A stretch of DNA of 64,000 nucleotides from Scolanthus callimorphus (taxonomy: Eukaryota; Cnidaria; Anthozoa; Actiniaria; Edwardsiidae): the NCBI GenBank assembly GCA_033964015.1, contig CM066916.1:27049404-27113403 (forward strand). Direction: 5' to 3'. Shown here in pieces: positions 1-64,000 of the stretch. The position numbers were made by a program, and so were the translations under genes. Position 1 is the stretch's first letter. Every line of letters starts with the position of its first letter. The notes under the pieces were generated by a model. That model searched no databases. It was given only the letters and a program-made list of their open reading frames with translations, and was not told the DNA's origin.

Positions 1-1631
1 AAATGTTGTGTATTTGATTCTAAATAACTAAAGACAAAGGAAAAGAGCCTCTGCCAGTCAGGGAAAGTAACTTTTTCCCAAGAAAAATGGAATCTGGAAG
101 CCTTATCTCGATCGATGCTCCTACTTTTCAATGAACAACAACAACAGAGAAGAGCTGAGAGAGATATATGAGATCAATCACAGCTTGTCACACCAGTTGC
201 GGGGCGAAAATGCTGTCTTATCAGAGCTAATCAAACCGAATTGGGAAACATCTTTTGTGTAAACTAGTAAAATGCTTTCAAACGAGTTTCGTTACAAGAT
301 TCCTGTCTTTATGTTCAAGATATTATGAAGAGTGTTTACGAGCATTGGAAGTTAATAAAATTAAGCACCATATAAATATATCCACCACAACACGGAATCA
401 AGACGTAGCGGAAACCACCAGAGTTTTATCCTCAGTTTAGGTAAGAACCCGGAAAGGAAATGAAGGGTTGGTCTGGATAATCAGATTTAGGATTGACGTG
501 CAAAACTGTGGCATGGTGTATGATCTAAACAAAGAAAGTCAAGAATGGTAGAAATTTAGATCCTTTCTTTTCCTGTGCTGAAATTATTTCTGATTTGATA
601 ATAGATTATGTATTTCGAGAAATTGAATATTGCGCGTGAGACTTGGCTCAAAAAGGGCAGGCGGGCTCAAAAATATTTTTAATCTAAACCTTCTGAGGTG
701 GATCCTTTTCCACAATGCGATTAATTCTTAAGTCACTTGAATCCGAGCCTTTCAGTTCGCCGGTAACGTTATGTGAAATCGGTTAATCCATGGCGTTTAA
801 TTCGCAAAATCCGATCCAGGTTTTCGTACACATATAGCGCGATGCTGCCTGGCATGGCCACGAACTAACTGAGACTATGTTTTGATATGAGATAACTTTT
901 CTGTTTATAGCCGCCCGTTTCCCGAAAATTGTTCACTGTATCAAACGATTTGTCCTGCGCTGGGGGTATGTAATTACCTTAAGCAATTATAAGTTCAATG
1001 AATTTAAGTCCAGAGCCATTGTGCTTTGATTATGTTTGCAGTAAACACGTAAACACTAAGTGAAGTAGTATATATTAGTCCGTAAATATGATATCTTCTA
1101 CTTAAAATTGTGCTCAATTTTAGGTACCTGTTTCAGAAACTCCCGTTTGGCGGCTCGCAGTCTGGTTTGTCTGGCATTCCAGGGAGCCAGGAATTGCCAA
1201 CGAAGGCGTTATTCACTAGTACGCGCAAACACCAGTTGACAGCAACAAATTAAGTGCGGAGGTGCTAATTATTCGAGGGGGTAAAAGCTCGCGGAAGCAG
1301 ACCACAAGAGGTAAATTAAGTGTGACTTTTTAATTACTGCTACATGTTGCTATATGAGCTAGGCGCAGTGATCGGATATAGTTCGACATGGGACGACTCC
1401 GTGATTTGTACCTATGTTGTTTAGAGACATTGTACCAGGATTTCGAGCATTTTTGACAAAAAGAGGCCAAAAATCCAGTTACACAATAGTTCCGAACCTC
1501 TCGGCTTGATTTTTGTTTTGCTTGAAGAACATGCAAGCGCACTTTGTTTTGGTTTGTCCCGCCATGAGATTCTCTTGGAAAGCGGAGAAACTAGCTCCCT
1601 AAATTCTACACAAACCGCTATGTAGTTGTAT
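1..1631. other. Upstream intergenic DNA, no gene seen
   Basis: No open frame longer than about 70 codons and no recognisable exon or RNA gene was found here. The sequence is AT-rich and non-repetitive at the scale I can read. It lies more than 7.6 kb upstream of the first coding exon of the BTBD16-like gene. Confidence 0.5.
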
Positions 1632-2391
1632 ATTCTTGGCTTTCACGTGACGTCACCAAAATATTAATTCCCTTATAATCGATTTTACTATGTTTCAGCT
1701 ATGGTACCGTTACAAACTCCCTCTTAGGAGCATTCATTCCAAATATCATATCGTTTCATTACTAAAACACAGAAATATCGCCGAAGGTAATTCATGTCAC
1801 GCAACACCCGATCACGAATTTCGAAGAGTCGATTGGGAACTTTAACAGGAGGTTATGGTCTAATTTGGAAACTAATAGAGAATATATCATTATAGAACAA
1901 CTACAAATGTCATTCGATGTTATTCCTATCATTATTGTGCGCTTTTGAGCGACCTCGTGATTTGGCCGCCATCTTGGTGTCCCTCAAAGGGGCACCAAGA
2001 TGGCGGCTCCATACATTTTGCTGTAATCTTGACGCGTATTACGTTACTCATATTTCATTCATATAATAACATATCTCCCTGAAATTTGGTCAAAAAGAGC
2101 GCTTGACCTTCCTCTGTTAATCCATACTATTTGTGTGTGAATTAGATGTTTTTCAAAGATGTCATAAGAGAAATAAATAAGGCATCGAATCGCAAAGTTC
2201 CTATACATTTCTTACTAAAATTGTATTTCCCAGAACTCGACAAATATTTACTTGGTTGACCTGAAACTCACATAACCACAAGTATATGACAATATCTAAA
2301 GGGTTCTGTCTTTATTTTGTTTATTGTCTTGGAATAAAAGCATATTTAGGGAGTTTTAGTATGGTCACGTGACACGTGAAACCCAAGAATA
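1632..2391. mobile_element. TIR element (about 760 bp)
   Basis: The left end reads TATTCTTGGCTTTCACGTGA and the right end is its inverted near-copy (CACGTGAAACCCAAGAATA). This gives a non-autonomous DNA-transposon-like unit with no coding capacity. Inside, around 1955-2005, a short palindrome built on GCCGCCATCTTGGTG and its inverse brackets a GGG run. The exact target duplication is not clear, so the superfamily is not assigned. Confidence 0.5.
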
Positions 2392-4360
2392 AACTTTAAA
2401 ATGTATTTTCCTAGGTTGCGGTCAAACCTTTTTATTCTGATTGCCGGTGTAAGTAGTCCGAGACTAACCAGACTACATTGTACACGTGTTACTACTAAAA
2501 CTTGCATGCAAACAACCTTACAAAATATGCTAAAATAAAGCCAATATGTTTCATATTTTCAAGTAACCAGATTTGTGCCCACATGTTGCTAGAATCACTA
2601 AATTAGAATCACTGACGTACTAGATATTTCCGGGGAGCTGGTTGTAGGTGTTTCTTGTGCAGGATATTTTTTCCTGGATCAGATGAGTGCCGGAATTTTT
2701 TTGTGAGCCGAAGCACTTGTTTTCTTCTGACCGGCTTGCAGGGATTTATTTTTGTAGCTCAGAAGCTAAGCTTGAGCTTTTTTTCGGGATTTCTGCGACC
2801 CTTCCCGGAGGTATCTAATGGTCTGTCCCTCTTACTGATAATCCGGCAAACTAACGGCGAGCATTCCTGCGAATTTTGACTCCGTGTGGGCTGCTGTCTG
2901 CTGCTGGTGCCAGATACGCCCCCGCCCTCTCCTTCTCAAAGATCAGGATCTGGATGGAGGAGGGGGGGGGGGGGGGAATCTAAAATTTTGAAAATATATT
3001 GTCGGTAGTCGGTTAACATTTGCGGTCTTTGTCGGTAATCGGTAAAACTTAATAATTAACCTCGTAAAGCTTAACTATAAAACATGGGGTCTGGCACTGG
3101 AGCGTGATGCCAGTGCACACGCCATATCAAGATAGTTCACGTTGAAAACTGTCGTTTTCTAAACATTTCCTTATGGAAGTTTCTACTTACCATATCTGGA
3201 AGTCCAGAAGTTTTCCTAGCTTATTTCGTACCGTAAATTATCAAAAAGTTCGTCAAAACTTGCAGATTTTGGAGAGAGAAGCGCTGTTCGTGTATGCCGC
3301 CATCTTTGTTTTGGCCCCAAGGTGCTCGGAAATACCTACACAGGCAGCCCGTGTCACGCACGGGTTGGCATTGACAAAAACGACACATTTATCTTGAAGA
3401 CTAAGCACAAGTGACCTTTCTTTGCTTCTTTTGGTTTGTTTACCGAACATGGCTTCCACTTCCTTCTATTGGTTAGAGATTTGAAATGCGTCCCTAATTA
3501 CTAGGTGTATTCCTTGGTGATGTTGGTGTATAGCCTGTTCCCCTTGTTTGTGTTTTCGGTCAATGAGGGATTTTGGAGCGGAGCGGATAGCTTTTCACGG
3601 TTGACTCGGTGCCGGTGATTTAAGGTCATTTTTTTTTTACTATAAGTTATAAAATGATGGAAATATAAATTTGAACTGCTTTTGTGAGTCGTGCAAGTAC
3701 TATAAATCGTTTGCCTGTCCACACCAATGCAAATTCAGCATTTACTTGTGACTTGAGGGGGAAAAAAGAGGACCATACTTCCAGACAAAGAGCTGAAGCG
3801 TCGTATGGCGACCGTACGGTTCTTACGCCCACGCCAGAGATTTCGGCCCTGACAGTCGCTATCCTGGTGTTGAATTGCTCAGTAGCTAGATACCTATGGG
3901 TGAGAGTACGCCCGGCCACCAGACCATATAAGGACGCCCCTTGTACCGTTAGTGAACAATCAACTAATTTATATGCATTGCCAACGTATTTATGGGCCTG
4001 AAGTGTGTGTTAGAGATCCATGTGGGACACGTTGTTGGTTTTCCTTTTAACAAATAGTAGCTTATTATCTCACGATAATGCAGAAATGTTTTTTCACTTT
4101 AGCATTTCGTTTAGCATGTTTTTTTACTCATATTCCAATAGTAGGCATTGCATTGATACGGGAATGAGTTTCTTTTTAAGTAGTCCGTTTGCGCATGTGC
4201 ACCACATTTTATCTTGTCTAATGAACAGCGACCATTACTGAACCCCTGGCATGAAAGGTCATCTAAGGATGCCGAGAGTGTCAGTTATCTATACTATTAT
4301 AATCGGGTTGTCTGCGCAAACGTTTCTGATTGGCTAAATCGTCCGCACTCACTTCGCTTG
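2392..4360. other. Intergenic DNA with a dispersed repeat copy
   Basis: No gene is recognised. Positions about 3190-3395 are a diverged copy of 27590-27790; both contain GCAGATTTTGGAGAGA and, further on, GGGTTGGCATTGA. This marks a dispersed repeat family present at least twice in the window. A run of about 16 G lies near 2960-2976. Confidence 0.5.
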
Positions 4361-4369
4361 GCCCTGAAG

Positions 4370-6600
4370 CTGTGTCGCCAAACGAAGTTCACAAACCTAA
4401 AGAGAAAGTGGATATCTGCACAGTGGGCGTGTTTTGGTTGGAAAGGATTTACCCTGGGCTAAGTTCTAATTCAAGCGATTTCTTAAGCGAAGGACAAAGC
4501 TGCCATCGCCGCCATTTTGAAATCTCCCACAGAAACTAAAAAAGAACTCAGTTCGCACAGCCGAAATCACCATAGTCATCTAAACCTAAATGGTTCTGTC
4601 ACAGATTACTTGCAGGAATGTGCAGGGATAATTATTATTCGAAAGCTTTAAGCTGAGAAAAATTTTCATTCAAGTTTGAACAAACGTACACCGCCTTGCT
4701 TTCTGGAAGGCGAAATGCCACAAAGCCATGAATAATATTTTCTAAGTATAATTCCTGACGCTGTATCGCAAAACGAAGGACACAAACCAGAAGAGAAGGA
4801 GGAAATCTCTCCAGTGGGCGTGTTTTTGTTGGAAAAGATTCACCTTTGGCTAAGTTCTAAGGGACCGTTCATTTTTTATCAGGGAGGGGGGGCTGGTGGA
4901 AATGAGGGGGGACCCTGTATTTTTTGGGTGGCCCCCCCTTTCATGTCCGTACTTTTTTAGGTGGCCCCCCAAATCCAGTGTATTTTTTTCTGATGCCCCC
5001 CCCCCCCATCTTATAAATGCTTGCCCTGCCAGATAGACTCTTGTCCGAGAGATGCAGATAAAACTTTTTTCTTCTGTCAAAGCTAAGGAACCGATCCCCC
5101 CTCAGAACTATTAAACGTTTTCGTGAAACCCCCTCCAGTCCCCTTTTTGACCTAGTAGAAGACATTTTACAGAAAGAGTGGGCGCCCAACTTTTGATAAG
5201 CGCATTTCATCAAGCTTCAGAAAAAGGGTAGATGAACATTTCGTTTTTTGTGTATAGTAAACAAAGCCTGTCAGGAGCCCAGGAATTAAATACGCTAACT
5301 ATGATGAAAGCTCCTAGTGAAGGGCTCCTGAGGCTTTAGGTTATATTTTTCATGCGCGCAACTATGCGCCGCAAATGACGAACTTATTATTATCCATGTG
5401 CGTGAAGCGCGGCCCAAATGACGAATTTCTATGCTTGTAAGCAAACGTTGAACTCACGCTTACCTAAGGGGTCTTCTTTCGAAAATAGAGATTACCTGGC
5501 AGGACTATCATTGTAGGGAGGGCTTATTTTTCTCGTAAAAAAACTCAAAACGCATATTAGATGTTATTCTTCATGCGCGCGAAGCGCGCCAAAATTTTTA
5601 TTAAGTATTGAGTGAAGTCAGCTTTAGTACCAAGCTGCGAAATATTCGCAGAGTAAAAAATTGAACAGATTTTGAAAAAATGTTGTTGCAGGACGTTATC
5701 ACTCATTATCACTTACCACTGTTGCACTACTATATTTGAGCAAAAAATGAAATATTATGAAAAGAAAACCTGATTGGGTAAGCAGGCGAGAGTTCATTTA
5801 ATGAATATGGTAATAAACTTGCCACGAATAATCCACAGCATGGTTCGCCGTTACATGTTTCAACTAAGCTATATGTTTCTGGTGAAGTAGAAAAATGCAT
5901 ATGATAGAGAAGTTGCTGGAATAACTACTATCTGTAGCTGTTTCACTCTCTTCATTGTCCAAATCTTGCTGAAAAAATTACGACCCTCTCCAGAACAAGA
6001 AAAATTTGTACCATCCCTATAGGCACGCGAAAAAAAATTAGGACCCTCCCCACAAAAATAGGAGCCCTCACACGTTCCTTATACCAAGCCTTGAATAGAC
6101 ACTGAGTTGTAGTTGTACTGTGAGTATTTTCTTGCCTACAGCATGCTATGAAAAATACAAACTTTTCGTTCCCTCCCTGTTATGTGCTTGTATTTTTTTG
6201 GTGACCCCCCTTTAGGGGCGTATTTTTTTGGGTGGCCCCCCCTTTGAGGCCGTATTTTTTTGGGTGCCCCCCCCCCTCATTTCCACCAGTCCCCCTCCCT
6301 GATAAAAAATGAGCGGTCCCTAATTCAAGCGATTTTTTCAGCGAGGGACAAAGCCGCCATCGCGGCCATGTTGAAATCTCCCACATAAACTAAAAAAGAA
6401 CACAGTTCCCTTAGCCGATAGCACCATAGACATTCAAACCTAAATGGTTCTATTACAGATTACTTACATTTCTGTGTAGGGATAATTCTAATTCGAGAAA
6501 GATTTGAGCTGAGAAAAATTTCATTCAAGTTTGAACAAACTTACACCTGGCACTGCCTACAGAGCGCGCGCTAAGTCATGAATGATATTCTCTAAATATT
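4370..6600 (+). repeat. Direct duplication interrupted by a transposon
   Basis: The segment near 4375-4700 (with CAGTGGGCGTGTTTT, GGCTAAGTTCTAATTCAAGCG and GAAATCTCCCACA) is repeated at about 4760-4860 and 6321-6600. The second copy is split exactly at CTAA/TTCAAG by the element at 4861-6320. The first copy therefore serves as a natural empty site for that insertion. Confidence 0.75.
4861..6320. mobile_element. Harbinger-like non-autonomous transposon, TSD TAA
   Basis: The 1,460-bp insertion has about 30-bp terminal inverted repeats starting GGGACCG and ending CGGTCCC, flanked by TAA on both sides. The first duplicate at about 4457-4475 is the empty site and confirms both ends and the 3-bp target duplication. 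A TWA duplication is the hallmark of the PIF/Harbinger superfamily. The subterminal zones are G/C runs with repeated TTTTTTGGGTGGCCCCCC blocks. No transposase is encoded. Confidence 0.8.
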
Positions 6601-7789
6601 GCTATGATAACTTAAGAAATTTCTTAGAACAGTTTAACTTTACCTGTTTCTTCTCTCGTGCCTTACTGATAAGCATTATACAAACAATTCCGAAGTCAAA
6701 TGTTTTTCTGTTATAGGCTGCGTTTTCAATTTTAGCGGGTTCTTAGACAGATTTGAGAACCGGACTGACTACCAAGACACACACACGTGCGTCATTTTCT
6801 CCACCAAAATCAGGGAGACCAGTGCAAAACAAACACATAAAAAGGGAGGTCATTAGTAATGTAAATCAGCAGTTTATGGAAGGGGGAACTTAGGTTGGGT
6901 CTTCTAGCGTCACGAAGTGACGGACTGTTTTCTTGTACCATTGAAATTCAGTAATCTTTGAAGCTTGGGAAGTGTCACAATTGGCAACGAAATTGAACTG
7001 GTCTACTTCCAGGCGCTGAAAATTCCAAAGAACAGTCGCTATTTCTTAGAATGAACTTTTTACTTAATAACCTGGCTGGAATAATTTGTAAAAATGTCGG
7101 TAGCCGGTATAAAATGTTTGTCGTTAATCGTTTTATCCAAGTGGTAGTCGGCTAATGCCTGGTGCACTTGCAACATATGACGACATAAGAAAAATATCAC
7201 GCGAACAAAAATTAGTGGTTTCAAAAAGCTGAAGTCCACAAAAAATTTCAGGAAATTCGTTGAAAGCAAAGTGCATATTTTAGAAAAATACTAAGATTAT
7301 AAGATTATACGATTGTCTGGTGTTCGAAAAAGCTGAAGACCTGCAGTGAAATGCAATTTTTGCTAACAGCTCTACAGTCGTTATACAAATGTTTATTGTA
7401 ATTCCCAAATTCCTCGGTTAAGCTGTTTGCCAAAGCAAAAGTGTCTCACCTTTGTGGCAATGGTTTCTTCTACTACATTTTCTTCCCAAAATGCAGTAAA
7501 ACAATAGGCAACAGTCAATCAACGAGAATATAGCATCTCTACCCCAACAAGAAGCAGCCGCTTACAGTCATGAATAAGTGTATACCAAGGCATTTAGATT
7601 GTAAAATCGCGCTCGCAGCATTTTACTTTTAATTGAAACCGCTAGTTTTAAAGTTGTAGACGAAAATATATTTTCGCGAAATGCGCTCTGACTTTCGCAT
7701 GAGTCACCTTAACTATGCCCACCTGTCGTTAACCCCATCCAGACCCTGAAAGATGGATGGGAGCCTTGATGAAAAAGATGCGCTTGGAA
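6600..7789. other. Intergenic DNA, no gene seen
   Basis: No coding exon, RNA gene or repeat structure could be supported here. The open frames are short and show no family resemblance. Confidence 0.45.
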
Positions 7790-8999
7790 CACAGGCAGCC
7801 CAAGTATAATGGTCGTTAAAAAAATATTCTGGCTTGGCGATGTTTATAGTGTTTATGTGGCTTTGTGTAAGAGTAATCGAAAAACGCGCTAAATTGCTAT
7901 AAAATCGTCACTGAGTTCTGGTAAATGATGGCAAAGAAAAGTAGAAGACTTACATTAAGTTGTCCTTTCCTCGTCTAGAGGCGTTTAAGAGTGTTTCCGA
8001 GGGTTCCACCGGGCCCCTCTAACCAGAGGGGAAGGCTCCAAACAACAATATCGAACGCCTCGCATCGCGACCGAATTTCTTCGATAAATCGCCACTCGAT
8101 CGGCGCCCTAATCACACCAGGAGAACCGTCTTGCATATATCTTTCCTACAAAGCAGCGCTGTCTCGATTAAAACATCCGAACACGGTGAATTTCGGTATT
8201 TTTTCCGTTGAACTTCGACAAGCCAATTTCACCGACTTGCGAAGTCAGGGGCCCTTTGGCCCCAGGAAAACCGTTGCTCCAGTTACAGCGTTATCCTAGC
8301 CAGGCCTTCTGGCTTGATAGCCAGGCCTTCTGGCTTGATAGCCAGGCCTTCTCGCTTGATAGCCAATGGGGATTGTGAACGACATGCAAATTTAGCCTGC
8401 CCCTACATGTGACAGTGACTTTTTGCGAGAAGGCCTGGCTATCAAGCCAGAAGGCCTGGCTATGAAGCCAGAAGGCCTGGCTAGGATAACGCTGTAACTG
8501 GAGCAACGGTTTTCCTGGGGCCAAAGGGCCCCTGACTTCGCAAGTCGGTGAAATTGGCTTGTCGAAGTTCAACGGAAAAAATACCGAAATTCACCGTGTT
8601 CGGATGTTTTAATCGAGACAGCGCTGCTTTGTAGGAAAGATATATGCAAGACGGTTCTCCTGGTGTGATTAGGGCGCCGATCGAGTGGCGATTTATTGAA
8701 GAAATTCGGTCGCGATGCGAGGCGTTCGATATTGTTGTTTGGAGCCTTCCCCTCTGGTTAGAGGGGCCCGGTGGAACCCTCGGAAACACTCTTAAACGCC
8801 TCTAGACGACGAAAGGACAACAGGACAACTTAATGTAAGTCTTCTACTTTTATTTGCCATCATTTACCAGAACTCAGTGACGATTTTATAGCAATTAAGC
8901 GAGTTTTTCGATTACTCTTACACAAAGCCACATAAACACTATAAATATCGCCAAGCCAGAATATTTTTTTTAACGACCATTATACTTGGGCTGCCTGTG
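7790..8999. repeat. 1.2-kb near-perfect palindrome (foldback element)
   Basis: Two arms of roughly 550 bp (about 7790-8345 and 8425-8999) are inverted copies of each other with only scattered differences, so the same 102-codon frame appears on both strands (7991-8299 + and 8481-8789 -). Near the centre the motif GCCAGGCCTTCTGGCTTGATA is repeated on each side of a spacer of about 70 bp. A second frame in the right arm (about 8644-8805, 53 codons, starting MQDGSPGV) looks somewhat protein-like, but I recognise no family. The structure suggests a foldback transposon or a recent inverted duplication. Confidence 0.85.
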
Positions 9000-9277
9000 C
9001 TTGGAATAGTCAAAAGCAAAATCTTTCCTTCGTAATTCTTGCTCTACTATTAATAGTTAACCATAAAATTACTTCTTCGTCACTCATAAAAAGTGGAAGA
9101 AATGTCCTGGACCGGTCAGGCTCAGTCTTGGACTAATACTGGGATGTATGTTATTCCAATAGCAAATTGCATGGAGGATATTAACCATTTACACGCACTA
9201 GAAAGGAGAACAACTGAACGAAAAGGCCTACAAAAACGTCCGCGAGGGCCTGGTGCGGTAGCTCGAGTCTTCTGTAC

Positions 9278-9291
9278 GTCACCATAGCAAC
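9278..9291 (+). promoter_or_regulatory. Perfect RFX X-box upstream of the ATG
   Basis: The 14 bases GTCACCATAGCAAC fit the RFX-factor consensus GTHNYYATRRNAAC at every position. The site ends 15 bp before the start codon at 9306. RFX sites close to the start are a known mark of ciliary genes in animals. Actual RFX control is inferred. Confidence 0.65.
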
Positions 9292-9305
9292 AAGAGCTGA
9301 TCAAG

Positions 9306-9433
9306 ATGGCGGACGTGGAGACGCTGAGCTCCTACATGAACAATCACATCGTCCGCGGAGAACCTTCCCCCTTGCCTAGACCTTATTTACCAGCATTACC
9401 ACCTGGGAAAACTACCAAACCATCATATTCCCG
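9306..9433 (+). CDS. BTBD16: BTBD16-like exon 1 (start codon)
   Basis: The exon begins with ATGGCGGACGTGG in a good Kozak setting (AAGATGG) and encodes residues 1-42 plus two bases of codon 43 (MADVETLSSYMNNHIVRGEP and a proline-rich stretch). The donor is CCG|GTGAGC at 9434. The GC-rich leader with an X-box just upstream supports this as the true start. It is too short to stand out in an ORF scan. Confidence 0.8.
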
Positions 9434-9573
9434 GTGAGCAAGGCAATTAAATCGAACGCGCAGAAGTTATTTGCCTTTAAAGTTATCAAGTTGACCCGCG
9501 TTCGATGAACTCTGAAGTCTTGTTGACTTCAGGATTTCACTCACGATTTTATGTGTGTTGGAATGTGTTGTAG

Positions 9574-9640
9574 ATTTTTGGTTGAGGCGCCTTTTACAGC
9601 TTTACAAGGAGTTGTTGCTGATGCCCGAGAACCTCCTAAA
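9574..9640 (+). CDS. BTBD16: BTBD16-like exon 2
   Basis: The acceptor is TGTTGTAG at 9573 and the donor AAA|GTAAGT at 9641. It completes codon 43 and adds 22 codons (FLVEAPFTALQGVVADARE...). Intron 1 is only 140 bp. The phase joins exon 1 (phase 2) to exon 3 (phase 0) without a stop. Confidence 0.8.
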
Positions 9641-9887
9641 GTAAGTTAAGTTTTAGCTTAGCGTAAAAGTGCTAAGAACTGTTTTATTTCGCCGCTTGAG
9701 ATTTGACTTTGATACTTATCGTTCTGCATGCAAATTAAAGAACTCATTTACTTAGAACCATGTTAAAATATGTCTGATAGCTTTTTTATTATTTTCCTAA
9801 ATAATCAATCCGAATTCACGATAGAACTCCTTGATTTTGGTCAAAGTTTTATGAGGATGGCGCGATAACTGCACTATATAGGATTAC

Positions 9888-11610
9888 TGATACTTAGATT
9901 TAGATAATATCATTATATTAGAGTCTATTAGATGTCTAGTATATTCTATCTTACCTTGTCCTCCCTTCCTATGCTGGACCCCTCGATATTGTGAAATTAT
10001 CAGATATTATCATCTTAGATTCTAGTAGATATCTAACTAGAATACCTCCCTTCCTATGCTGGACCCCACGATACTGCGATATTATCAGATATTATCATCT
10101 TAGATTCTAGTAGATATCTAACTAGAATACCTCCCTTCCTATGCTGGACCCCACGATACTGCGATATTATCAGATATTATCATCTTAGATTCTAGTAGAT
10201 ATCTAACTAGAATACCTCCCTTCCTATGCTGGACCCCACGATACTGCGATATTATCAGATATTATCATCTTAGATTCTAATAGATGTCTAACTAGATTAC
10301 CTCTCTTCCTATGCTGGACCCCACGATACTGCGATATTATCAGATATTATCATCTTAGATTCTAGTAGATATCTAACTAGAATACCTCCCTTCCTATGCT
10401 GGACCCCACGATACTGCGATATTATCAGATATTATCATCTTAGATTCTAATAGATGTCTAACTAGATTACCTCTCTTCCTATGCTGGACCCCACGATACT
10501 GCGATATTATCAGATATTATCATCTTAGATTCTAGTAGATATCTAACTAGAATACCTCCCTTCCTATGCTGGACCCCACGATACTGCGATATTATCAGAT
10601 ATTATCATCTTAGATTCTAATAGATGTCTAACTAGAATACCTCCCTTCCTATGCTGGACCCCACGATACTGCGATATTATCAGATATTATCATCTTAGAT
10701 TCTAGTAGATATCTAACTAGAATACCTCCCTTCCTATGCTGGACCCCACGATACTGCGATATTATCAGATATTATCATCTTAGATTCTAGTAGATATCTA
10801 ACTAGATTACCTCTCTTCCTATGCTGGACCCCACGATACTGCGATATTATCAGATATTATCATCTTAGATTCTAATAGATGTCTAACTAGAATACCTCCC
10901 TTCCTATGCTGGACCCCACGATACTGCGATATTATCAGATATTATCATCTTAGATTCTAGTAGATATCTAACTAGAATACCTCCCTTCCTATGCTGGACC
11001 CCACGATACTGCGATATTATCAGATATTATCATCTTAGATTCTAGTAGATATCTAACTAGATTACCTCCCTTCCTATGCTGGACCCCACGATACTGCGAT
11101 ATTATCAGATAATATAATCTTAGATTCTAGTAGATATCTAACTAGAATACCTCCCTTCCTATGCTGGACCCCTCGATATTGCGATATTATCAGATATTAT
11201 CATCTTAGATTCTAATAGACTTCTAACTAGATTACCTCCCTTCCTATGCTGGACCCCACGATATTGCGATATTATCAGATATTATCATCTTAGATTCTAG
11301 TAGATATCTAACTAGAATACCTCCCTTCCTATGCTGGACCCCACGATACTGCGATATTATCAGATAATATCATCTTAGATTCTAATAGATGTCTAACTAG
11401 ATTACCTCCCTTCCTATGCTAACCCCCACGATATTGTGATATTATCAGATATTATCTTATTAGAATCTATTAGATATCTATTTAGAAACCCTCCTTTCCT
11501 ATGCTGGACCCTATGACATTGTGATATTATCAGATATTATCTTAGTAGAATCTACTAGATCTCTATTTAGATACCCTCCCTTCTCTATACTGGATGCCAA
11601 GATATTGTCC
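9888..11610. repeat. 85-bp tandem array, about 19-20 units
   Basis: The unit begins CTCCCTTCCTATGCTGGACC and continues with GATATTATCAGATATTATC. Starts at 9961, 10046, 10131 and 10216 fix the period at 85 bp. Two sub-variants alternate (TAGTAGATATCTA and TAATAGATGTCTA), which suggests higher-order multi-unit amplification. The end units are the most diverged. Confidence 0.95.
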
Positions 11611-11612
11611 AA

Positions 11613-12330
11613 TTATAGAACGAAGCAATGTGGAATGATGGACCCATAGAAATAAAACATTTGTAGAACGAAGCAATGTGGAAATGAGGGACCAATGGAA
11701 ATTGAACATTTGAAGAACGAAGCAATGTGGAAATGAGGGACCAATTGGAAATAAAAAGCATTTGTAGAACGAAGCAATGTGGAAATGAGGGACCTATGGA
11801 AATTAAACATTTGTATAACGAAGCAATGTGGAAATGAGGGACTTATGGAAATAAAACATTTGTAGAACGAAGCAATGTTGAAATGAGGGACCAATTTGGA
11901 ATAAAACATTGTAGAACGAAGCAATGTGGAAATAAGGGACCAATTGGAAATAAAAGGCATTTGTAGAACGAAGCAATGTGGAAATGAGAGAGTATGGAAA
12001 TGAGACATTTGTAGAACGAAGCAATGTGGAAATGAGGGACTTATGGAAATAAAGCATTTGAAGAACGAAGCAATGTGGAAATGAGGGACCAATTGGGAAT
12101 AAACATTTGTAGAACGAAGCAATGTGGCAATGATGGACTTATGGAAATAAAACATTTGTAGAACGAAGCAATGTTGAAATGAGGGACCAATTGGGAATAA
12201 AACATTTGTAGAACGAAGCAATGTCGCAATGAGGGACCTATGGAAATTGAACATTTGTAGAACGAAGCCATGTGGAAATGAGGGACCCACGTAAATAAAC
12301 TACTTTGTAGAATGAAGCAATGTGGCAGTT
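11613..12330. repeat. About 50-bp tandem array, roughly 14 units
   Basis: The unit contains GAACGAAGCAATGTGGAAATG followed by a variable GGGACCAATTGGAAATAAA segment. Spacing between units is 48-56 bp because of small indels. The 225-codon frame on the minus strand is a translation of this repeat (FHKSLISTLLRSTNV repeats) and not a gene. The array directly follows the 85-bp array. Confidence 0.9.
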
Positions 12331-12631
12331 TCTCTGAAAATTGCAACGGTCAATACATTGTTGATCTTTTGACAAGTAGTTTTTGAATGTGTTTTTGCTG
12401 GTGGATCACGTGACCAAAGTTAAGCCTTTTATATTCATAACATCGATGCACTGTCCAAAGATGGTCAACTCCAATGTTTGTCTTCTGCATATGACATATT
12501 TATATCTGTCATTTGAGCGAAATTCGTAAAACGTTTGCAATAGTATATCTTTTCTTCGGTTTTGCAGACTATTGACAGACAATGTCCCTCGTCTTAATCT
12601 AAGACGATATTATTCGCAATTTCGCAGGATA

Positions 12632-13042
12632 ATAAGCAATTATTGGATGAGGTTTTTGTGATTTCCAGAATAAACAATGTCGAGACAAGTGGAATCAGGC
12701 GAGGCCGTAAGGCCGAGCCTGATTCCACTTGGCGAGATATTGTTTATTCTGGAAATCACAAAAACCGAATTCAATAATTGTTTTATTATACATTGATTCA
12801 GTGAAAATACTTTTTTTCTGTCAAGCAATTTTTTTTTACACAAGCGCCTTGTTAAATAGGGGAAGCATTCAAGGGCTGTAGTCCCATGAAACATTGCGCG
12901 CGTAGGATCAAGAATCAGCTAGCTGATTCTTCAAGAATCAGCATGCTGATTCTTGGAGACCTTTGAAGTGCGTGATTCCAAAATTAAAGCGCGCGCTTTT
13001 AGCCAATCAGAATCGAGATAGTGAGTACAATGTATAATAAGA
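12632..13042 (-). mobile_element. Hairpin MITE, copy A
   Basis: Same family as 17355-17650 and 63068-63458, here in the opposite orientation. It contains a strong hairpin (arms of TTGTTTATTCTGGA around GTGGAATCAGGC) and a tandem palindrome AGAATCAGCATGCTGATTCT / AGAATCAGCTAGCTGATTCT. Ends carry TATTATACATTG and CAATAATTGCTTA type sequence. The short frame in it (NSVFVISRINNISPSG) is shared with copy C and reflects only repeat identity. Confidence 0.7.
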
Positions 13043-13235
13043 TTAAATATTTGCTTAATGAAAATGGTAGTTAAGGAGTAAAGGCCATGTACTAGTCCAA
13101 TACTCTGACAAATGTATGCATGGTATTGTTCTTCTCCATTGTATTGCCTCGTTCTATAATACACTCCATTGTTTTAGACAATGCCTTGCATAAATTTGTC
13201 AGTGTATTGGACAACCCTCGCAAAGGCAGCTTGAT

Positions 13236-13375
13236 TAAGGGGCCAACCATTTGACTTTAGAGGGGGGGAGCTTTTTGGGAGTTGGAGATATTTTTCGGAG
13301 GCATTTGGCTTGTAGGAATTTTTTTTAAAAGAAGCCCCCCCCCCCAAAAAAAAAGCCAAATGATCGGCCTCTTAG
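13236..13375. mobile_element. Small TIR element (about 140 bp)
   Basis: The left end GGGGCCAACCATTTGACTTT and right end AAGCCAAATGATCGGCCTC are imperfect inverted repeats around G-rich and C-rich subterminal runs, the same design as the larger Harbinger-like elements. The target duplication is unclear. Confidence 0.5.
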
Positions 13376-13422
13376 GCTCCTGTTAGGATACAGATACAGA
13401 AATTCTATTGAGCGGCACTGCA

Positions 13423-14126
13423 TTAAGTATGGCGCGTTTTCAGGGTCAAAATTAAAAAGAGTTTCATCGTGGATTTTGAATTGCATAAAAAACATTCTGT
13501 CTTTACTCATTTGGATTTACTTGTAAATATATTTTGTATTTCTATAAGAAAGTGATAAACATTTTGCGTTGCACGCATTTCGAATTGAATTCGCATTGAA
13601 CAAAAGCAATCAATTTTCAATGTTTTTAAAAAACTGTCTCACGCGTATTCAGCACAAAACTGTATTCGCATTTCGATTTGAATAATTTCCGCCAATTTGT
13701 TTTAGATTTATAACTATTTTTTTTTGCATTTCCATCGCTCTTTGCATCAATAATATGAATCGAGAAAAAAAACACCTTTAGAAAAAAAACTTGATGTATC
13801 AAAAACTCCCTCATCTGACACATGTTTTGATTTCAATGAACTCTACGCATTTCGATTTGAATACTTTCCACCAGGCATTCCTTGTCCGCCTTGCTTGGAA
13901 AATGACAGAGAGAACCTGGGGACAGTTTTTTAAAAACATAATTGATTGCTTTTGTTCAATGCGAATTCAATTCGAAATGCGTGCAACGCAAAATGTTTAT
14001 CATTTTCTTATCGAAATACAAAATATATTTACAAGTAAATCGAAATGATTAAAGAATGTTTTTTATGAAATTCAAAATCCACGATGAAACACTTTTTAAT
14101 TTTGACCCTGAAAACGCGCCATTTAA
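13423..14126. repeat. Foldback element with about 230-bp arms
   Basis: The left arm starts at GGCGCGTTTTCAGGGTCAAA (13431) and the right arm ends at its inverse, GACCCTGAAAACGCGCC (14120). Arm similarity runs through GCGTTGCACGCATTTCGAAT and its inverse. The 250-bp centre is non-coding and AT-rich. It is probably a foldback-type or long-TIR transposon. Confidence 0.75.
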
Positions 14127-15866
14127 GCGGTCATCCTTTCTTTATCAAAGTCTATTTTTTCTGATGTTTACTGTTTACGTTTTTGAATAAAAAATGCTTT
14201 AGTTTATTGCGTTTATGTTGTTTGCTAGATAAAGTTATACTGGTTCATGTATAACGTTGAGGTGAAAAACAAACAAAATAACAAGGCTTAAGGACAATTG
14301 CTTCCGGTCAGAAGTTTTATTGAGCGATAAAGCCGTACAGCATAGCCGTGCCTTCGTTAACGTTACATTTTTGCTTAGAATACAAAAGAAATGTATGGGA
14401 AAATACATCGATGCCCGTCCAGCCTCGACTTGACATTTTTGCCCATACATTTCTTTGTAAGAATACGAAGATTTGAAAATTCATATCTCAGCCAGTTTTC
14501 AAGTAATTCTTTTGAAACTTTGCAGTTTTACTAATACGGATGTGTAGAATTGGAAACTGGAATTCATTTTCTGATAACTATTAAATATTATTAATCAATA
14601 TTGCGTGATAAAGACCTATAGACTAGTAGCTTAAGCTTTCGAGATGGTTACTACCACTATTGAGGCTAACAAGTCATGAATTGGAGGGAAAAAAAGATAA
14701 AGTGGATAAAGTAAAGTAAACGTCAGGTTCAATTTTGCTCCAAATTTATTCCAAATGAACCTTGCAAAATAATGAATAAAAACTCATCACGTTTATCTGG
14801 TATATGGTCTATGATTGATTAAAACACTCAACCAGAATTCATAATTTTGACAGACATAATCAGGTAAGAAATGTAAAAAAGAGTCCTCAATGTCATTATC
14901 AAAATGCACCGATCGATGTCCAGCGTGTGCAAGGGGAGATTTCTACAATGAATAATAATGTCGAGTTTTTAGATCGATATGGTCCAACAAATCTAACGCC
15001 AAAACAAACACAAGGCAAATTAAAATCTCACCTGGTTTCCGTGTTTTCGATGAACCGGAACTGAAAAGCCTCTCATGTCCTTGTAGACTAATCCAAAGGG
15101 AGAGCGGCGTTCACCGCGAGACGCCATTTTCATGACAGTTTTGAAAGACTTCACCACTCCAATCAGAGGTAGACTAAACAATCAGTTCCATCCCGATAGT
15201 CTTCCGACGGATGACGATGGTGCTCGAGTGCTAGCCAAATCGAATTTTACGACAATACATTAAAAAGCAACTATTTTTTGCATCGAAAGTCCGTAAACAG
15301 GACAAGAAGAAGAGTCTCAAGTGTCAAAATCATTTTATTGAGCTAGGAAATTGGAGAATGGGATTAGACACGTTTCGAGCCGGGGAGCTCTGGGTACGAG
15401 AATTTCACGGCCAAAGCCATATTTGGAATGACTTGGAATCATTAACCCTGAGGAAGTGACAGTGAAAGAATTTCGGCAAATGTAGCAAGAAAACTGAAAT
15501 TTTGAATGAAAACTTGCAGGAATCACAGAGACTCGAGTTCTCTGATTTTGGCTTGGCGACCACGCTAAAATACCCACACCTAGCTCGCGCGCGACTCGAC
15601 CCAGTCCTCCTAAGTGCATTCAGCAAAAACAATGATTCATTGATATGCCGATGTTTTTAATTATTCACTATTTCTATTTTACTTAAAAAAATACAGTGTT
15701 GTATTTGCGAAATTCCATGCGAAAAAGCCGGCCATGAATAGGTCAGATTTGTTTCTGGATCCGCGCCTGCTGTGGAGTTTAGTGTTCTTGTATAAAGTGT
15801 CAAGGCAAAAATATGATGAAAATTTTGACTACGTTCCGGACGTAGTTATCGCGCCATCCTTAGTGC

Positions 15867-16175
15867 TTAACAAATAGATCTCGTATTGCGTGCGTGTATA
15901 CTGTAATAGATACACAGATGACGTCACAGAATGTCATGAAGAAAAAAGTACGCAAACAGACGCAGTCGAGTTGCGTGACTGTTAGTGTTCATGACATTCT
16001 GTGACGTATTCTGTGTATCTATTACAGTACATACGCACAAAAAAACGAGATCTATTTGCTTTATACAATAACACAATAACAAACGGGATTTTTGTGAACC
16101 GTGTATCCGTACTCTTATAGCAACATGACTCGCGACCAATCAGAGCACGCGATTTACTAGTGTTGTTGTATAATT
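15867..16175. mobile_element. Hairpin MITE (AACAAATAGATCTCG family), copy 1
   Basis: The element opens with TAACAAATAGATCTCG and contains a hairpin: GTAATAGATACACAGATGACG and GACATTCTGTGACG in inverted arrangement. It closes with GTTGTTGTATAAT. A second copy with the same order of blocks is at 43339-43703. Confidence 0.7.
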
Positions 16176-16603
16176 AGACATATCAGCTGGAAGGGTATAG
16201 TATCGGCAGGATAAATATCAGATATTAGATTTCCATTACTTGATATTTGTGAGTCTCATCTTGTGATATTTAACAACTATCCCCCGAAGGGGAGGTGATT
16301 AGTGGATATCCACCGCTAGCCACCAACCAAATCAGTAGAATAAAATAAGGTTTAAAACTATTAAAAACGAGCTGCCATTTTGCTGTTCTTCTGAAAACAG
16401 CAAATATTGTCGTATATCTACTTATTTCAGGAACCAATCAGAGCGCACGAAAATGACTATCCGATAGTATTTTAAAAAGGGAGAAAATTCTAGGTTGGAC
16501 ATCAGTTTGAAGTTGAAGTGATCCAATAAATATCCGATATTAGATTTCTGTTCCAAAAAAGTCCCAAGTATTTCTCATGCGATATTCTACGACTATTCAA
16601 ATC

Positions 16604-16750
16604 TTCAGGAGGCTAGATTCCGCTAAAAAAATACGTGAAAATAGCACGAAAAAGGTGATATCACACGAGTTTCGCAGCGAGCGACGACGGCGATATCGCC
16701 TTTTTGAGTGCTATTTTCTTAGCGGAATCTACCGGACACTGAAGACTTCC
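16604..16750. repeat. Imperfect hairpin
   Basis: CTAGATTCCGCTAAAAAAAT near 16612 pairs with TTCTTAGCGGAATCTA near 16716, and GGTGATATC pairs with GATATCGCC. The inner sequence is non-coding. Short pieces resembling the 193-bp array lie on both sides. Confidence 0.6.
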
Positions 16751-17002
16751 AAAATACTTGAATCGTATGATATGATATCTCGTCCTCAATTTCCACAAAA
16801 AAGAGATATCATAGGATTCTATCCAATAGTAGACACATTAAAACGAAGCAATGTGAAAATGTCCGATAAATATCAGTTGCTAGATCTCCATTCATCTTTA
16901 TTGTTCAAACCTCACAACCTATGATATTATCGAATAAATATGTGATAAAATCTTCCTTAAATCAAGTATCTGATAAACTCACTATACTATAGAGCTCACT
17001 AT

Positions 17003-17367
17003 AGAGCGGATTTCACATGACTGTCGTGTTTGCGATTGGTTTGCTTTCTCATTGGCTGCTTATTTCCATCAACCAATCAAATTACAAACTAATTACAATC
17101 AAGGAATTACTAGCCAATTGGTTCGGCTCCTGATTGGCTGGGCCGGAAACCATTCAGCAGTAAGTTGTAATTACTCTTGTTTCTGATTGGCTAGTGATTG
17201 CACAATTGCGATTACTTTCACGACGGTCATCTGGGTCCAGTTGCTCGAAAGCGGTTTAGCACTAATCCAGGATTAATTACCATGGTGACTCGATGGTTTT
17301 GTTCAGAACTAAACCTGGTTTAAATTTAATCCACCTTTGAACAACCCGCACCTGAAATCTGCTCTAT
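17003..17367. mobile_element. AGAGCGGATTTC-family MITE with internal insertion
   Basis: The left terminus AGAGCGGATTTCACATGA and right terminus CTGAAATCTGCTCT belong to a family present at least six times in the window. The right terminus is split by about 120 bp starting near GGGTCCAGTTGCTCGAAAG, an apparent nested insertion. TA flanks the termini, suggesting a TA target duplication. Confidence 0.65.
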
Positions 17368-17650
17368 CGATTCTGATTGGCTACGAGCGCGCGCTTTACT
17401 TTGGAAATCACGCACTTTGAGGGTCTTCAAGAATCAGCATGCTGATTCTTCAGGAATCAGCTAGCTGATTCTTGATACGCGCGCAATGCATCATGGGACT
17501 AGAGCGCTTTCCCTATTTTAACAAGGCGCTTGTGTAAAATAAATTGCTTGACAGCAAGAAAAGTATTTTTACTGAATCAATGTATAATAAAACAATTATT
17601 GAATTCGGTTTTTGTGATCTACAGAGATCACAAAAGCCTCATCCAATAAT
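17355..17650 (+). mobile_element. Hairpin MITE, copy B (hairpin deleted)
   Basis: This follows copies A and C from GATTCTGATTGGCTACGAGC through the AGAATCAGCATGCTGATTCT palindromes to CAATAATTGCTTA. The large GTGGAATCAGGC hairpin is missing, leaving a short GTGATCTACAGAGATCAC stub. Precise loss of a hairpin is expected from replication slippage. Confidence 0.65.
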
Positions 17651-19240
17651 TGCTTAAAATATAATTATCAAGTAAATATCCAATAAACGATAACTATCAG
17701 TTGCAAGGTGAAAATATCCCATAAATATAAGTTACTAGATTTCCATTAATCTTTATAGTTCACCCCTCATAACCTATGATATTATAGAATAAATATCTGA
17801 TAATATCTTCCTTAAATCAAGTATCTGATAAACATTCGATAATAGACAAAAATATAATTATCAAGTAAATATTCGATAAACGATAACTGTCAGTTGCAAG
17901 GTGAAAATATCCGATAAATATCAGTTACTAGATTTCCATTAATCTTTATAGTTCACCCCTCACAAACTATGATATTATAGAATAAATATCTGATAATATC
18001 TTCCTTAAATCAAGTATCTGATAAACATTCGATAATAGACAAAAATATAATTATCAAGTAAATATCCGATAAACGATAACTATCAGTTGCAAGGTGAAAA
18101 TATCCGATAAATATCAGTTACTAGATTTCAAGTAATCTTTATAGTTCACCCCTCATAAACTATGATATTATCGAATAAATATCTGATAATATCTTCCTTA
18201 AATCAAGTATCTGATAAACATTCGATAATAGACAAAAATATAATTATCAAGTAAATATCCGATAAACGATAACTATCAGTTGCAAGGTGAAAATATCCGA
18301 TAAATATCAGTTACTAGATTTCAAGTAATCTTTATAGTTCACCCCTCACAAACTATGATATTATCGAATAAATATCTGATAATATCTTCCTTAAATCAAG
18401 TATCTGATAAACATTCGATAATAGACAAAAATATAATTATCAAGTAGATATCCGATAAACGATAACTATCAGTTGCAAGGTGAAAATATCCGATAAATAT
18501 CAGTTACTAGATTTCAAGTAATCTTTATAGTTCACCCCTCACAAACTATGATATTATCGAATAAATATCTGATAATATCTTCCTTAAATCAAGTATCTGA
18601 TAAACATCCGATAATAGACAAAAATATAATTATCAAGTAAATATCCGATAAACGATAACTATCAGTTGCAAGGTGAAAATATCCGATAAATATCAGTTAC
18701 TAGATTTCAAGTAATCTTTATAGTTCACCCCTCACAAACTATGATATTATCGAATAAATATCTGATAATATCTTCCTTAAATCAAGTATCTGATAAACAT
18801 TCGATAATAGACAAAAATATAATTATCAAGTAGATATCCGATAAACGATAACTATCAGTTGCAAGGTGAAAATATCCGATAAATATCAGTTACTAGATTT
18901 CCATTAATCTTTATAGTTCACCCCTCACAAACTATGATATTATCGAATAAATATCTGATAATATCTTCCTTAAATCAAGTATCTGATAAACATCCGATAA
19001 TAGACAAAAATATAATTATCAAGTAAATATCCGATAAACGATAACTATCAGTTGCAAGGTGAAAATATCCGATAAATATCAGTTACTAGATTCCCATTAA
19101 TCTTTATAGTTCACCCCTCACAAACTATGATATTATCGAATAAATATCTGATAAAATCTTCCTTAAATCAAGTATCTGATAAACATCCGATAATAGACAA
19201 AAGATAATTATCAACTAAATATCGGATAAACGAAAACTGC
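17651..19240. repeat. 193-bp tandem array, about 8 units
   Basis: The GTTCACCCCTCA motif recurs at 193-bp spacing (for example 17759, 17952, 18145, 18338). The unit is AT-rich with many GATAA/TTATC steps such as CGATAAACGATAACTATCAG. Partial related pieces occur at 16190-16260 and 16850-16990, so the array arose near an older repeat. Confidence 0.95.
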
Positions 19241-20124
19241 AGGATATCGCGGCTGTCTGAGTTTTATCAAACAAGACGAGAGTATGCGCATATTTGCCCG
19301 AGGAATTTCTAATAGAAATTGTAGTGTAGGTTTCACAAAGTGTCGAGACAATGGCCTATTCTAATTGAGTAATTATCGTCTCCAACGAAAGAACCACTAA
19401 TTGAACCACTTCTTACTATATTGCTTCTCCTTTTGTAAGTTTGCCCTCCACTAGCTCATTCTTTGATTTCCATCCCGGTTTGGAAATTTTCCCAAACAAT
19501 TAAGCTTAACTTAAAAGACGGAATTTATTATTGCATTTCTTATGAGTGCAGTGAAGCAAATTGTATAAGGTGACCTAGTACATAGTTTTATTCAGAGGTG
19601 TTGTAATTACTTTGCGATTTGTAATTACTACAGTCATATGAAATCTACTCTAAGAGTGCAAATTACTAGGCCATTGGTGTAGCAAAAATCATTAGAACGT
19701 GACTGGGTATGAGACAGGAAGCCCCAAAAATACAATAAATTATAAGCACAAAGTGGGAGTTGAGCTATGAAAACAATGCAGTGGCGTACCTTGTAAAAAT
19801 GTCTGGCTTTGTTCCTGGGTGGGTGCAACCCAGCATTAAAGAATTTCCTGCAGTCTCCTTTTTTTTTCTTTGAATGAAAAAGTCTGGAGCAAGGAACATA
19901 TTTTAAATAAAGCTTGAAAACATTTTCAGGACATCAACCTAAAAAATAACACACTGCTCGGACAGCTGTTCTTACTCACAGCAGCCATCTGAAATTTACT
20001 CTATTAAGCAAAGCTTGTTGTACATGCATACCTGAGAAAATGGTCTATTGAAATAGGTCAATTCAGCTATATCCTGCTTGCAGAGTATACTAATCTATCT
20101 CTTTCATGCCTTTCTGATGTTCAG

Positions 20125-20281
20125 CCACCTAGGCTTCCTCGGAGTAGGAACCGCATACAAGTGGGGTCTACCAACCGATGGCGTTTACCACACTCTCTTG
20201 GAAGTGACCTTCTTGGCTCCAACCAGGCAATACGGGCTGCCTCAAGCTCTTATAATGATACAGTCATGAGCATAATGACTG
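20125..20281 (+). CDS. BTBD16: BTBD16-like exon 3
   Basis: The acceptor is GATGTTCAG at 20124 and the donor G|GTAAGT at 20282. In phase 0 it encodes 52 codons plus one base, including the conserved block VGSTNRWRLPHSLGSDLLG. The longer frame that overlaps it in another phase is not the coding one. This block is a good family marker for BTBD16. Confidence 0.85.
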
Positions 20282-20499
20282 GTAAGTACTAATGTAGTGA
20301 AACGAAATGGCTTGAATCAGTTTGTAAAATGAAATGAAATGGCTTAAAAATCATTCAGTCTTAAGTCCTTTTTGCCACACACAATTGCATGGTGAATAGC
20401 TAAGTGCACACAGCAAATAGGATTTTTCTCTTGTATTGGATGCTGTGACAAAAAAGGGACTGCTGCAAGCAGCCTAGCAGTTTACATACTCAATAAATA

Positions 20500-21823
20500 A
20501 CAGAGGTGGGATCCCACCTTATCCCAGCTGGGATCCCATTACCAGCAATCTGAGACAAAATGGCCGCCGCGCTAATTATGCAGGCCTTGCAGGCCCTTTA
20601 AAAATGGCCGCCGGTCTTATAGGGATTGTATGGAGAAAAGTTTAAAATCTGAAATAAAAAGAGTACTGTAATTCGTGGACAACTTGCCGACCTCTAGATC
20701 AAAAGAATGAACACTATAGAACATTTCGATACATGTTAAAGAGCTTCAAATTTTACTTACAAAGCGCCAAATTTGCTTTAGCGAACGCTGTCCTAACGGC
20801 TGTCTGTCCCTTATGTTTTACAGTAAAATCCGTCCGTAGGCCATTTTCCTTCGCATCCTGATAAAGTTCACGGTTCTGTCCGTACTCGAATCCCAGGTGC
20901 CGACCTCTCAAAATTGAGCCCTGTTGTTGCACATCAAAATGAGCTATAAATCGGCCTTTAGAACGCCCCCAAAACTCCGCCAATTTTCTTTGAACACAGC
21001 ACACTTTTTGCTAATAATCCATGCGAGATTTGAAGAAGAAGACATCGGCTTGAAGTCGTTTTCTAGCTCAAAATAACTGCTACGGCCGTACAATCTCCCT
21101 CTGTGATCGCCATGTTTTTCACTGATAACCAGGCCTTCCCTGGGTAGGTTCTTGATGTATGATTTACGATAGTTTACCGAATAAGTCCCCTTATAGTTGT
21201 CTCACTCGACCTAGTCAGCCATCATTTTACCCTCGCTGAGCCTCGCACACTATCATTCGCATCTTGAATGCCTGTTTTCTTTTAATGCAAAGTTAAACTG
21301 CAGTGCTGTGGTAAATAATATAATGCAAAAATATATATCTGCCCTCAAACATCTCTGAAATACAGCTTTATTTACATGCTACCACCCCTCCCCCCCTCTT
21401 TTCGCCATATTGGATGGCACTTATGAGCATGCTCAGTGCGTTGGCTGACCTTAATAATCGCAGGCGCGAAAAGTCTCGCATTGCTGGTAATGCTGAGCTT
21501 TCATGGATTTGGGATCCCACCTCATCCCACATGGTATCACAGTCTGGATCCCACCTGGGATTTTTGGACGGGACAAGGTCGGATCTCAGGTGGGATATCT
21601 GGGATCTCAGCTCAGGAGGGGTGGACAAGGTCAGATCTCAGGTGGGATATCTGGGATCTCAGCTCAGGTTGCACCTGAGATTCCTTATTACTGGAGGAAT
21701 CCCATGTTTCCACCTCTGATTATTAGACATCCCAGCTCAGGTGGGACTGAGGGACTACCTACATAGGATCCCACCTATATTTACTAGAATCCCAGGATCC
21801 TACTCGGGATTATTAGACATATC
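20500..21823. repeat. Intron 3 region with GGGATCCCACCT repeats
   Basis: Short imperfect repeats of GGGATCCCACCT and ATCTGGGATCTCAGCTCAG occur at about 20510-20545 and 21505-21800, and resume at 23380-23480 beyond the transposon at 21824-23374. The transposon thus sits inside this repeat field. The rest of the intron shows no gene. Confidence 0.6.
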
Positions 21824-22007
21824 CCCCGGGGGGGACTCTAAGGTTAAAATGCTAGGGGTGACCGTCGGGAAACTCGAATTTTGACCCTAAAAAATACCTG
21901 GTGGGAAAAAATTTCCACCCTAAAAAATACCCCTCAGTCTGAAAATACCCTAAAAAATACCAACAACTTTAACAGATTAAATTTTATTCTGGCCGTTTAT
22001 TTGATAT

Positions 22008-23153
22008 CAGGGGTGGATCTAGGATTTTTTTTGACTTGTGCCACCCTCGAACCCACCCATATATGTTTTGTCATTTTCAAAAATTTCCAGTAACAACCTC
22101 AGTTGCCTCTCGCATTTCAAAAATAAGACTTGATTATACATGTGATGTCTTCATGTATTCATTATAGAAACAATAAACACTTAATAGTTACATACTTATA
22201 CATTATTGCAAAATGTCAGCCATTCGCATTCGTTTGGGGTGCATTTGTGCAAACAGATCAATATCCTGTGGGCATACATGATAAGGTATCGTTGTCCAAA
22301 ATGTCAACAGCGATTTCACCTGCTTTTGTCTAACCTGTTGGAGTTACGACCGCATTCTTCGGCAAACATAGGGCAGGGGAGGCAGAAAGCTACGTCAAGG
22401 AATTTTGAATACACCAGCCAAGAGAAACTTCTCGGCCAGGATGGATTAAATCGTCTATCTCTGATTCCTTCCTTCGACTTTGCAGAATCCGCCTTCCACA
22501 CGCTTGTTTTCTCAGAAAACATAAACATGCTGATTTTCTTTGATCCGAAAACCAGGAATAAAACACCAAAATCAAATGGAGAACACTCGATCCTCCTTAC
22601 CACAAGTTGGATCTCCATCGATTAAAAGCAGCCATGTTTAGAATTGCAGTTGATCTTCTTCGTCGAATCGTTTTAGTTATAATTTAATCGCCAGCGCCTT
22701 TCTACCAGTTCCAATTAGTGCCAGCTACAACAGTAGCCAATAGAATTCGACTTTGACTAGTACCAAAAAACAAAGCTCACTAGTGCCGGCCAATGTAATA
22801 TGCGTTTGAGCTGTGCCACGTCCAGCAGATAAGAGCATCCCCCGTAGGACCCTACCCTAATACACAAATTTTGTCTGTCTCGTACGTTGCGTGACCAACC
22901 AAAGGTCACAAACCAAAAAGAAGGCCGCGACAGGTTTTTAATTGCGCGCGAGAGATTTATACGATGTTTAAATGAACGAATTTTGCTTTGTAATTTTTAT
23001 CTTTCTTTATTTCAAAACAACATTGACTAGTTCCATGGAATAAGAGGAACTAGTCTTTGCTGATTTTTACTTATAATTTCTGTATTTTTTGTACTTTCCA
23101 AAAGTTTGACTAGTTCCATGGAATAAGTGGCACTAGTCTGGATCCACCCCTGG
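22008..23153 (-). mobile_element. hAT-like element nested in a TIR transposon
   Basis: The 1,146-bp insertion has termini CAGGGGTGGATCTAGGA and TCTGGATCCACCCCTG and is flanked by GATAT on both sides. Ends beginning CAGGGG are typical of hAT elements, and some hAT lineages make 5-bp duplications. It carries a remnant of a TTF-type zinc-finger region on the minus strand (see 22316-22618). Confidence 0.65.
22316..22618 (-). pseudogene. hAT transposase N-terminal remnant (TTF-type zinc finger)
   Basis: The 100-codon minus-strand frame contains RSFSWLVYSKFLDVAFCLPC, which resembles the TTF-type zinc finger at the start of ZMYM-like hAT transposases (W..F.WL.Y......FC..C). The rest of a transposase is absent, so this is a broken copy. 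Assignment rests on this motif and on the hAT-like termini around it. Confidence 0.5.
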
Positions 23154-23504
23154 ATATACATCAAATGTATCCTCTCGAGTTTCGAATACACTATCATTCT
23201 TTCAAATATTTTGTACCTTATTTGCGCGAGAACCCCCTAAAAAATACCTATTTTTTTCTTACCATACCGTTTTTTTTCAAACCCCTAAAAAATACCAGAT
23301 CGCCGATTTCAACCCCTAAAAAATACGACGGTCACCCCTAGCATTCGAATATAGGGAGTCCCCCCCCCCCCCCGGGACATATCCCAGCTCAGATGGGATT
23401 AGTGGTTCTACTTGGGATCCCACCTATTGCACCGGGATTATTATGATTATGATGATAATTAGACATCACAGCTCAGATGGGATCACAAAAAAGCCTAACA
23501 CAAT

Positions 23505-23617
23505 TAGAGCGATTTCCATATGACTAACTAATTACACCAATTCTGAATGAAACCTATAGGAATGATTACAAAGTTTTTGCGAATTACTTATGACACTCAT
23601 CTGAAATCTGCTCTAAT
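23505..23617. mobile_element. Short AGAGCGGATTTC-family MITE
   Basis: TTAGAGCGATTTCCATATGAC at the left and CTGAAATCTGCTCTAA at the right form the family's terminal inverted repeats around about 75 bp of unrelated sequence. It ends just before the acceptor of exon 4. Confidence 0.55.
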
Positions 23618-23633
23618 CTATGGTATTCTACAG

Positions 23634-23850
23634 CTGACAGCCCAATGACTACTTGTAACCATGGTGATACAGCAAGAGAGAAGGGCATCAAGGGTGCACA
23701 ATTTCAGTCATTGATATCCCCAAGACTTCTCAGAACACAGCCAGCTCTGTCCTCCTTACTGTGGAAAGGTTCAACTGGCCAGCCACTTTTAAAATCACAA
23801 CCATTCACTTTCACAAGGTCACAGATGCAAAACTCGTTTGAGAAACAAAG
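23634..23850 (+). CDS. BTBD16: BTBD16-like exon 4
   Basis: The acceptor is ATTCTACAG at 23633 and the donor AAAG|GTAAGT at 23851. It completes codon 118 and adds 71 codons plus two bases. The product is a basic, serine-rich linker (GAQFQSLISPRLLRTQPALS) without a recognised domain. At 217 bp it is the longest exon seen. Confidence 0.8.
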
Positions 23851-24249
23851 GTAAGTTAACACACCAACAGTGTTTTTAATTGCTGATAGGAAATTGTGAC
23901 CATTGACAAAATTCCATTTTTCAGCATCCTCAGACTCACTGTCACTTTCACAGTCAGGCAACTCTATCTCTTTACGGAATGCATCAGCTTTGGTATCTAA
24001 CTGTCTGCAGTACTCCTCATTATTTATTTGCGTCGCATAAGTGGAATCTTGTCATTGACTAATTTTTAATTGGTTCACACTTAAATTCAAGGTTCAGAGT
24101 TTAAATTGCGAAAAATAAATCAGGGGTTTTCATAATAATTTCTCTCTGGGGATCCCCGATTATCCTGATAATGAAAGCATTGTGCTGTACTCACTGGTGT
24201 CTGGATAGCACAAATAAATGTCCAAGACTTGTGCTCTTTTTGCTTGTAG

Positions 24250-24413
24250 CAGTTCAAGAGCTGTCCCAGACAGGGAGCAAGAAATACCCACTCCACAGCA
24301 ACTGAAGCAAATAGAATACCAAAAGAATTTTGTCCCTCCTGGGAAACGCTCACCCACACCAATGGAAATGTTCCTGTATCGGTCACAGGCAGCCACTACA
24401 CATAAGACCCCAG
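24250..24413 (+). CDS. BTBD16: BTBD16-like exon 5
   Basis: The acceptor is TTGCTTGTAG at 24249 and the donor CCAG|GTAAAG at 24414. It encodes residues 190-244, a hydrophilic linker (EIPTPQQLKQIEYQKNFVPP) leading to the BTB domain. Phases match exon 4 (2) and exon 6 (1). Confidence 0.8.
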
Positions 24414-24467
24414 GTAAAGTTTCTCGAAATTTCAGAATATTCAATTTGTAGATGCATCTGACATGCA

Positions 24468-24643
24468 CACAGGGAATTTCTGCAGAAACCCATCCATGGG
24501 AAAAGCTGAATTTCCCATTGTAAAAGAATGGGAAGTGTTCAGATTTTCCATGGCTATCCATGTGAATTCTGAACACTTCCCATGCATGTGACTTGGGAAA
24601 TTCAGCTTTTCCCATGGATGGGTTTCTGCAGAAATTCCCTGTG
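24468..24643. repeat. Long hairpin (about 75-bp arms)
   Basis: CACAGGGAATTTCTGCAGAA at the left is repeated in inverse at the right, and the match continues through CCATGGGAAAAGCTGAATTT. The loop is about 20-30 bp. It is a MITE or inverted duplication; transcribed from either strand it would fold into one hairpin. Confidence 0.85.
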
Positions 24644-24835
24644 GTGATAGAACATGGGTGTCTGAGTTAGTTGAACGTCCTGAAAAGTAGCCTGATTCAC
24701 AGATAGCACGAGATGGTATATTCACTCAGGAATGAACGGACCATTCTAACTTGAAGGGCGTGGGTAGTTTGCAGTGGAAATGTCCCCAACTACCTGTTTG
24801 CAGCACAAGCACTCGTATTTTCTGGAAAATATGAG

Positions 24836-25227
24836 GCACAAAATTCCTCAACTTGTCGCGCAACATTGTTGCTTTGCAAGTCTTCTATTTGCTGCTTGTT
24901 TTTCATTAAATTCACAACATGTCACGCAACATTATATTTTAATTGATGATCACACATACGGGCGCACGGCTGATTTCGACCCTAAACATCTCATTTGTAC
25001 CGACTAATCAATTTGAATTGTAGGCAATATGTTGCGTGACAAGTTGTGTGTTCGATGAAAAACGCGCAACAAAGCCAGATAATTTGTGGCTCAAATTAGA
25101 CCAACGCTTTTCTACGCGTAACAAGTTTTTACAATTTTACAGTGACAAGTTGTGGCGCGAGTGATAAACGCGCAACATCGATCCAATAACGCAACAATGT
25201 TACGCGACACGTTGAGGGATTTTGTGC
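24836..25227. mobile_element. TIR element rich in CGCAACA motifs
   Basis: GCACAAAATTCCTCAACTTG at the left pairs with CGTTGAGGGATTTTGTGC at the right. Inside, GTTGCGCGTTT / CGCAACATTG motifs repeat in both orientations. It does not code for protein. Confidence 0.6.
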
Positions 25228-25629
25228 TTTGTAGTTCCCGGCTTCACGCAACATACAGCACGCACATGCATTATAGCTGAAATGACCCATTGAAATCCGG
25301 ATAAAGTACATTGTACCATGAACAACGAAAGACAGGGAACAACCCGCTGCTGTTCAGTTCATGACATCGCGAGAGCACCGTAGAAGTCACACCCCAAATC
25401 GTGTGAATGACCCCAGGAATGACCCCGTATTATACAGCAACACTAGTTATACGCGCGCTCTGATTGGTCGGAGTTCCCAGAAGGTTTCTCGGCTCTACTT
25501 CCGCGTGCAGCGAACAAGATTAGGGCTGTTTTACACACGAACGCAAGCAAGACGCAAGCACATGAAAATTATATCACTGCGTTTGCGTTGCGCTTGTGTC
25601 TAGTGTTGCTTCTCTTTGAATTACACTTT

Positions 25630-26092
25630 CCTTGCGCTTGCGTGTTGCGCTTGCGTGTTGCGCTTGCGTGTTGCGCTTGCGTGTTGCGCTCGCGTGTTGC
25701 GCTTGCGTGTTGCACTTGCGTGTTGCGTTCGCGTGTTGCGCTTGCGACTTGCGCTTGCGTGTTGCGTTCGCGTGTTGCGTTCGCGTGTTGCGCTTGCGTG
25801 TTGCGCTTGCGTGTTGCGCTTGCGTGTTGCGCTTGCGTGTTGCGCTTGCGTGTTGCGCTTGCGTGTTGCGCTTGCGTGTTGCGCTTGCGTGTTGCGCTTG
25901 CGTGTTGCGCTTGCGTGTTGCGCTTGCGTGTTGCGCTTGCGTGTTGCGCTTGCGTGTTGCGTTCGCGTGTTGCGCTTGCGACTTGCGCTTGCGTGTTGCG
26001 TTCGCGTGTTGCGCTTGCGACTTGCGTCTTGCTCTTGCGTCTTACGCTTGCGCTTGCGTTTTGCGCTTACGTCTTGCGCTTTCGATTGTGTA
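25630..26092. repeat. 13-bp minisatellite GCGCTTGCGTGTT, about 35 units
   Basis: The unit GCGCTTGCGTGTT is repeated with few changes (variants GCGTTCGCGTGTT and GCGCTTGCGACTT). Because 13 is not divisible by 3, all frames stay open and give 39-bp periodic peptides rich in Cys, Ala, Leu and Arg (150-180 codons) on both strands. These are not genes. It lies in intron 5 and is CpG-dense. Confidence 0.95.
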
Positions 26093-26718
26093 GTGTAAAT
26101 CAGGTGCAATCATGCAAACTTTTTAATGTTGCGTTTTAAACGCTTGCGTTCGCGTTTGCGTCACTATGATTTACACTTGCCTCGAGCTTCGTTCTTGCGC
26201 TTGCTCCAGCCCTTATAGGGATGCCACGCACGTTTACAATGCACACGCACGGTTGACGTCACAGCAGTTTGAAATGCGCGCGCTGTCTGGGCTTCTCGTC
26301 GCATCGCCTTTTGTCATTGTATAAGAAAAATCTCGTACCCAGAGCTCCCCATCTCGTCACCTCGCGGGGGAGCTCTGGTGGCAGCCACTTCAGTACCTTC
26401 GCTGATTGGCTGATTATAAACGTTTGGGCATGCGCAGAAACTTATCTCGCGCATGCGCCAGTGGCCGCCATCAGAGCCTCCCCCGCGAGATAAGGAGCCA
26501 GGGAGCTCTGGGAAAGAGAATGAAGAAAAATAGATCTCATTTACTCAACTCATTACACACTATAACATCATATGTGCATCTCTACTACAATTGACACTCC
26601 TCACAAGTATCCATTGCTTCTTATTCTTCAAGCATTCTGCTTTCATTACTATAGAGATGGAATATGTAGAGTATGGAATATATAATGTATTTGTTAAATC
26701 ATTGCCGTGATTTTACAG

Positions 26719-26877
26719 ATGTGATAGTACATGCACTTGACACGACATGGGAGCTCCACAAACCTTATCTACAGAAGTCGTCATTACTGAGCGCGATGGT
26801 CAGGCGGATGGATCTCGCGGGGATGAACAACATAGATGAGGAGGAAGAGGAGAGGGCTTTAGAACCACCGGCAGTCG
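26719..26877 (+). CDS. BTBD16: BTBD16-like exon 6 (start of BTB domain)
   Basis: The acceptor is GATTTTACAG at 26718 and the donor AGTCG|GTAGGT at 26878. It encodes DVIVHALDTTWELHKPYL, the first strand and helix of a BTB/POZ fold, then enters an acidic stretch (NNIDEEEEERALEPP). The W-x-LHK-x-YL pattern is characteristic of BTBD16 and germ cell-less proteins. Confidence 0.9.
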
Positions 26878-26917
26878 GTAGGTCGCGGAGCGCTGGGTGA
26901 CACGGGCTGCGCGTGTA

Positions 26918-27428
26918 CCTTATTGGTACTAATTTTCGCGATTTAAAAAAAATCGCGAACTTAAAGCGATGCGAAAAAAATTCCCGCGAACTTTGATGTC
27001 GCGAAATTTAATACCTCCCATATTCTCTTGTTTTCTCGATTTAATGAAGAATTCACGGCTACAATGTAAATATGTATTATACATTTTCAAAGAACGTTAA
27101 GCATAAGGATAATGTGTTTGACTAGAGCAGATTTCGTATGACTGTGAAAAGTACCGTGACACGGCGCGGTACGGTCGCGGTGGCGGTACCGAACCTGGCC
27201 TGCTGTAGATACCGAACGAAATCGCGCGGTCGCGGTACGCTCACGGTTGCGAAGCGGTACAACTTTGTCGCGGAACTTTTCACAGTCATACGAAATCTGC
27301 TCTATGCGTATGGTACACGATGCGGTCTTTTTCATTTTCGCGAAAATGAATTTCCTAAGAATTTTTTTTACTTCCAAAACGCGTAAATTCGCGAAATTTA
27401 GTGCCCGCGAAAACTAGTACCAATAAGG
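26918..27428. mobile_element. TIR element with a nested MITE
   Basis: CCTTATTGGTACTAATTTTC at the left is inverted at the right (ACTAGTACCAATAAGG), with CGCGAAAAT steps next to each. A second element at 27123-27304, from the AGAGCGGATTTC-like family, is inserted in its middle. Confidence 0.7.
27123..27304. mobile_element. AGAGCAGATTTCG-type MITE
   Basis: Termini TAGAGCAGATTTCGTATGAC and its inverse enclose a core of CGCGGTACG-rich inverted motifs. A close relative lies at 40913-41057. Confidence 0.75.
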
Positions 27429-28434
27429 TGATTAGTAGCGTCTGTGAAATCCCGTTACTAATCGTGTTCAGGTCACGCAATCCCTTCTCCAGGGCTAGGG
27501 GGCTGGTTCCTGATTGGCTCGCGATCACATTATCAATTTTTCTCGAATTTTGGTTCGTGGTTTTTTTTTTCTCTAAAATTTTGTACTTTCTCTATATTTG
27601 GAATTCCAAAAGATTCCCTAGCTTATTTTCTACCCCGAAAAGTTAGTCACAACCTGCAGATTTTGGAGAGAAACGCTGTTCGTGTAGGCTGCCATCCTTG
27701 TTTTGGTCCCCAGGAGCCTGGAAATCCTTCACAGGTAGCCCGCGTCATGCGCGGGTTGGCATTGATAAAACCGACACATTTATCTTGATATCGATTTGGG
27801 CCAAAGTTAGAGCATGATCCGTGAAGTCAGTCTTGCGTTCTCCATCGGGACCTGATATGGGGCGGTTGATGCTGTTTTTATCGCGGAAAACCTCAGAGTT
27901 CTTTATATCTTGGATGCGCGACAAGGGGGCGATGGTGCATCCCAAAAGATTCAGATCAAAGCTCAACGAAACTCTTAGTCTTGCTGTTCAGCTAGGGGGA
28001 GGAGTATCCTGGTGTCCCTGTGCCCCTCTTTTTAGAAGAAAAATACAGTAAATAAATATAAGAAAAAATCGGAAAGCTGGAAAAGGGCACCATACATTTG
28101 AACAGATGTGACCCCCCCCCTTTGACCCCCCTCCCCCTTTCTCAAAAGTCCTGGCTACGCCCCTGCTGTTGTTAATTTTATATCCAAATGCAAAGCCAAT
28201 AATCATCTCACGGGCATTATAAAACGCCCGGTGTTAGGCAGCACGGATACAGCTTGAGATCAGGCAACCAATAGTTTTATAACTCACTCGGTTAAACCAA
28301 TAAGTTCAACAATTTTGTAACGTAAGATATTAGTATCACTAAGAGATTATTTGTGTAGTGTGTGTATTTATTGACGCTTATATTATGAACTTGTAATGCT
28401 TACCCGCCCTTTAATTCAACCGTCCGTACTGCAA

Positions 28435-29166
28435 TAGAGCGGACTTCAGATGACTGTCGCGAGTAATTCGCAATGGGGAGTTTGCAGGTGTTGCGTGACA
28501 TTTTTTAATCTTGATCCTAATAAAATGAAAATACCATATTTCCAAAGAGCTTGCCAGAATTAGAAAAAGCCGAAAATTTGAGTTGATTTGGGTAGATATT
28601 AGCGAAGTTATTGGCGCCCGAAGAAGGCTGTTTTTCTATACGTTTAATGTTGTGCTGTTGCCCACCACAACATTAAACCTATAGGAAAACGACCAACTTC
28701 TGACGCTCATAACTTTTTTGTTATTTATCGACACCACCTCAAATTTTAGGATTTCGCATATTTCGGTGAGCTCTTTTCAAATATGTATTTTTATTTTGTA
28801 TTTTTATTTTGCTAGGATCAAAATTAATAATGTCACGCAACACGCAACACCTGCAAACTCAATCTCGTACCCAGAGCCCGTCATCTTTTGGCCAGCGGCA
28901 AAGATTCAGGGATCTGGGGGAATCGATTTTTTTAAAACCCAGATTCTGGGTTTCCGGTTTGATTGTTGTATGAAAGTTCGTTACGTTTTTGACCTACCAC
29001 GCATGCTCACAAATCGGATTCCCCCAGGGCCCTGAATCTTGCCGCTGGCCAAAAGATGACGGGCTCTGGGAACGAGGTTGCTGCTAACTCCCCATTACTT
29101 TGTAATCATTCTTATAGGTTTTGTTCAGAATTGTTGTAATCACTTTGTCGTGTGAAATTCGCTCTA
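28435..29166. mobile_element. AGAGCGGATTTC-family MITE with two insertions inside
   Basis: Outer termini are TAGAGCGGACTTCAGATGAC (28435) and GAAATTCGCTCTA (29166). Inside lie two further units back to back: 28480-28858, bounded by GTTTGCAGGTGTTGCG and its inverse, and 28862-29079, bounded by CTCGTACCCAGAGCCCG-type inverted ends with GGCCAGCGGCAA and its inverse within. This records at least three successive insertion events. Confidence 0.65.
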
Positions 29167-29218
29167 TGGTTTCTATTAAACGATTGATTGATTGGTCAAT
29201 ATTGTTTTCCTCCCCAAG

Positions 29219-29389
29219 GATTACAGAACCGTAATATTGATCTCCAAGCTCTAAAGACTGCTGAGCATGAAGCTCTCGGCTCGCCTCCGACCAAGTCAGA
29301 GTTGGCATTATGTAGACGATCTTCCAGTTTTCTCGACAGAGTGCTGACCTTAAAACTCAGGATTAAGGATCCGCTAATCACCAAGCAAA
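29219..29389 (+). CDS. BTBD16: BTBD16-like exon 7
   Basis: The acceptor is TCCCCAAG at 29218 and the donor CAAA|GTAAGT at 29390. It encodes residues 298-354: a variable segment, then SSSFLDRVLTLKLRIKDPLI, which resumes the BTB core (the I-x-DPLITK block). The gap between this and exon 6 makes an insert inside the BTB fold. Confidence 0.9.
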
Positions 29390-29490
29390 GTAAGTGAGCC
29401 TCGACAAGCGAAAAGGGCCCTGATACCGGATTTTCATACTTTCGAGACAAATGCGAAAGAAGTTCAGAATTCCCATACAAACCCTTATAA

Positions 29491-29965
29491 AATAGACCAA
29501 ATCAGCTAACAGTTTTTTGTTGCCTCTCAATTCAGATCATGTGATGATTCATTTTGGTGGCTACAATTGTCACATTTTTCTCACTTGACCGAGTGCTCGA
29601 GTGTATGTGCAAAACTAACCAAAGTATCCACCCAAATAGTCCGGTCAATTTAGTTTAACCATGTGATTTTTATACAGCAAATTCTCAGGAACATATGTGA
29701 GAAATACGTGTCCAAATTTTGTGAAAATCCGTTCGGGGGAAGTTGGTTAAATTTGGGGTTTTCCGTCTGCACATAGTTAGTAACTAACTATGGTCTGCAC
29801 GAAGGAAAGCCCGTTGTTTTCGGTGGCACTTCGGTGACAATGTTGCAATTTTTTTACAGGTTCGGTTTTTTTTCGGGCTAATTTGACCGGACTAAAAGGA
29901 ATCATCACATGATCCTGAATTGGGTGGCAACAAGATGTAAACACCGTTAGCCGATTTAGTCTATT
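29491..29965. mobile_element. TIR element (about 475 bp)
   Basis: AATAGACCAAATCAGCTAAC at the left and GTTAGCCGATTTAGTCTATT at the right are inverted repeats, continued by CATGTGATGATTC and GAATCATCACATG further in. It lies just upstream of the tRNA-like array. It does not code for protein. Confidence 0.7.
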
Positions 29966-30321
29966 GAGAGTAAAACATTCCTGCTTTGCCGCCCGAAAAT
30001 CGTTAGATGGTCTTTATGCTTAGTGTTAGCTACCTAACATTCTTCACAACAATAGTTTGACAAAATACCGTATAAAGTCCCTTTTTACTTGCCGAGGCCC
30101 AATTAGTAATTAGTTACTCTTTCTCCGCTTACTAGGGCTAACGCTCAGAAGCACACATGGGACCATTTCATTAGCACGTTAGCTTTCACACAAGGTTAAT
30201 TCCTTATCTCCACTCTGTTGAACTTAGTGCTACGCGGCCACAGGCTTGCCTGAACATCTACATCTATTCACTTCATTACCGCCAACATTACATCTAATTT
30301 ACCCCGACCTGCTCCCAGTCT

Positions 30322-30396
30322 GACCTGGATAGCTCAGCTGGTAGAGCATCGGATGTACAATTCTGAAGGTCGTGGGTTCGAATCCCTCTCGGGGTC
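30322..30396 (+). tRNA. tRNA-like gene, copy 1 (isotype uncertain)
   Basis: A Pol III A box (TAGCTCAGCTGG, 30330-30341) and perfect B box (GGTTCGAATCC, 30375-30385) are present, with a T6 terminator at 30402-30407. D and T arms fold normally. The acceptor can form 8 pairs with one G-G mismatch. The anticodon stem TCGGA/TCTGA closes an 8-base loop TGTACAAT (30354-30361) instead of 7. A 7-base reading gives UAC with G at position 33 in place of the near-universal U; the loop could also be read as GUA or ACA. No CCA is encoded and no intron fits. It is either a non-canonical Pol III gene or a tRNA-derived satellite. Confidence 0.75.
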
Positions 30397-30612
30397 AGAG
30401 ATTTTTTCTCTTTCTCCGCTTACTAGGGCTAACGCTCAGAAGCACACATGGGACCATTTCATTAGCACGTTAGCTTTCACACAAGGTTAATTCCTTATCT
30501 CCACTCTGTTGAACTTAGTGCTACGCGGCCACAGGCTTGCCTGAACATCTACATCTATTCACTTCATTACCGCGAACATTACATCTAATTTACCCCGACC
30601 TGCTCCCAGTCT

Positions 30613-30687
30613 GACCTGGATAGCTCAGCTGGTAGAGCATCGGATGTACAATTCTGAAGGTCGTGGGTTCGAATCCCTCTCGGGGTC
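30613..30687 (+). tRNA. tRNA-like copy 2
   Basis: 75-nt body identical to copy 1, 291 bp downstream. Confidence 0.72.
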
Positions 30688-30903
30688 AGAGATTTTTTCT
30701 CTTTCTCCGCTTACTAGGGCTAACGCTCAGAAGCACACATGGGACCATTTCATTAGCACGTTAGCTTTCACACAAGGTTAATTCCTTATCTCCACTCTGT
30801 TGAACTTAGTGCTACGCGGCCACAGGCTTGCCTGAACATCTACATATATTCACTTCATTACCGCGAACATTACATCTAATTTACCCCGACCTGCTCCCAG
30901 TCT

Positions 30904-30978
30904 GACCTGGATAGCTCAGCTGGTAGAGCATCGGATGTACAATTCTGAAGGTCGTGGGTTCGAATCCCTCTCGGGGTC
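30904..30978 (+). tRNA. tRNA-like copy 3
   Basis: 75-nt body identical to copy 1; 291-bp spacing. From this unit on the spacer reads CATATATTC. Confidence 0.72.
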
Positions 30979-31194
30979 AGAGATTTTTTCTCTTTCTCCG
31001 CTTACTAGGGCTAACGCTCAGAAGCACACATGGGACCATTTCATTAGCACGTTAGCTTTCACACAAGGTTAATTCCTTATCTCCACTCTGTTGAACTTAG
31101 TGCTACGCGGCCACAGGCTTGCCTGAACATCTACATATATTCACTTCATTACCGCCAACATTACATCTAATTTACCCCGACCTGCTCCCAGTCT

Positions 31195-31269
31195 GACCTG
31201 GATAGCTCAGCTGGTAGAGCATCGGATGTACAATTCTGAAGGTCGTGGGTTCGAATCCCTCTCGGGGTC
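31195..31269 (+). tRNA. tRNA-like copy 4
   Basis: 75-nt body identical to copy 1; the spacer before it has the CCAACATT variant. Confidence 0.72.
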
Positions 31270-31485
31270 AGAGATTTTTTCTCTTTCTCCGCTTACTAGG
31301 GCTAACGCTCAGAAGCACACATGGGACCATTTCATTAGCACGTTAGCTTTCACACAAGGTTAATTCCTTATCTCCACTCTGTTGAACTTAGTGCTACGCG
31401 GCCACAGGCTTGCCTGAACATCTACATATATTCACTTCATTACCGCGAACATTACATCTAATTTACCCCGACCTGCTCCCAGTCT

Positions 31486-31560
31486 GACCTGGATAGCTCA
31501 GCTGGTAGAGCATCGGATGTACAATTCTGAAGGTCGTGGGTTCGAATCCCTCTCGGGGTC
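31486..31560 (+). tRNA. tRNA-like copy 5
   Basis: 75-nt body identical to copy 1; 291-bp spacing. Confidence 0.72.
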
Positions 31561-31776
31561 AGAGATTTTTTCTCTTTCTCCGCTTACTAGGGCTAACGCT
31601 CAGAAGCACACATGGGACCATTTCATTAGCACGTTAGCTTTCACACAAGGTTAATTCCTTATCTCCACTCTGTTGAACTTAGTGCTACGCGGCCACAGGC
31701 TTGCCTGAACATCTACATATATTCACTTCATTACCGCGAACATTACATCTAATTTACCCCGACCTGCTCCCAGTCT

Positions 31777-31851
31777 GACCTGGATAGCTCAGCTGGTAGA
31801 GCATCGGATGTACAATTCTGAAGGTCGTGGGTTCGAATCCCTCTCGGGGTC
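31777..31851 (+). tRNA. tRNA-like copy 6
   Basis: 75-nt body identical to copy 1; 291-bp spacing. Confidence 0.72.
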
Positions 31852-32067
31852 AGAGATTTTTTCTCTTTCTCCGCTTACTAGGGCTAACGCTCAGAAGCAC
31901 ACATGGGACCATTTCATTAGCACGTTAGCTTTCACACAAGGTTAATTCCTTATCTCCACTCTGTTGAACTTAGTGCTACGCGGCCACAGGCTTGCCTGAA
32001 CATCTACATATATTCACTTCATTACCGCGAACATTACATCTAATTTACCCCGACCTGCTCCCAGTCT

Positions 32068-32141
32068 GACCTGGATAGCTCAGCTGGTAGAGCATCGGAT
32101 GTACAATTCTGAAGGTCGTGGGTTCGAATCCCTCTCGGGTC
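32068..32141 (+). tRNA. tRNA-like copy 7 (one G deleted)
   Basis: 74 nt: the 3' acceptor strand has GGG instead of GGGG. This removes the G-G mismatch position and allows a 7-bp acceptor stem starting from the first G. Confidence 0.7.
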
Positions 32142-32357
32142 AGAGATTTTTTCTCTTTCTCCGCTTACTAGGGCTAACGCTCAGAAGCACACATGGGACC
32201 ATTTCATTAGCACGTTAGCTTTCACACAAGGTTAATTCCTTATCTCCACTCTGTTGAACTTAGTGCTACGCGGCCACAGGCTTGCCTGAACATCTACATA
32301 TATTCACTTCATTACCGCGAACATTACATCTAATTTACCCCGACCTGCTCCCAGTCT

Positions 32358-32432
32358 GACCTGGATAGCTCAGCTGGTAGAGCATCGGATGTACAATTCT
32401 GAAGGTCGTGGGTTCGAATCCCTCTCGGGGTC
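32358..32432 (+). tRNA. tRNA-like copy 8
   Basis: 75-nt body identical to copy 1. Confidence 0.72.
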
Positions 32433-32648
32433 AGAGATTTTTTCTCTTTCTCCGCTTACTAGGGCTAACGCTCAGAAGCACACATGGGACCATTTCATTA
32501 GCACGTTAGCTTTCACACAAGGTTAATTCCTTATCTCCACTCTGTTGAACTTAGTGCTACGCGGCCACAGGCTTGCCTGAACATCTACATATATTCACTT
32601 CATTACCGCGAACATTACATCTAATTTACCCCGACCTGCTCCCAGTCT

Positions 32649-32723
32649 GACCTGGATAGCTCAGCTGGTAGAGCATCGGATGTACAATTCTGAAGGTCGT
32701 GGGTTCGAATCCCTCTCGGGGTC
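32649..32723 (+). tRNA. tRNA-like copy 9
   Basis: 75-nt body identical to copy 1. Confidence 0.72.
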
Positions 32724-32938
32724 AGAGATTTTTTCTCTTTCTCCGCTTACTAGGGCTAACGCTCAGAAGCACACATGGGACCATTTCATTAGCACGTTAG
32801 CTTTCACACAAGGTTAATTCCTTATCTCCACTCTGTTGAACTTAGTGCTACGCGGCCACAGGCTTGCCTGAACATCTACATATATTCACTTCATTACCGC
32901 CAACATTACATCTATTTACCCCGACCTGCTCCCAGTCT

Positions 32939-33013
32939 GACCTGGATAGCTCAGCTGGTAGAGCATCGGATGTACAATTCTGAAGGTCGTGGGTTCGAAT
33001 CCCTCTCGGGGTC
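32939..33013 (+). tRNA. tRNA-like copy 10
   Basis: 75-nt body identical to copy 1; the spacer before it lacks one A (TCTATTTACC). Confidence 0.72.
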
Positions 33014-33229
33014 AGAGATTTTTTCTCTTTCTCCGCTTACTAGGGCTAACGCTCAGAAGCACACATGGGACCATTTCATTAGCACGTTAGCTTTCACACA
33101 AGGTTAATTCCTTATCTCCACTCTGTTGAACTTAGTGCTACGCGGCCACAGGCTTGCCTGAACATCTACATATATTCACTTCATTACCGCCAACATTACA
33201 TCTAATTTACCCCGACCTGCTCCCAGTCT

Positions 33230-33303
33230 GACCTGGATAGCTCAGCTGGTAGAGCATCGGATGTACAATTCTGAAGGTCGTGGGTTCGAATCCCTCTCGG
33301 GTC
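33230..33303 (+). tRNA. tRNA-like copy 11 (one G deleted)
   Basis: 74 nt with the GGG acceptor variant, as in copies 7 and 16. Confidence 0.7.
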
Positions 33304-33519
33304 AGAGATTTTTTCTCTTTCTCCGCTTACTAGGGCTAACGCTCAGAAGCACACATGGGACCATTTCATTAGCACGTTAGCTTTCACACAAGGTTAATTC
33401 CTTATCTCCACTCTGTTGAACTTACTGCTACGCGGCCACAGGCTTGCCTGAACATCTACATATATTCACTTCATTACCGCGAACATTACATCTAATTTAC
33501 CCCGACCTGCTCCCAGTCT

Positions 33520-33594
33520 GACCTGGATAGCTCAGCTGGTAGAGCATCGGATGTACAATTCTGAAGGTCGTGGGTTCGAATCCCTCTCGGGGTC
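33520..33594 (+). tRNA. tRNA-like copy 12
   Basis: 75-nt body identical to copy 1; the spacer before it has CTTACTGCTACG for CTTAGTGCTACG. Confidence 0.72.
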
Positions 33595-33810
33595 AGAGAT
33601 TTTTTCTCTTTCTCCGCTTACTAGGGCTAACGCTCAGAAGCACACATGGGACCATTTCATTAGCACGTTAGCTTTCACACAAGGTTAATTCCTTATCTCC
33701 ACTCTGTTGAACTTAGTGCTACGCGGCCACAGGCTTGCCTGAACATCTACATATATTCACTTCATTACCGCGAACATTACATCTAATTTACCCCGACCTG
33801 CTCCCAGTCT

Positions 33811-33885
33811 GACCTGGATAGCTCAGCTGGTAGAGCATCGGATGTACAATTCTGAAGGTCGTGGGTTCGAATCCCTCTCGGGGTC
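33811..33885 (+). tRNA. tRNA-like copy 13
   Basis: 75-nt body identical to copy 1. Confidence 0.72.
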
Positions 33886-34101
33886 AGAGATTTTTTCTCT
33901 TTCTCCGCTTACTAGGGCTAACGCTCAGAAGCACACATGGGACCATTTCATTAGCACGTTAGCTTTCACACAAGGTTAATTCCTTATCTCCACTCTGTTG
34001 AACTTAGTGCTACGCGGCCACAGGCTTGCCTGAACATCTACATATATTCACTTCATTACCGCGAACATTACATCTAATTTACCCCGACCTGCTCCCAGTC
34101 T

Positions 34102-34176
34102 GACCTGGATAGCTCAGCTGGTAGAGCATCGGATGTACAATTCTGAAGGTCGTGGGTTCGAATCCCTCTCGGGGTC
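34102..34176 (+). tRNA. tRNA-like copy 14
   Basis: 75-nt body identical to copy 1. Confidence 0.72.
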
Positions 34177-34392
34177 AGAGATTTTTTCTCTTTCTCCGCT
34201 TACTAGGGCTAACGCTCAGAAGCACACATGGGACCATTTCATTAGCACGTTAGCTTTCACACAAGGTTAATTCCTTATCTCCACTCTGTTGAACTTAGTG
34301 CTACGCGGCCACAGGCTTGCCTGAACATCTACATATATTCACTTCATTACCGCGAACATTACATCTAATTTACCCCGACCTGCTCCCAGTCT

Positions 34393-34467
34393 GACCTGGA
34401 TAGCTCAGCTGGTAGAGCATCGGATGTACAATTCTGAAGGTCGTGGGTTCGAATCCCTCTCGGGGTC
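34393..34467 (+). tRNA. tRNA-like copy 15
   Basis: 75-nt body identical to copy 1. Confidence 0.72.
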
Positions 34468-34683
34468 AGAGATTTTTTCTCTTTCTCCGCTTACTAGGGC
34501 TAACGCTCAGAAGCACACATGGGACCATTTCATTAGCACGTTAGCTTTCACACAAGGTTAATTCCTTATCTCCACTCTGTTGAACTTAGTGCTACGCGGC
34601 CACAGGCTTGCCTGAACATCTACATATATTCACTTCATTACCGCGAACATTACATCTAATTTACCCCGACCTGCTCCCAGTCT

Positions 34684-34757
34684 GACCTGGATAGCTCAGC
34701 TGGTAGAGCATCGGATGTACAATTCTGAAGGTCGTGGGTTCGAATCCCTCTCGGGTC
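34684..34757 (+). tRNA. tRNA-like copy 16 (one G deleted)
   Basis: 74 nt with the GGG acceptor variant, third occurrence in the array. Confidence 0.7.
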
Positions 34758-34973
34758 AGAGATTTTTTCTCTTTCTCCGCTTACTAGGGCTAACGCTCAG
34801 AAGCACACATGGGACCATTTCATTAGCACGTTAGCTTTCACACAAGGTTAATTCCTTATCTCCACTCTGTTGAACTTAGTGCTACGCGGCCACAGGCTTG
34901 CCTGAACATCTACATATATTCACTTCATTACCGCGAACATTACATCTAATTTACCCCGACCTGCTCCCAGTCT

Positions 34974-35048
34974 GACCTGGATAGCTCAGCTGGTAGAGCA
35001 TCGGATGTACAATTCTGAAGGTCGTGGGTTCGAATCCCTCTCGGGGTC
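34974..35048 (+). tRNA. tRNA-like copy 17
   Basis: 75-nt body identical to copy 1. Confidence 0.72.
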
Positions 35049-35264
35049 AGAGATTTTTTCTCTTTCTCCGCTTACTAGGGCTAACGCTCAGAAGCACACA
35101 TGGGACCATTTCATTAGCACGTTAGCTTTCACACAAGGTTAATTCCTTATCTCCACTCTGTTGAACTTAGTGCTACGCGGCCACAGGCTTGCCTGAACAT
35201 CTACATATATTCACTTCATTACCGCGAACATTACATCTAATTTACCCCGACCTGCTCCCAGTCT

Positions 35265-35339
35265 GACCTGGATAGCTCAGCTGGTAGAGCATCGGATGTA
35301 CAATTCTGAAGGTCGTGGGTTCGAATCCCTCTCGGGGTC
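35265..35339 (+). tRNA. tRNA-like copy 18
   Basis: 75-nt body identical to copy 1. Confidence 0.72.
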
Positions 35340-35555
35340 AGAGATTTTTTCTCTTTCTCCGCTTACTAGGGCTAACGCTCAGAAGCACACATGGGACCAT
35401 TTCATTAGCACGTTAGCTTTCACACAAGGTTAATTCCTTATCTCCACTCTGTTGAACTTAGTGCTACGCGGCCACAGGCTTGCCTGAACATCTACATATA
35501 TTCACTTCATTACCGCGAACATTACATCTAATTTACCCCGACCTGCTCACAGTCT

Positions 35556-35630
35556 GACCTGGATAGCTCAGCTGGTAGAGCATCGGATGTACAATTCTGA
35601 AGGTCGTGGGTTCGAATCCCTCTCGGGGTC
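35556..35630 (+). tRNA. tRNA-like copy 19
   Basis: 75-nt body identical to copy 1; one change in the 5' flank (GCTCACAG for GCTCCCAG). Confidence 0.72.
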
Positions 35631-35846
35631 AGAGATTTTTTCTCTTTCTCCGCTTACTAGGGCTAACGCTCAGAAGCACACATGGGACCATTTCATTAGC
35701 ACGTTAGCTTTCACACAAGGTTAATTCCTTATCTCCACTCTGTTGAACTTAGTGCTACGCGGCCACAGGCTTGCCTGAACATCTACATATATTCACTTCA
35801 TTACCGCGAACATTACATCTAATTTACCCCGACCTGCTCCCAGTCT

Positions 35847-35921
35847 GACCTGGATAGCTCAGCTGGTAGAGCATCGGATGTACAATTCTGAAGGTCGTGG
35901 GTTCGAATCCCTCTCGGGGTC
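35847..35921 (+). tRNA. tRNA-like copy 20
   Basis: 75-nt body identical to copy 1. Confidence 0.72.
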
Positions 35922-36136
35922 AGAGATTTTTTCTCTTTCTCCGCTTACTAGGGCTAACGCTCAGAAGCACACATGGGACCATTTCATTAGCACGTTAGCT
36001 TTCACACAAGGTTAATTCCTTATCTCCACTCTGTTGAACTTAGTGCTACGCGGCCACAGGCTTGCCTGAACATCTACATATATTCACTTCATTACCGCGA
36101 ACATTACATCTAATTTACCCGACCTGCTTACAGTCT

Positions 36137-36211
36137 GACCTGGATAGCTCAGCTGGTAGAGCATCGGATGTACAATTCTGAAGGTCGTGGGTTCGAATCC
36201 CTCTCGGGGTC
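36137..36211 (+). tRNA. tRNA-like copy 21
   Basis: 75-nt body identical to copy 1; the 5' flank differs (TACCCGACCTGCTTACAG). Confidence 0.72.
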
Positions 36212-36427
36212 AGAGATTTTTTCTCTTTCTCCGCTTACTAGGGCTAACGCTCAGAAGCACACATGGGACCATTTCATTAGCACGTTAGCTTTCACGCAAG
36301 GTTAATTCCTTATCTCCACTCTGTTGAACTTAGTGCTACGCGGCCACAGGCTTGCCTGAACATCTACATATATTCACTTCATTACCGCGAACATTACATC
36401 TAATTTACCCCGACCTGCTCCCAGTCT

Positions 36428-36502
36428 GACCTGGATAGCTCAGCTGGTAGAGCATCGGATGTACAATTCTGAAGGTCGTGGGTTCGAATCCCTCTCGGGG
36501 TC
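36428..36502 (+). tRNA. tRNA-like copy 22
   Basis: 75-nt body identical to copy 1; the spacer before it has TTTCACGCAAGG for TTTCACACAAGG. Confidence 0.72.
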
Positions 36503-36718
36503 AGAGATTTTTTCTCTTTCTCCGCTTACTAGGGCTAACGCTCAGAAGCACACATGGGACCATTTCATTAGCACGTTAGCTTTCACACAAGGTTAATTCC
36601 TTATCTCCACTCTGTTGAACTTAGTGCTACGCGGCCACAGGCTTGCCTGAACATCTACATATATTCACTTCATTACCGCGAACATTACATCTAATTTACC
36701 CCGACCTGCTCCCAGTCT

Positions 36719-36793
36719 GACCTGGATAGCTCAGCTGGTAGAGCATCGGATGTACAATTCTGAAGGTCGTGGGTTCGAATCCCTCTCGGGGTC
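36719..36793 (+). tRNA. tRNA-like copy 23
   Basis: 75-nt body identical to copy 1. Confidence 0.72.
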
Positions 36794-37009
36794 AGAGATT
36801 TTTTCTCTTTCTCCGCTTACTAGGGCTAACGCTCAGAAGCACACATGGGACCATTTCATTAGCACGTTAGCTTTCACACAAGGTTAATTCCTTATCTCCA
36901 CTCTGTTGAACTTAGTGCTACGCGGCCACAGGCTTGCCTGAACATCTACATATATTCACTTCATTACCGCGAACATTACATCTAATTTACCCCGACCTGC
37001 TCCCAGTCT

Positions 37010-37084
37010 GACCTGGATAGCTCAGCTGGTAGAGCATCGGATGTACAATTCTGAAGGTCGTGGGTTCGAATCCCTCTCGGGGTC
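37010..37084 (+). tRNA. tRNA-like copy 24
   Basis: 75-nt body identical to copy 1. Confidence 0.72.
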
Positions 37085-37300
37085 AGAGATTTTTTCTCTT
37101 TCTCCGCTTACTAGGGCTAACGCTCAGAAGCACACATGGGACCATTTCATTAGCACGTTAGCTTTCACACAAGGTTAATTCCTTATCTCCACTCTGTTGA
37201 ACTTAGTGCTACGCGGCCACAGGCTTGCCTGAACATCTACATATATTCACTTCATTACCGCGAACATTACATCTAATTTACCCCGACCTGCTCCCAGTCT

Positions 37301-37375
37301 GACCTGGATAGCTCAGCTGGTAGAGCATCGGATGTACAATTCTGAAGGTCGTGGGTTCGAATCCCTCTCGGGGTC
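37301..37375 (+). tRNA. tRNA-like copy 25
   Basis: 75-nt body identical to copy 1. Confidence 0.72.
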
Positions 37376-37591
37376 AGAGATTTTTTCTCTTTCTCCGCTT
37401 ACTAGGGCTAACGCTCAGAAGCACACATGGGACCATTTCATTAGCACGTTAGCTTTCACACAAGGTTAATTCCTTATCTCCACTCTGTTGAACTTAGTGC
37501 TACGCGGCCACAGGCTTGCCTGAACATCTACATATATTCACTTCATTACCGCGAACATTACATCTAATTTACCCCGACCTGCTCCCAGTCT

Positions 37592-37666
37592 GACCTGGAT
37601 AGCTCAGCTGGTAGAGCATCGGATGTACAATTCTGAAGGTCGTGGGTTCGAATCCCTCTCGGGGTC
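37592..37666 (+). tRNA. tRNA-like copy 26 (last)
   Basis: 75-nt body identical to copy 1. The following spacer carries GGGCCAACG and breaks off at 37825, about 160 bp on. Confidence 0.72.
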
Positions 37667-38179
37667 AGAGATTTTTTCTCTTTCTCCGCTTACTAGGGCC
37701 AACGCTCAGAAGCACACATGGGACCATTTCATTAGCACGTTAGCTTTCACACAAGGTTAATTCCTTATCTCCACTCTGTTGAACTTAGTGCTACGCGGCC
37801 ACAGGCTTGCCTGAACATCTACATAGTTACAACACTGTTTTCCCCTCTGAGAAGTAAATATAGAGCACTACTGTTCTATGCATTCCCTCCAATTTCGGCG
37901 CGCGCCACTGACACAGGAAGCCTGCAACAAATATTTTTCAAAGCTAAATTTGAAGATACGAAGTCTTCTTTCCATCTCTCTTCTGTGAAAAATTTGTGGA
38001 ATGTATAAACTTTCTGTTACGGGTTATTAGTAGAACGTTCTGCGTTACGCATGTTTGCGCGCATATTAAAGTTTGGGGCCTTCTCGTTGCAAGAGCTGTT
38101 TTTTTATTTGTTTTTGCAATGTATTTTCTAAACGGTTCTCTGGGTGATAATGTCAAACCCGTGGTAACAACAAGCGTTC

Positions 38180-38352
38180 CTCCTTTGTCCATTCTCCAGC
38201 GTTCGCACGAGCTCTATCGCCATGTACGATAACTATAAGCGTGTCTTGTTCATTCTTCAGCGTTCGCACGAGCTCTATCGGCATGTACGATAACTATAAG
38301 CGTTCCATGTTCATTTTTCAGCGTTCGCACGAGCTCTATCGGCCATGTACGA
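38180..38352 (+). repeat. Triplicated splice acceptor and exon start
   Basis: CAG followed by CGTTCGCACGAGCTCTATCG occurs three times, with exon-like starts at 38200, 38261 and 38322 (61-bp spacing). Only the third continues into the full exon 8. The upstream two run into CATGTACGATAACTATAAGC. Each carries a usable CAG acceptor, but 61 and 122 bp are not multiples of 3. Confidence 0.9.
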
Positions 38353-38442
38353 AACAGAAGCGGAAATGAGGGTGGAGCAGGGAGATGTGGTAGGCGTGTT
38401 GGCCGCCGCACATTACCTCGGGTTTGCATCTCTGGAAAAAGT
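38322..38442 (+). CDS. BTBD16: BTBD16-like exon 8
   Basis: The acceptor is TTTTTCAG at 38321 and the donor GT|GTAAGT at 38443. It encodes residues 355-394 (ALSAMYETEAEMRVEQGDVV, then LAAAHYLGFASLEK), the last helices of the BTB fold. The phase fits exon 7 (1) and exon 9 (2). Confidence 0.9.
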
Positions 38443-38503
38443 GTAAGTGCGATTAAATGTCTGTTACTGAGAGTACGAATCTCTCACATTATCTAAGTAT
38501 ATA

Positions 38504-38755
38504 TACAGCTGATTGCGTTTGACCGTTTTACCCTAACAGTTCGCACGTTATGTTTGAACGTTTGAAAGTTGCGTTTCTAGGATGAAACGAGACGTTTCTA
38601 TGGCGAAGCAAAGAGTTCTGTCCTCTCTGATTGGTCAGTGCACATGGCGGTTGCTCTTGGAAACGTCCGACTTTTTGACTCACAACGCAACTTTCAAACG
38701 TTCAAACGTAACGTGCGAACTGTTAGGGTAAAACAGTCAAACGCAATCGGCTGTA
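38504..38755. mobile_element. TIR element (about 250 bp)
   Basis: TACAGCTGATTGCGTTTGAC at the left and its near inverse at the right continue as long arms (about 70 bp) through GTTCGCACGTTA and CAAACGTTCAAACG. It does not code for protein. Confidence 0.8.
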
Positions 38756-38756
38756 A

Positions 38757-38897
38757 TAGGACTCCATGCTGTCCAATTTAAGAAAAAATTGGATGATTCA
38801 AAGGAACTCTAAAATTGGACGAGGCCGCAGGCCGAGTCCAATTTGGAGTTCCAAGGAATCATCCATTTTTCTTAATTGGACAAGCATGGAGTCCTGT
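38757..38897. repeat. Hairpin MITE
   Basis: AGGACTCCATGCTGTCCAAT at the left pairs with its inverse ending at GGAGTCCT. The centre is GAGGCCGCAGGCCGAG, similar in style to the hairpins at 12632-13042 and 63068-63458. Confidence 0.75.
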
Positions 38898-39165
38898 TAT
38901 TTATTAATTATATGTTATTTATTAATTATATAGTGAATCATAAAATGCCGAAGTTGTCCAATTGCAGCACGCACGATCCAATTATAAAATAATTGGACAG
39001 TTAACAATGGATTTCGCTCTGGCTACATAATTATAGGCTAAAATGTCATGCGCCTAGTGATTGACTCCTGGCGCCCGTTTCTCGAAACGCCCGAGAACTT
39101 TGTTTTTAAATTTTCATGGATTTATCAAAACGCTTTTCGTTTTCTTTTATACCCTGCTGATTTGA

Positions 39166-40072
39166 GGCTTGCACTATTTCAAGATGCAAAGATGCAAAGA
39201 TGCAGAGATGCAAAAGATGCAAAAGATGCAAAAGATGCAAAAGATGCAAAAATGCATGGGTATCAAATTCCTAATACAGTGTTGACAGCCGCAATGTCTC
39301 ATAATAAGTACATTATTGGCGGTTGTACGCGTGAGCCGAGTATCGATTATTTAGCAAGTTCGCATTATTATACCAATTTTAGAAGCTTCACGATGAAAAC
39401 AAAACTACATAGAACTCAACCTGACCCTGTTTATGACTAAACCGCGGAAAATGGATGCTTTCTGCGTGACGTATAACTTGATAAAATTTTAAAAATAAAA
39501 ACCGCGTATTTGACAAAAAAAACTCAAAAACCGGGTAAATCCGGAAAAGATATACGCTGTTTGTGACAAGCTCGAAAACCTACGCCACGAGGTATGTGTA
39601 TAAGTTTCCCCTTATAGCTGGCTACAATTAACAGAACGATTTTTTTTTTGGTAGAAACGCCATTCTGGTTCAAGTGACGTTTTCTCGTTGTTTTCGGCTC
39701 GCGCTTTCCGCTTGAATTATGATATGAGTTCAATATATTTTCTTGGAGAGCTCGAAGTAAAAGAGGTGTCCAGGCCAATTGAGTTCTATGTATTTTTGTT
39801 TTCATCGTGAAGCTTCTAAAATTGGTATAATAATCTGCGAAATTGCTAAATAAATCGATACTCGGCTCACGCGTTATACAACCGCCAACAATGTATTTAT
39901 TATGAGACATTGCGGCTGTCAACACTGTATTAGGAATTTTCACAATGCTGAGTAATTTGATACCCTTGCATCTTTTGCATCTTTCGCATCTTTGCATCTT
40001 TTGCATCTTTGCATCTCTGCATCCTTGTATCTTTGCATCTTTGCATCTTTCCATCTTGAAATAGTGCAAGCC
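39166..40072. mobile_element. TIR element with GATGCAAA subterminal repeats
   Basis: GGCTTGCACTATTTCAAGATG at the left is mirrored at the right end. Both ends carry runs of AGATGCAAAG / CTTTGCATCT. A further 120-bp inverted block (CCTAATACAGTGTTGACAGC and its inverse) lies inside. The short KDAKDAKDAK frames come from these runs and are not a gene. Confidence 0.8.
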
Positions 40073-40912
40073 CTGATTTGAATAGTCTATAACTCCCTTT
40101 TCGTGGTTATTTCTATTTTATAGTATTTATAGCATTATGTTAGTTTAAACCGAACGTTTCGGGCACCCTAAAACCTCGGGTAAAAAATAGCGGACATTTT
40201 GCGTTAGCTACGGACCTCCCGAGACTTTCGGGTGATTTTTTGTCCATTTGAGGGTTTGAATGAAATCGATTATTTTTAGACGTAAAAAAGTATACATATT
40301 CGCGGATAGGAAGTTGTAGACTAATTAATAAATCATCAGGGTAGAAAAGAAAAGGAAAAACTTTGGGATCAATCTATTCAAATTTCAAAACAAACTTTTC
40401 GGGCCCGAAATTATCGGGCGTTTCGAGAAACGGCCCTCTGGATGGATCAAACTTTATCCAAGTTTGGTTGTCCAACAGCAGCTTTGACCGTTGGCAAAAT
40501 AAAACACTGATGATCATAGCGCCCTTGCTCAGCTTTAGGAAAATGGAGTAAACGATTGAGGCATCGTCATCATCCCCTCTCCTCGATGGATCGTTTATGT
40601 ACTTTGTTTATCGACCAGTTATAAACGACCTTGCTTTATTTAGCACAACGTTCTATGACTTTATCAGCGAAAAAAAGCACGCGCGCTGTTGGGAAATAAC
40701 ACGAGAAGGTTGTAAAATTACGAGAGCAGCAGTGACAGAGACCGCTGTACGGCTGATACGGCTGCAAAAGGATTAGAGCCGCAGCCGCCAAATGCTCTAT
40801 TTTTCCGATAAATTCATAAAACGTTGTGCTCTAATGCTTTTATGTAGCTGGTTAGAACCATTACTTTATCGAGAGCATAGATTTGTACCAATCAGATTGC
40901 GCGTATCGCAGC

Positions 40913-41057
40913 TAGAGCAGATTTCGTATGACTGTGAAAGTGTCGCTACAAAGCTGTGCGCACCGCGACTGTGACCGCACCGCGACTACGCGATTTCATT
41001 CTGTATCTACAGCAGGCTTTTTCGTGGCACTTTTCACAGTCATACGAAATCTTCTCT
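40913..41057. mobile_element. AGAGCAGATTTCG-type MITE
   Basis: TAGAGCAGATTTCGTATGAC and its inverse (ATACGAAATCTTCTCT) bracket a core of GCACCGCGAC repeats. It is a close relative of 27123-27304 and ends 119 bp before exon 9. Confidence 0.75.
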
Positions 41058-41176
41058 TTATATAAAAATGTGCTCAGTTGTTCGTCTGTAAGATTGTGGG
41101 GGTGCTGTGGCGTACGTGGCACCCTATTTCATTCACTCACGTCTACAACTTACAAGCTGTTTTCTGGCATGTTTAG

Positions 41177-41246
41177 TTGTGGTCACCTGATGTTGAACTC
41201 CATTGCCTCCTGGTCGGCATGTATATATCATGCCGCAGCTTCCAAG
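41177..41246 (+). CDS. BTBD16: BTBD16-like exon 9
   Basis: The acceptor is CATGTTTAG at 41176 and the donor CCAAG|GTTGGT at 41247. It completes a Val codon and adds 23 codons (CGHLMLNSIASWSACIYHAA then ASK). The block aligns with the C-x-x-x-M helix that precedes the BACK region in BTBD16. The phase joins exon 8 and exon 10 exactly. Confidence 0.8.
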
Positions 41247-41331
41247 GTTGGTATGACGAATCATCCCATCATACATCTATTTCAGAAAATGTTGACGCCC
41301 CGCTTCATATCAGCCACACATCAGCCACCGA

Positions 41332-41425
41332 CGAGCGGTTAGCGCAGTGGTAGAGCGCCGGGCTTCTGTACGGAAGTTCAAACCCCGGCTGGACCAACAC
41401 TCAGGGTCTTTTCTAGCCTCGTCCC
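41332..41425 (+). mobile_element. tRNA-derived SINE fragment
   Basis: GAGCGGTTAGCGCAGTGGTA (A box) and AGTTCAAACCCC (degenerate B box) lie 30 bp apart and are followed by GGACCAACACTCAGGGTCTT, a tail that fits a SINE and not a tRNA gene. The anticodon region CTTCTGTACGGAAG is degenerate. It sits in the 356-bp intron 9. Confidence 0.65.
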
Positions 41426-41602
41426 CAGGATACCCCTTGATGTCACCTCGTGCATTCAATATTGCGGCCGCTCTTCGGGCGGACAGCAAAAGCCAATGAC
41501 GTCATAGCCACGTCCATGTGATGCACTTTCGAACAATAAGATACTAGAAAAGTGAACATTGACACTTGGTATATAAATATGCGAATTGTTTACTTGTTCC
41601 AG

Positions 41603-41665
41603 TACAAACAGCTCGCTGTAGTGGAGTCGTGTGAGAGATGGCTGGAGATCAGTCTCGTGCCACAG
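41603..41665 (+). CDS. BTBD16: BTBD16-like exon 10
   Basis: The acceptor is TTGTTCCAG at 41602 and the donor CACAG|GTGAGG at 41666. It has 21 codons in phase 0 (YKQLAVVESCERWLEISLVP and Q), matching the BTBD16 block C-E-x-W-L-E-x-x-L-V-P. Confidence 0.9.
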
Positions 41666-41770
41666 GTGAGGAGGAAAACCTTCACTCAGAAGTGTAAATA
41701 TTAGACTTTCTCCAATCCTGATAAAATGTCTTACAAATGTTCAGAAACGTTCCAATTCCAAGCTCAGAAT

Positions 41771-41990
41771 AGCTGTATTCACACTAGAGACGGAAAACTC
41801 GTCAGACGAGTTTCTTGCCTTGAATATGGTTCCCTGTTCTTCTGTGATCACGAGAAAACCATTTTTTTGAAGAAGAAAGTTTAGACATAACAAGCAAGTG
41901 TTTCTGAGTAGAATTGACATAAAACAGGAACTTTTTCTGACGAGAAACTCGTCTCAGACGAGTTTTCCGTCTCTAGTGTGAATACAGCTA
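41771..41990. mobile_element. GACGAG hairpin MITE, copy 1
   Basis: AGCTGTATTCACACTAGAGA and its inverse form the ends. Inner sequence is built from ACTCGTCTCAGACGAGT palindromes. Related copies lie at 42000-42194, 42253-42498 and 53733-53950. Confidence 0.75.
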
Positions 41991-41999
41991 ATGTGCGAC

Positions 42000-42194
42000 T
42001 AGAGACGGAAAACTCGTCTCCGGACGGAAAACTCGTCTTAGTGTGAAACGGGGACGAGACGGAATATTGGCAGGGAATCTTAGTGTGAAACCGGGACGAG
42101 ACGGATTTTTGACAGGAAATCGTCTGAATTCATATCAGACGAAAAACATGACGAGTCATGACGAGTTTTCCGTCATCTAGTGTGAATACGGCTA
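42000..42194. mobile_element. GACGAG hairpin MITE, copy 2 (left end worn)
   Basis: It starts CTAGAGACGGAAAACTCG and ends TAGTGTGAATACGGCTA. The left terminus lacks the TATTCACA part. It abuts copy 1. Confidence 0.6.
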
Positions 42195-42252
42195 TTATTT
42201 GACTCAACTGCACTCAATATTTGTTGAATCAGCCATGTTAAATCATCTTCAA

Positions 42253-42498
42253 TAGCCGTATTCACACTAGAGGACGGAAAACTCGTCATGACGGGTTTTT
42301 CGTCTGACGAGTTTTCGGTCTGATATGAATTCAGACGATTTCCCGTCAAAAATCCGTCTTGTCCCGATATCACACTAAGATTTTCCTTTTAAAAATCCGT
42401 CTCGTTCCGGTTTCACACTAAGATTTTCCTTTTCAAAATCCGTCTTGTCCCGGTTTCACACTTAGACGAGTTTTCCGTCTCTAGTGTGAATACGGCTA
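42253..42498. mobile_element. GACGAG hairpin MITE, copy 3
   Basis: TAGCCGTATTCACACTAGAG and its inverse are the ends. Inside, AAAATCCGTCTCGTTCCGG-type segments repeat three times. Confidence 0.7.
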
Positions 42499-42816
42499 AT
42501 GCGGGTGCCAAACCAGTAGGCGTTTTGCACTAGAGGTCACGTGACCGTTTCGAAACAAAGAACAACCTCGTTTCCATGTCCTCAAACAGTAGTCACGTGA
42601 CTCAGCCTCCGTGCTCGTCTAACCGCCATCTTGAAAATTACCCACAAGACCCTGTGGACGAGGTAGCATGCGAAGTTGACGATTGTGTGACGTCACGAAG
42701 CAAAAGCAGATCTCGGGGAGGGGCCAGGGGGACGGTGCTTCCCCTTACATGTGAAAATTTATAGGAAATATGTGAGCAAATTTTGATGTAAGCTTATCTT
42801 TTGTCACATGTTTATA

Positions 42817-43087
42817 TAGAGCGGATTTCACATGACTGTCAAGACTTGTTATGTAATTGCGATTGCTTTGCGTTCTCATTGGCTACTCATTTTTCTCAGC
42901 CTATCAAATTCTGCAGTACAATTGTGTAATTACACAATACAATTGTGTAATTACTAAGTAATTGGTTCGGCTTGCAATTGGCTGAGAAAAAAGCCATTTA
43001 GGAGCAAGTCATGATTTCTCTCGATTCTGATTGGCTAGTGATTGCTCAATTGCAATTGTTTTCACGAGTCATGTGAAAACCGCTCTA
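42817..43087. mobile_element. AGAGCGGATTTC-family MITE
   Basis: TAGAGCGGATTTCACATGAC at the left and GTCATGTGAAAACCGCTCTA at the right are inverted repeats. The interior has GATTGGCT-type motifs in inverted order, as in the copy at 17003-17367. Confidence 0.75.
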
Positions 43088-43192
43088 TCAGTGCCCCATG
43101 TTTATATTCCGTACCCGCTTTTGCGATGCGCCTTCCTATTACATGCTACCGAAAGATGGTCTGTATGAAGTGTTGTTTTTTGTTTGTTCCAG

Positions 43193-43260
43193 CTTTCTGT
43201 TCAAATCTACCTCAGTCATCTGCCACAACAGTTATTGGAGAAGACCTTGAAATCAGCGAA
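43193..43260 (+). CDS. BTBD16: BTBD16-like exon 11
   Basis: The acceptor is TTTGTTCCAG at 43192 and the donor GCGAA|GTAAGT at 43261. It encodes LSVQIYLSHLPQQLLEKTLK and SA plus two bases, corresponding to the P-x-x-L-L-x-K-x-L-K-S helix of BTBD16 and germ cell-less. The frame visible upstream in another phase is unrelated. Confidence 0.9.
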
Positions 43261-43338
43261 GTAAGTTAGTTGTACCCGCCTCTGTCTCAACGCACAGTAG
43301 AATTAAAGGGGCTGTGTCACGGTTTTTTTTAATGAATT

Positions 43339-43703
43339 TAACAAATAGATCTCGTTTTGCGTGTGTGTGTACTGTAATAGATACACAGATGATGTCACAG
43401 AATGTCATGAACAAAAAAGTACGCAACGAGACGCAGTTGAGTTGCGTGACTGTTGTTCATGACATTCTGTGACGTCTTCTGTGTATCTATTACAGTACAT
43501 ACGCACAAAAAACGAGATCTATTTGTTTTATACAACAACAAAAGCGATTTTTCTAAAGATGAATGAGCTCAAACAGTGCGCGCATTTCAAACTCGGTTTT
43601 GCTTGCATGCGAGCGCTATGACGTCAATCGTGCATGTGTACTCTAATAACACATGGTCTGCCAGCCAATCAGAGCGCGCGTTTTATTAGTGTTGTTGTAT
43701 AAT
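43339..43703. mobile_element. Hairpin MITE (AACAAATAGATCTCG family), copy 2
   Basis: Same block order as 15867-16175 with an additional 70 bp before the closing GTTGTTGTATAAT. It lies in intron 11. Confidence 0.7.
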
Positions 43704-43971
43704 CGTAAATAACACTCTAAATGTGTATGTTATCATCCCCAGATCTCTTATATCATTTGATATTAGCCTAATAACCAATGTAGCCTGTCGATTTCGTGCA
43801 AATTTGGACGTAGCTTCAAACTTTGAAAACTGATTTGAAAGACTCAAAAACTGACACGTGATTTGAAAGGGCAAACCATTTATGCGCGCAAGCTAAGGAG
43901 CCCAACCAGCTGACAAACTGAATACAGTGACACTTAAAATTATTTTATTTTATTTTTCTGTGGTCTTGCAG

Positions 43972-44050
43972 ACTGTTCACTTGGAATGAGTACGCGCTCT
44001 ACAAACTCCTCTGTTACTGGACCTTCCTGCAGCAACACCCAAACCTCCAG
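43972..44050 (+). CDS. BTBD16: BTBD16-like exon 12
   Basis: The acceptor is GGTCTTGCAG at 43971 and the donor CTCCAG|GTACTA at 44050/44051. It completes codon 462 and adds 26 codons: LFTWNEYALYKLLCYWTFLQ then QHPNLQ, the family's LF-x-x-x-E-Y-x-L-x-x-L helix pair. A 14.5-kb intron follows. Confidence 0.9.
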
Positions 44051-44724
44051 GTACTATTCGGCGTGTAAATTAACACAAACAAATTGCTTGGCTACATTAC
44101 CATTTTTTCAAGCAGAATACTCTTTATAATGCACTCATGATGCGAATAGCGGTCCACAACTTGCAATGCAACATTGTTTCATTGGCTTTATTTTCACGTG
44201 TGAAGACATCAAGTTTTCGCGCGAGAGATCACCCGGTATTTCATTGCTGTTTAAATAATAAGACATTTTCTTATGCTGGTTTCTCAGCTTCAACGGTTCT
44301 TATAAAAATAGAGTGTAGGTTTAGAAAAGCACCCAAGCATTACTAGAAGTACTAGTAAAAACAAACATTCCTAGAGTTCATTGTAGCGGAGCTCCTGCGC
44401 GGGCCGAAGGCCCGCGCAAGCGGAGCACCATACCTAAGAAAATAACGTCTCGCATAACTATGGAGTTGATTTTCAAACGTCACGGGCTTTCTTGCTCATT
44501 TTGCTTACGTTATTGACGGCGCCAAGTCAAATGATTAGGGCGTTGAAATGGTATCGCCCAAAAGATTAATGTGTCCAAGTTTGGTTGCCATAGGTTGTTC
44601 CCTTCTTGAGATATGAATCTTTTTGTTTCTTCCTGGTATTAAAGGTATAGCGTACGTCCGTCCGTCCGTCCGCCGTACGCGGAAACTCATGGGAACCCTG
44701 TGGTATACTAAGAAAATTAAAAAA

Positions 44725-47275
44725 TCTCGGGAAGGGATGGACCTTAGACAACCAAACTTGGATGAAGTTATCTAAGTGGCAAGGGGGGTGCAACTGCATG
44801 GTCACGTGGTATGACGTCATCGATGACGTCATCATAGGAGAAAAATGATATATCCCAAGAAGGGATGAACCTCAGGCAACCAAACTTGGGTGAAGGTATC
44901 TAAGTGGCAAGGGGGGTGCAACTGCATGGTCACGTGGTATGACGTCATTGATGACGTCATCATAGGAGAAAAATGATATACCTCAAGAAGGGATGAACCT
45001 CAGACAACCGAACTTGGGTGAAGGTATCTAAGTGGCAAGGGGGGTGCAACTGCATGGTCACGTGGTATGACGTCATTGATGACGTCATCATAGGAGAAAA
45101 ATGATATAACTCAAGAAGGGATGAACCTCAGACAACCAAACTTGGATGAAGTTATCTAAGTGGCAAGGGGGTGCAACTGCATGGTCACGTGGTATCACGT
45201 CATCGATGACGTCATCATAGGAGAAAAATGATATATCTCAAGAAGGGATGAACCTCAGACAACCAAACTTGGGTGAAGGTATCTAAGTGGCAAGGGGGGT
45301 GCAACTGCATGGTCACGTGGTATGACGTCATTGATGACGTCATCATAGGAGAAAAATGATATACCTCAAGAAGGGATGAACCTCAGACAACCGAACTTGG
45401 GTGAAGGTATCTAAGTGGCAAGGGGGGTGCAACTGCATGGTCACGTGGTATGACGTCATTGATGACGTCATCATAGGAGAAAAATGATATAACTCAAGAA
45501 GGGATGAACCTCAGACAACCAAACTTAGATGAAGTTATCTAAGTGGCAAGGGGGGTGCAACTGCATGGTCACGTGGTATCACGTCATCGATGACGTCATC
45601 ATAGGAGAAAAATGATATATCTCAAGAAGGGATGAACCTCAGACAACCAAACTTGGGTGAAGGTATCTAAGTGGCAAGGGGGGTGCAACTGCATGGTCAC
45701 GTGGTATGACGTCATTGATGACGTCATCATAGGAGAAAAATGATATATCTCAAGAAGGGATGAACCTCAGACAACCAAACTTGGATGAAGTTATCTAAGT
45801 GGCAAGGAGGGTGCAACTGCATGGTCACGTGGTATGACGTCATTGATGACGTCATCATAGGAGAAAAGTGATATATCTCAAGAAGGGATGAACCTCAGAC
45901 AACCAAACTTGGGTGAAGTTATCTAAGTGGCAAGGGGGGTGCAACTGCATGGTCACGTGGTATGACGTCATCGATGACGTCATCATAGGAGAAAAATGAT
46001 ATATCTCAAGAAGGGATGAACCTCAGACAACCAAACTTAGATGAAGTTATCTAAGTGGCAAGGAGGGTGCAACTGCATGGTCACGTGGTATGACGTCATT
46101 GATGACGTCATCATAGGAGAAAAATGATATATCTCAAGAAGGGATGAACCTCAGACAACCAAACTTGGGTGAAGTTATCTAAGTGGCAAGGGGGGTGCAA
46201 CTGCGTGGTCACGTGGTATGACGTCATTGATGACGTCATCATAGGAGAAAAATGATATATCTCAAGAAGGGATGAACCTCAGACAGCCAACTTGGGTGAA
46301 GTTATCTAAGTGGCAAGGGGGTGCAACTGCATGGTCACGTGGTATGACGTCATTGATGAAGTCATCATAGGAGAAAAATGATATATCTCAAGAAGGGATG
46401 AGCCTCAGACAACCAAACTTGGGTGAAGTTATGTAAGTGGCAAGGAGGGTGCAACTGCATGGTCACGTGGTATGACGTCATCGATGACGTCATCATAGGA
46501 GAAAAATGATATATCTCAAGAAGGGATGAACCTCAGACAACCAAACTTGGGTGAAGTTATCTAAGTGGCAAGGGGGGTGCAACTGCGTGGTCACGTGGTA
46601 TGACGTCATTGATGACGTCATCATAGGAGAAAAATGATATATCTCAAGAAGGGATGAACCTCAGACAGCCAAACTTGGGTGAAGTTATCTAAGTGGCAAG
46701 GGGGTGCAACTGCATGGTCACGTGGTATGACGTCATTGATGAAGTCATCATAGGAGAAAAATGATATATCTCAAGAAGGGATGAGCCTCAGACAACCAAA
46801 CTTGGGTGAAGTTATGTAAGTGGCAAGGAGGGTGCAACTGCATGGTCACGTGGTATGACGTCATCGATGACGTCATCATAGGAGAAAAATTATATATCTC
46901 AAGAAGGGATGAACCTCAGACAACCAAACTTGGATGAAGTTATCTAAGTGGCAAGGAGGGTGCAACTGCATGGTCACGTGGTATGACGTCATCGATGACG
47001 TCATCATAGGAGAAAAATTATATATCTCAAGAAGGGATGAACCTCAGACAACCAAACTTGGGTGAAGGTATCTAAGTGGCAAGGGGGTGCAACAGCATGG
47101 TCACGAGGTATGACGTCATTGATGACGTCATCATAGGAGAAAAATGATATATCTCAAGAAGGGATTAACTTCAGACAACCAAACTTGGGTGAAGTTATCT
47201 AAGTGGCAAGGTGGGTGTAACTGCATGGTTACGAGGTATGACTTAATTGATGACGTCATCAAACGTGAAAAGGTT
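44725..47275. repeat. About 127-bp satellite with CACGTG and TGACGTCA, about 20 units
   Basis: The unit contains CAACCAAACTTGGGTGAAG, GTGGCAAGGGGGGTGCAACT, GGTCACGTGGTATGACGTCA and GATGACGTCATCATAGGAG. The GACGTCATCATAGG motif recurs every 126-128 bp. Most units carry one CACGTG and two overlapping CRE-like TGACGTCA sites. Units come in TTGGGTGAAGGT / TTGGATGAAGTT subtypes in a repeating order. A flipped piece of the unit lies at about 44570-44620, and GGAGCTCC-type ends (about 44388 and 47409) may mark an enclosing element. Confidence 0.95.
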
Positions 47276-48475
47276 TACATCGTTTAAGGGATGAACCTTA
47301 GATAACCACACTTGGGTGAACAAGTGCTTAGTAACGTGGTATAACGGTGCAAGGCTATCTATTCACGTACAATGGCAACCTTTTGTCTTGTTAAAAAAAT
47401 TTGTAACCGGGAGCTCCGCTTTTAGCCAGTGGCTAAATCTATATATTACTGTCGCGTCATTGTACTGTCAGCGTCGAATATCTTAAGTGGTCTCACCGCA
47501 GTTAATTTTATCGGAGTGCATTAACAATTGAGTGACTTCCTGTTTAGAGTTGTAGTAAGTAGCGGGATGAGTGTCAACTAAATACGTTTTTGCAACAAGG
47601 AAGTACGCTAGTTGGTTTCTCTAAAACAATTAGACTATTCTGTCTCGTTTCCTATGTACTAGTTAAAACACTGCTGCCCGTGATTTGAATATGCATGAAC
47701 GCTTAATTTATTGTGTCGAACACGTCGCAAAGCGAGCAGCCACCGTGAAAAGAAAAGAAACACAAAATTTGCCGGGTTTTTGTAATTTCGCACAAACTGC
47801 CGCTGAATTAGCTTGCAGGCTCGGTCCAATAACCTGTACAGAGAACTGTTCCCGCTGAAAATAGCGCGGGCGCTTGCAAACTGCCAGAGTTGTGCGTAGA
47901 CTTTGAGCCAATCAGAAAACGATTACTGAGTACAATGAATAATAATGTGCGATATTATTTAGTATTATATATTGGATCAAACTCTTCTATAAAAAGTGAC
48001 CAGAAATTCGCGGCTTGTCAGCGAGCTTGTATTTTAAAAATGTACGTGTTCCGTTCCCTTCAAAATTTTACCAAAACGAAAGAGTTATAACTTCAAATTT
48101 TCTACAGTTGGACAAAGATGTCCAAAAAATCCGAATTTTACAAATGTTAAACGGTTCATGAATCTTTTTCACAAATGTTTAGCGGTTCAACATCATTCAT
48201 TAAACATGATTCAACAATAGTCAACTTTACACGAAGTTACGGTTTCATTTATTTAGAAAACTTTAAACATGCATTGAACAAAGTTAAACATCGCTGAATA
48301 CGCATTAATTAATAATATTTACCGAGTGAACTCGGGTTTTGAATTCTTGTTCATGAAAAATTGTTGGAAACTCATTCACAAATGTCATCAGCCTATGAGT
48401 CCACAAATCTCAGCTATGAAGTCATGTTACAAAATAATTACCAATATGTTTTTTCGCCATCAAGATCAATGAAGA

Positions 48476-48994
48476 TCAAGTGCCTTCCTCTTCAACGTAG
48501 TTGTGGTTCTCTTCGGTTCTTATCTCCTCGTACTTCGGAGGCGGCTCGTTTGGCGGGTTTCCATCATTTAGATGAATATCTGTCAGTGCACTAACACTTC
48601 CTTGTAAACCAGGATTGCTAAATGAGCTTGAAGGGTCTGCTGTGGCTTCTTCATATGTCGGTAGTTCATACCTTTGAAGAGGGCAATTATTGCCTGTTGT
48701 TTCGTCTTGTGCCACTTCTTCAACTCGTGTTCCATCATTCACAGTTTGTCTAGTTTCTTCCCTTCCCTCTTCGCCTTGTACGTTGGTCGTTGTATTTCCC
48801 AACACTTCCCTACTGTTTCGCTCCTTCAGCCATTTGTTGAGTTGAAGAAGAAGAATAAAAAGGACTATTATCCCTGTTGCTCCAATGAATCCTCCCAAGA
48901 AAGCAGAGTTAACACCGCTAGAAGGCGTAGAAGTCGTATTTTGCTGTTGGATGTTTGTATCGAGCATTCCACACTCTGGGTGCAGGCCAACCAC
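48476..48994 (-). CDS. Last exon of a single-pass membrane protein with PY motifs
   Basis: The minus-strand frame of 172 codons begins after an in-frame stop just upstream, so the true exon start is probably a splice acceptor within the first 20 codons (a CAG at about 48979-48981 is one candidate). It encodes a short Thr/Ser-rich stalk, a membrane segment (AFLGGFIGATGIIVLFILLL), a basic stop-transfer (NKWLKERN) and an acidic cytoplasmic tail with two PY motifs, LPTYEEA and PPPKYEE. PY motifs bind WW domains of NEDD4-type ubiquitin ligases. The protein could be a receptor tail or a NEDD4 adaptor. Upstream exons were not found. It is nested antisense in intron 12. Confidence 0.55.
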   Translation of the reverse strand: MVGLHPECGMLDTNIQQQNTTSTPSSGVNSAFLGGFIGATGIIVLFILLLQLNKWLKERNSREVLGNTTTNVQGEEGREETRQTVNDGTRVEEVAQDETTGNNCPLQRYELPTYEEATADPSSSFSNPGLQGSVSALTDIHLNDGNPPNEPPPKYEEIRTEENHNYVEEEGT

Positions 48995-49064
48995 AGCTTT
49001 GCTTTATTTGAATCTTGTATTGTAGAGAAGCTATAATATGCCCGACTAGCTATCAAGTGTTGAG

Positions 49065-49257
49065 CTGTTGTGGTATCTTATTGATATTGGTCAATCGCAC
49101 TAGAGTTTTTCCGTATAGACCTGTTGTGGTATCTTAATGATATTGGTCAATCGCACTAGAGTTTTTCCGTATAGACCTGTGGTGGTATCTTAATGATATT
49201 GGTCAATCGCACTAGAGTTTTTCCGTATAGACCTGTTGTGGTATCTTAATGATATTG
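49065..49257. repeat. 56-bp tandem repeat, 3.4 units
   Basis: The unit begins CTGTTGTGGTATCTTAATGA; starts at 49065, 49121, 49177 and 49233 are 56 bp apart. It lies immediately upstream (minus-strand sense) of the membrane-protein exon. Confidence 0.95.
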
Positions 49258-49479
49258 AGACCTCATAGACCTCTGTGTTTCAGTGGGTGAGCACATTTAC
49301 ATATTTTGAATGGAGATAATAAAGCGTGCAATTACGTTTAACTAGAAACATTGGATCTTTAACAACGCGTAAAATGGTTCCACCTGTGTCTTCTTTTATC
49401 TTTCCCATCCTCGCTTTTCTTCTGGAATACGCAAATTGCACGGCGACGTCACCTTCCGCCCTTTCCTCCACCTTTAGCT

Positions 49480-49662
49480 GAGTTAGTTCAAGGAGTTTTG
49501 AGAATTATCGAACTCTTTAACGTACCGATACATGTCATTTTAAGTCGCAGTTACGATGGAAATTGTTGGACAATTCGCGAAGACAGTATGCGGAATACTA
49601 TGGTCATTAGACCCGGAAATTTCTGGCTATTGACGGGTGAGACTCCCGGTAGTTTGTCGCGA
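49480..49662 (+). pseudogene. DDE_4-type transposase, N-terminal part
   Basis: The open frame runs LAELVQGVLRIIELFNVP ... NFWLLTGETPGSLSR and ends at TCGCGA, where a transposon is inserted. The remainder of the same frame continues at 52202 with an identical TCGCGA, so the two parts join in frame once one copy of the repeat is discounted. The upstream start of the protein is not clear. Confidence 0.6.
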
Positions 49663-52201
49663 AGGCCTGTTATTGGACCAAAACTCGCCTATTCCCGCAG
49701 CGGGAACAGGCGAGAATAGGCGAGAATAGAGAATTTGGGCAAAATTGACCTGCGAGAATAGGCAAGTATAGGCGAGAATAGGCGAGAATAGAGAATTTTG
49801 GCAAAAATTGGCCGGCAGGATTAGGCGAGAACAGAAAATTCTGGTCTAAAATGCTTGGCGGATAGGCAAGAACAGGTGAGAATAGGCACAAGGCAAGAAT
49901 AAGTGAAAGTAGAAAAAGGCACTTCACAACCCAAATACATCCCTCCAAATTATTATTTGAATTCATAACAGCATTACGGATTTTATCACTCAATCCAAAA
50001 ACGCAATGTTCAACACAATATGAACATTATTCATTTAAATAATTACTCTTGGTAAAAAAATTGCATATTTGGAAATCAAATTTCTTAAAAAATTAGCATT
50101 TTTAACATTGAATTTAAAAATGTATTTTTGGATTGAGCAATGTAACAAATAATGGAATAATGAATGGAATCTATTAACTGTAAGACAAAAGTAGAGTGAG
50201 AGAAAAAAAATTACATCACAATGTACCAAGATACCATTTCCCTTTAATTATAGCTACAGTTTATATCTACAAAGTTAGACATGTGTATACCATGAGAAAA
50301 GTTATGATGGGAGGAAAAATAATTGTATGAGAAATATATTTTTTTCAATATTCTAAAAGGTAGAAAAAAATTGTGTAATAAAATTGTGCAATACAAATTC
50401 ATTGGGAAAATATCCCAGTTATTCGGAAACTCCTCCCCGAGTAAGTAAATCAAGCGGGAGGCAAGTTCATTGGTTTCTACTTGGTGGGTTTTTGTTGTTG
50501 TAAAATCATGTTTGCTCAAAAAGTCTTTAAAATTGTGATTATCAATGTATTATTCAGTTTGGTAAGCTCTAAATAAAACCATAAAGTGAATCACAAAAAA
50601 ACGTCCTCACCTTTCTTTACCGTAAGATAAGCAAAAGCAGTGAGTTTTGCTTTTGCTCACACAAATTGATTCCATCATAATAATATTTCACCTTCGCCAC
50701 AGCGCCATCTTGAAAATTACCCACACGACCCGGCGACCCACGACCCAGTGTTTTGGGCGGCCTGTGGATAAACCCTTACTCCCTGGTAACGAGGTCAAGT
50801 CAAACAAATAAAATGGCCGCCAATTACGTTTCTGGAAAGAGATTTTATGGATGGATTCAGCCTAAAAGGCATGAAGAAATTCATTTGGAAATTCATTGCT
50901 CTGTCAGGTGAAGGATTACATGGTCCAACAGTATTCAAAGAGCAAAATGGGGTAGGGGCGGAAACTGGGATATACCCAATCACACTAAAAGGTCAGTGAA
51001 CACAGAAATTCGAAGTTGTTGAAACAAATCTGGTGATGAAACGTTCAAACAATTTGAGACCTATTGACATTTATTTACTTTCGCTTCATTGGTTTCAGCT
51101 AAAATGAAATTATTAATATGATGAAGTTTCTAAAAATAATACATAGAACATTGAAATCAAATAATTTTTATTGGTTTTGGCATTAAAAGATCTGACCTAA
51201 TGTAACTTTTGGATCCTTTTTTATGACTTTGAAGCTTGATTGCCAGTGCTGAGTAAGAAAAACTCAGTAAAATTGACAGTAAAAACGTGTACTCCTACCC
51301 TGGTCCCAGGGTGAAGTTTCCATGTTTTCGAATCAAGTTTGAAGTCATATTTAGGTTATTTCACTGTAGTTTGTTTTGCCTCAGTGATTCTAGTCTCTGT
51401 CTCTTGCTGAAACATCACCCTGGGGACACTCACTAGGATTCTCAGTTCTATCAATCAAAAACTTCCGTCCCAAAGGCGGAGCTTCGGGCCTCCTATCATT
51501 GGATGGTGAATTCAGCGCCTTCTCATTGGCAGCAGGATTAGTTCCGGAATGAGATCGTGCCAATCGTCTCCCCTTGAATAATACGATTTTGTTCAGGAAA
51601 TAATCCTGCTGCCAATGAGAAGGCGCTAAATTTGTATAATACTTTCTGGAACCACTCCTTGATACTACTGTGAGCTTCACAAAGAATTGGTTATATAAAT
51701 GTATTATTATAAATAAGCTTCCAGCCATTCTGTACCATTTTTTAAATGGAATTTTTAACATGACTGCAATGATAAAAAATAGGAATGGCTACAATTTCTG
51801 GAAATACCAATTTTTCACCTTAGCTTGACTTATAATTTAGCTGCAATAATCAAGCTTGTTGATTACAGTCTATGCATAGAATCTTGATTGACAGCTTAAA
51901 GTAACTAGAGATTTGATTATCAGAAGGCAGAAGAAAAGTGGTAAAGTTGAATGCAGTTAAAAGCTTACAAGCTTAGTGAATGTAGACTGTGAAATGCTAT
52001 TTACAGAAGAGCAGGCAAATAAAAATTTGAGACAGTATGGTGAGAGGAGACAGGAATTGCCAAAAATGGGATACAGTAATAAGCGAGAAGGTGCGGGAAT
52101 AGGCGGGAACAGAAAATTTTGGTCTAAAATGCTTGGCGGTAATAGGCAAGAACAGGCGAGAATAGGCGGGAATAGGCGAGTTTTGGTCCAATAACAGGCC
52201 T
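49663..52201. mobile_element. 2.5-kb transposon inserted in a transposase gene, TSD TCGCGA
   Basis: Termini are perfect inverted repeats of at least 37 bp starting AGGCCTGTTATTGGACCAAA and running into TCGCCTATTCCCGC. The flanks carry TCGCGA on both sides (49657-49662, 52202-52207), a 6-bp palindromic target duplication. Subterminal DNA holds many AATAGGCGAGAATAG repeats in opposed orientation at the two ends. The interior is AT-rich, and frames in it (for example 51390-51761 minus) match no family I know. The superfamily is unassigned. Confidence 0.8.
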
Positions 52202-53063
52202 TCGCGAGTTGTTGAGAGAATTGGACCTGATGTAGAGGCACGCGTGCGGGACCCATGGAATCCCCGACGACGCTTGAGGCGAACTCGACCGAATGCACTC
52301 TGTCTCCATGACAGAATTTTACTGACATTTATGTGGCTAAGAAATTACTCTACCCAGAAATATATCGCCCAACAGTTCGGAATATCAGCTAATACCGTCT
52401 GTGAAACTATATCGACAATTGTTCCTATACTATACGAGCACTACTATCAGCGATACGTTGTGTGGAACGACGAAGAAACATGGGAGAGCCAGCGAAATTA
52501 TTTCCACCAATTCCCAAATGCTGTCGGTTCAATAGACGCTTTTGCGGTACAGATAAATAGGCCACAAGGTGACAGACAGCGCTTATACTACCGACGAGAT
52601 AGGGGATATCATTTTTTTAAATTTTCACGCAGTGGTCGATAATGAGGGTTTTTTCCAGTTTGTACGCGGTGGCTATCTGGGTCACAGCACGGATGCCGAT
52701 TCGTTTGCGCGACTACCATCCATGGGTTACCATCGAGAACTACACCTTCCACGCGGAGCCTGTCTCCTGGCAGATGGCGGTTATCCTTCAGTAGCGCCTC
52801 TCATCACACCATTTAGGCGCCCCAGAAGGGGTCGACTAGACCTTGCGCGCTACCGCGCAAATGTAGAGCTTGGCAGAGCAAGGGTATTCGTCGAAAATAG
52901 AATAGGTGACTTACGAGTGTATCGTAGCGTGCCTGGCAGAGCAGGCAGGTTCCGAGGGCGCAGAGCCTTTGTCAGTTTAACTGTTTTCGTTGTAGCTGCT
53001 TTAACAAACAGACGAAGGCTACTTATCAGAATAATAAGGAACAGATTTCAGCGCGATTTGTAA
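52202..53063 (+). pseudogene. DDE_4 (HARBI1/IS5-like) transposase, main part, frameshifted
   Basis: The order of parts is typical of the DDE_Tnp_4 superfamily. A helix-turn-helix (YIAQQFGISANTVCETI) comes first, then the first catalytic Asp in PNAVGSIDAFAVQINRP, the second Asp in LLADGGYPS, and the catalytic Glu in ARVFVENRIGDLRVYR. The gene stops at the TAA 53061-53063. A one-base frame change occurs in the T/A-rich stretch at about 52610-52630, between YYRRDRGYHFF and NFHAVVDNEGFF; it may be a real mutation or a homopolymer error. With the 2.5-kb insertion upstream the gene is doubly broken. PIF/Harbinger or the related ISL2EU group are the best candidates. Confidence 0.8.
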
Positions 53064-53089
53064 CTCACAAAGCGCGATTTGTAATTAAA

Positions 53090-54400
53090 AACCTACCACA
53101 CCCAAATCCTATTGTTTTATGCAGGTCTTGAACCCTGATGCAAAACCTATACTATTTAAAAGATGGTAGCGGCATTTGAATAATTTAGGGGAGTGTGGGG
53201 CTGAAGGTAAGACCCGGTACGTCAGGTCTTACATTCAAATGTAAGACCCGGTACAGGTCTTACATCCAAATGTAAAACCTGTACTGGGTCTAACATTAAG
53301 CTACACGCTCCTCTAAATTAATCAAATCACAAATCAACCCTAGCACCAGAATGAAATAATTAGTCCCGCTCCCCAAAAATCAATTTTAAATTGTGCACTA
53401 CTACTATTCTGTCTCAAAATTACACGAAAGTAAACAATATCCACTGACTATCGTTAGGAAATTTAATGTAAACAATAAATGAATACAATGATCATGTTCA
53501 ATCCCTCAGTTCAATTCTATTCAATACAAATTGTATTTCTTTCCTTTGCTTTTTCAAGAAAAAAGTCAAATTGAAACTCACAAACATCGTCATTGCTTGT
53601 CATATTTCGCCGGCATGCAGTAATATCCAGGAAACAAATTGCCCAATCTAAATTGAAGAAAATGCAACATGTAAGGAATGTATACAAAGCTACTTTTAGA
53701 ACAAAATAGAGCGAGAAACATTATACTATGATTAGCCGAATTCACACGAGAGACGAGTGTCCCGTCTGAGACGAGTTTCTCGTCTTAAATGTTCTTCCCT
53801 GTTCTTCTGTGATCACGCGAAAAAAAGCCTTTTTTGAAGGAGAATGTCTGGCGATAATAAGCCGACTAGAATTCACATAAGACAGGAATTTTTTCTGACG
53901 AGAAACTGGTCTCAGACGGGAAACTCGTCTATATAGTGTGAATTCGGCTATTCAATCATGTACACCAGTTTTCTTGACTACAGAAACTGAATTTAAGCAG
54001 AAATGTACTTCAATCTCAACATTGCGTATTTACCTGTCTTTATCCATCCTATGGATGATGTTGAACGTTCATCCCAAATTTTGCTGGCCATCTGGTTTAC
54101 AAAATGCGCAACTATTCCGCAGAAATGTTTACACGGCAAGCATTGAAGCAATCTGAAATTCAAATATCCCACTGCCAAGCCCCAGAAAAGGCAACTCGTT
54201 GTGTTGCTCTGCTATTGGATAGAATTTCTATAGAACAAGACACTTTTGTTAACCCTTTGTTAACAAACCTTTTGTTCGGGATAACGTTATTAGGACTTTT
54301 TGTCCATTTCTGCCATTTCTGACAATGGCACACAGAAAGAGATAAAACAGTGATAATGAGCTTTCCATAAAAACAATAGAATTTGGGTGTGGTAGGTATG
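53090..54400. mobile_element. TIR element downstream of the transposase
   Basis: CTACCACACCCAAATCCTAT at 53091 and its inverse (ATAGAATTTGGGTGTGGTAG) ending near 54397 form terminal repeats. Inside are GTAAGACCCGGTAC repeats (53200-53300) and the GACGAG MITE at 53733-53950. No target duplication is evident. It could be a separate element or mark part of a larger one. Confidence 0.5.
53733..53950. mobile_element. GACGAG hairpin MITE, copy 4
   Basis: TAGCCGAATTCACACGAGAG and its inverse are the ends. The layout matches the copy at 41771-41990, including the TTTTTTCTGACGAGAAACT segment. Confidence 0.7.
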
Positions 54401-54419
54401 TAAACAAGTTCAAAACTAC

Positions 54420-54494
54420 GGAGTCGGTCTTGCATAGAAATTCAAAACCGACCGCGGAGCGGGAGGTTTTGAATTTCTATGCAAGACCGACTCC
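54420..54494. repeat. Perfect short hairpin
   Basis: GGAGTCGGTCTTGCATAGAA is repeated in exact inverse ending at GACTCC, with arms of about 33 bp and a loop of about 8 bp (ACCGCGGAGCGGGAGG centre). Confidence 0.85.
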
Positions 54495-55439
54495 TCTGTT
54501 TTGAACATATATATATAACTCACAGTCGGAGAAAAATGTAATTTGCTCGCTCTCGGCTCGTTCATGTTCCGAACGAAGCTTCCCCCCTCCCTCCCTCCCC
54601 AAAACAAACAAACAAAAACAACAGATATATGGGGCCAGCAAATCTTCCAGAAAAGGAAGGGAAGGGGACGCCCAGCTCTTTCATTACGGACGGCGTTGTA
54701 AGAGACAGGGTGGTGAAGGGGTTCTCCGTGATCCGTGATTCACCCCAAATTTGCTCCGTGACTCGTGAAAACAGGAAATTATTGCCGTGATCCGTGAAAT
54801 CTCATGTCCTCGTGACCCGTGATTTTACGAATTTCTCTTACGTGACTCGTGATTACAGGCCTAGAGATTCGTGAAAAGTGAAAGCTGGTCATTAGAGACG
54901 GACCATTTGGACCAATATCGAGCAGGCTCATTCTCTCCTGACTGCTTTTTAGGGAGCCTGACGTCCTTAAAAATAGATTTTTTTTTGTCGGCTCGCGCTG
55001 CGCGCTCGCCATGTACAACATCAAAATGTCTTTTTAAAATTGAGTAAATTTACTATCAGCAAACAGTAAATAAAGGTTCAGCAATGTCAGGAAGCGCAAT
55101 TGTTAAACATCAAGTTCTAATTTACTCCTGGACTTTCCCCATTCTTGTAACTTATTTATATGTCCAAATTTGCAGCGCGCTTCGCGCGCATAAAGAGGAT
55201 ACTTTGGTGTAGCATTTATAAACTAAACATCGTACTGTGCTTTTTTTAATTTTGGAATTTTTATTTCTCAGAAATAAGAATTTCATTAACCGCAAGGCTC
55301 GGTACTGATCCGAACCATCTTCATAGTAGCGAAAATTCTGATCTGGATGCTATGAGCAAACCAATTTCGCGAAATGATCAAATAACAGGAGACCTTGAAA
55401 TCGTACTTTATTGAATTGTGATCAATTGCATTTGCACAC

Positions 55440-56215
55440 CAGTGCCTTTCCTGGGGTGGGGAATTTTGAAAATTTTGCTGGCCCCGGGGTCGGGAATTGT
55501 TTTTCCCCGGGGGAGGGGGGTGGGGAATTTTGGGTTTTCTCATCTCAAGCGCGTCGGGTTTTGCGAACTACAACCCAGTTACAGAAAATAACGCCACATA
55601 AAATATAATGCAGAGCATGGCCCGTATACACCACGTTTGGAGACTGACACGTTTGTACATTTCACAGTTAACGTCTTCTATAGAGAAGAAACAGATTTCG
55701 CAATTTCGTCTCAGTGGAAAACATAAAAATGAATTGACACGATAAAAAGAGTTCCATTTCGCAAAAAGGCAAGTAACATAACTGCGAAATAGTTGCTCTG
55801 CAAATATAATAAAGATAAATTTCGCATTGAGAGATGCAGCTAAATGGCTACAACCGCGAATGGCCTAGGAATGTCACTTCTTTATTTATATTTTTTGTCT
55901 CACTTTCAGTGAAGTGAGAACTCGTTCAAAGACGAGAAAGCTAAAGTACATTTAAAAACGAATTGCAAATGCTCGGACAGTATAAATGGAGTTGAAGTTT
56001 TTGTTGTGAAGCTTTGTCACGCAGAGTTACCGTCTTTTTCTCGTCCCGGGGGTGGGGCATTTTTCCGCTTTTTGTGTTCCCCGCCGTGGGGTATTCTGCA
56101 TTTTTGCTAGCCCGGGGGCGGGGAATTTCAGTTTTATTTTTAGAAATGACCAAAAGCCCGGGGGGGGGGGGGGGGGGGGGCATGGTCACCGCTGGAATTG
56201 ACTGATACATAAACG
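55440..56215. repeat. G-rich/C-rich inverted segments (possible TIR element)
   Basis: GGGGTGGGGAATTTTG / GGGGTCGGGAATTG blocks at 55450-55545 and similar GGGGTGGGGCATTTTTCC blocks at 56045-56185, including a run of about 20 G, resemble the subterminal zones of the local Harbinger-like elements. Ends could not be fixed. Confidence 0.4.
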
Positions 56216-56372
56216 CAAAGTTCAGCCAGAGCTTTGAAAGCAGAGAGCGCGACTAGCAATTCAATTTCACGCACGGGTAGTCAACGAGACTGATTTGCAT
56301 CTGAAACACAGACCCTCTGTATTTCACACCATAACACAGAGGATACGGAAAAACTCTACTGGGAAACTATTA

Positions 56373-56912
56373 GGGACTGTTCGTTAATTACGTCGCCGGG
56401 GGGAGGGGGGTGGGGCTGGTGGTTTTTTCTGCTCGTAGGTTTTGTGAAAACTTACCCCCGTACAAAAGAAGTAGTTTCTATTTCTACCCCCTTTGAAAAA
56501 CGGCTATTTGAAATTTTACCCCCCCTCCCCCTGCGCGCTAATTGACTAAGCTACAATGTAAGCATCGGAATGGCGTCTAAACTAAGTATGATTGTTGAAG
56601 AGGATGTACCGGTAGAACAAGCTCTAACTGGCAAGAAAACAGAGGAGAAGTTCGACAGAAACCTTTAGTAGGAAAGCTTTAGTTGGCTTAGGACACTCCG
56701 GATTTTTACAGTGCTCTGCGTTTCACGCAATTGCACTCAATCTCAGTCCTAGTCTGTTGAAAATTTGCATGACACTGAAATGCACCCCCCAAAAGTTTCG
56801 CGTGTTCTAAAAATTTACCCCCAAATTTTTCAACGTTCTGCAAAATTTACCCCCCCCCCCCCCCCCTATAAAACAACCAGGCCCCCCTGCATCGTAATTA
56901 ATGAACAGTCCC
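56373..56912. mobile_element. Harbinger-like MITE, TSD TTA
   Basis: Termini GGGACTGTTCGTTAATTACG and its near inverse, flanked by TTA at 56370-56372 and 56913-56915. Length 540 bp with G-rich left and C-rich right subterminal zones, the same architecture as 4861-6320 and 58992-59760. It does not code for protein. Confidence 0.8.
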
Positions 56913-57513
56913 TTATTTCTGCTCGCTCGTACTGCAATTTTCTCAATATTTGCGAGCACCAACTTTACATTTCCTAACGCCAAACTGCGTTTTGGTTCTG
57001 TCCATCAAACCTTTTTAGAAAGGCGCAAGGATTTTTACCAAGTTTGGTTTGCATTTTAAAAGAGAATTTGGTTTTGAAGACTATTAGTAAACAAATCTCA
57101 AAGCCTGCGTGAAATCAGCCAGAACTGTTCACTCGTTTGATTGACGGAAGCCATACCGCGGTTTGTTAGTTGGCATAGAGTTCGCAGGATTATGAATATT
57201 GCAGCAATCCTTCAAACAAAGAAAAAATAACGTTTCTTGTTATATATTTTTCCTCATTCTGGAGGAACAGGTAAATCTAAAAACTGTAACGGAAGTTACA
57301 CTCGTGATTTAAAAACTATTGAAGTAATGAATTCCGCTGAGTATGATGTGGGGGATTATTCAGATCAGGGGGTGTTTCCATCGAGGCGGGAACGGAAATA
57401 TTTGAAGACAGAAATTCAAAAAATCGCTTAGCTTTGCACACTCAACCAATCAATCAAATCACAGACGGGCTGCAACCTTCGCTCTGTTGCTCGCTCAAGC
57501 CCGTCAACACTAA

Positions 57514-57717
57514 GACCCCGTCCACACTACACCGTTTTCAAACGAAAACGGATACTTTTTGCTCCGTTTTCAAAAAGATTTGCGTCCACACTTATCGTTT
57601 TTGTATTGCTTTCGCCGTTTTCGCTGATCGTTTTCGGCGTTGTAGTGTGGACGATAGCCGTATCCGGAGCAAACAGTATCCGTTTTCGTTTGAAAACGGT
57701 GTAGTGTGGACGGGGTC
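57514..57717. mobile_element. Harbinger-like MITE, 204 bp, TSD TAA
   Basis: GACCCCGTCCACACTACACC and its exact inverse are the termini, flanked by TAA. Arms extend into GAAAACGGATAC / GTATCCGTTTTC. Further AAACGTTTTAGTGT-like sequence to 57950 may be remains of a related unit. Confidence 0.85.
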
Positions 57718-57992
57718 TAAAGCGTTTTCGTTTGAATCCGTATACTTTTTGATACGTTTAGGCTTCCGTCCGCAATAACACGCAGATCGATCGTGTTCAT
57801 CGAATCCGTATAAATTTGATAACGCAGTAAATCGTAGTAAAAACAACTAAAAATGACGTAACCCCATTCTTTCAGCGTTTTCAAACGTTTTAGTGTTGAC
57901 GGCGGAAATCGCTATGAAAACGATTGTGGACGAGGATCAATCGATGCGTTTTTCGTACATTTTCAAAAAAGGCAAAAATATATGCACTATTT

Positions 57993-58106
57993 AACAATTA
58001 GACTACTCGTTCTCGTTTTCTATGAGTCAATAGATAGTTAACGAGGCGCGTAGCGCCGAGTTGACTATTTGACTCAGAGAAAACGAGAACGAGTAGTCTA
58101 ATTGTT
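57993..58106. repeat. Perfect hairpin
   Basis: AACAATTAGACTACTCGTTC and its exact inverse close the unit, with GAGGCGCGTAGCGCCGAG at the centre. Confidence 0.85.
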
Positions 58107-58107
58107 T

Positions 58108-58286
58108 TAGTAGAAACCCACTAGCATACTACCTTCGAGTTGTTGCCAAAACGTATTTATTTTCATGGTTTTAGAGAGTTTGGCGCTAGATTTTACGCTA
58201 CCCACTACCTATTACGTGATAGATAGTGAGTAGGGGAGCCAATCAGATTGCAGGATTCGTGATAGTATGCGAGTGGGTTTCTACTA
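58108..58286. mobile_element. Small TIR element
   Basis: TAGTAGAAACCCACTAGCAT at the left and its near inverse (GCGAGTGGGTTTCTACTA) at the right enclose about 135 bp. It abuts the hairpin at 57993-58106, possibly as one composite element. Confidence 0.65.
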
Positions 58287-58594
58287 ATACTGATTATTTC
58301 ATTTCTGAAAGAAAAAAAGACACCAATCTAACGACGACTCAAATCCCAAATTTCAATATTCCAGTGGTCCTCTTTTTTGATATGGCAATATATGTAAATA
58401 ATTGGAAAACCTTTTTAACGCCTCAAATGTCCCTTTTTTTGTATGACCTCGCACCTGCCCTAGATTAGCTTCGCTATTTGCAGATGGTGTGCCCCAAATG
58501 TAATCCTGAAAATTTAAATAAATAAAACTTGAAACTTGGGATTCAGTTTCCAATCACCCATCACAACAACTTTTTGATCTTTCTTTCCCAACAG

Positions 58595-58635
58595 CTCATG
58601 CCATCTTGGGGAACAGTGGTCACGTGGTTTATGAG
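58595..58635 (+). CDS. BTBD16: BTBD16-like exon 13
   Basis: The acceptor is TTTCCCAACAG at 58594 and the donor ATGAG|GTATTT at 58636. It has 13 codons plus two bases: LMPSWGTVVTWFM. It continues the helix after LFTWNEYALYK and has correct phase on both sides. Confidence 0.75.
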
Positions 58636-58935
58636 GTATTTTAAAATCGAAACTGGCCTCGACCTAGCCTAGTTAATTTTAGGTCGAGAAACGCGAGTTT
58701 GCTTTCGCTTGTCCGCCATCTTGGATTTGTGACAAAATGTGACAAATCGGGACGGGGGCTTGCTGCGCTCGTTTGTGAAATATTGCCTTTACACCACTCG
58801 AAGATAAAATTCACATTTTCTCGCGGCGTGTCATATCCTCAGTATATAATTTCACTTTGATTTCTTATCGGGTAGTTTGATTTCTTTATCTCATAGTTAT
58901 CCTTTTCTTTCTGTACCTAGTTTACCTAAAACCAG

Positions 58936-58957
58936 CTCCTTTTTGGAAAGGGAAGAG
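58936..58957 (+). CDS. BTBD16: BTBD16-like exon 14 (22-bp microexon)
   Basis: The acceptor is TAAAACCAG at 58935 and the donor AAGAG|GTATGT at 58958. The exon completes codon 502 and adds SFLEREE. It is required to move from phase 2 (exon 13) to phase 0 (exon 15). The peptide matches the family's C-F-L-x-x-x-x-G block. Confidence 0.7.
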
Positions 58958-58991
58958 GTATGTATCCTAAGTAGTAAATATAATTACCTAA

Positions 58992-59760
58992 GGGAGCATT
59001 CATAATTTATCTAGAGGGGGGCTATGATGATTTTGAGGGGGGGCCTCTCTTTTTCTCTAATATCATTTAGGGGGGGCTATGGAAATTTCCAACAAAAATA
59101 ACACCGAGCACAGGGGGGGCCAACCATTTTTTCCAAAAAAGTAAACAAATATAAACGGTGTTTACATCTTGTTGTCCGATTTGGTCTATTCCTGTTTTTT
59201 ATTTCATTGTGACAAATGTTGATACTAAGAACTAAAGTACGAACTAGAAGCATGGCGTCCACTCCTTGTGCTACAAGGTCTCTTTGCCAGTGGCTGAAAC
59301 TCTCACTCTCGCTCTCCTCGCTCCATGTAATTCGCCCAAGACAGTGTTGTCGGCATTGTCATCATCATCATCATGTGAGATTGCTTTCGAGTCTTGTAAA
59401 ATACGTTGTCCTGTTACTGTCATGGTTCTTAATGCCTTAGCCCTGGTCTCTTTCAAATGAGTGATAATCAGTTCCAGTTTTCTTTTTTTCAGCTTTCAGA
59501 AACGTAAAGGGAGTTCAGCCCTTCAATAAGCTGCTCTTCCCAATTGTAATATTTGTAGCGTAATTTGTATATATATATATATGTGTGTGTGGAAGGGGGG
59601 GGGGGGGGCTGGGCTATGATATTTTTCTTTTATTAATTGACATCTCTTGAGGGGGGGTCAGGGAAAAAACCCTGAGATCATCAGGGGGGCTTCAAATAAT
59701 GAACAGAAAAAATAAGGAAATCATCATAGGCCCCCCTCTAGATAAATTATGAACGCTCCC
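58992..59760. mobile_element. Harbinger-like MITE, TSD TAA
   Basis: GGGAGCATTCATAATTTATC and its near inverse (TAAATTATGAACGCTCCC), flanked by TAA at both ends (58989-58991, 59761-59763). G-rich left and C-rich right subterminal zones flank a 400-bp core. It contains TATATATATATGTGTGTGTG and a run of G. It starts 34 bp after the microexon. Confidence 0.85.
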
Positions 59761-60390
59761 TAAAGAAATGTAAAGCGATTTTAGAAATACTCCTGATCTG
59801 AGAGCATGAGGATGTCAGATCAAAGAAAGTCAGATTAAAGAAATTTCGATCGAAAACAACAACATTCTGAAAAGGTAATAGTTCACCATTCGGGCGCTTC
59901 CTAAACCTTCCTACTTATCAGCAGACGAGGGTTGGTTCCCTTGGTAGAATTAATCATTCCAGCTACTTAAAATGAATAGTGGAAGTTCGAGTGGTACAGA
60001 GCTTTTTCTTTCTTGAACAGAAATACAACCAGACGGACACACGCGCGAGTTTTTTTGCCGCCAAAACCACAGGGAGACCAATGCCCTAATAACTTTGTTA
60101 AAATATTTAGGCATTTTCCTCATAAATACACTATTTACCTAATTACTGCGGGTTTCATAATTGTGCGGGCTCTGAATTAACAGTCAAACTGTGTTTTAGC
60201 AGCTTCCTTCGATTGCACAACTAACACTTCTCAATCACAAATATCACTCGGGAGGTTTGGAGAAGATGGTTGATTCAGGGAACACTTTGAAACACAATTA
60301 ATAAGTCGGTGAAGAGCTCATAGAATTATGATACACCTTTTTCAGAAAAGGTTGCTCCATCGCAATAGTCCAGTTTGAATTCTCTACTCT

Positions 60391-60589
60391 ACCGCTGAAT
60401 AGGCATCAACGGCGCATAAATACAGTGGGAGCCTCAATTTGAAGTTGAAAAAGTTGTGAATACCAACGAGTCCGAAAAGCTTCCACAAGCTTGTCCATTC
60501 AAGTTTCATCGGCTTCTCGTTGGTATTCGCAACTTTCTCAACTGAGGCTCCCACTGTATTTATGCGCCGTTTATGCCTATTCAGCGGTA
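60391..60589. repeat. Long hairpin (about 85-bp arms)
   Basis: ACCGCTGAATAGGCATCAAC and its near inverse at the end, with GTGGGAGCCTCA and ATACCAACGAG also mirrored. It lies in intron 14. Confidence 0.8.
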
Positions 60590-60903
60590 TAACAGATAAT
60601 TCGAAACTGGCAACTGGTTTTCAAGGTTAGATTAAAGATCATCCTTAATAATTGGTACATGCGCTTATTTTAAGGATTATCCTTATTACACTGCAATGGT
60701 TAGTTGCCGCATGCGCAAATGTCCCACTTATGTAGGTTGCAGTAGTACACTTCTGCAGAGCTTTCTGGAAAGGGGTGGGGATTCCGGGGCTGATTTACAA
60801 CCGAACGTTGTGACGGTGCAACCTTTTCTGAAATATACTATGTTACCTTATGAAATACTGTTTCCATCCTTTTCAAAACTAATGGCATTTGTATTGTCAA
60901 CAG

Positions 60904-60958
60904 GGATATGGCTATATCAGTTTGTTCAGAGCTCTTCGTGTAGAGGGAATTATCGACA
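60904..60958 (+). CDS. BTBD16: BTBD16-like exon 15
   Basis: The acceptor is GTCAACAG at 60903 and the donor GACA|GTAAGT at 60959. It encodes GYGYISLFRALRVEGIID plus one base, corresponding to the family's L-F-x-x-L-R-x-x-x-I block. Confidence 0.85.
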
Positions 60959-61320
60959 GTAAGTCAAAAAGATTTACAGTTCGAAAAGTTACCTACCCTC
61001 TTTCCTTGCCAAAACGCTTCAATGCCTACATCTTATTGACATAACTAAAAAGCGGATTTCAGATGAATGTCGTTCTTTTTGCGTTTTCTGCACGTTTCGA
61101 TTTGCTAAATACCGCAACTGTGCTCTTCCCGCCAATCAGACTGAAAACAAAAACACAATCGTCAGTCTATTATTTGGTTATGACTAAGTGTAAGTCGTAA
61201 ATACATCGCCTCCTGATTGGTTTGTTGTTGAATGGGTTTCGTGTCTGATTGAAAAAATGTATTTGTTCTCTGCCATGGGATAGCCTCGACCTCATGCCAT
61301 TTTCTTGCCTTTATTTCAAG

Positions 61321-61403
61321 GTGCCCAGTTGGACGAAGTTCTAAAGATGAACGTTGTTCCTCAGTCGTGGCTTTTACGTGTTTACAGTCAACATTACCAT
61401 GCG
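61321..61403 (+). CDS. BTBD16: BTBD16-like exon 16
   Basis: The acceptor is TATTTCAAG at 61320 and the donor CATGCG|GTTAGT at 61404. It completes a Ser codon and adds 27 codons ending VVPQSWLLRVYSQHYHA. The P-x-S-W-L-x-x-V-x-x-x-H-Y-H-A pattern is distinctive for BTBD16. Confidence 0.9.
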
Positions 61404-61519
61404 GTTAGTACTATAAGTTACCCTCTCGTGCCCAGAGGCTCAGCCATTTCAGGGCCTTCGCTGATTGGCTGATTTTAAACGTTGTGACATGTGCTTCAAA
61501 GTTATTTCTCTCAATCTAG

Positions 61520-62020
61520 TCTCGAGAGCCTTTGGTCGTCTTGCAACGAGCCAAAGGCTCTGGTGGAATCCATATTTGGCAGATCAAGGTTCTAGGACTT
61601 CCGGTTTAACGAACTCGTCTAGATTGTGACAAAAACTACGGCAAGCCAATGCAAGTGCTTGGATTGTTTATTCTTATGGCTGGATTTTGTTTTAATTTCA
61701 TTTGAATTTTGATCATTGAAACGACGAGTTCGTTGGTCCTATCATCTACTACGCATGCTCAAGAAATTGGTTTCCTCCAGAGCCTTTGGTTCTCCTTCTG
61801 CTGCAATCTCGTTCCCAGAGCGCGCGTATCTTTTAGGCCGCTGGCTCAAAGATGCACGGGCTCTTGTTACGAGATTACTTCTGCTGGCCAAACAACTGAA
61901 GGCTCTGGGACGAGATGGCTCTGTATCAAATCTCGCGCATGCGTCAATGGCTGTCACCAGAGCCTTTCCCGCGTATTCTTGTCCCCGGAGTGTACGCCCC
62001 AGCTGAACAGGTTCTATTGG
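61520..62020. repeat. Dispersed repeat with AGAGCCTTTGG motifs
   Basis: AGAGCCTTTGG and its inverse CCAAAGGCTCT occur repeatedly with CTCGTTCCCAGAGC at 61807-61820. Related CTCGTACCCAGAGC motifs occur near 15380-15400, 26330-26350 and 28864. The frames here do not look coding. It lies in intron 16. Confidence 0.45.
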
Positions 62021-62481
62021 TAGTGTCTTTATTTAGCCAGGGACCCATTACCTAGGAGCGTTCACTATCTCCTATGCTATCATAGTTTAACAGCGTATGG
62101 AAAATAAGGCCTCGTTATTTTTAGGCCTATTCGTGCCAGAGTCGCGCCCTTCCAATCCGAAACAATAGAAAGTTTTTTATTATTTAAGTATAACGAAGCG
62201 GCATCCTTTAAGAAAGGAAAGGTTCATCAGAAGAAGAGCGTCTGAAGTTCGAGGTTTGCCATAGGCCTTAGTTTCATATTTTCACGTGGAGCCTACGTCA
62301 CACATTTGCTCACCCAATACGAATGGAGGTAACGCATGCATTTTTCAGAGAAGTTTATTCAAGTGTCAAATCGTTTGTTCTAAAAATAACTGACGTGCTT
62401 CATTTTCCAATTCGTTGCTGCATCTGCCTACCCGAATTAGACTTATGTGTTGACTGTTGATGTTTCATGTTGGAATTGCAG

Positions 62482-62559
62482 CTCCAGGGTGGTGGTGACA
62501 TGTCTCTCATGACTCGTTTCGATCAGGGTGCCGTTAGAATTGGATTCGTCATCGAACAG
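62482..62559 (+). CDS. BTBD16: BTBD16-like exon 17 (last in window)
   Basis: The acceptor is GGAATTGCAG at 62481 and the donor GAACAG|GTAAAC at 62560. It has 26 codons, LQGGGDMSLMTRFDQGAVRI and GFVIEQ. With exon 16 it forms H-Y-H-A-L-x-x-G-G-D-M, matching BTBD16. Later exons must lie beyond 64000. Confidence 0.9.
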
Positions 62560-62727
62560 GTAAACCGTAAAACCTTGACCAAATGTCTCGTAAGGGAAAT
62601 TAGAAAATAACACCTATGTTGTATTGTGAATGTGCGCATTCTGATTGGTTAAAAAGCGTGTTTGTAAGAGACCTGAGAAACACGATTGTCACGCAACGCT
62701 GTCGCGCGTGTGTATGTTATTTTCTAA

Positions 62728-62896
62728 AAGCAATAAAAATACTTTCTGCGTGCTCTCTGGTTTCTTACAAACACTCGGGGAATGTTGGTCGAACTGATAA
62801 AACTTGAAAGATCTTTCAAGTTTTTATCAGTTCTCCCAACATCCCCCTCGTGTTTGTAAGAAAGCAGAGAGCACGCGGAAAGTACTTTTATTGCTT
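62728..62896. repeat. Long hairpin (about 80-bp arms)
   Basis: AAGCAATAAAAATACTTTCT and its near inverse are the ends. The centre is the palindrome AAACTTGAAAGATCTTTCAA. Arms also share TTTCTTACAAACAC and its inverse. Confidence 0.8.
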
Positions 62897-63067
62897 AAAA
62901 AGAATACACTGGGAAAGGATCTGATTGGCTCACACGGATTGCAGTGATTGACAACGCAGAAAAAACCCAAGTGATTGCCAAACTCGAAGCTGATAACACG
63001 AAGCTGACAATTTCGAGGTGTCACGCTTTTCCTAAAACGGATGTAAAGCTTTAGGGATATTATTATA

Positions 63068-63458
63068 CATTGTACTCACTGTATCGATTCTGATTGGCTA
63101 AGAGCGCGCGCTTTACTTTGGGAATCACGCAGTTTCAGGGTCTTCAAGAATCAGCATGCTGATTCTTCAAGAATCAGCTAGCTGATTCTTGATACGCGCG
63201 CAATGCATCATGGAACTAGAGCGCTTTCCCTATTTTAACAAGGCGCTTGTGTAAAATAAACTGCTTGACAGAAAGAAAAGTATTTCTATTGAATCAATGT
63301 ATAATAAAACAATTATTGAATTCGGTTTTTGTGATCTCCAGAATAAACAATATCTCGCCAAGTGGAATCAGGCTCGGCCTCACGGCCTCGCCTGATTCCA
63401 CCTGTCTCGACATTGTTTATTCTGGAGATCGCAAAACCTCATCCAATAATTGCTTATA
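63068..63458 (+). mobile_element. Hairpin MITE, copy C
   Basis: Full-length relative of 12632-13042 (opposite strand) and 17355-17650. It has AGAATCAGCATGCTGATTCT, GCGCGCAATGCATCATGG, and a hairpin of TTGTTTATTCTGGA arms around GTGGAATCAGGC. The 70-codon frame in it is shared with copy A and is not a gene. Confidence 0.75.
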
Positions 63459-64000
63459 GTCCAGTGATATTGTAGTTCCAGTTGGAACTAATTGCAATAG
63501 AATTTTTCTCAACGGCATATGAACTAGTTTAGTGAGCTAGTTAACAGAAAAAAAGTCCTCAAAAATCCCTTTAGCGGAACATGCCGAAAACGAGGAATTA
63601 AAATTTGGCCGAAAACCACAAGGTACCCGCGTCACAAAAAGTTTGATTTTTTAAATAACCACTCAAATTCTTGGTATCTTTTGTATTTAGAGATCCATAA
63701 TTATTTGCAAGCAATGTCTAATAATTCTTATCTGTTTTGATGATTAAAAAAGTTTTTTCGTTGACCGAACTCATTTTCAGAAGAGTCGCGATTGGCCCAA
63801 TGTAGACCCAAAATCGAGCAATTTTGATTGAGTCTGAAAACTACTGGTGACCGAAGTCTAGAAATAAACTATTTTGTTTGTGCTCATGCGACAATTAAAA
63901 AAGAAACAAACAAACAAATAGTTTTAGCTGGTGGTAGTATATGACGAAGGAAAATAAAGAACGCTAATAAGATACTGCAAGTACTCAAAAATCCCTTCTG
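63459..64000. other. Start of intron 17, nothing recognised
   Basis: AT-rich sequence with no exon that continues the BTBD16-like frame in phase 0 from a plausible acceptor, and no recognised repeat. Confidence 0.5.

Follow-up and report, generated by a model that had tools for sequence, protein, structure and literature searches.

How did 26 tRNA-like sequences come to lie head to tail within a protein-coding gene of the anthozoan Scolanthus callimorphus, and are they genes or parts of a mobile element? The window analysed here is a stretch of 64,000 nucleotides (GenBank assembly GCA_033964015.1, contig CM066916.1, positions 27,049,404 to 27,113,403, forward strand), which was compared with copies of the same unit elsewhere in the genome. 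The array is probably one insertion of a dispersed, non-coding and non-autonomous retroelement with a 291-nt unit and a tRNA-like body, spread by target-primed reverse transcription, with a unit-length circle of RNA as the favoured template.

The array and its tRNA-like body

TRF detects a single array with a period of 291, 26.5 copies and 99% matches, and an alignment of the units resolves 26 full units of 290-291 bp each plus one partial unit of approximately 148 bp (Table 1), which confirms the 26 near-identical 291-bp units of an earlier, sequence-only reading. The GC content of the unit is 0.47. Among the full units, nine columns are variable, of which a single one falls in the tRNA-like body; a further column differs in the partial unit only. 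Rare variants recur in window units that stand apart from each other, and unit position 173 is T in all 26 units and A in 42 of 43 dispersed segments. The array, which ends 3' at site B (unit 148), lies between two 7-bp repeats. As had been proposed for a BTBD16-like gene, the array is in sense orientation, here between two weak, collinear matches to PF23998. Both matches fall under the Pfam cut-off of 27.9 bits, and the one at 26718-26882 was absent on a repeat search of a longer translated stretch.

Table 1. Positions of the array, its parts and the surrounding host gene in the window
Feature	Position	Strand	Basis
Host gene, first part of BTBD16-type BTB domain (PF23998 1-54, 17.5 bits, below cut-off)	26718..26882	+	profile search
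TAGTTAC, left copy of 7-bp direct repeat, presumed target-site duplication	30111..30117	+	
Array of 26 full units of 291 bp in tandem, plus a partial one; read as one retroelement insertion	30117..37825	+	TRF, unit alignment
Site A, unit 1 (unit ~90-100, ATCTCCACTCT); one of two 3'-end positions of sampled insertions	30206..30216	+	
Site B, unit 1 (unit ~138-150, ACATCTACAT..); second 3'-end position of sampled insertions	30254..30266	+	
tRNA-like body, unit 1 (unit positions 206-281); same body in all 26 units, last at 37592	30322..30397	+	ARAGORN, Rfam, unit alignment
T6 run 3' of unit 1 body, possible Pol III terminator	30402..30407	+	
TAGTTAC, right copy; two bases overlap the array end	37824..37830	+	
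Host gene, later part of same BTB domain (PF23998 78-116, 24.7 bits, below cut-off)	38318..38440	+	profile search

All 26 bodies reach Rfam RF00005, with 46.2 bits in 23 units and 39.1 bits in the three that lack one G, in line with the described split between a strict body and a one-base variant. ARAGORN calls each of them 'tRNA-???' with the four-base anticodon 'taca', i.e., with the 8-base loop noticed before. The acceptor stem, extended and containing a G-G mismatch, likewise has the form claimed, A-box-like and B-box-like motifs are present in the body, and the T6 run proposed as terminator does follow it. The sequence-only reading had suggested recording isotype and score, and searching the genome for the body with a normal loop; the former gave the RF00005 score without an isotype call, and the latter yielded only 8-base loops in the 100 matches listed of 229, with a pattern that permitted 4-12 bases. 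The body has neither the 7-base anticodon loop nor the isotype of functional nuclear tRNAs, and it scores 46.2 bits versus 61.6-76 bits in the canonical Lys, Cys and Arg tRNA genes examined from this genome. Its fold, taken alone, is as stable as that of shuffles (z -0.07). Loci L097-L099 represent an older family, where the anticodon calls are of three bases.

The implied greater uniformity of the body compared to the spacer does not hold in the window, since 1 of 76 body columns and 8 of 215 other columns vary (Fisher p 0.45). In the first of the two samples of dispersed loci (see below), body positions outside the search pattern differ in 45 of 4,103 cases and the remainder in 514 of 27,807; no conclusion on body conservation follows from this contrast, as the rate in one stretch of spacer comes close to that of the body (65 of 5,314), the remainder is inflated by alignment ends and the loci were picked by exact body matches. 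Stronger conservation of the body was rejected, the window difference being not significant and the dispersed contrast confounded.

Dispersed copies and the anatomy of their ends

Exact copies of the unit are spread throughout the 597-Mb genome in insertions that range from part-units to 26-mers, with a unit size of 291-292 bp. The 42-mers of unit 54-95, unit 104-145, the body and unit 160-201 occur 1,409, 824, 512 and 407 times, respectively (1,383, 798, 486 and 407 minus the window), and reversed-pattern controls are not found. Copy number drops with distance from sites A and B, and a forecast made beforehand, which placed 160-201 below 512 and 104-145 between 512 and 1,409, came true. No candidate was obtained with the 78-aa frame of the array as a protein query, nor in a DNA search with unit 1-114, the words of which are presumably too common, and exact-pattern scans for the unit in viral and GTDB contigs gave no match.

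Insertions were delimited in two samples. The first comprises loci chosen by exact body matches, including the first 100 places listed for the body 42-mer except for a cluster at C1:40.91-40.92 Mb; five blocks shorter than 120 bp were dropped, and L063 was marked as cut off. It contains 44 simple insertions, among them the window array and L063, as well as 14 two-block inverted composites, and the four-block locus L053 (+--+), which has mixed orientation, belongs to neither class. Three pairs with flanks in common (L014/L015, L020/L021 and L045/L046) are non-independent and yet counted. The second sample was selected through a different stretch of the unit and covers 20 regions picked from the first 100 places listed for unit 54-95, all on C1.

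The 3' ends of the simple insertions cluster at two positions. In the first sample, 32 of 44 fall into the intervals 95-105 or 141-158 (16 in each; p 6e-23), which define sites A (approximately 100) and B (approximately 148), and 12 lie outside; in the second, 13 of 15 are at A or B and two outside, with 3' ends inside unit 54-95 being invisible in this sample because an exact copy of that piece is needed. Only 5 of the 44 5' ends fall into the same intervals, and their positions spread across the unit (KS test against a uniform distribution, p 0.12). Insertion ends show no regard for the borders of the tRNA-like body, and neither a poly-A nor a simple tail is seen by eye in the junction listing for A or B 3' ends.

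At least 8 bases are common to both ends in 21 of 58 insertions, compared to 35 of 3,300 cross-locus pairs, and the other 37 insertions have no 8-base match. In clear cases the target-site duplications are 9-17 bp long; the repeat of the window array is just 7 bp. In the first sample, all 13 simple insertions whose duplication reaches 9 bp have their 3' end at A or B, and so does L022 after its two pieces are joined. A symmetric target motif, A(V)AA(M)|...|KTT(B)T, was picked after viewing the sites and is based on 22 of 24, L051 and L057 being left out. Junction overlaps differ weakly, with medians of 2 bases at 3' and 1 base at 5' ends (Mann-Whitney p 0.03), and the means (2.2 and -1.4) differ due to one outlier of -19; any microhomology bias towards 3' junctions is weak, and the preferred reading does not depend on it.

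Two-block inverted composites point outward in 14 of 14 cases in the first sample and in 6 of 6 in the second, where four (L116-L119) were picked as outward pairs, such that their ends at A and B are informative and their geometry is no test. Where the duplication reaches 9 bp, every two-block composite has one outer end at each site (10/10 and 5/5). Raw alignment ends show this for twelve of these 15; L056 and L116 follow after subtraction of the overlap with the duplication, and L038, which ends at 93, misses A by a few bases. The composites that do not fit, L012, L034 and L041, all lack a clear duplication.

Probable target-primed copying and the proposed template

The following steps are inferred from the insertion anatomy. 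A staggered cut of the target would leave two free 3' ends approximately 9-17 bases apart, either of which could serve as primer at site A or B of the element RNA. Copying would then proceed upstream and stop anywhere, which would account for fixed 3' and scattered 5' ends, and if both 3' ends prime, inverted copies pointing outward would result. The best candidate template is a 291-nt, unit-length RNA circle: as it carries a single copy of each site, double priming would use one A and one B, and copying round a single circle would yield tandem units of one subtype. In agreement with the latter, 30 of 34 arrays contain a single D-loop subtype. The four mixed arrays (L018, L023, L035 and L043) count against one monomer circle, as does L043 in particular, an insertion with a 15-bp duplication whose two arms differ from each other; neither is expected without later change. 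Further points against the preferred reading are the 3' ends outside both sites, the insertions with no 8-base match, the short repeat of the window array and the three ill-fitting composites. Alternatively, the A/B pairing could be caused by one reverse-transcriptase dimer that holds both sites.

When folded as a circle, the unit is matched in stability by 3 of 150 shuffles, and site B is predicted to be unpaired, as is the greater part of site A; the cloverleaf is missing from this predicted fold, with the anticodon arm as the sole arm present. The body may take the place of a ribozyme. Less surely, it would be the cut point where host tRNA enzymes split a long tandem transcript into units before ligation, as the hammerhead does in retrozymes, and/or serve as a Pol III promoter.

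The most serious competitor retains target-primed retroposition and replaces the circle with a long linear tandem transcript, e.g., of an array within a gene, on which priming starts internally, at site A or B of any one of its units. The sense orientation of the window array in its gene, as far as the weak domain matches define one, suits this model, and a heterogeneous transcript permits the four mixed-subtype arrays. However, A+A and B+B pairs would be expected half the time, yet A+B is the pairing in each of the 15 clear composites (with L038 off by a few bases), and no poly-A tail is seen by eye at the 3' junctions. The predominance of single-subtype arrays also disfavours a linear template, though a uniform source array gives the same pattern. 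On balance, we regard this model as rather unlikely.

Spread at the DNA level is much less probable still. Satellite pieces or extrachromosomal circles would re-insert at breaks, and unequal exchange would set the copy number, as L014 and L015 (shared flanks, one unit difference) and the private variant of the window units might suggest; yet breakpoints of circles are expected anywhere on both sides, which is true of the 5' ends only, and neither long target duplications nor the copy gradient are expected. Exchange has a place within the preferred reading, target-primed copying of a unit circle: copy number can change after insertion, as observed for L014/L015, and the 26 window units probably grew in this manner. 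Of the earlier suggestion of a tRNA-derived satellite kept uniform by exchange, the tRNA-derived repeat stands and exchange stands in part, for this copy; a satellite peculiar to one intron does not.

Functional tRNA genes whose anticodon loop is expanded, used for frameshift decoding or as a new small RNA, are highly improbable. The fold recognised by Rfam and ARAGORN, the box-like motifs and the T6 run are compatible with such genes; the dispersal and truncation of the copies and a window body no more uniform than the spacer are not what they predict. The shifted-frame decoding tRNA considered in the sequence-only reading is unlikely in view of the missing isotype, the low score, the 8-base loops among the genome matches listed and insertion ends that ignore the tRNA borders. 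Least probable of all is a Helenus-type TRIM with the tRNA-like sequence in long terminal repeats (LTRs), in tandem repeat-internal-repeat arrays: the window array can be written as (A-B)26-A and tandem arrays are reported for a zebrafish Helenus family, but animal Helenus elements as described in PMC10886601 make 4-bp duplications and carry a primer-binding site and a polypurine tract besides their LTRs, in contrast to clear duplications of 9-17 bp and scattered 5' ends here.

Comparison with known systems

tRNA-derived SINEs are small elements with a tRNA-derived 5' promoter, target duplications, fixed 3' ends, 5' truncation and an A-rich or simple tail. The element resembles them in being small, in having a tRNA-like part with A-/B-box-like motifs, and in its target duplications, 5' truncation and 3' ends that are fixed (at two positions). 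In contrast to SINEs, its tRNA part is not 5'-terminal and 5' ends spread across the unit; moreover, it has no poly-A or simple tail (by eye), inserts as multi-unit tandems and uses two alternative 3' ends.

Tandem arrays of tRNA genes are reported for Hydractinia and Nematostella (PMC11067881), and a tRNA-Lys array on C12 of the genome analysed here forms one regular cluster, of which two pieces were examined. The element shares with these arrays tRNA sequences and spacers arranged head to tail; as far as described, they have a defined isotype, whereas the element is dispersed and without isotype. High-copy tRNA calls in such genomes may be retroelements, which calls for caution. Helenus TRIMs are likewise small, non-autonomous retroelements with a tRNA-like sequence and, in the zebrafish family, tandem arrays, but the account in PMC10886601 gives them fixed LTR ends and 4-5 bp duplications, neither of which is found in the element. 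With narrow search terms, no non-LTR, tRNA-bearing tandem retroelement was found in the open-access literature, Helenus being the nearest.

Close parallels exist with the non-LTR retrozymes of animals, described from corals and sea anemones as dispersed dimers to multimers of an approximately 300-bp unit with a type I hammerhead, a GC content below 50%, target duplications of more than 4 bp and no LTR; to spread, their unit circles are proposed to be reverse-transcribed into tandem cDNA (PMC7229834, PMC7761336). The element agrees in its dispersed tandem repeats, unit size of approximately 300 bp (class range approximately 150-450 bp) and GC of 0.47, as well as in duplications of more than 4 bp (9-17 bp in clear cases, many insertions being without a clear one) and no LTR. 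It differs in that it harbours a tRNA-like body and no hammerhead or other Rfam ribozyme: none was found in the window or in 801 bases holding two units, and the hammerhead core CTGANGA is absent from both strands. Hammerheads of another element do occur in the genome (L067-L082); these loci were tried as a comparison and rejected, with homology to the unit at chance level and a single two-copy repeat, in L067.

A ribozyme-free retrozyme, in which a tRNA-like module cut by host enzymes yields the unit circle, and two-site priming with rolling reverse transcription writes tandem arrays into chromosomes, is a tentative reading that falls somewhat short of an even chance. If true, such arrays, and perhaps some apparent cnidarian tRNA arrays, arise by circle copying and not by local duplication. 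The element also illustrates how a tRNA-like body can join a mobile tandem repeat. The repeats of animal retrozymes are reported to lack any motif that would indicate the partner retrotransposon (PMC7761336). The element family offers a directly testable and readable record of insertion, with two priming sites, a symmetric target motif, long staggers and one-of-each double priming, which points to small circles as templates; 3' ends at two defined positions and the pairing of A with B set it apart from retrozymes as described in the cited literature.

Tandem tRNA-like units and their dispersed relatives

The window array is much as the sequence-only reading had described it, with 26 full units of 290-291 bp followed by a partial unit of about 148 bp, 7,709 bp in all. 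Each unit has a T6 run and a tRNA-like body (unit 206-281) of 76 bases (75 in three units), which scores 46.2 bits against Rfam in 23 units and 39.1 bits in the three that lack one G; a lax threshold adds only 16.8-bit matches to a plastid family (cut-off 65.7). The odd anticodon loop is real as well, since ARAGORN reports an anticodon of four bases, which makes the loop 8 bases long, and it assigns no isotype to the window bodies. The proposed setting in a BTBD16-like gene holds in part: the array lies on the plus strand, in sense between two collinear BTBD16-type BTB domain matches, both of which are weak. A 61-bp tandem repeat reaches into the start of the BTB exon, so that the exon seems to have three copies of its 5' end, including an acceptor-like CAG.

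In the 597-Mb host assembly (302 contigs), a 42-base piece of the body has 512 matches on both strands (275 + 237), and the reversed pattern has none in the whole genome. The GFP-family matches listed in the table point to an anthozoan cnidarian as host. Loci were taken with flanks at 55 places (first sample, chosen by exact body match) and later in 20 regions of contig C1 selected by an exact 42-base spacer piece (unit 54-95; second sample). Scored copies, the window array aside, measure 76 to 1,983 bp. As mismatch to the unit is only about 1-2%, the family looks young on this measure. Two subtypes, with D loop GGTAGAGC or GGTTAGAGC, occur side by side; the loop-length search covered the GGTAGAGC subtype only.

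Features in the window, on contigs of the host assembly (C1, C4, C12) and in fetched loci (L-numbers)
Location	Feature	Details
Window 30117-37825	tRNA-like array	unit 291 bp
Window 38185-38352	61-bp tandem repeat	2.7 copies; reaches start of BTB exon
Window 9960-12325, 17656-19238, 25632-26081, 44724-47320	Other long arrays	units 85, 49, 193, 13 and 128/383 bp; no Rfam match at gathering score
Window 52238-53063	Harbinger-like DDE transposase fragments	PF13613, PF13359; overlapping frames
C1:38964802-38969989	Larger tandem repeat including part of the element	six spacer-piece matches about 1 kb apart
C1:40.91-40.92 Mb	Element cluster	longer than scored copies; outside fetched set
C4:3.82-3.96 Mb	GFP family	10 of 14 genome matches; best hits of a translated piece: red fluorescent proteins, GFP-like chromoproteins
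C12:10759267-10800663	Big RF00005 match cluster	L083, L096
L097 1112-1359	Older family	dispersed, diverged
L098	Older family	dispersed, diverged
L099 1128-1548	Older family	dispersed, diverged

Insertion ends, target duplications and inverted composites

The first sample yielded 44 simple insertions (including the window array and the cut-off L063), 14 inverted composites made of two blocks and a single mixed case. The 3' ends of 32/44 simple insertions fall at two sites, 16 at site A (unit 95-105) and 16 at site B (141-158), as against 5/44 of the 5' ends, whose positions are compatible with a uniform distribution (KS p 0.12). The 12 outside both sites are L014, L015, L018, L020, L021, L023, L028, L035, L040, L042, L045 and L048. 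In the second sample 13/15 simple 3' ends lie at A or B (7 and 6), the misses being L103 (second block) and L110. Flank matches of at least 8 bases, presumed target-site duplications, were found in 21/58 insertions versus 35/3,300 cross-locus pairs, and those of at least 9 bases in 9/21 second-sample blocks versus 5/418 cross pairs. Where a simple insertion of the first sample has 9 or more matching bases, its 3' end lies at A or B without exception (13/13); the same holds for L022 when the nested insertion that splits it is disregarded and its halves are joined.

A motif, A(V)AA(M), picked only after the sites had been looked at, lies outside the duplication and is similar at both borders on opposite strands (22 sites used out of 24; of their 44 borders, 33 have A at -2, 25 have A at -3 and 1 has T at -4). 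The duplication shares a median of 2 bases with the unit at 3' junctions, against 1 at 5' junctions (p 0.03). We read these two features as a symmetric staggered target cut, which would leave 3' ends that base-pair with the element RNA.

The two-block composites of the first sample all point outward (14/14); orientation is mixed in the four-block L053. Second-sample composites are likewise outward (6/6), but four were selected for that geometry. Among the first 100 spacer-piece matches listed, opposite-strand neighbours within 500 bp, judged by eye, comprise 8 outward and 0 inward pairs, some of them insertions already scored. Outward inverted copies are the geometry of twin priming, as in work on LINE-1.

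Composites matching by 9 bases or more pair an outer end at A with one at B, 10/10 in the first sample and 5/5 in the second. For 12 of these 15 the raw alignment ends suffice; L056 and L116 conform after removal of 11 and 12 aligned bases inside the duplication, and L038 has an outer end at 93, a few bases short of A. L066 alone resembles B+B, and joined with L065 it forms a single A+B insertion with a 13-base duplication. With shorter matches, L011 ends at 154/100 (8 bases) and L100 at 105/152 (6 bases). Three composites are off the pattern (L012, L034, L041), none with a clear duplication.

A proposed circular template and probable growth of the window array

The template would be a 291-nt RNA circle; as this holds a single A and a single B, double priming would use one of each. 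Another reading of the site pairing is a dimeric enzyme that holds A and B at once. A long linear RNA, freely double-primed, is disfavoured, since with A and B about equally used half of the composites should be A+A or B+B. Copying round the circle would produce tandem units of one subtype and could stop anywhere; 30/34 arrays are of one subtype. Four arrays are mixed, which counts against one monomer circle unless later change is assumed; L043, with two differing arms, weighs most. The circular unit is predicted to be somewhat more stable than shuffles (3/150 as low), with B and most of A unpaired; for the linear unit the difference from shuffles is less clear (14/200).

Since unit 160-201 would be copied last, fewer copies of it than of the body were expected. 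With the spacer-piece (1,409) and body counts known, it was noted that unit 160-201 should fall below the body and unit 104-145 between the two; the genome counts, 407 and 824, are as predicted. Without the window they run 1,383 (54-95), 798 (104-145), 486 (body) and 407 (160-201), although exact-match counts are also shaped by mutation (the 104-145 piece often carries 110 A>C).

The window array ends 3' at unit 148, i.e., at site B, and is flanked on both sides by TAGTTAC; it fits the insertion pattern, this 7-base repeat being weak evidence by itself. All 26 units carry T at unit 173, where 42/43 dispersed segments have A, and rare variants recur in non-adjacent units (275 in units 7, 11 and 16; 167 in units 1, 4, 10 and 11), which suggests that the 26 units were reached after insertion through unequal exchange. 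L014 and L015 have identical flanks and differ in length by one unit.

The tRNA-like body, an older relative and known systems

The body agrees with tRNA-Lys genes of the same genome at 55-56/73 positions, and we infer that it may act as promoter, processing point or both. The segment ACCCCGA (unit 185-191) complements the 3' acceptor strand TCGGGGT (273-279) perfectly, better than the 5' strand does, and is perhaps the displaced original acceptor strand; these two segments are not paired with each other in the predicted circular fold. An older second family (L097-L099), probably the same kind of element, shares this tRNA-like module (76-83% over 59-63 bases); L099 is tandem with a period of about 261, and in L097 inverted bodies point outward. 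Tandem elements bearing a tRNA may thus be an older kind in this genome. The bodies of the second family reach 44.7 to 60.8 bits, with a standard isotype at 2/3 loci; the 8-base loop may therefore have arisen late.

Helenus TRIM was ruled out, given the 4-5 bp duplications and fixed ends described in the excerpted account (PMC10886601). An array like the tRNA array of Hydractinia, as far as the extract describes it (PMC11067881), is also present here on C12, where the two pieces taken hold 11 tRNA-Lys(TTT) genes, most of them spaced by about 185 bp. The genome also contains a dispersed hammerhead (RF00163) family (L067-L082; 68/74 scored genome candidates above cut-off), and these loci are not clearly homologous to the tRNA unit. 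Animal retrozymes, in the excerpts drawn on here (PMC7229834, PMC7761336), are like the present element in their size, their tandem form and the life cycle proposed for them, but they carry a hammerhead and it does not.
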